Source of the DNA: Thuidium tamariscinum
Lineage: Eukaryota > Streptophyta > Bryopsida > Hypnales > Thuidiaceae
Length of the DNA: 64,000 nucleotides
Direction: 5' to 3'
NCBI GenBank assembly: GCA_947034885.2
Contig: OX344751.2
Span: 19,840,001-19,904,000 of the forward strand
The notes under the pieces: model-generated
Database searches by the model: none
The model's input: the letters and a program-made list of their open reading frames with translations, nothing else
What the model was told of the DNA's origin: nothing
Shown here: positions 1 to 64,000 of the stretch, piece by piece
Layout: the number at the start of each line of letters is the position of its first letter
How positions within the stretch are numbered: the stretch's first letter is position 1
Program-made: the position numbers and the translations under genes

Positions 1-3000
1 TTTATCATGATTAGTATCTTCATCAATTAGCATTGCTTTCACAGGGTAGCATTAGTGAAGATGGACATTTCAAATGTTCCTATCACTGAAGGTGACAAGT
101 TTTCTAACATGTATTTATTACATCTCATGGTAAATCTTGATTCTATTACCATTATATATAGATCTTCTACAATTCTATTTGAACTAAAAATGACCTATTG
201 TTCCTATCTATGCTTTCAATGACATTGAACCACCAATATATTGAGAGCCACTAGTACTTGCTCTCTGTATTTTCAAAGTATGACTCTATAATTTAAATAA
301 GTAATATTGATGTAGTCTTTGGATTCTAATTGCATATTTAATTAGGAAGAACATCACTCATGTCTTGTTGAATGACAAGTTGTTTAAGATTTGCCTTTTT
401 CAAAATTGGTTCAACCATAAGAAAGGAGGTTGGAGCATCAAGATTGGAGTAATTGATCCAAGTGATACTATTTAGCCACCACACCAAATGCTTACATCCA
501 CAACTTCTATAAATAGTTAAATGACTTCACATGCCAAGTTCTTGATTGGGTAGGGAGGTTTGAAAATCAATTGCCTTTGTCACCACTCAAACAAATCTTT
601 TTAGACAAATGAATATGCTTCTCTTCTTTTCATTCTTTAATCATTGTTAATTTGTAAATTGCAAATCTAAAGAAGTAAAATTTCACTCTTGGTGCTAATC
701 TACACAATGAAATGTGTCCACCCGATTTTTTTGCACATATGCTATGAGTTTGTCATATGTCCAATAGTTTAGAATGCCAGTTTAGCAATTTTTCTAATTC
801 CTATGCTTGAATATGTATTTTGAACTTTTTGGAGCTATTCTTTTTTTGTAAGGCTACATTAGACCTCTATTTGCAAATTTTTAATTTTCAATACCTATAA
901 TAGAGGGGTCTTCTATTCACCAAATTCATGGTGATGGTTCACAGGTATTACTAGTATGTAGCGCAATGCATGTCATGTAAAAATGCTTTGAGAAATTTCA
1001 AAGCCTTAGAAGTAGGAGTGCAAGTACTTGCAATCATGTTGTTTTGTTTGGTGGTAACTTCTTCACTTGTCTCAATCTGTCCAATAGCATCTCTTACTGT
1101 TCCTCTAGTGATTGGAGCAGTTTTGTCCATAATTCTCTCTCATTAGCTCTCCAATTTCATCTACAAAACCTTCTACTTCTATGACTACAATCATATTGTT
1201 GTCAAGTACAAAAATCTGGAGATGAAGTAAGGAGCCTCTCTCACATGGCTATCATTATGATGTAAATTGTAGCACGAAGAAATTCTTAGCAATCATTAGG
1301 AGATCATTCGAGTATTAGTTGAGTCTTTTTTTTAATCTTTGTTCTTTGTAGATTGTGAACCTTTTTGTTTGGCTACTTGGATATCAATTTAGCATGTTCA
1401 ATGTTTTTGTTGTTGTAGGTATTGTAGCACCTATGTCATTTTACTCTAACTCCTTCCTTTTCCTTTCCTTTGTATGCAATCATTGCTTGAACTTTCTTTA
1501 ACTGAATTTGTTGTGATGTTGATTTCTTATATTATTCTCCATCTTCATCCTTTAAGAAATTCTATATCTAGGACCCTTCAAAATAGAAAGTTTGTACTTT
1601 GTACTTAATGCTTCATGCAAAGAGCATGCATCGATGGTGAATTATTTCTCTAGAACAATCATGTCCGCATGTAACTAGTAGAGTAGGCAACAAATCATAG
1701 TAGAAGTTCTTAAGTCATAGCCCAATAAAATGTTTCTTTTTGTCTCCAAATGTTTTACTTAAAAAAAATTGGATATTGAAAATATTTTGAAATTCAATGA
1801 GAATATATCCCAATAATGAAATACTACCTTTTTGTGATTCTTTCTCAAATTCAAATTTGAATTTTTATTGAAATCATATTATTTTTGTAGAGAGAATAAG
1901 TCAAACTTGAGTAAAGCTCAATTATATTGAATTGGATTCTTATGAATTGTTTTGGATTATTCAATTATATTGAATAACAAGGGTCAAAATTCAAAAGTAT
2001 GAGTCATGTTTTATCCTTTAATAGATTTATTTTGAGAATTTTATTAGAATTTAGGTTTGTATCATTTTTATAATTATAGTATATAGACACAATTGTACAT
2101 AATCTAATGACAATAAGTTTTCTTCTCCCTAAATTGGTAGTTTTGTACCATTATTGCAATATCAAGCTACAAAAAAAGGATGTTGTGACTTGATTTACTA
2201 GATTAGTCCTTGGATATCGAGTTCATGACAGTCTTTTAAATGTCTTGTTTTCAATTGTATAGAACCTTTGGTTTTATGTGACACTCTCTCTTTATTATTA
2301 TTAAACTACTTTTGATTTGAATCTATTGTTTAATATGTAAGTGGTTTTAAATGCTTTTGACATTACGCACAATGATCATAGAGGTCCATACCTTATAAAA
2401 ATATTATTGTGTATACTTCTTTAGTAGCATTATGGCAATATTAGTAACTATATTTCATCAAGGTTTAGTCAAGGAGTTATTTCAAGATTACAATAAATAA
2501 ATTTCAAACCCAAAATTTTCAATAAAAAATACAAATGGGAGAAATGGTCTTTAAAATCTAGTATTTTTTTAAATATGTATTCTTGCAAAATGAATTTTAG
2601 ATTTGTGGAAAAGAATGTAGGCTTACTGTGCCCAATGGTTAGGGTCACCATTTCCCACCAAATGATTAATTGAAGTCACCAAAAGTGGTTTGAGAGATAC
2701 CTAAAAATAATAAGGTTCATGTGTTTTTCAACAAAATTAAGAAATTGAACTATTTTGGCATCTATTGTTGGAAATATTTTTGTTGATCTTAACCTCTATG
2801 TATTTTAGTATCAAACCCAACATATTGTACTTGCTAATTGAAGTAAAATTAGACCAAAGTTATTTGACATAAACAAATAGAAGTTTTGAATTGTGTTTAT
2901 AATTTTTTCCCTAAAGCTGACAAACTTTTTATAGGTTTAAATTAGATGATAAAATGTATAAAACCTATGTCAAAAAATTAACTTCGTAAAGGATTGTGCA

Positions 3001-3948
3001 ATTGATAGTTTTTTGCCACTACCAAACTCTCAATACTATAATCATTATCACAAATTTACACTAAATTGTATCTTCATTAAACTCAACTTTTAAGCTACAC
3101 TTTTTTCTTCCTAACACCAAGATATGATGTATTATATTTGTCTCTTTTGATGCATTTAAAGTTGGAGCATTTCCTCCATTTTGAGTGCATATGCCAATAC
3201 ATTCATGTAACCTTCATTTTGTGTGTCCTTGATTTTTGACATATGCTATAACTTAAATATATAGAATTGCTTTTGTAGGTGATTATCTATGGCTGACACA
3301 TCTTTTTTTTAAATTGAATTGTGATTGAAGATGTCTCAAAATCCTTACAATCAAATTTTTTGATGATATTGGAAAAATGCTATTATCAAACTTTCTAAAA
3401 AATGATTCTCAAAATAATTATACTTTTATTTTAGAAACTTCAGTCTAGAGATAATTTTAGAAAGAAGGTCCCTTCAACATTTAGAGGTTAATGTGTATCA
3501 TAGAAATCCTCTTTAATTATTATATAAAAATAAAGGTCATCAAAAGAAATTCAAACACAACAATCAAATATAACATCCAAAATTAATATGTAGTCAAAGT
3601 TGAATTAGTAGATTTCTTGATTGTGCTCTAATTCCAATGTCTTTACATTAAACAAGGTTAAGAAAATTCTTTTTTTTCTTTGAATTATTTTAAGACAAGC
3701 TTTTGAAGACATACTAGTTTTTGAGTGATTATATCTTAAATTAAAAAATTATTCTTAAAACACTTACACCATATGCTATTAAGTAGGTGATTATAGAATT
3801 TTTTTGTAATTGATAACCAACCAACAAGGATCCTAACAATATAATTTTTAATTCTAAAGTCAAATCATGTGGATGAAAACAAATTTTTTTATTTGAATAA
3901 AAATTTATTATTTTCATGCATACATATAGTGGTAATCATAAGCATCGA
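1..3948. other. gene-free AT-rich DNA
   Basis: No open reading frame here resembles a known protein or forms a plausible exon chain. The DNA is very AT-rich with many short A and T runs. I see no clear terminal inverted repeats or tandem array, although old degraded repeats are likely. Confidence 0.6.
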
Positions 3949-3950
3949 TA

Positions 3951-4114
3951 AGGTAAGTTTGCTTATGATAGGCCACATGCCATCCAACCCATCATAGGCA
4001 AAATTGTACTAATGATGTATATACCCAAATTTGAAATGTGCTCTACATTTTAGAATATTTTTGCCTCTCTTGGTTGGTAGGTTGGCAGGTTACCTATCAT
4101 AGGCAAACTCACCT
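3951..4114. mobile_element. Short inverted-repeat element, TA|AGGTAAGTTTGC type
   Basis: A 164-bp non-autonomous element. The left end AGGTAAGTTTGCTTATGATA and the reverse complement of the right end (AGGTGAGTTTGCCTATGATA) agree at 18 of 20 bases. A TA dinucleotide flanks each side (3949-3950 and 4115-4116), as expected for a TA target duplication. It encodes nothing. Its first bases (AGGT) match those of two other element families in this window whose interiors are unrelated. Confidence 0.75.
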
Positions 4115-4652
4115 TAGTTTGAACATACCTTAGTCGGGCTTTTGGCCTTGGTATACTAGTGAAGTAGTCATAAATTCAAAAATGAAGGCCAAGGGACTTA
4201 TCACAATAGTCTATGTAACTCTAATTGGGATCAAATGAAGTCATTGTCATGTAGTGATGGGGACTCAAGAATTTATGGGAAAAAGTTGAACATATTGATT
4301 CTTCATAGTATCTATTTCCTAAAAAAGGCATAAGGATAGAATTTTGCCATGTGAATCCATAAATCTTAGATAGTTGAGCTAGACCCAATATTCTAGAATT
4401 AACTTTCTTTCACAATCAAAAAAATAATTACAATAAAAAATATATGGTCCTTAAAAGAAATGAATCCTTGTATAATCTAGGGTTCATTTGAGTCCATGTG
4501 ATAATTGCAAAATTCAAAACACAAGTATGCAGTGTATTGTTGCTACAATTAAATTTAATTTCTAAATTTTTTAAATTTGTGAAACTTAATATCTTTTATG
4601 CATAAAGGAGTGCAAGGACTTTGTTGCCATGTATTATTGGTACAACCCACGG

Positions 4653-4884
4653 TTGTTAGTATGTGAGCATAGAAGTGTAAGCTTATGAGCCTCAAAGATG
4701 ATGCACCTATAGTATAGGTGCTTATACTATGGAAACCTTCTATGATAAGAGTGTATTTATATTATAGGTACCTATATTACAGGTAGTTTTACTATAAACA
4801 CCTTCAAAGGTGGTAGTATATCTACTTATATACATATTAGAAGCTCACATACTCGCATGTTCATACTCACACGCTAGCATTGCT
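4653..4884. mobile_element. Short inverted-repeat element, TATGTGAGC family, copy 1
   Basis: The ends are imperfect inverted repeats: TTGTTAGTATGTGAGC on the left, and CTCACACGCTAGCAT on the right. The interior alternates TATAGGTGCCTATA-like palindromic pieces. A diverged second copy in the same orientation lies at about 12808-13033, so this is a dispersed family. No coding capacity. Confidence 0.6.
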
Positions 4885-6364
4885 GTGGTACAACCAAAAT
4901 AGAAGTAAAAGTGAATTTTCAATGAATTCAAGGGCTTTGTTTCATGGTGTTTGGACATGCAATATGAAAGTTATGAATTCCCCTAAATAAAAGGTAATTA
5001 ATTTAATTCAATTTAATTCAATCCACAAAAATCTTTGAAATTCAATAATTTTTACACTGCACATCAAAACACTACAAAACAAAGTTCATCCATCTATCCT
5101 TGCCAAGAGCTTTTGAACAATAGTAGAAATGTCGCATAATGCCTTAGAATATATTAGATCTCATTAGATCAAACAAATGAAACTAAACAAAAAGAAACCT
5201 ATCTTAAAACCTACTAGTGTCAGAAGTGTGTCTTGTATCATTGCCACATACAATCAAAATAAAATTTAAAATATTTTTCTAATTTTTTATTTTTTTCTAA
5301 TTTTAAAATTCAATGTCATTTATAAGTGCAAAAGTTATATTGCCACAACCCAAGTAAAAGTATAAATAATTTATTAGTTTATTTATTTATAATAATTTAT
5401 AACAACTTTATAATTAAATATTTTTATGCAAAGGACTTGGTTTATCCATGTCCTACATAGATATAAACTTTGAAATATGTTATCTAAAATGCACCACAAC
5501 ATGTTATTAGAATTTTTTTCTAAAATTACTTCAATTTTTTGTAATTTGTGTTATGTGCTTTGTAACTTGTTATTTTTTTATTTTTTATTTTTGTAGTTTG
5601 TGACAAGTAATTCATGTTTAGACTGTAAAAGCATCTCTTTATATATACATGGGGTGGTAGAAGGTGAGACAAACAATGTGGGATATGTTGAATACGTCTT
5701 GAATTTAAAAAGGAACTAGAAACCTAATCTGCCGCCTAAAACCCTAAAACCACCTCCCTGCACAGGGCAACAATTTCATCCGGGCCGATGTCCTACAACG
5801 TCACGGTCATGCACATTTGATGTTCTACAGGGTCATTGTCCTAGGAGTTGCGAAATCATCTAGGTCCCACAATTTGGAATGGGATGTTGTGAAGGATCAC
5901 TTGTGGGACCCACTTTGGAATGCATGATTTAACGCAAATATAACCCTTATTTCATCACTTCGTAATGCTGACGTGTCAGGGGTGGGGTCTGAGAAAGTGA
6001 ACTGTATGTCTGCTCACCCTGATGACAACTGATGAAAGTTGGTGGGTTTGATGAGCAAATAGACGGAGCAGCTGACGTGTCAGGTGACCGTTCGTCAGGT
6101 TTCTGCCCTTTTTATTGTCCTTTCACGAGATTTCTTACAATTAAATTTTTTTATTTTTGTTATTAAACAAATGAACTGAAAACACCAACCGAAGGGGCAG
6201 AGTATCTTTCAGGAGATTCAGTAATTAAATTCTTTTAAGTACGGAGCAGAATTAGAAGAGGATCTTCTGGAACTGACTGACAGTTTGAATCGAGGCTCTG
6301 GCTAGTGACAGCAGAAATTTTAACTAAATTTGTCCATTCATTTGAGACCCCACAATGGACGTTA
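4885..6364. other. Gene-free stretch with a GC-richer island (about 5690-6360)
   Basis: The first 800 bases are plain AT-rich DNA. From about 5690 the composition becomes markedly GC-richer, with CCTAAAACCCTAAAAC near the start and two copies of TGACGTGTCAGG (5969-5980 and 6073-6084). The ACGT cores look like plant bZIP sites. No open reading frame or exon chain follows, so I call no gene. It may be a relic promoter or part of an old transposon. Confidence 0.4.
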
Positions 6365-6618
6365 AATCCTACCGTCGAAGGTGGGCCCAGCAGGGTAAGT
6401 TTTGGGTTTTCCGGGTAAAAGTTAAAAAAACATCAAAAAAACCCTATTTTGGGGCCGTATTGAGAGTATGTTCTAAACCCCACTTTGCTAATTAGGGGTC
6501 TCTACTTGCAAATATGTATTCAAGATTTGCAAAAGTAAAAAATTGCAAAAAATAAAAATTTCTTGCATTTTTTTCTAATGTAAAATCTCTTGTTGGGCCC
6601 ACTTTTGATGGTAGGATT
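6365..6618. mobile_element. Inverted-repeat element, GGGCCCACCTTCGATGGTA family, copy 1
   Basis: A roughly 254-bp element. The left end AATCCTACCGTCGAAGGTGG and the right end CACTTTTGATGGTAGGATT are inverted repeats, each followed inward by GGGCCC. The interior is AT-rich and non-coding. A younger copy with nearly perfect ends lies at 62104-62339, just upstream of the AP2-like gene. Confidence 0.75.
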
Positions 6619-6779
6619 CAACATCTTGCAAGACTAAGATAGTAATTCTAATATCAGTTATAGAAAGTCTTAGTATTTTGACTTCCTCCCAAATATCTTT
6701 CACCAATTGGTTCATTTAACCCCTAAAGGACCAACTTGGTGTTTTTTTTGCAATATGTAAATTTTAGGGAGTTTATTAG

Positions 6780-7400
6780 AAATGGATTTTTTTTTCTTTA
6801 GAATTTCCACACAACATTTTCCTAGGAAGTAGCTTTAAGGCTCACCAATTTTCCTAACTTTTGAATACATGGTTATAAAATTATTGTATGATAAGTAATT
6901 TTCAATGTTTAGTAGGCAACTTGGGAAGTTGAAAAGAATTATGGAAAAATCACTTTCCCAAAAAATAAGAATTTGAAATTGTTTTTTTAAATTTATATAT
7001 ATATTATGTGGAAAGCTTTGAATCATTCCATTTTGATTAATGAAACAAAAGTTATGAGGACTTTTAGTTTGCAAGCAATTATAGATTCATTTCTTTGAAA
7101 TAAACTTTGAAGTCCTTTATTTAAGTCAATTTTCAATCATTTTAAAAAATAAAATAAAATTTGGGTGTAGATTTTTTATTACAACATTACAACCATTGAA
7201 ATTGAGTTTTTTTCAATTCCATAAATGAATTATTAACAATTTAGTATTTTGAATCATTGTCTTCTTCTTTGTATTTACCATTTTTTTCCTACATGTTGTA
7301 CAATTCCAAATGATCTAAAAAATTTCAAGCATATAAAAATTTGCCTTGAAAAATGAATCCAAAGTCTTCCAACCATTTAAAACATTTTTTCATAGAAATA
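6780..7400 (+). repeat. Dispersed non-coding repeat, copy 1
   Basis: This stretch aligns by eye with 39420-40040 in the same orientation, and with 14330-15400 in the opposite orientation. Shared landmarks are AACTTTGAAGTCCTTTATTT, a TTACAACCATT block, CAATTTAGTATTTTGAAT and a GAATGAATCCAAAG-like end. No terminal repeats or coding capacity are visible. The family is old and diverged. Its short open reading frames are not conserved between copies. Confidence 0.6.
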
Positions 7401-10400
7401 TGAGCTTGTGAAGTAGAATTGTTTGATTTTTTGAGGACCATAAAAAGGAATTTGTCAATTCAAAATGCTAATATCTTTGAAATATTTTAGTCACGGCTAA
7501 CTTTGAAATTCACTTTCTTTAAAATCACAACTAATTTTTTCTTCAAACTTCCACAATAATATAGAATATGTTGTATACTACAATTTTCATATATATATTT
7601 TTGATTTTGTCCATTGATGCTCATAGTATGGTTGTTTGAATGAAAACACTTTAGATTTTTATTCAATTTTGTTAGTCACTATATCTTTTAAGGATTTTTT
7701 AGCATCAAAACTCTAGTTCAATGTTTTTTATTAATAGATTTTGTATAAAGGTGTTCATTTCAAACCTTCATTTTTAAGTGTTGGAGAATTTTTTAAATGA
7801 TATTCAAATCTTGGGGGATGTAGTAAGTAGTAGAAGTACAAATATAAGTGCAAACAAATTATAGAAGGCCAAAGAAATAATGGAGATAAAAATTATAATT
7901 TGGTTCATTATACTATAGTGTATAAAATTTACCATTGGATGTATTCAAAATACTATAGAGTGTGAAATAATGGGTCCTATTAGAAAACAAACAAACTTAA
8001 GATCCCAATGTATATTCATATTCTTGGACAAAAGTCTTATTAACTAGGGTTGGCTTATGAGTTGGCTAGTCAAATGATGAAAAATAGTCTTAAATCTTAT
8101 TAATTGGTGATAGCTTATTAGCTAGCGTGTCAAATGATCAAAAATAGACTTAATATGGCTTATTAACTTGATCTTGCTTAAGAGCTACATTCAATTTTAT
8201 ATTGTTCATCATTGATAATGTTTCATTGATTAATATGTATTTCAATTTCAATATAAGCTATGTATTCGGCAGTAAAAGAACTCAGTGTAAAGTCAATAAG
8301 AGATGTGTATGTTCAATTTTGGAATGTATATAAAAATTACCATATTTGTGAACTATACATTCTATACCAAATTGACTAACTGTAATTAGAAAGTAGTGGA
8401 GAAAAATGGGGTGTCAAAAAAATGAAGTGCAAAAAAATGTAGTTTAAAAATAAATATAGTAGATTTTTTTAATATTAAAATAGCATACAATATATTCATG
8501 GTAATTTTTATTAAAATTAATGTATGCCCCTTTTTTAGTGCACCACATTTGAAAATCGTATAATGATAGGGTGCAAAAAATCTATATATGAAAAATAATA
8601 CCCTCCATTTAATTATCCAATGTTCACACCTATATTCTTATATTTTGTAGACTACACCCCTCGAGATTCAAATGGAATGGATCTTAGAAAGAAAATCACA
8701 TTGGACCATAGGATTTTGCATTAGACAAGGATAATGAATATGCAAAAGATATTTGAGAAACTTTGACTATATAGATTGCAAGATATAAGACTTTAAAGTA
8801 AAGAAAACAAGGTTTGTTGCACCTTCCATCAATAAATTTGTTGACTTTGAATCTTTTAAGCATAAAATTGTTGCACTTTAGACTCTAAATTCAAAAAAAT
8901 TATGTTGAAGAATTGAATTAAAAATTTGGAATTATTGATAAATACTAAGTTTTTATTCTTAATAAAATTCTTATTTAGATGTAAGTAGAAGATTAGAGGT
9001 GAGATTGGGGGAAAAATAAGTGTTTTGATTAATAGTTTTAAGATGGTATTAGAAAGAGAGTCAAGGGAACCATGATAGAAATATTAGATGTCACTTGGAC
9101 ACATACAAGCCTCTATCACAAAAGATACTAAGGTGAATATTCTAATGAACATTGTTTGAGTGCAATTGAACATAATTATTTAATATTGCAAAATATATTA
9201 CTTATATTGAATCTTAGTAATTACTCCAACACTGTCAAATAAGACATTGATTGTGATCCAAATCTCACATGTTGAAAAAAACTGTAATGGGGTCATTCCC
9301 TAGGTGTGCACTATAGGGTTGTGTGACCACAACAGGTTATTCTACCTTATTGTCCTTGAATGGATGACAAATGATCATTTTGTATAGGATAGAAGTGCAA
9401 ATGTTCATCCTTGGAATTCTTCATGGAGAAGGAAGGTCTTGCATTGTAGTTTGACCTCCAATGAAAGCTTTTGGATTTTTTTTAAGCCAATGATTACATA
9501 GTATTCAAAAAGGACGATTTTCGTAGTGACCAACTTATTCTAGAAGGGTTAAAGTGGGCATTTGAAGTCTATGTTCTACGTTTGTCTTCCTCCCACTAAG
9601 CATTTATGCAAAAAATCATTTTTTGCAATTGTTTAGTAACACGTGTTCTTCACCACATTTAATCAATTTGGGGCTTCTAATTCAAATTCAAAGTTCAAAA
9701 TTCCCAAATTTTATTATAGGCCGAAAAGAAAAAATTTGAATATTTTTTTTAGGGTTATAAATACAAACTTTGAATGACCACTATAACATCTTGCCTTTTG
9801 TATGACCAAAAATACAACAACAAATGTAATCAAAGTTTCGAGTAGGGAATCCATTAAAGTCCACAAATCAATTTAGTGCAATTCTATATAAGTCTAGCAT
9901 TCCAAGACCTTGAAAAATTGCACTAGTGTAAACTTATTCATTGAATTGGATTGTGGTTCACAATGGACTTCCTACCTTTGTTGTAATAAGTTACATTTTT
10001 TCAACAATTGGTGAAAAAATTATATATATGTATCTACAATAATTAGTATCCAAAATGCAACACCTTAATTTGAACCCAAAAGTAACTAGTGCTAATACTC
10101 CTAGATATCAATGGTACAAAGTATATGCAATTGGAATATAAAAATCTATGAGAGCCTAAGTCAATTTTTGGTAACCACTATAGAAATTTCCAATTTTTTG
10201 GTACAAATTCATTGTAAAAATTGACTTTTAAGACTTTCTGGATAGTTAGATGAGTAGTATGGATTTAGATTTTGTTGGTTCTAGGGTAATCTACATTCTC
10301 CTTCAGGCCATGATGAATTGAATACTTCAAAAATTCACAACAAATTCATACTTTGTCAAAAAAATATAATTTCAAATTGTTCTTAGTATTTCTCACACTA

Positions 10401-10711
10401 ATCTTCATGTGGGAAAAATAATTCTAGGGTTTCAGCAATAGCATGAGGCTATTTTTTTACCAAGGTCCTTATTTTGACCACCATGGGCTATTTAACGTAA
10501 AGTGCATGCAATGTTGTTCAAGGGTTAACGTCCTACATACGGAGGTATGTACAGTGTTATCTTGTGTTTACGTCCTGCATATGTAGGCATACACGTTGGT
10601 TTCTTGTGCCAACTTTCTTCCTTCTTTTCCTCACATGCCTCTCAATCCTTCTCAGACAATTCTAACAGGATTTCAATCACTGGCATCTGTACGACTAAGA
10701 TGCCAAAACAG
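7401..10711. other. Gene-free AT-rich DNA
   Basis: No gene is recognised. A two-unit degenerate tandem repeat of about 65 bp sits at 8032-8153 (units beginning near TCTTATTAACTAGGG and TCTTATTAATTGGTG). Fragments resembling the dispersed repeat, such as TATAGATTGCAAGATATAAG near 8770, are scattered through it. Confidence 0.5.
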
Positions 10712-10857
10712 TGTACTTGGAAATGTGTAAAATATTCTCGTGTACTTGGAAATTTTTATAATATGTCTTGTGTACTTGAAATGTATACAATATGCTTGTG
10801 TACTCAGAAACCCCTGAAATTTTCTCGTGGACTTGAAGTGTACATGATTTTCCTTAG
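10712..10857 (+). repeat. Five-unit degenerate tandem repeat, 28-30 bp
   Basis: Five successive units begin TGTACTTGG, TGTACTTGG, TGTACTTGA, TGTACTCAG and TGGACTTGA, at 10712, 10741, 10771, 10799 and 10828. Each ends in a T-rich CTCG or CTTG segment. The array lies inside a 117-codon open reading frame (10547-10900) that I regard as non-coding, because unit lengths vary out of frame and nothing resembles a protein family. Confidence 0.75.
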
Positions 10858-12807
10858 TACCAAATCACCTGGTGTCCCATTTGACATCATAGGGAGGTAG
10901 CCGCACAATAAATGTGAAAGCCTCCGTGCTCTCTTCATTCAAGACCCTTCCAACGGTTGTGCCCCCAAAACACAAAAAAACAAATCCTTCCAACGTACCT
11001 TGACCTCAACTTTTCAAGCACCAACCAAGCTCATGTTAGAGATGAAGTTACAGATCTAGGAGTACACTCCATTTCATGCGTGATAGAGAATAAAGTTGTT
11101 GAACTCTTAAAGTATGAAAGTGGAGCCTATAGTTTGCAAGAGAATCCTAGTTTAGAAGTGAATCCCAGTTTTTAAAGTTTTTTTTTGACACAAGCGTGTT
11201 GAAGAAACACACTGTGAGGGGTTCCATCAGGAATAGAGGCTGGTTTTAAGCGAGGAATGAACCTGATGCTTTAAAAAATATTTTAAAGCAAATGGTGGGA
11301 ATCCCAATTTGTTTTTTCTGGAGTCCTCATTCCACTGTTAAGTGAATTGGTGATAGTTGATGAGCTTCACTGGCGTGTGACTCTACATGGAAGCCAGCCT
11401 TTAACTTACACATGCAATGCATGACACAATGGGCTCAAAATAGGATTACAAGAGCACCTTTGGGGACTACATTTTGATGCTACATTTGAAACTTCAAGAA
11501 GGGGTGTGCAAGGCTCTTGATCTCACTCAGCTTCATGCATGCTTAGACAAGTGGGTTTTGTGTGCAACAAGAGTCTCAAACAACAAATTTTTTAATTTAA
11601 ATTTTAGAAGCAAAGGAAGATAAATTTAGTACAAAAAGGCCGTGCACTAGAGAGGCAAAGCGTGAGTGTACCCAATTACTAATAGTAGAGTTATCTTAAA
11701 GTGTTTTCAGATGTACCTTGAAATCATGCAAATGCTTGATTGTAGTTGGTGGGGTCTGATTTTTTTACATTTTGGTGTGAGAATCAAGGCAACTTTATTA
11801 GAGTGTGGTTTAAGGTGCCCTAGAGAGTTCTACTTCAAAAATTCATAGAAATTTGATACTGTATCCAAAAATTCTAAATTCTTTTCTGAAAATTCATGAT
11901 TTTCAGTTGCTAATACTGTAAAACTATTTTTTTAGGGAAAACTGCCTCTAATTATGCTGAAATTCCTTATTTTGATGGTTATGGATGCTGCTACCTTAGT
12001 AGCAAATTGAAAACATAAAAAGAAATCCAATGAAAAAGTTTATAAAATTTTATTTGTGTGAGGAAAAAATTGAGGAAAAAATGGTCGAATATGAGAATTA
12101 ATGGAATATTGTTAGTTAGACTCAAAATATATCCCAAATGTTGGTGCAACCTTACTCATTATGAACTTTGGCAATTTCATCTTATTGTGAATTGTTTGCA
12201 AAATAGAATCGTCTAGATTCTTGTTTAAAATGTTAGCCATTTGAATGTGTGCGGGGTGCAAGTTATAAAGTGTGTATTTAATTATCATAAGTTGTAGTGA
12301 CTACCTTTGAAAATAATGCACTATCAATTTATGTATACAATCAAATTTCAAAACTTCAATATGTCTAAATCTAAGTTAACATACTTCACTAATTTATACA
12401 ATATTTGATGTTTAACTCCAATATAATTACATATAGTGAGCTATAAAATATACTTCAAAATCTTTGTTTTTTCTTCTAATAATTGAAAATTTTTCATCTT
12501 GATATTATACAACTATTCATAGTTTGATTTGATATCCAACATGAATTTGCCTTATCAAATTGGGGTTCCAAACATTTAGTAGGCTTTTAGAGATAAATTT
12601 TTGGGTTTAATAACATATTGATATTTTAGTTCTCCATTTAAACCTCACTTTTGTGCAATCTTCAAATTCTCATATACTAATAGCTATGCTAAATATACAT
12701 GTACAATATCAAAAATCAAGACAATGAATTAAAGCCAATCAAAGGCTTGGTAAACATAAGCATCAATAACATATGTCAAAGCCTACCAAAGACCAAAATA
12801 GCAAGGG
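10858..12807. other. Gene-free AT-rich DNA
   Basis: Short open frames at 10957-11175 and 11666-11848 show no recognisable protein and no flanking splice signals worth calling. I see no repeats with clear borders. Confidence 0.5.
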
Positions 12808-13033
12808 TTGCTACTATGTGAGCCTAAAAGTGTAAACTCATGAGCTTGAAAAACTACATACCTATACTATAGGTGTCTATAGTGTAAAAGCTTTCTATAA
12901 TTATAGTACAACTATACTATAGATACCTTAATTATAGGTATTTATGTCACAATGACCACCAATTGATGTTGTAAATCTACTTGTATACATGTGGAGGGCT
13001 CTAGGGAGGGCTCACATGCTCACATACTAGCAT
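12808..13033. mobile_element. Short inverted-repeat element, TATGTGAGC family, copy 2
   Basis: The left end TTGCTACTATGTGAGC and right end GCTCACATACTAGCA are inverted repeats. The interior matches the copy at 4653-4884, with CCTATACTATAGGTG-like palindromic pieces. It is non-coding. Divergence between the copies suggests an old family. Confidence 0.6.
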
Positions 13034-14149
13034 TGTTGACAAAATAGCATACAATTTGTGTTGAAAAACAAAATAAATGATGGAAAGTTCTAAGCGTCCT
13101 CTTCAACCAATAAGACAACACCAAATTAAAAAATTGAAAATGAGAATCCTATATAAAATATAGTAGGCCAAGTACAAAGCAATTGCAAGAAAGGAATTCT
13201 AAACTAATTTGAACCCAAATCCGTGTGTTTTCGATTCGGTATGTTCAATTCCTAATGTATATTGAATCTAGTCATTGGATTTTCAACTTTGGATATTGGA
13301 TTCTAAAGTACTTATTGGATATACAATACATATCCTACAGTATTTAAAGCACTTTATCCAAAGTATGTGCAGAATTCGATGTATGTTTTTGATATTACAC
13401 TTCAAGGACTATGGAGAACTAAGGAAAAAAATGGGGTACATAGGTGTTATATAGTATCCTATTTGAAAGACTCTAAGAGTCGAAGGCCTCAGGAAAAAAA
13501 ATGGGGTATAATGGAATTCAAGAAAAAAAAATGTTATATAATGGAACCTAAGAGAAAAAATGGGGTATAAGTGAACTCAAAGAAAATATGATGTACAAGT
13601 ATTACACAATATCACTTTCTTTAATTCATTAAAGATTGTCAAGAACCTAGAAAAAATAGGGCACCTTTAAATTAACCCCTCAAAAAATTATAATAACCAA
13701 TAAAGTGCCCTCCAAATACCAATATCTATCTTTATTTATTTTTAAATAGCATGCCTTATAATACATTTTACATGGTAAATATCCCCCCATTAAAGAGGTC
13801 ATTATTGCACGTGTATGCAAAATATAAAAGAAGTGCCTCCCTCCCTCCTTGATCTAACTTTAATGGAATTGTTGAAATTGCAAGAGGGTTAGGGTAGGCA
13901 ACTTCATGGAAAATTTGGGAAGATTTCACTATATGGCTTACAAGATTATAATGGTCAAATGTTTCTTGGAAAAAGCCAAATTTGGGACGATGGGGCACTT
14001 AGGGATTAATAGATTTGAGGAATTATTAAGATGGTAATAAAACTATCAAATTTATTTTAAGTTTTTCAATCTTCATTTTCTATATCAAATCTAAAATTGT
14101 TGTCGTATAAAATAAAATGAACCTCTAATTGCCCAAGGCACTATATTTT
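13034..14149. other. Gene-free stretch with a degenerate tandem repeat
   Basis: Between about 13415 and 13590 the block AAAAAATGGGGTA recurs (near 13425, 13495 and 13555, with a variant near 13525) at spacings near 30-70 bp, giving a Lys-rich shadow open frame. The remainder is AT-rich without a recognisable gene. Confidence 0.5.
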
Positions 14150-15400
14150 GATGCCTAAAAAACTTTCAATTTAACCCCTTACAATTCTTTGACTATGTTT
14201 TCTCCCAAAAGTGCTTGAAAATTGTCATTCTAAATGTAAGTACTAAATTTTGGATAGAAATCATTTTTGGACACATGTAGTTGTAGAATCTTGTAGTATG
14301 CTTGTTTGAAAATCTATAGAAAAAAAAGTTCAAAATGGTTGTAATTCTTTGGATTCATTCTTCAAGGCAAATTAGCTACATGCTTGAAAATTTTTAGATC
14401 ATTCAAAGTTGTACAACATGATACGAAAAAATAGTAGGTACCCCGGTAGGTACAAAAAAGAAGAAAATGATTCAAAATATTAAATTTCTTATAATTTATC
14501 AATAATGTTGAAAATACCAATCCAATGGTTGCAATAATGTAATAACTAATCTACATCCTCTAATTTTATCTTTTTTCAAAAAATATTGAAAGTTGAGTAA
14601 AGTAAAGAAGTTCAAAGTTTATTTTAACCCTTTAGGGCCTAGCAAACCAAATTTGGTTCTTTTAAATTGAATTTTGGGAATTGGAACACTCTCTTGGCCT
14701 TAGTTCCTCTTGGGGTATGAACAAGTGTGAGGGCACGGGTATTCCACTTCCAATGAGCCATTGACCATCAAATTTGGAGCAATGATGATTTGTCTATTGC
14801 AATTTGAAGTTGGGAATTTTAGAGTTTCGAAATGCACTGTTGAACATGTTTCTTTATTGAATTTGTTTGTGTATAACTAAAGAGAGCATGCCAACTTCAC
14901 CATAGTGTTCAATATAATGAACTCTATTTTCAATAAAAATTTCATGGGAAGTTGAGCTTTTTTGTAATTACTATGATTTTTCAAAGGCATAAACTTTAAA
15001 AAATCATATAAATTTCATTTTTTTTCCAAAAATAAATTTAAAATCACATTAGATAGAAGATATGAATTCTTATTTGTAGAAAAATAATAATTTAAATTAA
15101 ATTATAAAATTTTAATATGAAAATTTGATTCTAGAAGAATTCAAGAGGTTGCTTGGGGCTCCTTAGGCCCTAAAGGGTTAAAGTAGAGAATTCATAATTG
15201 TTGGCAATCAAAAACTCCTCATAACTTTTGACTCATTGATCAAAATAGAATGATTCAAATCTTTCTATGTATATATCTATCTACTAAACCAATTTCAAAT
15301 TTTGATCTGGAAAAAAAGTGATTTTTTTTTCAATCTCTATGAATTGCCAATTTACAAAAGAATAACATATTAAGCTATAACTTTTAATTCATATTTCTAT
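14150..15400 (-). repeat. Dispersed non-coding repeat, copy 2 (interrupted)
   Basis: This is the reverse orientation of the repeat at 6780-7400 and 39420-40040. It is interrupted by a TTAA-flanked element at 14628-15177. Its outer part (14150-14400) also aligns directly with 63640-64000, sharing TTTGACTATGTTTT, CAAAATGGTTGT and TTAGCTACATGC. The uninterrupted copies show what this site looked like before the insertion. Confidence 0.6.
14628..15177. mobile_element. piggyBac-like non-autonomous element with TTAA target duplication
   Basis: A 550-bp segment is bordered by TTAA at 14624-14627 and 15178-15181. Its ends are perfect 14-bp inverted repeats, CCCTTTAGGGCCTA. A TTAA duplication together with ends starting CCC is the known signature of piggyBac elements. 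Homologous flanks at 7081-7115 and 39735-39765 lack the insert and run straight across, so they act as empty sites. No transposase fragment is visible inside. The alternative is an unrelated family with coincidental ends, but the empty sites make a real insertion likely. Confidence 0.75.
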
Positions 15401-16053
15401 GTATTTTGATCTTTTGTGCACATTAAAGATATTCTTTGTCCCCAAATTCTAATATATTTTGGGTTGAAAATGTAGAAATCTTTAGTCACACATACACACT
15501 CAAAATTTGTTATGTTGCTAAGTTTAGCAAGCTAATCCGGGGGGGGGGGGGGTTGACACCTAAAGGCCAAAGGATATTTTATAAGAAGAAAAGTCTCAAA
15601 TTGCCAATTTATGATGCAATGTCTTCACAATTATTTTCAAAATTCTAACCATACAAAAATATATCAAACAAGTAAGGCAATGTGTGGAAAATATTTCAGT
15701 TCATTTGACTACATGGATTGAGATATTTTGATGTTTGAAATGAGGTGAAAATCTTTTTATTCATTCTTCCAAAATGAATTTAGCAAACTTTGGGCCTTTT
15801 TGGAGTAAAACTTTGGCTCTATATAAAGATGAGATATTTAACCATTCATAAATATAAGATGTTGGGTTCATTCATGTAGAATTTTATAAGCAAATATGGA
15901 GTTTAATAGCTAACTCTAAGTTATTTTGCAATGCAAGGGGATTATATGAACTGACAATCTATTATTCATTCTTTTGATGATTTCTTATACAATGAAGAAA
16001 CTCTTTTATTTGACATGCAAGTGGTGAAAAGTTAGAGACAAACATTGGAAATT
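15401..16053. other. Gene-free AT-rich DNA with a poly-G run
   Basis: This contains a run of about 14 consecutive G at 15539-15552 and a fragment resembling the dispersed repeat (near 15705). No gene is seen. Confidence 0.5.
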
Positions 16054-16380
16054 ATAAGAGGATTTTTGGGCCTCCAAAACACTGTTTCAAGGCCGTTGCC
16101 TGAAACTGTTTCCATTGTTGTAGACCAGCCCTTGTTGGTCTAAATTTTTGAATTAAAATAATAATTAATTAATTAATTACATAATTTCTTAAAAAGCGAT
16201 TTATTTAAAATTAAATTAAAAATTTAAAAATAAATAATTTTAATAAATAAATATTATTATTTGACGTGGCAGTCACTTGACCACATTAGCATCCTAATGT
16301 GGTAGCATTCACTATGTTCCCACAATGTTTCCAACATTCAAAAACTTACACTCTTCTAAAACCGCTAGAAATCCTCTTAT
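16054..16380. mobile_element. TAAGAGG-ended element, copy 1
   Basis: A 327-bp element with inverted ends ATAAGAGGATTT and AAATCCTCTTAT. The interior has an AT-only block of about 110 bp followed by GACGTGGCAGTCACTTGACC, a motif shared in diverged form with the copies at 35552, 40486 and 41061. No coding capacity. I could not define the target duplication. Confidence 0.75.
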
Positions 16381-17450
16381 GATGTGAAAAAAAATTCAAG
16401 AACTTTGATGGCACAAATTGCACATTTGTAGGGCTTGAAGTAAAAAAATCCATTTTTTTTCTTCTCAAATTGCCATGAAAAAGCTAATAAAATTTGATTC
16501 TTATGAGAATGTGATTTGTGAACTAATTTTTTTTCTTACATGCCATATTTATTAGTTAAATGCATGCCAAATTTAAAAAGTTGATGAGGTTATCAACAAA
16601 AGATTCCTACAAAATGCCCTAATTGTTAAAGGTGCAATAATAGTTCAAAGCAATATAATTTTTGATTTGGTCACCTAATTGGAAAGAAAACTATATTTTT
16701 ACAAAGAGGGTGTGCATGTTTTTGTTTTACATCAAGATTTTACGAACATCCCACCAAATTTGACTTTATTTAAACCTATTTAGATTTTTAATTGTTTGCT
16801 CAATAAATAACTAGCCTTTAGAAGTTAACTCATGAAGGATCAAGACACATTTTGGGTAGAAATTGTCAAAAATTGTATTCTTTTAGGGCATCAAGAAAAA
16901 AACCCCAAAGAATTTTTTTTTCCAAAATTCAACCAAACCAATTTTATAACTAGACTTCTTTGGAAATATGTAAACAAATTTCAGAACTTTGATTTCATGG
17001 TTCGAAAGATTATGACGTTTGAAGTTAGGTGAATTTTTTTTCCAACCTTTGGTTGATAGGGCCTAAAAACATTAGCTCCTAGAATGAGATTTTTACACTA
17101 CAAATGGTTGTTTTTTGACATATGCATCTAGTATTATATAAGTTGCACACCCACCAAATTTCAAAATTATATGAAGAGTTTTGCACATGCTGCCTAAGCC
17201 ACCCGAAGATGCCTGAGTTGCCCCAAAAGTTCAAAACAACATAACTTTTGATCCACTCACCCCATTAAAAAAAATTGGATTTTCACAAAGGGGGTGCATA
17301 TTTGCACAATGTGTCCAAATTCCATGAACATCCAACCAAAAATGACTTCATAGGAACCTACCCAATATTTCCTATGTATGTTGAACAAATACCTCATCCT
17401 TCAGGGTTAACCAACCCTAGGAGGGGATTGCTTCTGCATCTGTACAAAGT
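16381..17450. other. Gene-free stretch with degenerate direct repeats
   Basis: Segments at about 16650-16790 and 17235-17375 are diverged direct copies. Both carry an ACTTTTGATCC-like start, a CAAAGNGGGTG block and a CATCCNACCAAA block. No protein-coding gene is recognised. Confidence 0.45.
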
Positions 17451-17454
17451 ACAT

Positions 17455-17610
17455 GTTTAAAATGTTGCAACCTCTCAACCCACCAATGACACTAGCATTG
17501 CAACTTTGCAGCCCACTGATGACACCAGTGTTACAACTTCCCAATCCACCAGTGACATACACCACCGTTTGCAACTTCGTGGTCACCCAATGCCGCCAAT
17601 ATTACAACCT
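17455..17610 (+). repeat. Degenerate minisatellite, ACAACYTCYCAACCCACCA-like units
   Basis: Four or five imperfect units of about 30-40 bp repeat the theme 'tgcaacctctcaacccaccaatgacac' in shifting versions. They produce Pro/Thr/Leu-rich shadow open frames. Unit length is irregular, so I do not read it as a protein repeat. Confidence 0.5.
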
Positions 17611-17639
17611 CTCAACAAGCCAACAACTCTCTGTAGATG

Positions 17640-18520
17640 ACACTAAGATCACTCCCAGGTTATGATCCTGGGAGAGATGATCCCCTTCTCTAAGGAAGAA
17701 TGGTTTAGGCTGGTTAACAATGTTTGCCATTGGGGCGGCTGAGGAGCCGACCATCAATTCGACAATTTTGTTCACTGTAGTATTGCTCCCCCCTTTCCTT
17801 TCAGGCTTTCACGGAAGCAAAAGGAACTCCATTGTGGTGGCCTCATTGGTAAACCATGTTACGCAAGTTCAGTCTCCTGCCTCCCGATCCCCGCTCGCCA
17901 TGCACCGCCATCAATTGCTCCGCCAGGCCGGTCCCTTTTCAAGTGGGATCGGAACTGGTCTGTCACTGGAAAAGAGGTCTCTTGAAAGTACATAAACTCT
18001 AGATTTCGGAAGGAAAAAAAAGAAAAAGAAAAGTACATACCATCCATCTGACATTGGAAGCAATGCCAAGCTATTTCACTTAAATTGCAGACTGGGCGGC
18101 CCCGGTGTCCGTCTGTCCGGGACTTCCGGGACTTCCGGGTGCATGTGCCAACATTAAAATCAACTGGGTCAGTCAGTGAACCAAAGCACACATTTTAAAG
18201 GGAAAGCCTGGTAAACTCACAATTAAAACAACTGAACTGGCTGGGATCCCCGCGGTCCGGGTGAATTGCCCCCCCTCGCTCGGCCACTCCAAGTCATTCT
18301 AAATGTGCAAGTAAAAATTAAAAAAAACCTATTTTTGTGCTTGATTAATTTACCTACTACACTTGTGGCTCATTCGTGGCCTCTCATAGCAAATATAAAT
18401 TCATAATTTTTATTAAAATTTTATCATGCATGGAAAATAAAAAGTTTCGGTCGTGCGAGGGGCGAGGGCCCGGCCCAACGGGCAGGACAGGACTGCAAAA
18501 AGAGAAGTGGAACTTATTAA
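17640..18520. other. GC-rich island without an identifiable gene
   Basis: Composition rises sharply compared with both sides, with GGGCGGC, CCCGCGGTCC and GGGCCCGGCCC tracts. Overlapping open frames exist on both strands (17720-17995 plus, 17859-18191 minus), but neither resembles a protein family I know. A short direct repeat GGGACTTCC occurs twice near 18119-18138. It could be a degraded promoter and first exon, or the end of an unrecognised element. Confidence 0.4.
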
Positions 18521-18811
18521 CTCAACTCAGGTTAAGTTACTCGGTCTTTTAGGGTAGGAGCACCTGTCACTGGGCATTCAAGCGAGAGGCCAATATCTTA
18601 GAGAAAGGTTCAGGTGGTGTCAGTTGATATTTTCTCGGTGGCTGGACACAAATTTTAAGGGAGATGTACCCACAACAATCGATACAATAAGCACATCTGG
18701 ACATGATCTACTATAGTGCAAGGCAAAGCAAATATTTTTGGAGGTGCATTCACAAGTACAATGGGGATTGCAAAAAAATTCATAGTTTTATCTCTTGAAT
18801 TGAAATTACTA

Positions 18812-19139
18812 AGGTAGGAGGTCCTTCAATGGAGTATCTAAGGATTAGAACTGAATTTGGGGGAGGTGAAACATCTTGAAATATTTTTTAGTAAATTTTT
18901 AAAAAAAGACAAGTGGAATTGACAACAAACCCAAGTTGTTTCATATTTTTTGGAATTTGGTGGAATTAGTTTAAAAATTATGAAGTTGAAAAGGCATAGG
19001 GCTCTAAAATGGAGCACCTCCTAAAATGTACATAGTTTTTTATATTGTTGAAGGGTATGAAAAAACAACATATACAAACAAGGTACATTTAAGGAGGTGC
19101 TCCATTTTAGAGCTTGCTTTGTTTTAGAACCTCCTACCT
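18812..19139 (+). mobile_element. TA|AGGTAGGAGGT element, copy 1
   Basis: A 328-bp element with perfect inverted ends AGGTAGGAGGT and ACCTCCTACCT, flanked by TA on each side (18810-18811 and 19140-19141). The interior carries the family landmarks CTAAAATGGAGCACCTCC, TTGACA..AAACCCAAGTTG and a TATGAAAAAACAACAT block. The flanks (18780-18810 and 19140-19280) align with 58215-58380, where the element is absent and a single TA is present, so the TA duplication is shown directly. Confidence 0.85.
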
Positions 19140-20314
19140 TATGAATTTTGAAAGACAAAAGTTGGATTTAATCCATCGCCAACATCTAGAATCATCCAAT
19201 TCCAATCATTCAAGAACGACTATCCCATTCATTGCTTCCTACTTTTGTACTTACTTATGTGTCATTAATTTATTGGTCCAAGAATTTATTGGAGAGAAAC
19301 TATAAATGTTTTGGTACATGTATTAGATATAGCAGTTTTCGAGTGGTTTTGGCCAAAACATAGCCCAAACCATTTACGGGTTAAGTCATTGAAAATGGCT
19401 TGGCTACCTTAGCTAATTGAGGAATGTAAGAGATTTTCAACACAATTTTGTGGAAAAAATGTGTTGTGGTACAATAGAACATCTCTAACTCAATTGGTCT
19501 AGGACTAGTCTAATACATTGGCTTATAGAGGGTTATTGGCTCATAGAAGGTCAAATTTAGTTGTAACCTTTGCAATGTGACCTAGCCTAAGATCCGTTTA
19601 ACACATTGAGTTACAAAAGGTTTACTAGCTCACAAAGGGCCAAATTAGAGAGGTTCTACTATGCAATGGTCTTTAAATAAGTCTTGCAACCTACCTATAG
19701 TTTTGAGGCAAATACTCAACTTACAAAGTACAGATGTGGTAGGTAAATTTAAATTCTCTTGTGAGATGTAATTGATTTTGGAAACACTAAGTTAAGCTTA
19801 AAGGTACAATGCTACATTTGGAGAATCTCATTTTATAAGATTACAAGTAGTGGATTTCAACCATCTTTGGAGTTGAGAGGATCAACATTACTACATGCAT
19901 GCTTCTAGTGATTGTTGCTTGCAAGCATAGCATAGAAGTTTTGTGAGGAAAGAAATTGATGTTTGTCTATAATATTGTGTATGTGATGTTGCTAGGAGTT
20001 CTATAAGCAAACTTTGTAAAATTTCAAATAGTGTTAGTTAACTCGTGAGTTAACTTTGCACTACGACATAGTATAAAGCTCATTGAATGGCCACCCAATT
20101 CTTTTGATCTTAAACCCATTAAAAATAGGTTGTAGCAAATCAAAGATTGAGTACAAGAAAGATATAGATCCATAACAAAGACCAAGTGTGGACACCATTG
20201 AATTTGATATAGGAGGAGATACCTCAAAAAAATATCTAAACATTAATTTCTACAATTTATACCAAAGCAAATGAAAACTATACTAGTAGCTGAAGGTGGT
20301 ACTACTCAATGGTA
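19140..20314. other. Gene-free stretch; dispersed segment and a degenerate duplication
   Basis: The first 140 bases match 58241-58380 (shared CCAACATCTAGA and CATTCATTGCTTC blocks), so this is a dispersed segment. At about 19500-19640 a roughly 110-bp segment is duplicated (ACATTGGCTTATAGAGGG and ACATTGAGTTACAAAAGG). No gene is recognised. Confidence 0.5.
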
Positions 20315-20641
20315 AGGTAAAAGGTTCTAGAAGTGAGCATGCTCTAAAATGGAGCACCTTTATAAATGTCCAGATTTTGTACATGTTGCTTTTTCATAGC
20401 CTTCAAGAATGTACAAACTCTGGACATTCTAGGTAGTACACCACTTTAGAGCCCTATACTACTTCAACTTCAAAATTTTGTAACTAATTCCACAAAGTCT
20501 AAAAAAATATTAAACAACTTAAGTTGGATGTCGATTCCACTTGTCTTTTCAGGAAAATTTATTGAAAAATATTTCAAGATATATCACCTCACCAAAAATT
20601 AGTTGCAGCCCTTAGATGCTCCATTACACGACCTCCTACTT
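20315..20641 (-). mobile_element. TA|AGGTAGGAGGT element, copy 2 (inverted)
   Basis: This runs in the opposite direction to the copy at 18812. It starts AGGTAAAAGGT after a TA and ends ACCTCCTACTT. The interior matches the family, with CTAAAATGGAGCACC and a GTTGCTTTTTCATAGCC block. The right TA has mutated to TG. It is non-coding. Confidence 0.75.
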
Positions 20642-21169
20642 TGGTGGATGTGCTACTTTATTGCAAAATAGTTGCTAGTGAGCAAGACAAAATGTAAAAT
20701 TCATGTTATAGGAGGCTTCTACCATATTGTAGCTTTCTAATGATATCCAATTTGACAACATTTATTAAAGTTTTTTTAATTCATGGCCTTTGCCTTTGAT
20801 GTGTATGATTTTTATAAAAGAATCACATTAAAGCCACATAGAAGAAATCTTTACTTAGATAGTGTGTTTTTTGGAACATGAAAGATGTGGACAATGATGT
20901 TTTTTGAATACACATGCAATCAAAATTTTAAAAACATCACATTTATTTTTCAATTAATTATTATGTAAACCCATGAAAGACAATAAAATAATTGACAACA
21001 AATAGAATTCCTATTTCTGAACACTAAACTTTCATATGTTGGTTAAGGTAATGTTAATAGGGTAATTTTGACAAGATATTCTTATAATGGAATTAAAAAG
21101 GAAAAAATTTGAAGGACTTTATAGTAGGGGTGCAAGACTTATTGGACAATATTGGACAACTAATGCATA
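20642..21169. other. Gene-free AT-rich DNA
   Basis: I see no gene, clear repeat or structural signal in this stretch. Confidence 0.5.
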
Positions 21170-21855
21170 AGGTAACAAGTTCATAAATGGACCATCTTAG
21201 GTCGAAACTAAATTATAGGGAAATGAAATATATTGAAATGTTTTTTAGTAAATTTTTCTTAAAAAAGAAGGGGGCTTGACATCTAATTAAAGTCATTTCA
21301 TATTTTTGGAACAAGTTATGCAATTTTGAAGTTGAAATGGCATAAGGGAGAGGCACCCAATGGTGCAACTGTACCCAATGCCGTCTATTTCTACAGTTTA
21401 CAATCATTTCAGGCTATAAATGTAAGTAGGCAGTACATGGCTTATTTCTTTTGACCTAAAACAATAAGCAATCTACAATCCTACTACATTTCTATTCTAG
21501 AATGAACGATTGACTTAGAAATGGTTGACATTGGTGCAAGTGCCCATTGGATGCCTCTCCTGTAGAGCTCTAAAATTGCCAAGCTCTTGAAATGTACATT
21601 GATTGTACAATAATTGTTGTAGGCTATGAAATAGCAACATGTAAAAACATTTAAAGAGGTGGGCCATTTTAGATCCAGAGTGGTATTTGTAGGCTATGAA
21701 ATAGCAACATGTAAAAATAGTAAACATTTAAAAAGGTGGGCCATTTTAGATCCATAGTGGTATTTGTAGGCTATGAAATAGCAACATGTAAAAATAGTAA
21801 ACATTTAAAGAGGTGGGCCATTTTAGATCCAGAGCGGTTTTTGAACCTGCTACCT
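21170..21855 (+). mobile_element. TA|AGGTAGGAGGT element, copy 3, expanded and interrupted
   Basis: The left end is AGGTAACAAG after TA, and the right end is ACCTGCTACCT before TG. The left half matches the family up to about 21340. Unrelated DNA then separates it from the right half, which resumes near 21570 with CTAAAATTGCC. The right half holds an internal tandem triplication (21621-21838), making the element about twice the normal length. It is non-coding. Confidence 0.65.
21621..21838 (+). repeat. Three-unit tandem repeat, 70-77 bp
   Basis: Units begin at 21621, 21691 and 21768 with AGGCTATGAAATAGCAACAT and end GGGCCATTTTAGATCC plus a short tail. They are nearly identical, apart from a 7-bp length difference in the first. 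The unit is the subterminal part of the surrounding TA|AGGT element, so the amplification happened inside it and looks recent. Confidence 0.85.
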
Positions 21856-24767
21856 TGCAGATAAAGAAGATTTCCAATTCATGGCTTTTTTCAGTAGCTC
21901 ATGTTTGTGACTCAGTTTGGATTTGTGGACATCCGCTCGTAGGATGTAAGGTATGTTGCCTTTGAGCTTGTGGGTAAAAGAACAGGCAGTGTACAGCCAA
22001 CCAATTGAGAGTAGAATAAAATGTACTTTGAATGTAGACCCCACACAACATTCTCTACACATTTAGCACATTTAGCACATTCAGCACATTCAGCACATTC
22101 GTGAAGAGAAGTACTCATAGACTCCTCTCCTTTGAGGACTCTTGAGCGCGTAACGAAATTCAATTGAAAAAAAAAAAAAATAATGAACCAAGCCTCCACA
22201 AGTTTTACATGGCCTTTTGAACAATGAATTGAATACAATTGTGCACTGAAACTTCCGCACTATCTAAGCATTGCACCTAAACTTCCAAATTTTTTTTTGT
22301 ATCCAAAATCATTTTCTGTACATTGAAAAGTGAAATTTCATAGAGACTACTTAGAGGTTAAAGGAGCAAATCAAAACTAATTGATTGTCTACATTGAAAA
22401 CCATTTCTAAATTGAAAGAACATAATATCTAGCTAAAACTCTTATAGCAACTACAATTGACATAAATAGAAGAACCTTGCATAAACATCAGAACAAGGCA
22501 TGTCTTGCTTCTCTAACATTAACTCTAACATGCTTCGACATACATATTTTGAACAATGAACAGAGGGCTTCAAGGCACTAATTCATCCAACTAACTTCTC
22601 ATTTATCAAATGTAATACTTGAATCTAGAAAAGACAACTTTCCTCAATGACCAAATTCATTAAATTTTGGTAAATATAGCTGTACAAAACTAGAAGCAAA
22701 AATGTGCAAAGTTTCAAAAAAGGATTGAGGCGTTTAGGGATTAAGATACTAGTTTATGTTTGATTCTACTACATGAGATACTAGATATAGTCGCTAAATC
22801 AATAAACTTCACTGACTAAGGCCTACAAAATCCGCAATCTACTCTAGCTACCAATTTTGCCCTTAAAAAAATGGCTAAAAAATGAGCAGAATCAAAAATA
22901 CAGAATTCGAACAAAACCCCCATTGAAGTTCAACATAGTTCCTCTCCCACCCCTCCCTTAATGAAGCTATTGCGGTGACTGCATCTGCAGTTCAACTAGG
23001 GCTGCTCTAAGTTACATCACCCAAATTTTGAAACCAACCAAGCCTTTTCTTATGTTACTTTACAAATGCTGTCTCTTTCAAAAGGTCTCATTCTCGGAAA
23101 CGTGACAACATGCCATCATGTTAGAGAAATGTGTGGTGGCTACAAAGGTTGCTAGTTTGCTACCAAATCATTCATTTCCCTTCTGTGGCTTGCACAGGTG
23201 TTTCAATTGCCAACGCAATTTTCCTCATTTGCTATGCTCCACAAAAAGAAAAACAGTCATGTCAACCTGCCAGGATACTCAGAAAGTTGGGCACTGACTT
23301 ACCTGTACTCAGAAACCAGTGTCGTGTTGCAGATGTCTGCTGACATTCCACACAAGTGCCTTAGTTTTAGAAACAATCTAAGCTAAGATGACATCTAATC
23401 AAAGCTGAGATAGCATCTAATCGAAGCTAACAATATAAAGCAGTTTGCTTGTAAAGCAACCACTTAAGCCTACCTAACTCATCAATTATTGCAATCTACA
23501 TTTCAAGGAACTTGACACTTAATCCTAAATAGGGGATGCATTTAGAACATGGTTGCTTGAAGAGCAGACAATCTATAAGCTAAGTTACATGATTGGACAC
23601 TTTCTTCAAACAATTCACTTGCACCAACAACAATCTTCAAAGGAATTTGACTATGGTTATCATGATGTGGATTTAATTCATCCTCTAGTTCATAAATAAG
23701 AGAAAAGAACTAATTTGGAGAGATCACAACATTCAGTTGTGAAGAAATCTGTAGACACAACCACCAAAGTTGTTGAGATCAAATTTTCATTATCACAATG
23801 GATAAATTTTAGTGAACATTACACAATCCCATCTCCATTCTTGAAGTGTTAGTGGCCACATGTGCTTTCACCAATATTTAGCCAAAACATGTTTACACCA
23901 TTGTCTAGAAGTCTTGTCAAGTGTATAAATTGCTACAAAGTAAAAACAACACCCAATTGTTACCCTTGCCTTTTCACAAACTAACACTTACAAATTCTTG
24001 CCTAAAAGGTACGACCACTACTCATAAGAACCTTAGGTTGCATTTGGGTACACCTATTTTCAGCCCTTTGAAATTTTAGTTTATTCAACTAGTGGCCAAA
24101 ACATACATTCTAAGAGAATCTAGAATCCCATTTCAACTATCAAAAGATCCCTTGGTTTTTTTATTCAATATAAAAATGGGACCCATGCTGAATCATTTGT
24201 TTGGATGCAATTGTTAATGAGGGCCATAAATATTAGTCAAGACATGCTTACACCACTAGCTAGAAGTCCTATGAAGTGGAAAAAAAAAGGCTTAGTTGCT
24301 GAAATAGGTGAAGGTAAGATGAATAAGGGAGATAAGATCAGGTCCGTAACAGTTCTATATAACCAATAAGGAGCACCTTCCAGGTTGCACAAACCAGTCA
24401 AATTGATACCAATAAGGCTGCTGGATCATACCAGTCTAGTGGTGTGGTGTAACAATGGAAACTCCCCCATGAACAAAAACTACTGTAAAGGGAGATAACT
24501 TCAGTTTCAGCTTCCAAATGCATACATCGCACAAATAATTTGACATTTTACTTTATTTTAATTTCTATTAGAAGGTACTGGGTTCAGATCACTAGCCTGC
24601 AAAAGTCATCATGCTTCAAATTATGTTTTTGCAACTTCCATGAAGCCACACTAGGGAAGGTCTGGCAAACCCAATCTAGGCGAACCTGAACGACACAAGT
24701 TCAATAGACTTGATAAATGTGCTACATTGTGCAAGGATGGGGTGGAAGTGAAATGAACCTGTCACTG
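21856..24767. other. Intergenic region downstream of PDXK
   Basis: No gene is recognised. A 9-bp microsatellite (ACATTYAGC, about 4.6 units) lies at 22059-22101. Several short open frames here (for example 23131-23386) show no family resemblance. The last few hundred bases presumably include the PDXK 3' untranslated region, but I cannot place its end. Confidence 0.5.
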
Positions 24768-27700
24768 CTACAATTTTTCAGTGAAGAAATTAATTACAGG
24801 CGACTGTATTTCTTTGACACTTTGAATGAGGCGAAGTTCCAGTTGCTTGGTTTTTGGCTTTGGTAGAACCCCTGCCTCGTCATAACCTGCGATGGTATTC
24901 CTTAGCACAGCCTGAAAATACACAAGGCGTCAGAATTTCATTCCCGAGACAAATCTATTCCATTCGTTACGTAAAATGCAACAACTTCAAGACGAAGGAA
25001 AACTAATGCTAACCATCAAACATTCGTGGAAAAAATCATGCAGAAAGGAATACGATATTGTGAATGTGAGATGTCCTACTTGAAGGCTCGATACCGCAAG
25101 CTCTGCTGCTTTATCCAAATCATCTGGAAATTTCTGCAAAAAACAATCACGAAACCACTAAGGTAGAAGGCTCTTAAATGGAGCGGGTTCTAAAATGGTG
25201 CCCTACATTAAATGTAGAGTATTTGTACATGTTGCTTTTTCATAGCCTTCAGCAGTGTACTGACAGTGTACATTGTAGCTAGGGCACCATTTTACAGCCC
25301 TATGCCCCTTCAACTTCAAAATTTGATAACTAATTCAAAAAAGCTCAGAAAAATATGAAACGACTTGGGTTAGATGTCAATTCTACTTGTTTTTCAAGGA
25401 AAATTTACTGAAAAATATTTATAGAGGTTTTACCTCCCTGAAATTCTGTTTCAGTCCTTAGATGGTCCATTATAGGACCTCTTACCTTACTGTCTCAATC
25501 CACTTCTTATAAAAAATTTAAGAAATTACTCTCAGCCAATTTTAATAATACCATCAATACCGATCTTGGAAATTTGCAAGTGCTTCAGGAACAACTCACG
25601 ATGGACAGTAAAGTCATCACAACAGCAGACTAACCCATTATGACCAGAAACTTACGTGACTCCATCCCAATAGAAGTGCTGTCATTAGATCTCCAGTTCC
25701 CTGTAAGTTTTCAGTACATAAAGCGAGAGTATTAGAAGCCTTCATCGAAAAAAAGCTGTCAGAAGTTATTACACAAACTAGGTATCAATAAGCAGGGAAG
25801 AATAACAGATGATGTTTAGGATTTGCTCAGACCCTGCCTCCAGCAACAAATAGCGCCAACTAGCTAGCTAGTGCCTTAGATGGACAATAAGTAACCTCCT
25901 ATGTCACTTACACAAGGTAAGTAACAGGGGATAAGAGATTTTAGTTCGCTAAAGTATCATTACTTGGATGGCTGCGGGTGGAATTGGCACTTCAAGCCAT
26001 TGGTATGGAAACGATTATCTATCTTGAGCACAGCTCGGGGAGTTAAATCGTGGAAATGGATGTAAATTCAACGCCAGTTAGTTAGCAGAAACTAGCACCA
26101 ATTGACTACCTGACGCTACTTTGATAGTGCGGGCACCGAGCAACTGATTCCAGTTAGCAAAAGTCGCTATTTGGTGGGTGCAGGAGGGGTCTTATAGGCA
26201 GAAATGAGAATGAATATACAGGATAATAACAATCGCTATAGAACTAGATAACAATGGTCAGAAACAAGTCGCAACAACGTAACCTTTATGCTCTTCCAAA
26301 TGACCTAGGAGGGTGAAGTAAAATGCTTTAAAAATGCTGGCAGGTGAAATTGCCATGCATTCTGTACAAAAGATAAATAACAAAAGGGGTTCAACCTCGC
26401 ACCATACAGATTGTTCTCAGACACGAAGTAACTAGATTTGGGCGTACAGTAATGTACCGTAAAGTAAGAATGTAGCTTTGGTAAGACTATTTTGAACTGT
26501 TTCGGTGCCTTTCCCTGCATGACCCACAATGACAACACCTCATAAGCCTCAACCTTTTAAATGGCATAAAGAAGTCTTCCAGTTCAAGAATGACACTTAG
26601 AAATATTTGTATGCAAAAGATATAAGAGGCCAGAATCCAATTGATAGATTCATTAAATCCATGTCTCAATTTCAAAATCCTTGAGGTGAACATTGTGCAA
26701 TGCTATTCAATTTAATACCGACACGCTTTTGGGAACATGCTCGGTTTTGAGCGATCCTACCTCATTCCTTTGGTCATTGTAATGAATTGCTGGACTGGAC
26801 AAGTTAATTCCATGAAAACTAGATGCATCCTGAAAATTATATCACAAATCCTTTCATCACACTAAATGAGCCCAGAAATCACAGGACTTACTTTGCTTTG
26901 TACGTGGCTGCCAAGGACTGTCAGCATGTTGTCTATTGATAGACTTGTGATTACCACCTGCAGACAAATGATTCAGAGTTTCACATTAGTAAGAATAAGG
27001 CCACCTTCCATGATGCACGCCACAATATAAGTTCAAAACATATCTACATCTGATTATCTTTTGCTAGTCGAACAAAAAATACAACGGGTACAGTTAAGAC
27101 TTTTTACACCCTCGCTGGTATCAGGCGTGCCTAAATAAATGTTAGACATTGAAGTTATAGAGTATAATGGGACGAAGATTGGACATTTCAGATGAAATCT
27201 TGGATGAAAATGGATGTAGAGTGTGTAAAAGTTGACCAACATTTATCAACAAAACTAAAACTATTGGCCAACTCATGTCTATTAGGAAAGCCAGTACCTT
27301 CGAAGGACCTGCAGCATGCAGATCAGCACAAGCTTGCAATGCCTCTGCCTCTGTTTCAATACTGCCAACTTTGCCTTTCAGTTTCCTCTTTTAAAGATAA
27401 ATTTTTTTCTAAGACAGGAAAGAGGAATATGGATGGTACTGAGCAGTTTCCAATTCATACATCAAACTAGCAAAAAGAGAAGGGGAATATTTTGAGAATG
27501 TTAATACACATGAGCATTTAGAAAATAGTTCTTCCAATTTGAATCAAAACAAGGCACAGTGACGCTACCGACGACCAGTGAGTTGTTCCGCTTCAAAATG
27601 ATTTGGTGTAATCATAGTTGCCACTGGAACTACCTGCAACAAATTGGAAATGTTCCACAGATTTATAATCCATTGAGGTCTATCTACATGCGAACCATAG

Positions 27701-29601
27701 ATAAAATCAATCCAATACCATCAAGACGGAACATTACAATGTTCAAGAACCAGGAAATCTTCTTTTCAGAGAAGCTCCGTCCAGGTCAAGTGGGCCAGAT
27801 CAACACATCAATTCCATGCATAATCCTACAAGGTGTAATGTTAGGCTTCCGAGTAGAATAGCATCAAAATAAAACAGAATTCAAACAAGGATGTCAAAAA
27901 AACTGAGAAGTATCAGGGCTAATCCAAGGAACAAGTGAAAGAGAATATTACCTTTTCTCGATATACAGGAACCAGTTCTGGCGTCACGTAAAATTTTCCA
28001 TCGTCACCCATCACAGGATCACATACTGGAAAAAGAGCATCCCAAATGCTTTAGTCATTTTTATTACTTTCAATTCTTACAATCCCGTTGAAGATAATTA
28101 CGGTAATTCAGTACACCAAATACAACATCATCTGTGGACCACAGTAATTACGAGACACCACAGTAATATATACGTAGTACATAATCCAAGTTTAGTGTGA
28201 CATTAATGACCAGCTTGGAAGCTGCAAAATAGCTCACAACCTTCTTGGACATCAATTTTTGAGAGTCACATCAATTTTTCACAAACTGCAATGGAACAAC
28301 CACAGTAAATAGTGTGTTTAACGTAGTAAATATCTCGAGGTATTATCAATTACAACATTTAGTCTAGTTGTAATTCTACAAGTAGGGAGCGACAGAAAAT
28401 GGAAAACAGGAAAAAGTACGATACCGTAAATAAGGTTCGGGTTCACAGAGCGGAGCTTCTCCACCACACGCAATACTGTTTCCAAGAATGAGACTGATCC
28501 TATGTACCCTGCCTCAAAAAATGAGATCGATCAAAACCAGAACTAACCGAAAGAAAATTTCACATAACAAGACTCAGAGAAATACAATGCTCAGATCAAC
28601 AAAATATTACAGATAGCTTAACACCTACAAGTGCCAAAGCTAAAAATTGAAAGCCCACTTTTGAAGCTCATAGTCAATTATAATAAGTGTCAAATCATAT
28701 TTCTATCATACAAAAATCTAGGTTATAATTTCTTCTTTCTGTGGTACAATTATTTCTAAGTGATTCATTTCATTTCCTACAGATGTTAGCGACCACTTTT
28801 GGTCATGAGGGGTCTCAGGGGGTAAATCAGCTGTAACTCTTTTGATAGAGAATTAGATGAAGTAAATATTCAAACCTGTCAAAAGATGGGTATAACTCAG
28901 TAGTTCATTTGCTTCAAGGCCTTCAATGAGCGCCCACAACTGATCCCCATCCAGTACCTGACCCTTCACCGTTCCATAACCTGCACTCTCCTTTCTCCAC
29001 ATCCCTCTGTTCCTCCATCAGTCCCAGCCCCACCATGATGTCTTTTCAATGTTATGTTGCTAACCCTAAAAGACTGCAAGGGTTGAATTATTCCATTTGA
29101 AGACCTTGACTGCCTACAACGATCAGCATTCGAACGAAACTCTTTGCTCCAAGATCCTAAGCAATGTGAAATAAATACTGACAGACTTCCCCTTCCAACC
29201 CTAAGACGGTTGAAAAAAAATTCATCATTCCTTTCTGCAGTCCTGACTGCCAGGTAGAGCGCAATGTTGAAGAAAATGAAGAACAAGAAACATGCCTGTG
29301 TGGTTCGAGAACTGAACGGAGTTGATAGGATCCACATCGAACCCTAAAAGTTGCAAAGGAAAGACGGCAGCCTTATTTCCCACATATCCCTGTGGTCATG
29401 AAAACCATACATTATTCAAGACCGTCAAAATTCATGAGCTAAGTATTACCTACAGCCATTGTGCGTCACAACACCCAACAGAAGTACCAAATTCAGAAAC
29501 ATGCGTCGGCTGGGTTTGCTTACATGAACGGTGTGAGATTGGATGCTGAGAACTCGGCCAGCAGAAGGTAAAGTAACGTCGGTCACCATCGGAGGCGCCA
29601 T
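24768..29601 (-). CDS. PDXK: Pyridoxal kinase (vitamin B6 salvage), 13 exons
   Basis: This ATP-dependent kinase phosphorylates pyridoxal, pyridoxine and pyridoxamine to make pyridoxal 5'-phosphate and its relatives. It is the plant SOS4 family, of the ribokinase fold. In transcription order the exons are 29524-29601, 29296-29389, 28876-28980, 28425-28508, 27952-28025, 27569-27633, 27298-27361, 26892-26957, 26761-26829, 26458-26514, 25656-25700, 25080-25133 and 24768-24911. They total 999 nt: 332 residues plus stop, with matching phases throughout. Visible motifs are [11 protein letters not shown] near residue 15, [16 protein letters not shown] at 27, VCDPVMGD in exon 5, [12 protein letters not shown] in exon 6, and the GTGD anion-hole motif at 253-256 with the presumed catalytic Asp256. 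The start follows the family (MAPPMVTD). Intron 2 uses a GC donor. Exon 9 adds 23 residues that I do not recall in relatives. Intron 11 carries a small transposon. The gene looks intact. Confidence 0.96.
25161..25487 (+). mobile_element. TA|AGGTAGGAGGT element, copy 4, inside PDXK intron 11
   Basis: A 327-bp element beginning AGGTAGAAGG and ending CTCTTACCT, with TA on both sides (25159-25160 and 25488-25489). Family landmarks are present, including CTTAAATGGAGC, a GTTGCTTTTTCATAGCC block and a GGTTAGATGTCAATT block. It sits between PDXK exons 11 and 12 and leaves both splice sites untouched. It makes up most of that 522-bp intron. Confidence 0.8.
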
Positions 29602-30800
29602 ACTGCTCCTTGTTCGCACTCTCACGAATTCCCTGCTGTGGTACCGCAATTCTCTTCCAACACCCAAGTCTCTGCCCACCAGACTTACCCTGCACACAAA
29701 ACAACCAAACTCTATGGCTTGAAGTTTACATCCCCAAACGCAATCAAAACCCATCCCCAAACCCGAGACAAGTGGCAGAATCCACGACAACCGGATTAAA
29801 TCCTACACCACTACAGTCACCCCACCCCACCCCTTCAAAAAAGAATCCGAAACCCATGCCAGACAATTTGGGTCGAACACGACCCAAAACCTCACTGAAC
29901 CCTAAAACCCTCAAAAAAACAAAATAAGGAACCAAGGAAGTGCCTCGATATCATTGCGCGTGAGCAACAACAACACCTACCACCACCCAGAAAAACATCG
30001 ACACTCTCCTTGCTACCTGTCTTTCTTCAGGGGATAAACGCCCCTCCCCCAAAATCAGCCAACCCTACAGCACTCCCACCGCAATTAACCTAAATTCGGA
30101 CCACGCAATTGCGCACCCACATCGACGAAAACATTCCGGAATGTTCCTCAAGAATCTTACACACTTGCAATGCTTGTCAATGTGCGGACTCCAAGAATGC
30201 GAACTCTCAAAAAAAAATTTCAACCGAAAGAGCAATACCCTGGAAAATTCAAATTGCCTCTCCAGATGAGTTTTGTCAAGTCCAGCAACGCAATGAATGC
30301 TGATCGTAATCAAATCAAATCAAAGCCATTTCTAGCAATTTCCATGACATTCCATGAATTCCAAGCAAGAAATTCCTTTCGTGCCAGGAGTCCCTCCACC
30401 GTGCTACGTGCAATCCCAATTCAGACCAGTATTTTCCACCCCAATAGGACGAACAAAGAGCACGCATCAGGTCTTGGATGACGAACCTGAAAGAAGCAGG
30501 TGCAATGAGATTCATGAGGATGTCTTGTGGCCAGATGGGGATCGAGCGGCGATGAAGGAAAACTTTGAATGGGGTGTGTGGAAATCCACGTGAATGAAAG
30601 CTACTGCTGCAGGTGGTTCACTTGCCATGCCGGAAGTGGGCTTTTCGTTGGGAAGAATGATGAGTGTGCTGCTTCGTCTGGGCTTTCCGGGAGAGACGGA
30701 CGGACGGAGCTTGGGTTGTGAATTTAGGGTTGGAAGCAGTGATCTCAAAACAGATTCAGGGTTTTTAGCCAAATGTTCATTTTTGGAAGATTTTTAAAAA
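29602..30800 (-). promoter_or_regulatory. Probable PDXK promoter and 5' leader
   Basis: This is GC-richer than the surrounding DNA and lies directly upstream of the PDXK start. A good splice acceptor on the minus strand (TTTTGTGTGCAG, at about 29693) suggests an intron in the 5' leader. If the leader is instead unspliced, the frame stays open upstream to an ATG near 29754 and would add about 51 residues. Several short open frames on both strands are not conserved-looking. No TATA box or start site can be fixed from sequence alone. Confidence 0.45.
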
Positions 30801-30878
30801 TTTACACAAAGGGCATGAAAAAATTAAGTAGAAAATGAGTGAAATTTAGCCAGTTTTGGGATCACTGGTTGGAAGGTA

Positions 30879-31045
30879 AGGTAGGAGGTCCATAAAACCC
30901 CCATTTAACTAATTTTGGGAGGGCAAACTTCTTGAATTTAAAAATATATATTTTTTCTTTGAAAGACAATTGGAATTGGCATCTAACTCAAGTTGTTTCA
31001 TATATATTGGAGCTTTGTGGAATTAGTTATAAATTGAAATTTCAT
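30879..31045 (+). mobile_element. TA|AGGTAGGAGGT element, truncated copy 5
   Basis: The left end AGGTAGGAGGTCC follows a TA. The family interior runs to about 31045 (a GACAATTGGAATTGGCATC block, then TTGTTTCATAT and AATTAGTTATAAA). The right half is missing, so the copy is broken. It lies just upstream of the probable PDXK promoter region. Confidence 0.65.
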
Positions 31046-32242
31046 ATTTATTGATGCTGAAATGCAAAAAGGAAACTAAAACAATAAAAAGAGTTCATTT
31101 TTTGAAATGTATTCTCTTTGCATATTGGTGGTCAACGATCTCAAAACTGGCTAATATGCATAGTTTTTCTACCAAAAAAAGACGTGAAAAATGTACAAAA
31201 GAAAAATGTCTCCCCTTAAAAGATTTTGAGACAAATCTCTGAGCTGCGGCTGCAACATGTCACCAATCTAATTCATCATCCAATTGGTAAATAGCATCGA
31301 CTTGCTAACTCTTTTTCATCCAATCGCGTTGGAGTCACCATGTCTGTCAATTTTGGAGCAAGGTGGCTACATCCAATGGTTTGAAATAGTATAGAAACTT
31401 TTGCTACAATGTCAAGAGAAGTTTCAATTCTACAATTCTGTGTTTAGCCTTAATGCTCCTGTTGATGCTCCTCGTTAGCTTTAATGGTGATTAACATTCC
31501 TTTGTAATCGTTGCCGTTCATTCATTGTTGTCACTCTCGAGATCAGTGCCTCGATTTTCATGAGTGCATGCTAAGTTTTGAAAATCCTTTTCCTCCTTGA
31601 AGGTGTTTGAATGTGCTCCGCCAAATTTGGCCAATTCCTTACTGCATTGAGATTTGCACAATGTAGTTTGGACTCTAGAGAGTTAGGCTTGTGATTCTGG
31701 CGAACGGGGTGATTGGTGAATGTTTGAACAGTCCTTCTCGAATTTGAGGACTTGAGGTCTTCATAATTGACAATATAATAAATACAGGTTTATGATCTTG
31801 CACCTTTACATTGTCATGTGCATTTCGTTTATCTTTGTCACCATTGTGTTTGTTGCTTGGATAGTAGGAGTACTCATGTTGTTCAGTTGGTGCCTTGGCG
31901 ACTTTGAAGATTGAACCCTTCCATTGATGTTTGCTCTAGTACATCTAGTGATATCGTGTTGTCAATGGCGTTTATTGTTGGCGTTCTTCAATTGGCAATT
32001 TGGTGGCTCTGATTTGTTTTGCATTGGTTTCTGTGTTATGCCTTTGTTTACTTTTGCTTTAGACCTAGGGAATTGGGGTGGAGTATTTGGCTGCAGCTTG
32101 TGGAATTGCGGTAGGGGGTTTGGGTGCAAATTGTTGACTTGGGGACTTGAGGTGCGTTGTTTGGCTGCATTGCTGCAGGTTTTGGATTTGAAGTGGGGTG
32201 TTTGGGTGCACGATCAAACTCCAACAACGAGTGATTTTATAT
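31046..32242. other. Gene-free stretch upstream of the hAT relic
   Basis: No recognisable gene. The open frame at 31924-32388 is Trp/Gly/Leu-rich and overlaps the hAT relic in another frame, so I treat it as a shadow. Part of this may be the untranslated 5' portion of the transposon, but I could not find its terminal repeats. Confidence 0.4.
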
Positions 32243-33746
32243 TAGCGCGGTACTCCAATCTGCTCAATGGCACTCCGATTGAAATTGCTAGACAATTTTT
32301 GTGTTCGGACTTTTGGCTCGACTCGCAATACGAGTGGTGCGGGAAAGTATTTGATGCCGCCATTGCCAAGCATTACCCACATTTCTGAGACTCGCTTGGA
32401 GGATTCACTTCCGATGCCGCCTCTTACTTGTCCTCCGTTGGAAGCGACTGTCATATCTCCAATTCCGACAAGCGCGAGCATCTATGAGGGCTCTACGTCG
32501 GGAAAAAGGAACAAATTGGTGCTAGCGGTAGGACAAAAGAAAAGCAAAACCGCACCCAATACTATCACTTGGTGTTGGCAAGAAGTATGGACTTGTAAAT
32601 TTGCACGGGCAAAAGGTGAATTCAACTCTGATGGCGATTTGGTTGGGGTCGTTTGTCAAAGTTGCACAACCGTCATGGGGAGACGCAAAATCATGGTTCC
32701 AAAATTGGACATTATAGAGAAACATGAAGGCAAAACATAGCTGCCAAGAGGCTGGGGTCCTAGAACCTCATCTAAAGAAAGGAGAACGTTTACATCAAAT
32801 GAAACTGTCAACATTTGAAACTCTGTAAGCTCTGGATCAGGCAAAAGAACGTTGGATCTGTAGTTGAGCAACTGCTTGGTCGCTTGGAGGGCAACTTTAA
32901 GAAAAAGGGAGTCTAATTTTCAACCTTCTTGTATATTCTTCTTCATGGTCGTCCAATGTGTGATTATGAGAGGCAATAGCAGTTGCTAAAGCAACTTAAG
33001 GTAAAAAATCTTCCTAGAAAGCATTGGTTTGAAACTACAGGTTGGGAGATGAGTGAACTCTTGCATGCATTTGTTCTTATTGCTTTGAAAGGTATTGTTC
33101 ATGCTGCTATTATAATTTCAATTAGTGCTGATGAAGTTATAGTTGTGGACAACACATGTTGGGTGGGTGTCTACATTTATGCCATGTAGAGTTGGGAGAG
33201 GATGCATCATCTATTGCACCTCTCTTATATTTCTAAGAATGGAACTGCAAACCATTTGATTGATGTTATCATGCATGTTTTGTTGGGTGAGGGTGGCTTA
33301 TCTCGTGAAGAAATTGCTTATAAGTTGGTTTGTTTTGGTGCTGATGGAGTAAGCACGTTCCAAAGCACAAAAACGGATGTGACAACCCAAATCCGTGAGA
33401 AATGGGCCCCATTTCTCATTGGTGCCAATTGTGTAAGTCACTGTTTGAACCTTGTTGTTGAGACATTGTTGAAGTTTCTGATGATCGCCCGACTTGAGAC
33501 CTTGTTTCAATCTATTTATGCTTACTTCTACTACAGCAACCACCGTCACGCTAAGTTGCAAAGACTCGCTAATCTCATGGAAATTAAAAGTAATAAGATG
33601 GTAAGAAACGTTGAAACCACATGGATATCTATGAAGAGCCCTGCTACTTGAATTAAGTCCAAGTATTGCATGCTCTTAATAAAGATGGGGATCAATATGA
33701 CCTCTATCCTTGGTCACAAGCCGCAATCTGGGCCTGCTGAGAATTT

Positions 33747-33942
33747 CACTATAAGAAATTTGTATTTTAGATGATGGATTTTAGGTGACATCTAATGTAG
33801 CAACCTATGTTTTTATGTCCGAACCAATGTTTGCCATAATATCAAGATATTATGGCGGATGTTAGTTTGAACATAAAAACACATGTTGCTACATTGGATG
33901 TTACCTAAAATCCGTCATCTAAGATACAAGTTTCTTATAGTG
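33747..33942. mobile_element. CACTA-type non-autonomous element inserted in the hAT relic
   Basis: A 196-bp element with inverted ends CACTATAAGAAA and TTTCTTATAGTG, and a 3-bp duplication TTT on each side (33744-33746 and 33943-33945). CACTA (En/Spm) elements have ends starting CACTA and make 3-bp duplications. Most of the element is one long imperfect inverted repeat centred near 33845. It splits the hAT core, whose reading resumes on the far side. Confidence 0.88.
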
Positions 33943-34312
33943 TTTTGATTTGTTGGTTGATGTGGAATTGCTCCTCTTCCTAGCCTGCTTTATTTCCTTA
34001 GTGAATACTATGCACAACTTGATGAAGCTATCTTAATCTCGTGATATTTTCATTTGTGATTTTCTGGAAGTTGTAAAGCTGTGCCAGGGGAAGCTAGCTT
34101 GCATGTTCCTAAACTTTGCAACAACTTATTCCAAAGTTGACTTCCAACGATATAGTGAGCTTGTCTCTCTATCCTGCCCCGATGTCCCTTTGACCTAGCA
34201 ACTACTTAACGTAGTCTCAAGTATCTCACACTTGTTGTTCAAGTTTGAGAAATCACAAGTCTATGGCCGTTGCTATGACAAGTAAACGGGGAATCACATC
34301 TTTGTGACACAA

Positions 34313-34540
34313 CTCTAGAAGAAAACCATGTTAAAATCTGTGAAAACACGTCATGTAGTTTGTGTTGAGTTCCTATTTCAAAACGCAATGAAAATGCAGT
34401 CAAAATGCAAAAAAACACAAAAAAAACATTTTTTGTGTTTTTTTGCATTTTGACTGCATTTTCATTGCGTTTTGAAATAGGAACTCAACACAAACTACAT
34501 GACGTGTTTTCACAGATTTTAACATGGTTTTCTCCTAGTG
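34313..34540. mobile_element. Fold-back CACTA-type element inserted in the hAT relic
   Basis: A 228-bp near-perfect palindrome. Arms of about 110 bp pair around an A/T-rich centre near 34427 with almost no mismatch. The right end reads ...TCCTAGTG, so the end repeat is CACTAGGAGAAAACC. The left end has changed to CTCTAGAAGAAAACC. A CAA duplication flanks it (34310-34312 and 34541-34543). It would fold into a very long hairpin if transcribed. Confidence 0.88.
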
Positions 34541-34666
34541 CAAGAAGACTACAATAGAATTCAAGACAATGTTGAGGACCAATTTTCAGGCAAGGTCCTT
34601 CATTTCTAATCTTTTTTTAGTTTTGGTTTTCTATTGTTTAAATGTTTCACCTTTTATGTATACCTT

Positions 34667-34901
34667 ACAATGTTGGATTGACATTAGGCTTCCAATTATT
34701 TGTGTTTGCTTCATGTGAATATTTGCAATGTTGGATTGACATTGGACTTCCAATTTTTTTTGTTTGCAGCTTCATGTAAGTATTTGCAAGGTTGGATTGA
34801 CATTAGGCTTCCAATTTTTTTTGTTTACTTCATATAAGTGTTTGCAATGTTGGATTGACATTTGGCTTCCAATTTTTTTTGTTTGCCACATGTTAGTGTT
34901 T
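34667..34901 (+). repeat. Four-unit tandem repeat, about 58-62 bp
   Basis: Units share ATGTTGGATTGACATTAGGC, then TTCCAATTTTTTTTGTTTGC and a short CTTCATGTAAGT-like tail. They follow one another without gaps. They lie between two coding fragments of the hAT relic, in what may have been an intron or later inserted DNA. Confidence 0.8.
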
Positions 34902-35551
34902 CTAGAGTTGGGCAACTAGGAGTTTAGGACTCAAAAGAGGTCTTGGTCACCGCCGTGCTACAATGGTAGTGGCTTACTGACAATCCCTTTTGTTGTAACG
35001 TGTGATAAGATTTTTTGTGATACAACCAATTGTTGTCTTTGTTTGTCCATGGTGGATTTGATTCTGCCACTAGAAACAATAGTATCTGAAATTCAATCTT
35101 CCAATTTTTTGTGTTAGCTTGTTGAGCTTATGAGCGCATAGAAGAGATTGTTTTCTGTTTTGAAACATGATTAGTTCATTCTTGCAATTAAAGGTAACAA
35201 GAGGTCAACTTTGATTTCCTGATTTTTTTTTGTTGCCTTTGCGACTTCAATTCATTGCTGTAGATCGAAGTATCAGTAGTTCAATTTAGGTCTTTTAGTT
35301 TCGTTAGGTTTCGTTACAAGTTCATGAGCTGAAATAATGGTTTGCAATTTTTTTTGGCTTCATCACTGTATGAATTCACGTAGAACGAGTAGATAGTGAA
35401 TCACTAGTTTTCTTTTTCTTTACTACCTTACTAAATTACTAGTGCATATAAGAGTTGAACGAATGAATCTTAGGAGTTTATTTTTTATTTTTTTATATGT
35501 TTCCATTGTTCTTGTTTTTCATTGTTTAGTGTGGCATTGCGAGTTGGAAAC
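34902..35551. other. Non-coding DNA between hAT fragments
   Basis: This is T-rich sequence with no protein resemblance. It separates the hAT segment ending near 34600 from the next at about 35890, and is either a former intron or secondary insertion DNA. Confidence 0.4.
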
Positions 35552-35849
35552 GTAAGAGGATTTTTCAAGGCTCTCAGAGACTGTTTCAACCATGTTCCCC
35601 AGTTTGAGAACCGGTCAGATTAAATAATAAATAAATAATAAATAATTTTAAAAAAATTCAAAAATTCAAAATTCAAAGTTTTAATTTAAAAAAATTATTA
35701 TTATTAGTATTATTATTGAAAAATTAATTAAATGTTATTATCTGATGTGGCAATCTTTTGGCCCCATAGATTACATATGTGGCAGCTTTCAGCAAGTTCC
35801 CACTGTTCGGGAACTCGCGGTCTTCTACACTAGCTGAAAATCTTCTTAT
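35552..35849. mobile_element. TAAGAGG-ended element, copy 2, inside the hAT relic
   Basis: The left end is GTAAGAGGATTTTTCA and the right end TGAAAATCTTCTTAT, with about 298 bp between the outer bases. The interior has an AT-only block and then GATGTGGCAATCTTTTGG and GGGAACTCGCGGTCTTCTAC. The last two motifs occur in reverse in the copy at 40486. Non-coding. Confidence 0.78.
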
Positions 35850-36053
35850 GTGCAGACTGCCTTTGAACGGCATTGCTTTGTCAATTTGTCATGTATTCAT
35901 TTTTAATAAGATGTTCCTGAAATTTGCAAAGATGGCTCAATGCTTGTGTGACAAGCTTGACTGGAGGTTCCTCCAACAAGATCTTTTGGATGAATTTGGG
36001 ATAATCTATCCCCAGTACTAGTGCCAGGATAGTGAAGGCGAGAGTTTTCCCTA

Positions 36054-36463
36054 AGGTTGTCGGCTCTATAATGGAGCATCTAAGGACTGGTCCCCTTTTT
36101 TATGTATTTACTTGAATGGAAATATTTTTGGTCCATTTTTCAGAGAAAGAAAAATTGAAGAGGAATCTAACACAAGTGGTTTCATAATTTTTGACGCATT
36201 TTTGAATTAGTTATGAATTTTCAAAGGAGATGTGCCGTAGGTCCCTATTTTATGTCTCTAGGTCTTCCATGAATGGTTCACTTGCAATTTCTAAAGAAAG
36301 ATGGAAAAGCAAAGAGCATGATTGGCTCTCACTATTCCCAATGCATCTTTTCTTGATTCATTCAATGAATGTGGAGGTCCATTTAAGAACCACCAATTGT
36401 TCATTTTATAGCTTTTTATAGGGTCCATTCTTAATACCCGTTCCATTTTAGAGTCGACTACTT
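36054..36463 (+). mobile_element. TA|AGGT element, copy 6, inside the hAT relic
   Basis: Inverted ends AGGTTGTCGGCTC and GAGTCGACTACTT are flanked by TA (36052-36053 and 36464-36465). Just inside the left end is the family block ATAATGGAGCATCTAAGGACTG. It interrupts the hAT relic between the YPQY segment and the dimerisation region. Diverged ends suggest an older or subfamily copy. Confidence 0.7.
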
Positions 36464-36959
36464 TATCATTTGGCGGTGCTCAAGAAATTTTATGCTTCAT
36501 CTAAAGTCCTTGACAAAGGGCAACCATTGGGTCAAGGAAGCCCATTTACTGTGCCCAAAATGCTTTCAACATCCAATCTTGACAATTAGGCGGGATTGTT
36601 TAAGGTAACCATGAAAGCACATGCTAAGGCAGCTTGTGGCCCCCCCCTTTTAGGTGAATCTACTCATCAAGCTGCAGCATAAATTGCACTTATCCTTGCA
36701 TTTATATAAGCTAATTTCAGAGTACTTTAAACTTGCCGAAATTGAATGTTGTTTGGTGCTGGGATCACTTGAGGATGAGAGATGTTTTTCTACTCTCAAA
36801 TTTTTCAAATCTTGTCATACAAATAGGTTAGGGAAACATTTGCCCCTTGTTCTACACATGTTTGGCCAGCAATATTATTCTCTCAAAAATTTCCTTTACC
36901 AAGGGGCAATTGAATTGTGGAAAAGTGCCGTTAAGCTTGGCCGACAAGGGGATGCTTAA

Positions 36960-38649
36960 ATAGAAGCGATAATGTTGGGGAAGCAATATCCTTCATTCCT
37001 TTCAATGAATCTTGGATTCTTTAGTTTTCATGAGATTAGGTAGTCTTGCAGCTCAAATTAGTAAGTTAATTAGTGCTCTGTAGTTGCCCTTCACCAAAGA
37101 TTCAGCTTCAACATTCTATAGGACAGTCTGCAACTTGACCACTTGTTGTTGAAGTGCGGAGGGAGAGCTAAAGAACGAGACTACAAGCCAGAACGTGGAG
37201 GTTTGATTTATTGTCCGATTGGAGTTGTGGTGGGTTAGTGGTTGGCTGGAGCTGTGGTGGGACAACATCAACGATTTGGTGGTCATTTGAAGTTTATTAT
37301 ACTAATATCTCTAATGTGACTTGTGTATTTTGTTTTGTGCAGATCATTGACATTGCAAATCGGGCAGTCAAAGAGGGTTCAATTCCCTTGTCAATGAACT
37401 ATTAGGATTGCATTTTAGTCTTTTAGTTTACTTGATCATTCTTCAATTCTCACAAGAGACATGTAAATGATTGTAATATATATGATGGTCATATTTATAT
37501 TTTCAAACTTTTCAACTTTAAATTCATAGCCTTGTACAACAATATTGCAAGTTTGCCAAAGTATATCATAACATTGAGTACTTTCAACTATGATTGCAAG
37601 CGTATATAGCTTTTTGTGCTATTGCAACTTTTACTTTACCATTAAAAATCAATGTATATAGAATGTGCCATTTAAAAATGCATTTTATGTCATTGCTTCT
37701 ATGTACAAAGATATGTGCCAAAAAAACACTAAGAAGTACTGTATACATGAGCCTTCTGGTGAAATATGGCATTTTGGTTCTGGGATCACTGTTGGTGGTG
37801 CAATGAAAAAGAAAAAGAAATATTTACATTGGAGGACACTTTTAAAGACTAACATATTTGTAGACCTCCTATCTTAATTTATGTACAAAATCATTTGAAT
37901 AATGAGTATTTGAGTATAATTCATAGGATTGATTAAAATGTGACTTCATGTGTGATCCATGGAGTCAATCCAAATTGGGCCTAAGTAAAAAATTGGCTCT
38001 AGGTTACATAGCCACCTACTTATTAGCATTTAGGCCTAAATTTTTAGTGCAAAAATACTACTGCACGAGTGTGAATAAATTAACCATTGGATGAGATAGC
38101 TAGGGAATCAATTCATGGGGGGACACTCCTCGCGTTTTAGAACCATACGTGCGGCGGATTATGTACATAATACATGTAACACATCCTAAAATTATTAACC
38201 TAGAAGGCCCACGACCATTTTGGGTTCAAAAAAATTGTAGCTTTTGAAGTGCTATAAATCTAAATGTGACTAAGTAATACACATTTTAACCGTACAATCT
38301 TATAGTGAGCATTTTGTAGGTGGCATGGATCAAATTTGAAGTTATTTGACCACATAGATTGCAAGATTAAAATGTTTTAGTGTTGAAAAAGAATGCTGAA
38401 ATTTTCCAAAAAACTCATTTAGAGGTGAAATTTGACTTCTAAACCTAAGCAAATGAAAAAACTTTAAACTACAAAGTGATTCAAAATCAGCATGAAAACA
38501 CATTGGTGAAAAAAATATCATTCAATTGACTCAATGCGTTTGCAAAATGGCCTGCAAATGTCAAAAAATAGGTAAGAAAAGTTGCAAAAAACACATCTAG
38601 GGCTGAGCCTCCTTCTACTAGAATGCACCTCAGTCATTGAGAACTTCTT
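36960..38649. other. Gene-free DNA after the hAT relic
   Basis: No gene is recognised. Near 37223-37262 a short unit (GGAGTTGTGGTGGG and GGAGCTGTGGTGGG) is duplicated. At about 37858-37876 a fragment GACCTCCTATCTTA resembles the right end of the TA|AGGT family. Dispersed-repeat pieces such as CATAGATTGCAAGATT (38350) occur. Confidence 0.45.
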
Positions 38650-39115
38650 GGATTGATGTGAAATTTTAGCAACACAAACTAGACTAATATGCACAACTTT
38701 CCCAAAAAAATTATTGGAATTGGACATTGTATGAAGAAGATACAAGCCGCCAAAGTTCATTGAAGTTGCAAAATGGTGGGATTTTGAATTTTGAATTGCT
38801 CCCAAACAATCCAAACAACTTGGATTGACTTGAAAATTTCACCACAATAACTATACTTCAAGGGGAGTATAACCCAACAAATTTTTATTCAAATCAAACA
38901 TTGGATGAAGGAGATACAAGCCCCCAAAGTTACCTCCATGAAGTGCACTTTGGTGAATCACATTGAACCTTTGTGAACTTCGATTGGCTTCCACACAATC
39001 ATTACCTCTTAGATTGATCTGAAAATTTTACCACACAAACTAGAATAATAGGCGCAAATTTACCAACAAGTTTCATTGAATTTGGACATTGGATGCAAAA
39101 GTTACAGCACTTTGA
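38650..39115 (+). repeat. Three-unit degenerate tandem repeat, about 170-190 bp
   Basis: Units start at 38650, 38822 and 39011 with GGATTGATGTGAAATTTTA-like sequence. Each has a CACACAAACTAGAATAATA-like block and a TTGGACATTGGATGAAG-like block in the same order. Unit length near 180 bp is in the usual satellite range. The units are heavily diverged and there are only three. No coding potential is conserved between them. Confidence 0.65.
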
Positions 39116-39419
39116 ATTCTATGAGAGGCCACTTTTTGGCCCCTTGGGCGGTCTAGGGTTAAAAGATCTCAATGATGAGATGCATATCATGTGGATTGCA
39201 TGCTGAGGTTAGTTCATTTCAACTCAAAATTTTTGAATTCAATATGTAGTGTATGGTGGAGGTTTAGTGCTTAATGCTGGGTACTTGAGATTTTATGCTA
39301 AATTGTCTATTCTTTAGATTGACTTTGATTGAGAGTCCAAAGAAGACTCTCAATAATTGGGACACCAAATGAATTAACCCAGAAAGATCAAGTTATGTTT
39401 TTTGGCAACATAGAAATTT
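39116..39419. other. Gene-free AT-rich DNA
   Basis: Nothing recognisable in this stretch. Confidence 0.5.
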
Positions 39420-40040
39420 TGGGCAACTCACTACGAATGAAATTTTTATTGTTTTACTTACTTTGAAATTTTCACACAACATGTGGACGAGGTTTTCCTT
39501 TAAGGCCTAAAAATTTTCATAATTTTTGACTTAATGGTTAAAAATTTATTATATAATGTAAATTTTTTTTTTCTATAGCTACACAATCTAGGTACCAGAT
39601 TAGAAAAATCATTTTTTTCATAAACAAAGATTTGAAAATTGATTTTCTTAATTTATGTGTATGTAGAAAGTTGTGTATCATTATGTTTTGACCAATGACA
39701 TGAAAGTTATGAGGAGTATTAGTTTGAGGGCAATTATGGTTTCTTGGCTCTAAAATAAACTTTGAAGTCCTTTATTTAACTCAATTTTTAAGATTTTTGA
39801 AAAAAAAATCATAGAATGTAGATTGTTTATTAGAACATTACAACCATTGGAATGGCATTTTTTAATTCTATAACTAGATTCTTAGCAATTTAGTATTTTG
39901 AATTATTCTCTACTTCTTTCTATTTACTTCTTTTTGAGTACTATTTTTTTTTCTATGTGTTGCAACATTTTAAAGGATCTCAAATTTTTTAAGCATGTAG
40001 CCAACTTGTGTTGGAGAATGAATCCAAAGAAACACCACCA
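39420..40040 (+). repeat. Dispersed non-coding repeat, copy 3
   Basis: Direct relative of 6780-7400 and inverted relative of 14330-15400. It shares AACTTTGAAGTCCTTTATTT (39759), a TTACAACCATTGGAAT block and GAATGAATCCAAAGA at the end. At the position where the 14-kb copy carries the TTAA element, this copy is uninterrupted. Confidence 0.6.
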
Positions 40041-40485
40041 TGTAAATGTCACCTTGTGAAGTGTACTTGCCCTATTTTTTGTAGGGTCAAAAAAAGATTT
40101 TTTGTCAATTTTTGAAATTTTTGAAATTTTTTCCTTATTTTTTTGAACTAGTGTACTATAAGTTTCTAAAGATATATTTGTCCAATTTTTTTTTTTACAT
40201 AATTTTCAAAAATTACTAAGAAACCTGAAATTGATTTTTTTTTAAGTTAAAAAATTCAAAAATTATTTTAAAAAATTTCTATTTTCAGACATGGTTGTCT
40301 CATGTCCATGTCAGATTGTTGATGTGGCATGTTCCCATAGTCTAGGAATTCAAGAGTACTCACAATCTTTTAATGTCCTCAAATATCCCCTGTTGAAGGC
40401 ATTTCTAAATATTTTATCCAAAATTAATAGTTTTAGATCTATTTTTGGTCAAAAACACTCAGAATTATATTGAATCAAAAGACCC

Positions 40486-40759
40486 ATAAGAGGTTTTTCA
40501 GCTTGTGTAGAAGATAGCGAGTTCCCGAACTATGGGAACTCGCTGAAAGCTGCCATAGAGGCGATCTAATGTGGCCAAGAGACTGCTACATCAGATATTA
40601 ATATTTAAAAAATTATTTTTTAATTATTTTTTAATAATATTTTTTTATTTTTTTATTTTTTATTTTTAAATATTTTTTTATTATTATTTAATCTGACAGG
40701 TTCAAAGACTAGGAAACAGGGCTGAAACAATCTCTCAGACCCTTGAAAAAACCTCTTAT
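40486..40759. mobile_element. TAAGAGG-ended element, copy 3 (inverted)
   Basis: A 274-bp element with ends ATAAGAGGTTTTTCA and TTGAAAAAACCTCTTAT. It is in the opposite orientation to the copy at 35552. GTGTAGAAGATAGCGAGTTC and CTAATGTGGCCAAGAGACTG are the reverse-complement forms of motifs there. The ends are nearly perfect. Non-coding. Confidence 0.82.
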
Positions 40760-40767
40760 GTTCCTAA

Positions 40768-41060
40768 GGTAGAAGTATCTAAAAGCAACACTTGTTTCAA
40801 ACTCACAAATCTTGAGTGTAGCTACAAAATAAAATGATGCAGTGAGTTTGCTAGGAAATAGTTCATAAATTCAAAATTGGTTTCATATTTTTCTAAGCTT
40901 GTATGAATATATTATGAATTTTTTTAAACAACTATGTAGTTGCACCTACTATGAGCACTAGACAAATATCAAAGTTGGCTCAGAAACACCAAAAAGTGAT
41001 ACACTTTAACTTTCGATTTGGTGTGGGTGATTGGCCATTTCTTGAAAGAGTGACAACTTC
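40768..41060. other. Short spacer with a possible degraded TA|AGGT end
   Basis: TAAGGTAGAAGTATCTAAAAG at the left resembles the left end of the TA|AGGTAGGAGGT family, and some interior words match up to about 40920. I could not find a right end. Otherwise nothing is recognised. Confidence 0.35.
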
Positions 41061-41342
41061 ATTAGGAGGAATTTGAGGGCTTTGGGAGCCTGTGAGTTCC
41101 TACAGCCCGAAATCCCGAAAACAACCGCGGGAACGCAGTTTCCACAGGAATCCGACGTGGTCGAGCGACTGCCACGTCATCGATTTTTTTTTTTGGACCT
41201 TTTTTCATATTTCAGGACCCCCAATTTTTTTTAAATTTTTTTTAAATTTTTTGAAAATGCTGACCAGCGGCCAGCCGTTCCCAGACCCTATTTCGGGAAC
41301 AGTCCCGAAACGGCCCTTTCTAGGCCTTAAATCCCTCCTAAT
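41061..41342. mobile_element. TAAGAGG-type element, copy 4, GC-richer subfamily
   Basis: Inverted ends ATTAGGAGGAATTTGAGG and CCTTAAATCCCTCCTAAT enclose 282 bp. The interior keeps the family layout, with GACGTGGTCGAGCGACTGCC (the same theme as GACGTGGCAGTCACTTGACC at 16264) and a T-rich block. It is much GC-richer than the other copies. Open frames on both strands across it are by-products of the element. Confidence 0.7.
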
Positions 41343-43259
41343 GCTTGGAACCTTACTTGTCTCCTTTGCAAACCCACATGTCTTCTTGGGACCCACTAAG
41401 GGCAAAACACCGAAAAACGTCCAAATAAGGAATTCAGCATAGTTGGAGGTAGAGTTTTCTAAAACTAATATTTTTCCAGTATTAGTGAGTGAAAATCATG
41501 AATATTCAAAATTCAAAATTCAAATTTTCGGAATCAGTATGTAATTTCTATAAATTTCCAAAGTGTTGGCTCCCTAGACCACTAGAACCGTCCTATAGGT
41601 GTACCTTTAATTGAACACCTACTGAAATCAACTGTCAGTGAATGAAAACTGTACATGTGTCTTACAACTGCGTCAACAAATTAGAATTAAACATTTGTCA
41701 GACGCTTTAATGAATGCTTATGGACAAATTTAGTGATACTCTAGGGTCCAAGAATAGGTATAGGGATGGAAATGGGTGTTTCTCCCTTAATACTTGAATT
41801 TAGGTTCTTTTCTAGATGTCCATGAACAACTAGTGTTGCATTTGGGTACTCCTACTTTAAATGGCAATGTACTTAAATTGATTGAATGCCACATGCTTTA
41901 TTGATATGATCCTTTTCAAATACCAAAATGTAGCAGATCATTGCAAAAAATAGGCAGAAACAATTTAAACCCCTAATGACCTAAGTGACCATTTTCTAGT
42001 TGCTTCCTTTTTTTTTAAGCTACATATTCTAAAACCTTATTTATTTTTAAATAAAAATTATTTATCGAAAATAGACTATTCAACTATTTCAATGTTGGTA
42101 GTTCATCAAATTTCAAGTTAAATTCTACCTTGTGGAATTTTTTCAAGTTGATTGGTCTTGTATTGTCCATTGCTTATGATTTTAGATTCAATTTGGGCAT
42201 CAATTAAAAAGTCAAGAAACCAATGCGATTGTTGTTCTCTTCAAAACTTCAGATCTAAAGACCTTAGGGAGAAGACATGTGTGTCCACTCTTATTTCTAT
42301 TACAAACACTACTCTCATTTAAGTGACCATTATACATTGTATGTTCTACCATAATTGCAAAATGGCTAGAATTTTGTGGAAAATTAGATGAGCATTTCCA
42401 ACTCCCTTGTCTTTTACTAAAGCTTCAATCTTAAATATATAATTATTGTATAATAAATAATCTAATTTTTTTTTAGGTTCTCACTTTCAATGTGAACTAC
42501 AAGATTTTGGGATTACATTCTTATTGCATTGATATTTAAGAAAATTATTGAATGCAAAAGAATTCATTGTACTTCATTGCATTTATATTGGTAGGAGAAC
42601 AATCAAAATTAATTGCAATAGAACTACTACTAAAATAGGATAAATTTGGCAATTATGCCTCCTATCTTCAACATAATTTGCTTAACTTTTGCCTTTGATA
42701 CTTTTTGTTTACTAGGTCCACTAAAAGCTACAATATCTACTCATTCTCTTGCAATTAAGAGCACATTAGATATTAATCTAGCCTTTTCTAAGAAACTAAA
42801 GATTTATTTTGAGATAGAGGGAGTATGTCAACATATAAAAAGAATGTCTAAAACAACTCCAACCTATAGGTTAGATTGAAGAACCTGATGATTGTATTCT
42901 AAAACAAGCATTCGGTTTGATTTTAAAAGTACACCTTACTTAAATGCTTAATCCTTTAATGCTTGAATCCTTTATTTGATTTTTATACATTTTGGCTTGT
43001 ATCTTTGTACAAATAAGTTATTCATGTTAATTTCAAACAAATCAGGTCACAAAAAAGTCATTAAAAAAAATTCAAACATTATTTTTAATACATGAGAAAA
43101 TATTTGGACAATACATTAATCTAAAATAGTCTCTTCATCATCAACAATAGGGATGTAGAAAGTCCTAAGGGTTGCCCCCACTTTAGCCCAAAATACATAA
43201 CCCAAAATAGAATTGGTGACCCTAATGAACATTCAATTCAATGAATGTTCAATGGAACA
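41343..43259. other. Gene-free region upstream of ATR
   Basis: AT-rich without a recognisable gene. A short perfect hairpin (arms TGAACATT and AATGTTCA) lies at 43226-43251, just before the composition rises toward ATR. Confidence 0.5.
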
Positions 43260-43896
43260 TGGATGAAATTTGGATGAACTCTCCCGGCCGAGTCCCTCCG
43301 TCGTTCCGCATTGGATGACTTGGCTCCCTCGGTCCCGCCATTCCATTTCAGAGCTACAGTATGCGGGAGCTTCGTGAGCACTCCTCTTCAAAACACAAGG
43401 AAGGCTTTAGAATCCTGGCCGCGCATGAACGGAATTTCTTTGCGCAAAGTTTAGTACAGGTTACTGCTTACAAATCTGCAATGCTGGTGAAGTAGCGCAG
43501 TGCTTGCGAGACAAATTTAGAACCGAGACTGTTTTCGAATTAAATGATTGAAGTTTCGTCAAGCGATGTCAATCCATTTCAGTCTAGCAAGTTTTGGCAC
43601 TTCTCTTATTCCGCACTCCTTTTTAATCTGAACAGGTTTTGAAGATTTCCCGGTTTCGTTGTTAGTATCAGAAGTGACATGATTGAAGGCCATCAATGGG
43701 AAGGAGAATTTAATGTTTGGAGTGCGAATGGTGGTCAGGGGATCGCGAGAAGCATTGTTTCAGTTTCCTGTTCGTGTTCTGGTTATCGGAGTTTTGTGGA
43801 AGAGCAAGAGTAGTGTTGAACCGATTTGAAGTGTTTAGATTTTTTTTCGATGGGATGATCATCGGCTAGAGAGGAGTGCTGCGAAGGAGTGTTACC
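43260..43896 (+). promoter_or_regulatory. Probable ATR promoter and 5' leader
   Basis: GC content rises abruptly from about 43280 (CTCCCGGCCGAGTCCCTCCG) and stays higher up to the ATR start codon. This is usual for a plant promoter and leader set in AT-rich DNA. No TATA box or start site can be assigned. An in-frame GTG upstream of the ATG (43876) is not a credible eukaryotic start. Confidence 0.45.
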
Positions 43897-46800
43897 ATGG
43901 CGGATTTGTTTGTGCTGTTGCGCGACTTGGGAGACCAGATTGCGAACAAGGGCGATGGAACTGGTAGCCGGGCTCTCGACAATGACGCTGTGGAGTCTCG
44001 CTTCCGTTCTGTACTTCCTAATCTTCTTGAAGGCTATTTGGTTCCTTCTAAAGGTATTAATCTCACGATGCCGTAGAAATTTTACAGGAGATTGATCGGA
44101 AGCAATTGAAGTTGATGAGTAAAGGTGCTGAAATGTTCTGATACCAAAATGGTTGCCGCAAAATTGCACACATTGTTTAAGAAGACTTTTTCTTCCAGGT
44201 AGAATTTCGACATAGCGAAGACATAGTGAATACTTATATATTCCTAGTAAAGGAATTTCAAAAATTTAGGTCGTAGCACCTGCTCTTTGATCTGGAAAAT
44301 GTATGAATGCGCAGCTCCTGTACAGGGTTCAGGGTTTAAGGTAGTCTTCTGCGGTAGGGTTTAAGGGAGATTTTAGTGGCGTATTGAAATGAGAATTTGT
44401 ACGGATTTGGCCTCATGATAGTTCTTGACAACTGGTAGTATTGAAATTGATTGTTTTGTCTGTAAGAAACTGAATTTTCAGTGGTAACTACGACATGTTA
44501 GAGGCAACGAAGTGCATTTAAGGGATCGTACAGGAATCTTGTAGGGTTATGTCCTGGACACGGTGGCAACTTCTGGCTGCATTCTTTGGGATGTAATGGG
44601 CGCATCTGGCATCGAATGTGCAGTTAAGGAGCGAGAGCTTATGGCCATTTTGAAGCTCCTGAGCCACACAGTAAAAAACTATCCTGGAGTATTCTATCAT
44701 GGAAAGGGCCATGCAGTGTTGCCAATCCTAGGTCGAATCATTCCGCTTTTTGCTGAACCTGAATTGAGGTAAGCTGCATGAATGATATTGTACATTAGGA
44801 AAGGGTCGTAACCTGAAATTTCTGCATTGTATTACACCTTTCTTGTAATATTTCAGGTAAGATGGATTTCACGTAGTGATTTTATATCAGCATATATGCT
44901 TCATCTTAATTAAAAGGCTGATAAAGTGGGTGACATCGTATGGAGTTATGGAATCAGTAACATCGAAAACAAACTTGGTGCATTTACGCAGTGCACGACA
45001 TGGTGGTCTCTTTGACGCCTTATACTCTCTGGTCGCGCTGCTCAAATCTGGCGAGTGGGATACCTATAGAATTTTTTTTGTTGGCGCCATGTTCCTTGTG
45101 GAAGGTACAGACGAAGATTCGTCTCTATTGTTTCGACTTTTTGTTTATTGAGGAAATCACATTTGTTTACATCGTGAGATTTAATCTTTCCTAAAAAAAT
45201 TCTATTTAGTCCCAATGAGGTAAAGACCTCTATTTCATTGTCATACTTCTTTAAGGATTTTTTTGACCCTGCAGATATTCTGTCTGTTGCATCGTTTTAC
45301 TCATCTCCAGCGAGCTCCACAGTCTGCACATCAATGTCTCTACAATGTTTCACGGGGGCATATGCTACCCTTTGTGCGATCCCAGCAAAGGATTTGCCGC
45401 CACCACTATGTAGTCTTCCTTCTTGCTGGACCCCTGCTCATGGCCCTGGACTGCTTGTTGATGTTACTGGTGTAATGCGGTGGCAGCCGCTAGCTAAATG
45501 GACTCTGAAGCTGTTGACACGCTGCGTATCGGAGAGTGCGCTGCTTGTCGAGGGCCTATTAACGACCTCCTTTTTGACTGCAGTGGGGACCTTGTTAAGC
45601 TACGGTGACCCTCATTTACAGAAGGTGTGAATATTTTCGTAGCTGCATCTTCCATGTGTTATACCCAAAGTTGTAGTTTCTTATGTGATACATTCTGGGT
45701 ATACTTTGTTGCCATGAGGAGGGTGTCAAAGATATGCTAGACAGTTCTCTCATCGCATCTGGAATTCGTAGATGAAAAGCCATTTGAAGTAGATCGAGGA
45801 GAGTTATAAATTTTGCATGAACTTGCTTGAACTGATCGGTCCATTTGCGCAGGTCTGTTTCGACTTGGTGCGTGCAGCAACGGCTGTGATGGATGCAGAT
45901 GCCATTCCAAGCGAGAAACTCATCCTCTCGTTACTCTCTATCCTATCAATCAGTGATGGTCAGCTTCCACTATTCAGGTATCCACTAATTTAAATCCTGT
46001 AGTTGCGAATCATAATCTTCACCGCTGGGATTCTAATTTCATTCTTGTTTAGAAGCCTGCTAGTTCGAGTCGTCTAAATTATCTTCGGGTCATGGGCTCC
46101 AAGCTGCTCTTGGTCTTGACTTTGGTCCTGATAATATCCTGATTTTGATTCCTTCACATCTATGACGAAAAATTTGCTCTTTTTCAGAACTGCGGCTTAT
46201 GACGCAAGCTTGAGCGCATGTCTTGTTGCTCTTTATGCGGCGAGCCACAGTGGAACCGTCGAACGCACAGCGCAAACACTATTGGACATATTACCGCAAG
46301 CTATCAAGCATTCTCTTAGCTTGGAGTTGAAAGTAGGTGAACTTGTTTTTGATCTATCTCAATTTGTGATTCCTATTTAAATTTTGACTTATAGTTCTAC
46401 TGAGATCTATTGTACAAGTAGGTAAATCTTTGTATCTTCCCAGGAACAGTTGGATTACCTTCCATGTTAATGCACCTCTCTTCTATCTGATGCTCATTGC
46501 CGACATTATCAATGTTCTTTGTGTAATCGCGTTTATCCTATAAAATGTGCCCATTGCCCTCAATTAAAATTCTGGTGCTTGTTGCAGGTAGCTTTATGCG
46601 ATATCTATTCGATAATCATCAAACGTTGCCCTTCGTACTCGGAACATGTGACAGCTCTTCTTCCATTAGCTTATGTACCTGAAATTGTTTATTCCGTCAG
46701 TCATTGTATTCAACTTGCTCTTGCGACTATTAGTGCAGGAAGCACAGCAGATAAATCAATTAGTTCAGAGGGAGGAGCTCCGGTTGACGACTTTTCTGGG

Positions 46801-49800
46801 GCCATGCTGGAAGAATCGAATCTAGTTATCAAAGATGTTGATGTTTTACCACCAGAGGTGGATTTTCCAGACAAAGCTCCTAGCAACAAAGACGTTGAAA
46901 GTGCCCGTAGGAAAAAACGGAAGTTAAGTGGCGGAAGAACAGCTCAAAAAAATGAGAACACGCATTTGGAGACTTCTGAAGCAGTTGATCTTGAGGAAGA
47001 TCAATTCATGCTAGGTGGGGATGGTCGATCAATCGATGTACTCTTGTCAAGACTTCTGATTGAGCAAGAGAGTGTTTGCTCCGCAGATTTGGTTGTTAAC
47101 GAATTATTGCAGATGATAAATACCATGGGACCGAAGCATGATGTCATTTTTGAAAATACTTCGGTAGAGAGCAGATTAGCAACCCTACATGTGCTTGTTA
47201 AGGTGTTCATAAAACACCCCTTTCAGGATTGTAATCAGCGGTTGATCCAGCTCTTCCAGGATTGGGTACCATGGATCCTTAAGAAGGTGATTATTGTACC
47301 TCGATTTCGTTAGTATAAAATCTCGGCTGTCTTGTTCATGATGCTTGTTAACCTTAGCATGCATTTTTCTGTTTCCCTATCAGCCCTTACTAATTCTTCA
47401 ATGCATTATCTCCTTTACAGAATGAAGAAAGGACATTGAAAAGGACACAACTTTTCATGTTTCTTGAAGCTTTGGATTGTCTTTTGGCCAGGCAACCAGG
47501 TAAATCCTGAGGCTATTGTCTTCTTATTCCTCTATCTGCAGAATCGAACTTCTGAGTATCAAAGGAGGCAATGACTTTGTCGTTCGGTCTACGAGTTTGT
47601 TTGTTTGTTTGTCTGAAAGTTTGCCCTCACAATACTTGATGCAGTTCGGTCTAGCCAATTTACAGACTCCGCAGAAGTGGTGAAATGCAATCATCTGGAG
47701 ATGTTCTGTTGCAGTGCTGCTTACAAGTCATCTTCTCTTCTTGAGATCTTGATGCTGCCATGGGTTTTAGCAGAACTCAGTCAGGACGAAATTCTGAAAT
47801 CCAAAGCGGTGGGTTTAGCTTCCAAATTGGTGAGTGGTAGTGAAGGGAATTCATATCATGAGATCGCGGAACATGCATTGAGGGATGACAACGCACATGT
47901 ACAAGCAACTGCAGTCCTAGCCATACCTGCCTTTTCGCAACACTCAAGTCCTTCAAAATTGCAGAGCTATTGTGTTGCACTTCTGTGAGTGAATCTTCTC
48001 TTACTCTGGTATGGCTATCGAATATCACGAGCTAAGAATTTGTGGCGCAACTGTCTGAAATTGTTCTCCCAAATTATGACAGCCGACTTTGAATGCTAAT
48101 GTATTCTGAAACTGCATTTCATCTTATTTTGCGGTTATGTTGGCAAGATAAGCATAAGGGCAGGACAATTCTAGTTTTTTATGCAGATTTATTATGGGAA
48201 ACGAACTGATAACTATTTGTTCTTCAATGTAGATCTTCTGCTGAACAGAGCTCTATTGAGGTTCGAGAGGCAGTGGCTCAGATTTTGGGTGTTATGGCAT
48301 GCATTTGCAATCTACGCAACGTGAGAATGATAGGAGTTGACGAGTCGCTTCAAATTTTTGATGAGTTTTTGTGCCCTGAATGTGACAAAGCAAAGGCTAG
48401 TTCAAAAATAACTTTGCTTAGCGAGCAGGAAAGTGGTAAATGTGAGAGGATGAAGACGTCTACATTGATCCTCTTGCAACCTTTATTGTCCAAGCTTTCA
48501 TTAGAGGAAGTATCTGACCGTGTTCAGGTTTGTACTCTAACCTGCATGCAAAATTCTTGTTCAATGGAAATTCGATTTTGTATCGAACTTGGCTTTCGAT
48601 CAGGTGGAAGGTATCGCTCTGTTTGTCAGTTGGTCTTCTAAAATCTCTTGCAACTGTTTTTGACATCTGCCAGGTGGCTTTCATCGGGAGCATTTCTCGC
48701 CTATTACAACATGCTTCAGCTGAAGAACTTTTCTCTACGGGGACATTCTGGCTTTCATGTCTTGATATTCTGCCGCTGCACGAACATCGGGCTGTCCGGG
48801 AGGCTTTTTGCAGTCAGGTGCATTGCTTCTTTTCAAATCATGTCTTGCAGGGGTTACTAAGAAGCGATGATGAAGCAGTCAGTGATTCCGATCGAGAACT
48901 TGAAATGCTTGGGAAACTTCGAGATGCACTAGCAGTGGCCAAAAGTTCCGAGACTACTCAATCTTTGTTAGAGACTGTTGCGGAGGTTGCGAAAGTTGCT
49001 CATGGGAGACGGCATCTCCTTTTCTTCTCCCTGGTTTTGCTTTTAGAAAGATTGGATCATGGAGAAGTTTCTCTGCGTGCGAAGAGCATAAGCTTGATTC
49101 ATAAAATCGCTTCAAATGGATTCTCAACAGCAAGTGGCAGTATACCTCAGGTAATTTTGAGCTTTCCAGGAGGTTTCTATGTGTATCATATGTCGCCATT
49201 CGCGTGTTAATGTTCTGAAGATCGTCATTGTTAGAATCCCTATGGAATTCATTCATGCAATGCTTCTCTGGTAGGACTCTGATGTACAATTCTAGATTGT
49301 GCACCGAGAAATTTTGGATTGGGACATTAAGGACTTTGTGATGTGTCGTTTTTGAAATATAAGACAAACGCATAGTTCCGTTTCAATTCCTGGGTCTTTG
49401 AAAATGCTCCAAGAGTTTCTGTTTACTTGATATATGAAGCGCATACTTCTGATCGAGTCACTATGTGTAAGTCCGTCACTGCATTGAGGTCTTATCCATA
49501 TTTCAATATTTAAGTTGTTGATTCTGGCAGGCAATGGTGGATACAATACGTGATGAGCTTTTTGAGTATCTAGTGAGCAGGCTTGTTGCTCGTCCTGACA
49601 TGGTTCAAGAATTTTCTTTATCTGTCATGCGCATTGAGTTGAAGGAGCTCTTGAAACAAATGGTCCCGGTAATTCTTCCCAAGCTTGTGCAAGACCAACA
49701 GCACAGCCAACCGGCATTAGATACTTTACATCAGTTGGCTATCTTGTTGGAGACTGACTTGGGAGTCCTCCTTATCCATTATTGTCATCAGATACTCTCC

Positions 49801-52800
49801 GTTCTTTTGCTGCAAGCTGATGGAGAGCAGCTTTCTGCCGCTCTCCAGTTTATTGAGGCGCAAACAGAAGTCCCTACTAGTGAGATTTTTGCAGGTGTTT
49901 TACCAGCCCTCCTCGATGAGTTGGTTCGATTCTTGGGTGATGTTGACAATGAAGAGGGTCTTCGAAGGTAAAATGCCCTGGAGTTTGTTTGAATCGTCTT
50001 CAGATTCAAGTTGCACCTTTGATAATTGATTTGTTAAATTTGTTGTTCCTAGATTTTACGGACTCTCTTTGCTGTTTAGTCCATGACACTTCATTGACCT
50101 CGACCTTCCTGAACAGTACTATTGTTGGAGAATGCATTCCTAAGTGAATATTTCTAAATCTCGAATGGGGACTCTTGTTCTCCAGGTCGGCAAGAGTTGT
50201 GCCCATGATGCAAGAAGTAGCAAGTATCGTAACTGGGTCCGATGACCTTCCAAACTTCCTAAGACCCTATTTTGTAGGAATCCTGAATAGTATCGATCGA
50301 AAATTGTTACGATCTGCAGATGATTCCTGTCGAATCAAAGGTCTGCGATGTATTATCCACTTAGTGGACATGATTGGTCCACACTTATGTGGGTTTGTAC
50401 CGAAGATCATGGCCTTGCTCACTCAGACCCTTCAAGAACCAGTTCTGCAAGAGGAAGGGTTGCGAGTGTGGTTGTCCTTTGTTCGGACCCTTGCTCGGGT
50501 AATTTTCACTTCAATGATAATCTGTGCTCTCATTCTTGACGATGTGTAGCTGCTTAGCTTCATTAGTTTGAGTACACAGGGACAAGTTACCTATTGATTT
50601 TGTTCTACCTCGTGTTCAAGCGTCGGGATGTGCTGTGTTCTTTAACGGGTTGTTGAAGTACACTCATCTGTCTGATTTATCAGTGCGTATTGTGATAGGT
50701 CTCTTCAACACACCTCAAGAATGTGGCCTGCCAGATTGTGGTTTCATTGACTCCTTGTCTTGAGGGGCAGCCGGCCCCGCACCTGAATGCTGTCGTTGAG
50801 ATATTGGAAGAGATTGTAATAAAGAACCGACGTCTGTTGGAGGGTCAAGCGAGGGAGCTTCCCCTTCTCCCTAGTATTCCAGCACTTGAGAGAGTCAACT
50901 CAGTTCTTCACGAAGCTCGTGGATTATTGAGTCTTCGTGACCAGCTCAAACAAGCCACGGAGGGATTACGGCATGAGAGTTTGAGTGTCCGTTACATGAC
51001 AGCCAGCGAACTTAACGTAGTACTGTGTTCGCATCGGAAAGAAATTGCAGTGATGATGATTGGGGAGGATTCTTTGGACGCAGATGTTATTAGCCGTCTC
51101 GTTACAGCACTGATGCGGGGTTGTGTGGAGGAGTCTCGCACGCCTATGAACCAGAAATTGAGGATGGCATGCGCGTTATGTTTGGGAGAGCTTGGGGCAG
51201 TTGACCCTGTTAAGCTGCAGGTTAGTTTCTATTTCTTAAGTGAATGGGTCACATGTAGAACCGTCTATTGTTTCTCATGATTGATATGCAGAGTTTTCTA
51301 GGCCTCTTGCTCAAGATGGTGATATTTGATTTTGGAATGCTAGGTGGACCTTCGCCGAAGGTCGAGGATCGAACGTACGGATGAGGATCTGGTTTTTGAA
51401 TTGATCACTGAGCATTTAGCTCCCGTACTCCGTGCAGCCTCGGAAACTTATATTCAGGACAATGCTGCTTTCGCTATCCAAGAATTACTCAAGCTGCACG
51501 GCTGTCAAGCAGCGGCAGCTCTTTCTGGACGTCGATTAGGGACAGTACCAGGTACAGGTAGGATCCCCCATTCAAGGTCAGGAAAACCGAATACGAGCGT
51601 AAATGAATTCGGGGAAGCATCTGCTATGACGATCGAAAGCGGTGAGAAGCTCTGGCAGAGGTTTCCGGACGACGTGAAGGAGATCATCACTCCATGCTTA
51701 ACATCAAAATTTCGTCTTAACATTAACAATAGTAAACCGCGCGGTGCGTCGCAGGCTCGTCCAATTTTTCGTCCTGGAATGACATTCAGGCGGTGGATGT
51801 ATCTCTGGATCAAGCGGTTGATATCTCAAGCTTCGGGAAGAAGAGCAGAAATATTCCCTGCCTGTGGAGGAGTGGTGAAATTTGACATGGGAACTGCCTT
51901 ATATCTCTTACCATACTTGGTCCTTAATGTTGTTTGTGATGGCTCAGAAGAGGATAGAGCTGGTGTAACACAGGAGATTTTGACCGTTCTGAAAACAGGT
52001 GAGAATTTAATCCCTTCAATTCTCATTCAGCATGTTCTATAGTCATTGATGTTTGGGTTGTTTTAGGACTTCCAGGGTAATCAGAATTTGGTGACCACTT
52101 GACATGGTTAATTTCTCATGAACTTTCTGGTTTATACCTCCTACTCTGAATTCTTCTCAGACGAAGAGATTAAAAACGAAGATGAAGACGAAGACAAGGA
52201 GATCGGCAACTCTACACGCACTTTATCTGGGCCGAGTGAAGTCAGCACTCAAACAGTGTTCACGTTGCTGGATAATTTGGGCCAGTGGTTAGATGATTGC
52301 AAGCAAGGTGGTCTCATTGCACCAAGTCCCCCACCGGCTTCCACTACACCTAGCAAAGGTACACGTGGAAGTGCTAAAGCAGAAGCTCAACAGGAAAGCA
52401 TTCGAATAGCTCGCCGTTTGGAAAACGTGTCACAGCTGTTAGCTGCCATCCCAAAACAATCTCTTGCAGGCGCATCTTTCCGGTGTCAGGCCTATGCTCG
52501 TGCTCTCCTTTACTTTGAGTCTTACGTTCGAGACAAATCTGGTGCTTTGAATCCTGCTGCAGAAAAAAGTGGTTGTTTCACAGATGAAGATGTCACTTTT
52601 CTTCTGGATATCTATAGTGGCTTGGAAGAACCAGATGGACTTTCTGGGATCTCTCGTCTGAGGAAGTGTGCCACGCTTCAAGACCAAATACTGATCAATG
52701 AGAAGGCGGGGAACTGGGGTGAGGCGCTGACCTGCTGTGAGCAAGCTTTACAAATAAAACCCAGGAGTGTAACACGGCATTTGGGGGTTCTCGATTGCCT

Positions 52801-55800
52801 CCTCAATATGGGACATCTCCAGGTACTAGAAAAGCATCTGCCTCCTTGATTCTTTTGGTTGTGCTCCCCGGTTTATACTTGAGTTCCTGTACCTTATGGC
52901 ATTTGTATGTTTCTGGATTCTAAATGGGAACTAATACACCTTTGATCCTCGATTTCATACGTCAGTAATTTTTTGTTCAATTTTCCGCTTATTTCTTGCG
53001 GTTTGAATGACTTCCTTTTTCTTAATGGGTGACATTTTGTAGGCTATGGTCACCCATGTTGATGGATTGAATTCAAGAATGCCCAATCACACAAAAGAAT
53101 GGAGCACAAAGGGTCTACAAGCGGCCTGGCGACTTGGACAGTGGGACCTTTTAGAAGAATATGCCAAAAGAGCAGATGAAAATAGCTCCACAAATGTCTC
53201 GGAAGGAATCTCGTTTGACTTAAGTCTGGCAAAAATCTTGCAGGCTCTCCAAAGGAGGGACCATGATGAGTTTACAAAGCACTTGTTACACTGCAGAGAA
53301 ACTCTGCTCGCCCCATTGGGAGCAGCGAGCATGGAATCCTACTCCCGTGCTTATCCATATGTTGTGAAGTTACATATGCTGCAGGAGCTAGAAGATTTTA
53401 GTGCACTTGTTACCACGAACACTGGAGGAACGAATACTTCTGTTGAAGGTCAGAGGAAACACCCATACGTGAGGATGGAAGAGTTGGTTGAAGACTGGGA
53501 GAGTCGCCTCAAAATTACACAGGTATGCTGGTCTTCAGCTTTTGGTTGATAATGGATGCAAAATTGAAGACGGAGAATGTCAAATTGAACTACGTTAGAG
53601 AATTTCACGCCTCGGCGACTTCATCAGGCATTCTAAAGTATTTCACAAAGAATGATTCGACTTGAGTTCGCCCCTACATGTCTTTCTTGCAGCCTTCACT
53701 TTGGACGCGAGAACCTATCTTGGCACTTCGCAGACTGGTATTCAATGAGACTGGCTTGCCAGATGAAGTTGGTGTCTGCTGGCTGCAGTATGCAAAACTG
53801 TGTAGAGAAGCTGGGCATTATGAGACCGCCAGCCGAGCTATCTTGCAGGTACTAGCTCATCTTATTTTTACGTAGGATATAAATCATTCACTCCATGTAA
53901 TTGCGCCTTCCTATTCTTGTTATAGGCGCTACATCAAGGTATTCGTACTCATTATCCTTCTCCTGCAGGCCCAATCTGTTAGAGCTCCCAACGCTCACAT
54001 GGAGATGGCAAAACTTCTGTGGGATACTCAGAAATGTCATCGAGCAATAGCTGAACTTCAACAAGCACTTTCAAATCTCCCAACTGAGGTGACGCCTTGT
54101 TCCTCAACGAAGATATATCAATGATTGATTTCCTCGCACAACTGGCATAACTCTGAATTTATTCTTTCTCGTTGTCTTGTTTCTTGTTGGCTTTAAATAA
54201 GCGCAGTTTTTAAACGACGAAACTAGATAACTCTATGCGCATTTTTCACGTTTGTGGAGGCTGTGTGACGGTTTTTGCTCATTTTTATTTTATTTACCAC
54301 AGGTCTTAGGCGAAGCAACAGGGGCAGCATTAGGTGGTCTCTTGGTTACTCAATCTGCTGTTCCTCAAGTCGCACCTGGATTACCTAAAAGCTCAGCTCG
54401 ACCTCCCTCGAGTACCCAAGTGCGCAGAGACAAAGACCTTGATGTAGCCAAAATTCTTCTCCTTTTGGCTCGCTGGGTGCACCACACCGGGCAAAAGCAA
54501 AAAAAGGACGTCCTCAGTCTCTATGCGCAAGTTCGTGGACTGAAGCCTCAATGGGAAAAGGGATACTTTTCAGTTGCCAAATACTATGATGACTTGTTAG
54601 TTGATGCAAGGAGAAGGCAGGAAGAAAATCAAGATGGAGCTGGTGATTCCGTCTCGGTACGGGTGGTGTTACTGATGCATGGAGTGGTCATTATCGTCAA
54701 ATTTGCTATTACTGGTCCCGTAGGCTTCATTTAGTATGTCTAACTGCATATTCATTTACTTGCCGCTTACATTGAGCGTGTGCTGTCTCCAATGTTTCAG
54801 AAAGGCAAGCAGAAGCGGCATGCTCCAGCAGATGAACCCTGGTGGTCATATCTTCCAGATGCTCTGCTGTTTTATGCTAAAGGGCTTCATAAAGGGCATC
54901 GGTGCCTTTTTCAAGCCCTTCCTCGTTTGCTGACCCTCTGGTTTGAGTTTGGAACTCATTTTCGTGGAGATGCATTGGCGACCAAACATGTGAAGACTGT
55001 CTTTGGAAGAGTATGTTCGGACTACGATTATTTCATGCCATTACTGTGTCATGGCAGCAAGAGCTTTGACTTGAAAGAGACGACTTTATGTTCTTTCTTC
55101 TTCTTTTGGTTCTGTTTCTTTTGTTCTGCTCTGTCCTGTCCTGTTTGTTTGTGACAAGAAATTAAATCGTCACGTAGACTAGCTAATCTGTTTGTGGGCT
55201 TTTAGACAATGAGCATAATGAGAGGCTGCCTCAAAGACCTTCCAGCATATCAGTGGTTGACAGCACTGTCGCAACTGGTATCAAGAATATGCCATCAGAA
55301 CGAATTACTGGTGCAGTTAGTCAAACAGATAATCATCTACGTTCTACAGGTGAAGCAACTAATCTGTCGATTCTACTGGAGGATGATTGAGGGCATTTTA
55401 GTTTCTGATATTGCAACTGCTTCAAGTTATGTAATTACCTTAGAATTTTGAGTTTTACTTCTGCTCCTTGTTACTTGAACGAGATCTCAAGTAGCATTAG
55501 CTTTTGCTACTCAGAATTCTGTCCGAGTTGGACTAGCTATTTTTTCCAGTCCTTACCTAAGATTTTGACAGGTATATCCACAACAAGCCCTGTGGACAAT
55601 GGCGGCAGTATCGAAGTCCACAGTAGCAGCTAGACGTGAAGCAGCAGCTGAAATAATTCAGCAAGCAAAGAATGATGGTGCAACGAAGGATAAACCTTTG
55701 TTTCACCAGTTTGCGGTGCTGATTGATCAGATGATCAAGTTATCGTTTTATCCAGGCCAGGCCAAGGCCAAGACAGTGAATATACAATCTGAGTTCAGTG

Positions 55801-58112
55801 CCTTGAAACGCATGATGCCTGTGGGCGTCATTATGCCTCTTCAGAAAGCCTTGACAGTAAGTCTTCCAGCTGATGGGCTGTCGAATACAAAATACAATCC
55901 TTTTCCAGCTGGTGATTATCCGACCATATCGGGAATCATGGATGAGGTGGAGATCCTTGCCTCGCTGCAGCGTCCCAAAAAGGTATGTGTAGATGCTGGC
56001 AACTGTAGATGAGTAACATGTCATTTATCTCAACGATGCATACCGAACAAAGTGTATTGTTCTCTAATGACATTAAAATTATCTTTCAACTTATTCAAAG
56101 TAGGGTGCTGACTTGTTTCGCCGAAAAAGTCGGGACAAATTTCATGAATTGTGCTATAACTAGGTGTTGGCAAGACCTTTTTGGTGGTCCAATTACAAAC
56201 CTGAATCATTGCTCTACTTTAAGAAAAACTCAAATTGTGGACGATGGTTTAGGTTGTTCTACTGGGAAGTGATGGGACTGAGCATCCCTTTTTATGTAAG
56301 CCTAAAGACGACTTGCGGAAGGATGCTCGTATGATGGAGTTCACAACCATGATAAATCGCCTCCTTTCCAAGGATGCGAAAAGCAGACGACGAAAACTGT
56401 ACGTACGTACTTTCGCAGTCATTCCTCTCACCGAAGATTGTGGAATGATCGAGTGGGTCTTGCATACACGAGGCTTACGACACATATTGCAAGACATCTA
56501 TGTGGCCGCTGGAAAGTTTGATCGGCAGAAGTCCAACCCCCTCATTAAACGTCTTTATGATCAACAAGGTGCCCAAGGAGAGGCAGAAGTATTCCAAAAC
56601 AAAGTATTGCCAATGTTTCCCCCTGTTTTCCATCGCTGGTTTCTCAACATGTTTCCGGAACCTGCAGCATGGTTTAGAGCTCGCATAGCTTATGCGCACA
56701 CAACAGCTGTCTGGTCTATGGTGGGACATATTGTTGGGCTCGGAGACCGACACGGTGAAAATATACTTTTCGACTCAACAACTGGTGACTGTGTTCATGT
56801 TGATTTCAGTTGCCTTTTTGACAAAGGACTCTCATTGGAGAAACCTGAGGTCGTGCCATTCCGTCTCACTCAGGTTAGAACTTGCCGAAGCTCAGGCATG
56901 CCTTCTTTTGTAAGTGTATTTTGAGCAGATTGAGATGTTGATGTACATTTCTTTGGCTAATAAATTTTACATGTTACTTTGCATTTGCTAGTTGATTAGA
57001 TTTCTTTGAATAGACTCTACCATGATAAGCTTTTGAAGGTTGTGACCATTTTATAACCAAAAGTAGAGAGCGCTCTCCATCTACTTCTCAACGACATTAT
57101 ATACGTGTTGCTCAACAGTTTCTTCATGATGGTTTACATCTGCTCGAATTCTTACAGGCTTCTGAATGGTTGCAATGCAGAATATGGTGGATGGATTAGG
57201 CATCACTGGGTATGAGGGTGTGTTCCTTCGTGTTTGTGAGATCACCTTAGGCATCTTGAGGGCACACCGGGAAACACTCGTAAGCGTTCTGGAGACATTC
57301 ATTCACGATCCTCTTGTTGAATGGACCAAGTCGCATAAGTCGAGTGGCGTTGAGGTGCAGAACCCACATGCGCAGGTATCCTTTCCTATGCACTTCTTAT
57401 TCTGCATACTTTGTAATCTAGACTAGCAATATTGCTATCAAGAATTCATCAAATTAGCATGAAATTTTCCACTCCTGCTCAATGCCCAGTGTAGATTTAG
57501 TCGCTGTTGCTTCCACAGACTGGTATCTTGTCGGAATATCTTAAGGCAAATGAAATAAATGAGAGCGTTGCTGACCACTCAACTACGGAAAATAGATAGT
57601 CAGTTGTTTGCACAAGCGTTCCTCCTTCACCACCCAAGCTACTACCTAGGTATCTTCGTGTGCATCGTAGAATATTGAGTACCTGCTGTCATGTGGTGCT
57701 CTTGCTACCTCAGCTTCCTTTGACCCTTCGTTAATTAAATTACAATGCAGTAACTTGAATTCAACCTTCCCACCTCTTCTACTTCACTCTCTGTCGACCA
57801 AATTAACACATTCCTTTGTAGATGAAACTTCAGATCAAGTGCTTAACTTTCTTGCAATAATAAACTTGTGCTTCCGATGGATAAACTGAAAGTGCATTGT
57901 CGCGTTGCTGATTCTCTTGGTTGTGCATTCATGTGTTGATGCAGCGTGCTATAGCAAATATTGAGGCGCGTTTACAGGGAGTGGTGGTCGGCGTTGGTGC
58001 TGCACCTTCCTTACCACTATCAGTTGAAGGCCAAGCCCACCGGTTGATTGCTGAGGCTGTATCACATAGTAATCTCTCCAAAATGTACATATGGTGGATG
58101 GCTTGGTTCTAA
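43897..58112 (+). CDS. ATR: ATR, DNA-damage and replication-stress checkpoint kinase, 26 exons
   Basis: ATR is a nuclear PI3K-like Ser/Thr kinase, recruited with its partner ATRIP to RPA-coated single-stranded DNA, where it signals stalled replication. Exons: 43897-44053, 44624-44768, 44992-45104, 45275-45624, 45853-45977, 46188-46332, 46588-47286, 47421-47499, 47645-47984, 48233-48527, 48674-49150, 49531-49967, 50186-50498, 50699-51220, 51344-51998, 52161-52822, 53043-53522, 53693-53848, 53969-54088, 54303-54656, 54801-55010, 55206-55349, 55572-55982, 56253-56873, 57181-57375 and 57945-58112. They sum to 8373 nt (2790 residues) with every phase consistent. Helical repeats fill the first ~1600 residues, with a basic stretch RRKKRK at 452-457. 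FAT follows, then the kinase: GSDGTEHPFLCKPKDD (Lys 2479), GLGDRHGEN at 2625-2633 with catalytic Asp 2628, and VDF Asp 2647. FATC ends ...MYIWWMAWF. The kinase and FATC wording matches ATR rather than ATM, TOR or SMG1. Start ATG is in a good context (ACCATGG). The gene looks intact. Confidence 0.97.
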
Positions 58113-58573
58113 TTTCATAGTGTAGCACCCATTGAGATAAAATTGAGGGTACTATACCAATGCTTCAAATGCTTTCTTTGCTTGTGTTGCGACCTCGGTT
58201 ATGAGTTCTCGGTAGGTAATTTCACTTGAAGTGATATTGCTATGAATTTTGTAAGGCAAAAGTTCAGCTTGATCAACAACCAACATCTAGAGTCATTCAA
58301 TTATGATCATTTAAGAATTATTTTTCCACTCATTGCTTCATATTTTCTTGTTCACTTATGTGTCATGAAGTTATTGATCTAAACCTTGAAAAAGTATGAA
58401 ACATACATTCCAAGGAGAAAATGGAAATTTATTCCAATCTTGATTGGAAATATGGTATCCTATTGATTGGTTATGGGGTGGTGATCGAGAATGGGTGGTT
58501 CTACCTTATAAGCTTAGCTTTGGTTGCCCATATTAGGTAGGTGGTATGGATTGGTGGATGCACAAGAAACATA
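58113..58573. other. ATR 3' flank with a dispersed segment
   Basis: After the ATR stop, 58215-58380 aligns with the flanks of the TA|AGGT element at 18812-19139. This copy lacks the element and keeps one TA at 58241-58242. No gene is seen. Confidence 0.6.
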
Positions 58574-58892
58574 AGGTGGGTACACTCAAAAGTGCCCAAA
58601 AGTGCCCTGTCCTAAAAGTGCCATCTACAGTGCAAATACATTTTCGAAATCAATCATGTTCACAGACTGTAAATGGCGCTTTCAGAAATAGACTTTGACT
58701 ATTAATAACTTTTACATTATTAATAACTTTTACATACGGTATCCAAATCCTTTCAGAAACAGATTTTGACTATTAATATACGTTGGAACATGCTTTCACT
58801 TACCAACAAGACTACATAAAAAAAATTTGAAGTAATTAATAGTAGGAACTAGGCTTAGTATGAATAAGTGGCGCTTTTGGGTGTACCTACCT
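58574..58892 (+). mobile_element. TA|AGGTGGGTACAC element, copy 1
   Basis: A 319-bp element with inverted ends AGGTGGGTACACTCAAAAG and CTTTTGGGTGTACCTACCT, flanked by TA (58572-58573 and 58893-58894). Subterminal blocks GTGCCATCTACAGT and AATGGCGCTTTCAGAAA are also partly inverted. A second copy in the opposite orientation lies at 62564-62836. Non-coding. Confidence 0.85.
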
Positions 58893-59692
58893 TACTTCTC
58901 ATGAAATGTTAGGTTTGTTTTCATGAATGTGTCGTACTTTCATTTTTTTTTTAAAGTCCAAGTAAACCCCTAATTGACTAAAGAGTCCACATTGAGTAAG
59001 TATCTACAAACATTCAAATGGATGAAAGAAAACAAGTTTATGTACTACATTGAATAGGATTTTGTAAGGGAACCCATGTTAATCACCCAACAATTCATAC
59101 TACATAAATATCTACCTTAGCTACAGATCAAAAGTTATTGAAGCATAGGGTTGTATATCATGTTTCAAACATCACAGCTTTCTAGAATAAGTCCCTTCAG
59201 TTTTTTGGTCCCTTAATACCCCTATTCAGTGTATACATGGAACATGTTTGCATCCATTCATTTATTAATCAAAATCTGTGAGGTTGATAATGCCAACCCT
59301 TTCATATAAAACCACAAATCAAAGTAAATACGCATGTTTGCATCCATTCATTTATTAATCAAAATTTGTGAGGTTGATAATGCCAACCCTTTTATACAGA
59401 ACCACAAATCACAAAGTAAATACACACACGCCACTATCAAATGGACGCCCTATGCAATCCACCTCCAGGAGAACCCATCATGAGTCCAGCCTATATTTCA
59501 CAACTCCTTCCATCTACATATGTACAACTTGGACTCACATTTAGGAATTTCACACCGCAAATGACGGAGAGGGAAGGAAAAGAGAAGCTTGTACAAATGT
59601 TTGCGTGCAATGGATTATAACCAGCACTCCGCATGATGACAAAATTGCTGCATCCTCGGCAGAGAATGAAGTGAAACCGGCGCTCCTCCCAT
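58893..59692. other. Intergenic DNA and probable 3' untranslated region of the AP2-like gene
   Basis: No gene is recognised. It contains the 90-bp duplication at 59243-59422. The part nearest 59692 should be the 3' untranslated region of the minus-strand AP2-like gene, whose end I cannot place. Confidence 0.5.
59243..59422 (+). repeat. Two-unit tandem duplication, 90 bp
   Basis: The units start at 59243 and 59333 with CATGTTTGCATCCATTCATT and continue through GAGGTTGATAATGCCAACCC to AAGTAAATACGC or AAGTAAATACAC. Only a handful of differences separate them, so the duplication is fairly recent. It lies downstream of the AP2-like gene, possibly within its transcript. Confidence 0.85.
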
Positions 59693-61801
59693 TCAAAGTT
59701 GCACATAAGGAATGTCGGTAGATGTCACAGGCGGAGAAATCAGCCAGTCTGCATCTTCATAATTGATTTCTGGATTTGGTAAGGCGATCCAATCTTCTGA
59801 ACTCCACTGGGAAAAAGGCATCTCCGGATCGCTGCCATTCCACACTTCTGGAAGACTCCCGTCCTCTTCCTCCAGTCCGATGCGAGCCGGAAAGTTTAGA
59901 GAAAAGGTCTCCCATATCCATGCGTTTTCATCGGCAACCTTGTCAAATTCGTGCGGCAAAACACGTTGTGACACGCCTATCTCCGCAGGAGGCGTCGTTG
60001 TATCGGTCCCAGCTGGCCCAACGACAACAAGGGGGTTCCCAGGAAGACCATAGCTGTCAAGAACAGACACGGCGCATTCATTTTGCTCTTCAGATAAACA
60101 ATACTCAAGCACTCGTGGAGGCCTTTCGTCTTCATTTGCCCTCTGTCGGCCCGACGTTTTATTTCCATCGTCCGTCGACTTTTCAATGACCTTGAAATTA
60201 TGGACTGAATATAAAACATCAAAGTGTTAGTCACAATGAAACACCAAGGCATTCATGTGACTAGCGAACAGAGAAGTGATTGAATTCTGGTATACAAACT
60301 TGGCTACATAGTAAATAATGACGATATCTCTACGAGTTCACTATTCCATAAAAATCACAACAATTGAAACAACTGATTGATGCCTACCTTCTAATAACTT
60401 TCGCAGCTTCGAACATTTAGAGTCCTCTGAATTGTATCCTTGCTCAGCCTTTTCGAGTATCCCAGGAATCTTTTCATCTATGGCTATGAGTTGTTTGAAG
60501 CGAGCCATGAAGGAAGAGAATTCGTTAGGGTCTGGTGGTGGAAAAGAGATCATACCCGCGTCCTCATTAATATCTGCACAAGAGGAAAGCAGGAGGTTAA
60601 TTTGAGAACAAATAAAATCGATGACTTGATTTGTCCATTCCTCACAAGGCATTCAGCAAAATATCAAACATACTCAAATAAAGCGGATACGATTGGACAA
60701 ACGATCCTTCCTAAATATGCAATTGACCAGCTAAAACAGTGCAGATGTCTACTGGTTAATAGGTAGACTGCATACCTGCCACCTTTCTTTCCAACATTTC
60801 CCTTTCAATAACTTTAGAAGTATACGACATATTGCAATGATGACTGAGCTCGGATATCTCCTGAAAGTTCAATTGATTTGTGCAAACACCAGGCAAGTCT
60901 TGCTTGACAACCAGTGGTTTGCCATGAACATTCTGATGCGACGAGCTTCGATTACTTGGACTGGGGCTACCCACAGCTGGTATAGGACGTCTCTGCGACA
61001 CACCGTGACAGGTTTTTAGTACCTTCTTCACAGAATTTTCTGCAGCAGCGAAGCGGAACACGAGGCAAGGCGCAACTACGTACATGAATGAGGCCAAAAT
61101 AACTAAAACAGACTATTACGATATCCCACTGCAAAAGACCTAAATTCGAAACTCTGAAGCTTCAGTACCAGGTACGTTTGAGAGATGATACAACCTAAAA
61201 TGATTTGAAATATGCAGATGTATGCTAATAAGTACACAAAGAAATTTCTCATAATTGTCAAATGTCCAAGGAGCTGAAAATGACACTGAAATTGAGTTAA
61301 TACGCCAGACGTTTAAGGGTTAACATCATATTCCACTGCAAGATTTTAGAACCTAAATTCTAAAACCCTAGGCGAAGAAAGACAGTAGGGCGCAAGCAAA
61401 CCACGTAAAATTTGCTCACATGGAGGGGATTAAAGGACCAGGCAATACTAACGACGTACCAGACTCTCAGGAAGATTCTTCGCAGCCGCTTGTGCTTGCT
61501 CCAAGATGATCTTCATCGCCTCTTCTTTATGACGATGGAAGTCAAAGTCCCTCGGCAAAGGCTTCAACCGCAAAGTCCTCGAATACCCCGGATAGTTCAG
61601 CTTCACCGCCTTGCGCTTCTCTCCGATCACCTCCAATTCACTGTAACGCTGCAAAATGTCGTAACAGAGTGCACCTTCTTCGGGCGACTTGATCTTGGTA
61701 CAGTACAACTTCCCGTGACCAGAGAATCGCGCCTCAAAATAATCCTGCCCGGACGGTTTCCGGCGCTTGACGCCCCTAAGCGAAACCTCCCCACTGGCCA
61801 T
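59693..61801 (-). CDS. AP2/ERF-like domain protein, four exons, function unknown
   Basis: Exons in transcription order: 61460-61801, 60776-60992, 60388-60573 and 59693-60204, giving about 418 residues. Residues 9-71 resemble a divergent AP2/ERF DNA-binding domain: RGVKRRKPSG at the start, EEGALCYD matching the usual EEAARAYD block, and AVKLNYP matching AxLNFP. The normal WAEIR-type strand is replaced by YFEARF, so DNA binding is uncertain. The middle has a Ser/Pro-rich segment and a probable coiled stretch (KVIEREMLERKVA). The C-terminal 100 residues are acidic with spaced Trp (NAWIWETF, SQWSSEDWIAL, YEDADWLI), as in activation domains. The ATG at 61801 is the only in-frame candidate in exon 1. 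The exon 2 acceptor is uncertain: 60992 keeps the frame, while stronger-looking acceptors near 61035 or 61076 would need an extra exon. Converges with ATR. Confidence 0.7.
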
Positions 61802-62103
61802 TGCACTCTCAATTGTAGCCCGATTGAAGTCTTTCAACACTCCCTGGAACGATGGCGCCGAACGGAAACATGCTAATCTGAGGGCCAAGAATTGCACAGT
61901 AGAAGCGGGAATTCAAGGCGGAAGGAAAGCACGAGTACAAGCTGTTCGCTGCGGTGAAGGCGACAAATGGCAAAGGGGAGGGGCGAAGGTTTTATGAAAG
62001 TCTGCAGAGAGAGGGGGAAGGGGGGTGGGGGGGGGTGGGATTGTCGGCCGATGACGGAATTGTCGGCCGATGACGAGAGGGGAACAACGAGAGCGGGCCA
62101 GCG
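61802..62103 (-). promoter_or_regulatory. Probable leader and promoter of the AP2-like gene
   Basis: GC-rich sequence directly upstream of the start codon. A 17-bp unit ATTGTCGGCCGATGACG is repeated in tandem (about 62039-62074), and a purine-rich GGGGGAAGGGGGGTGGGG tract precedes it. The transcription start is not determinable. An inverted-repeat element (62104-62339) borders this region. Confidence 0.45.
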
Positions 62104-62339
62104 CATACCATCGAAGGTGGGCCCCGCAGGCTGGATTCACCCCAGGGAAAACGCTGAAACTTTTTACTTTTTGCATTTTGCATTTTTTTCAAATTCAGAA
62201 TTCAGATTCAGAATTAGAGACCCTAAAATAGCCAGGAGGGTCCCTACCATACCAAAAAACCCCACACAAATATAAACCCCAAACCCTTATCAGCCCCTAG
62301 TAAAATGAGATTTACCCGGGGCCCACCTTCGATGGTATG
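62104..62339. mobile_element. Inverted-repeat element, GGGCCCACCTTCGATGGTA family, copy 2
   Basis: A 236-bp element with perfect inverted ends of 22 bp: ACCATCGAAGGTGGGCCC on the left is mirrored by GGGCCCACCTTCGATGGT on the right. The interior is non-coding. Compared with the diverged copy at 6365-6618, this copy looks young. It lies about 300 bp upstream of the AP2-like start codon. Confidence 0.85.
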
Positions 62340-62563
62340 ATTTAACGTTCTGCGTCAGTCGATACGTCTGGTTTACTTGTCTGCGATTTACTATTTACTA
62401 GGAAGTTAGTTACTGTTGACCCTGTAGTGTTGGGGGGATCGCCGGTCGGCCGGTGGAGGGAGCCGGGGGGGTGAACTGGCGGCCAGGGCGAATCCCTTTC
62501 CTCCGTCCTCCCTTCCCAGGGACCTCCCTCCAACCCCCTTTCCCCTCCTCCCAACGACATGTA
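62340..62563. other. GC-rich spacer
   Basis: GC- and CT-rich segment between two small elements, with CCGGTCGGCCGGTGG and a C-rich tract. No gene is recognised. Confidence 0.4.
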
Positions 62564-62836
62564 AGGTGGGTACACCCAAAAGCGCCACTTATTCATACTG
62601 AGCCTAGTTCCTGCTATTAATTAGTTCAAATTTTTATGTAGTCTTGTTGGCAAGTGAAAGCATGTTCCAACGCACCAAAGAACGCAGGATTTGGATACCG
62701 TATGCAAAAGTTATTAACAGTCAAAGTCTGTTTCTGAAAGCGCCATCTACAGTCTGTGAACATGACTGATTTCGGAAATGTATGTGCACTGTAGATGGCG
62801 CTTTAAGGAACAGGGTGCTTTTGGGTGTACCTACCT
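62564..62836 (-). mobile_element. TA|AGGTGGGTACAC element, copy 2 (inverted)
   Basis: A 273-bp element with ends AGGTGGGTACACCCAAAAG and CTTTTGGGTGTACCTACCT, and TA on both sides (62562-62563 and 62837-62838). It is in the reverse orientation to the copy at 58574, and its blocks for GCGCCATCTACAGT, ACATGCTTTC and AGTATGAATAAGTGGCGC match. Together the two copies bracket the AP2-like gene. Non-coding. Confidence 0.87.
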
Positions 62837-63639
62837 TATAACTTGAGAGAACTAAATTTTTTTTTGCAAAGTATGACTTTATTATGGATTTTTGAAGTGT
62901 GCTATCCAATTGGTTCTAAAAAGTTTGTAGACAACCCCAAATCATCTCAAAGTGTTTCTATAATGATCACCTTACCACCTGAAGCAATCCCAATATTTTC
63001 TTACTAGGCTATAAGATTTCCTAGCGTGGCCTATGACATGAAGGAATTAAAAAATGACTTTTTGTGAGAAATTTGTAGTAGAAAGGTGCAAGTGTCCTAT
63101 GACAATCACCAATTCATGGCCATCTCCCAAGGCACCAAAATTTAGTTTTACTTTGTGAAACTTTGAAGTTAAATAAAACCTCACTAAATTGCTTTCTTAG
63201 TAGTTTATATTTTTGAAAACTTTTCTTTAAATTGTAGTTGAAGCATCAAAAAATTGATCTTGAAAATGATTGATCATGATTTTTCTTTTTTAAGATTTTG
63301 TACAAGGGGGGCCATTGCAATCTTGACTTTCTCTAGTGTTGAGGGCCTTGAGGGAAAAAAAAACATTTGAAATTCAATTACAAATATTGTAAAGGAGATT
63401 TTGAGAAACCATAAATTGATTGGAGTTATGCATGTTAGGCCCTTTAACTTCATCTTTTTTTAGTGACCAACAATTTAGATTTGACATGCGAAAAGAAAAT
63501 CAAAAGACTTCAAGTCACTTTTGTAGTTTTAACACCTCATGGTCAAAAATTATAATCTTTCAATCCATAAGTGATATTGTTGTGTTTTCTTTTCCTAAGT
63601 AATCCCTCACATGTCTCATTTGAATTTGTATAGTTGCAT
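62837..63639. other. Gene-free AT-rich DNA
   Basis: No gene is recognised. Short open frames at 62825-63007 and 63420-63602 show no protein resemblance. Confidence 0.5.
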
Positions 63640-64000
63640 TTTTTCTTAACCCCTAAATGTATTTGACTATGTTTTGCCAAAAACACTCCAAAACTGCCTC
63701 TTCTAGTACAAGACCAAAATATTTTTTGAAAAACATCTTAAGAAAAATGTAACCGTAGGATCTTATAGTAAACTAGTTTGAGAATACATGGAAAAAATTT
63801 CAGAAATTTCCACCGTATAGATTGCAAGATAATAGTGTTTGAATTGTCAAAAATGCTTTTTTTGTCCCTGCGAAAATCCGGGCAGCTGCACTTCAGTACC
63901 TCACTTTTGTATGAAAAGAAGTCCAAAATGGTTGTTACTCTTTTGTTTCATTCTTTTAGTCAAGTTAGCTACATGCCTAAAAAATTTCAAATCCTTTGGA
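63640..64000 (-). repeat. Dispersed non-coding repeat, copy 4 (runs off the window)
   Basis: Aligns directly with 14150-14400, sharing TTAACCCCT, TTTGACTATGTTTT, CAAAATGGTTGT and TTAGCTACATGC. It is therefore in the same orientation as copy 2 and opposite to copies 1 and 3. The window ends within it. Confidence 0.55.

Follow-up and report, generated by a model that had tools for sequence, protein, structure and literature searches.

Elements of the piggyBac superfamily are familiar from animals, but accounts of them in land plants are few. In one survey of animal piggyBac terminal inverted repeats (TIRs), CCCTT was the 5′ motif with the highest conservation (PMC10813416; also PMC12732532), and 'CC[C/T]T' has been given as the TIR hallmark (PMC2872659). 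For plants, a term search of the open text of a land-plant TE review returned six TIR superfamilies and never piggyBac (PMC9033089), and the same kind of search in a MITE survey of 207 plant genomes returned five superfamilies plus Micron, again without piggyBac (PMC12550479). In contrast, a plant MITE review includes PiggyBac among seven angiosperm MITE superfamilies (PMC10004981), a plant TE review lists PiggyBac for plants, following an older classification (PMC10794571), piggyBac-like elements have been said to occur in plants (PMC8086355), red algae have been named as hosts (PMC12732532), and the repeat table of the fern Ceratopteris contains 1230 PiggyBac copies (PMC6890710). An earlier note on the DNA analyzed here, made from the letters alone, had called such elements sparsely described in plants; the silence of the two broad surveys agrees with this, but several papers do name plant piggyBac, if only in passing, and for the literature outside subscription papers and Repbase the statement seems fair but not absolute. 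Insect piggyBac has been used in plants because its excision is clean, and a review states that every DNA transposon so far found in plants leaves a footprint behind (PMC10905368).

The insert and its empty sites

We analyzed a window of 64,000 nt from Thuidium tamariscinum (assembly GCA_947034885.2, contig OX344751.2, positions 19,840,001–19,904,000, forward strand). The earlier note had reported a 550-bp insert with perfect 14-bp inverted ends and TTAA on both sides, lying within a dispersed repeat, and this structure was reproduced exactly to the base. The features of the locus are as follows (window positions).

14321..14627, + strand: dispersed host repeat, left part
14624..14627, strandless: TTAA target-site duplication, left copy
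14628..15177, + strand: non-autonomous MITE, almost certainly of piggyBac type; 550 bp, longest stop-to-stop frame touching the element 58 aa
14628..14641, + strand: left TIR, CCCTTTAGGGCCTA
15164..15177, − strand: right TIR, TAGGCCCTAAAGGG on the + strand; 14/14 match to the left TIR
15178..15181, strandless: TTAA target-site duplication, right copy
15178..15326, + strand: dispersed host repeat, right part
6945..7390, − strand: host-repeat copy without the element (empty site); target reads TCAA
39604..40041, − strand: host-repeat copy without the element (empty site); target reads TTAG

The TIR, matched at 14/14 positions, fits the CCY/CCCT start, in line with the proposal that CCC-starting ends beside TTAA are a piggyBac signature. 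When the window was shuffled locally 100 times (Markov-1, 2-kb blocks), perfect 14-bp inverted pairs bounded by TTAA and no more than 6 kb apart never arose; the same scan of the real window returned two. The second of these, at 34331–34522, was rejected as an insertion signature because its arms belong to a 110-bp palindrome that continues past the TTAA. Near 58.7 and 62.7 kb, two imperfect pairs were likewise set aside as parts of one long inverted repeat.

Joining the flanks of the element and aligning them to the window revealed the two empty sites, with 349 of 461 columns identical at 6945–7390 and 330 of 445 at 39604–40041 (both within 74–76% identity). Both copies are continuous through the insertion point and lack nothing there but the element and one TTAA, with small indels elsewhere, and their targets each differ from TTAA by one change. 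The repeat copies that had been noticed to cross this point without the element (near 7081–7115 and 39735–39765) are therefore empty sites by alignment as well.

Elsewhere in the window, Pfam analysis of 33 different ORFs gave only ATR-type domains above the cut-off and no transposase; an ATR kinase gene occupies ~46.5–57 kb. An ORF judged by eye to be AP2-like was supported neither by Pfam nor by any convincing match in the PDB, and decayed hAT-like transposase pieces at 32246–36956 were seen by eye only, with no Pfam match above the cut-off. The region 34315–34538 is a near-perfect palindrome with 110-bp arms at 99% identity and a 4-base loop. Rfam gave no match on the window at gathering threshold and 13 sub-threshold matches at E up to 1, 10 of them on this palindrome, including plant miRNA precursors on both strands that were probably matched by shape alone; judged from its sequence, the region is a candidate for a young foldback or a source of small RNAs. 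Copies of a second repeat family (~332 bp) lie at 18808–19141, 20313–20645 and 25159–25489; they are 77–79% identical to one another and have inverted ends near TAAGGTAGGAGGT...CCTACCTTA. The long inverted repeat at 58595–58895 and 62561–62825 is ~80% identical overall, with blocks up to 98%, and encloses ~3.7 kb with ORFs.

The MITE family and its TTAA borders

The exact 18-mer TTAACCCTTTAGGGCCTA (TTAA plus TIR) was found at 255 ends (125 + 130) in the 363,211,507-base assembly of 19 contigs, window included, and its reversed control at none (0 + 0). It was also absent from a viral contig collection, where plant DNA is not expected. The first 100 listed places resolved into 37 inverted pairs, including that of the window, and 26 singles, and no listed pair spanned more than 0.95 kb end to end. 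The search for inverted TTAA-plus-TIR pairs that the earlier note had suggested thus recovered at least 37 pairs, and all 36 fetched ones (those besides the window's among the 100 places) proved to be the same element, matching the window copy at 90.5–96.7% identity. The length was 529–557 bp in 34 of the 36 (35 of 37 with the window copy), the two others carrying inserts; the 37 copies diverged from the family majority by 2.0–7.3%, and the longest frame of the majority sequence was 71 aa. The family is multi-copy, non-coding and homogeneous in length.

Some individual copies had further features. Two MITE copies, L040 and L031, carry additional insertions that bring them to 817 and 936 bp, and the L040 insert bears, by eye, inverted ends of its own, GAGCATCCCCACC...GGTGGGGATGCTC. 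L096, L097 and L098 on contig C11 are MITE copies within longer segments that are 93–98% alike on this one contig, and five of nine atypical CCTAY ends also lie on C11.

Since the inverted pairs had been selected for TTAA, the far ends of the singles were used as an unselected test. Far ends were read in 22 of the 26 listed singles; five of the 22 were truncated copies, leaving 17 readable ends. TTAA was present in 15 of the 17, in 13 cases directly after the TIR and in two after a small tip indel (L080, L085), and this proportion is conservative because singles are copies without an intact second end. Borders other than TTAA, which the earlier note had named as evidence against its reading, were confined among these ends to two cases of ATAA (L086, L089). 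The family thus has the TTAA target-site duplication by which a piggyBac MITE is recognized.

piggyBac transposases and the host genome

A profile search with PF13843 (DDE_Tnp_1_7), the transposase domain that the earlier note had proposed to look for, examined 658 candidates in this genome, of which at least 116 were scored as matches (best E 5.7e-80), compared with none in any of 14 control genomes; the one transposase family for which both ends were located has TTAA/CCC at each. A 1023-aa frame without internal stops was present in at least 11 of the matches listed. Twenty of the 116 matches were read as loci, and nine of these (L056–L064) were copies of a single transposase element, the one with the 1023-aa frame. 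L056 was 99.92–99.98% identical to six other copies over ~3,985 bases, and three 5′ stretches, that of L060 included, were at least 99.94% identical over ~1,620 bases. All nine copies end with GGCGTTTCAGGG followed by TTAA (CAGGG, then TTAA) and then run into nine different flanks, and the three fetched 5′ ends start with TTAA followed by CCCCTAAACGCCGG (TTAA, then CCCC). Because this element was found by its protein, its ends are free of selection for TTAA. From the coordinates, its length would be ~5.1 kb, and the sequences suggest that the family was amplified recently, its copies being ~99.9% identical with open frames.

A downstream end of GGG followed by TTAA was also present at L045 and L047, and nine of the 20 loci showed no AGGGTTAA end in the 1.5 kb that follows. 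The L046 ORF matched the piggyBat transposase (E 2.5e-31) and PDB entry 6x67, annotated as 'Transposase' (E 5.9e-25). Three motifs whose roles we take to be those of the catalytic Asp residues were present in 16 of the 20 loci (13 in one frame; L048, L054 and L055 by eye), nine of the 16 being copies of one element, and L049 and L050 matched two of the three. At position 3981 of L058, in gene orientation, the TTAA of the piggyBac element abuts TTAACCCTAAAGG sequence, as if two elements had one TTAA in common. L050 (C8:23933884, − strand) and L051 (C8:23941055, + strand) are near-identical transposase copies in inverted orientation, ~6 kb apart, and other close inverted transposase pairs occur among the matches listed.

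Among the 20 loci read of the 116 matches, none was a transposase-bearing element with the exact TIR of the MITE, and none resembled the MITE internally. The closest transposase end seen, at L045 (CCCTTTAACGCC / CCCTTTAACGCCGGGCCT), was similar to the TIR mainly over the first seven bases. On contigs C1–C3, the shortest distance between any of 46 listed transposase matches and any of 99 listed TIR places was 116 kb. Two leads to a partner, one through the short terminal matches L070 and L077 (extended into L090 and L091) and one through the atypical L095/L101 end, yielded no piggyBac transposase and were discarded; the stretches from the atypical ends L090, L091 and L101 gave no tblastn match to four piggyBac ORFs.

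The plant host assumed by the earlier note agrees with two lines of evidence, namely plant-type light-harvesting genes on element-bearing contigs and depletion of CAG/CTG (CWG). PF00504 (chlorophyll a/b-binding) had 49 matches, several of them on C1 and C3, which carry MITE copies, and others on further contigs; the control gave matches in one of 14 genomes, a cyanobacterium. One LHC protein tested against single-domain PDB chains matched 8htu and 7xqp best (455 bits), followed by chains at ~440 and then at ~398–403 bits, and the multi-domain 9vfj chains score higher in sum. We take 8htu and 7xqp to be moss chains, those at ~440 bits to be from seed plants and those at ~398–403 bits from green algae, so that the closest relative would be plant LHCII. 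The observed/expected ratio of CWG was 0.33 for positions 1–16000, 0.80 and 0.63 in the next two stretches, and 1.00 in the ATR gene (46001–57000); the host repeat, with 3 sites where 24 were expected, gave 0.13, and the element, with 1 site where 9 were expected, gave 0.11. CWG depletion in repeats may be a remnant of decayed CHG methylation, a plant habit. The host is eukaryotic and photosynthetic and is most likely a land plant, perhaps of bryophyte grade, the grade being a guess from LHC and CWG.

Alternative readings and comparison with known systems

We are highly confident that the insert is one copy of a non-autonomous piggyBac-superfamily MITE family in a photosynthetic, most likely land-plant, genome. 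Of the other eukaryotic superfamilies that duplicate TTAA, a Kolobok or Sola3 origin is very improbable. Sola3 elements share the TTAA duplication with the insert. So does Kolobok, which is TTAA-specific, but its termini are given as 5′-RR...YY-3′ in the accessible text (PMC9587614), whereas the element begins with CCC and ends with GGG; a start with C where Kolobok has a purine excludes that superfamily. Against both stand the scored piggyBac transposase matches in the same genome, at least 116, with one family bearing TTAA/CCC at both ends. It is still less probable that the insert is a Stowaway (TA) or Tourist (TTA/TAA) MITE with the flanking T and A present by chance. TTAA is palindromic, and at one isolated copy a TA or TWA duplication with a shifted TIR is formally indistinguishable from a TTAA duplication. 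The family data separate these possibilities, because copies differ in the bases immediately beyond TTAA, and the full TTAA was found at 15 of the 17 unselected far ends; the ends of Stowaway and Tourist elements also differ from CCC ends.

The least probable explanation, which we regard as hardly credible, is that duplication of larger host repeats, and not transposition, accounts for most of the spread of the family. Five of the 36 fetched copies (L010, L014, L032, L036 and L042) have common flanks and therefore evidently multiplied inside a larger repeat, and L096–L098 sit in longer similar segments. However, in the other 31 fetched copies the flanks switch exactly at TTAA, differing by eye over the 12 bases beside it, and the window copy has empty-site paralogues. 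A piggyBac MITE that moved by transposition remains our reading of the family.

Based on knowledge of piggyBac elsewhere, a piggyBac transposase (DDE_Tnp_1_7) produced from another locus of the genome would mobilize the MITE in trans, binding the CCCTTT ends, cutting at TTAA and pasting the element into a new TTAA. A broader proposal is that the host is a land plant, probably a bryophyte, with a live native piggyBac system, in which MITEs are mobilized seamlessly at TTAA by several diverse families of transposase, including at least one that was recently amplified (99.9% identical copies with open frames); we put this forward tentatively, with slightly less than even confidence. If true, plants would have native cut-and-paste elements without a footprint, and a native plant piggyBac could be used to test the claim that all plant DNA transposons leave one. 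The presence in one plant genome of 116 or more transposase matches, a very young family among them, and of 255 intact MITE ends suggests that annotation pipelines may overlook the whole superfamily in some lineages. The kind of element is already known, but a plant is an unexpected setting for it, and the interest lies in how abundant and how recently active it seems to be there.

Among the systems compared, Wuneng and Microuli are found in rice. They resemble the window element in their TTAA duplication, a likeness known from their description and not from TIR sequences (PMC2872659, available text). Kolobok has the TTAA duplication in common as well (PMC9587614, in part), in contrast to its RR...YY termini, which are CCC...GGG here. 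Comparison of the TIR with 12 published coral strings identified CMITE family II of Acropora as the closest, with 12 of 14 bases identical to its TIR CCCTTTAAGCCCTA and 7–10 for the others (PMC2872659, as far as accessible); a match this good arose in 3 of 100,000 full shuffles of the TIR and in 0.12% of those that kept CCCT in place. Like the window element, CMITE family II makes TTAA duplications, is short and lacks a transposase gene, but it measures ~100 bp as against 550 bp and lives in an animal host, and the sequence comparison covers the TIRs. At the level of the superfamily (PF13843; Trichoplusia ni piggyBac and piggyBat), the element shares TTAA and CCCT ends, and the genome contains transposases of the family with relatives in the PDB; unlike T. 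ni piggyBac and piggyBat, it is a MITE without a transposase, and its host is a plant.
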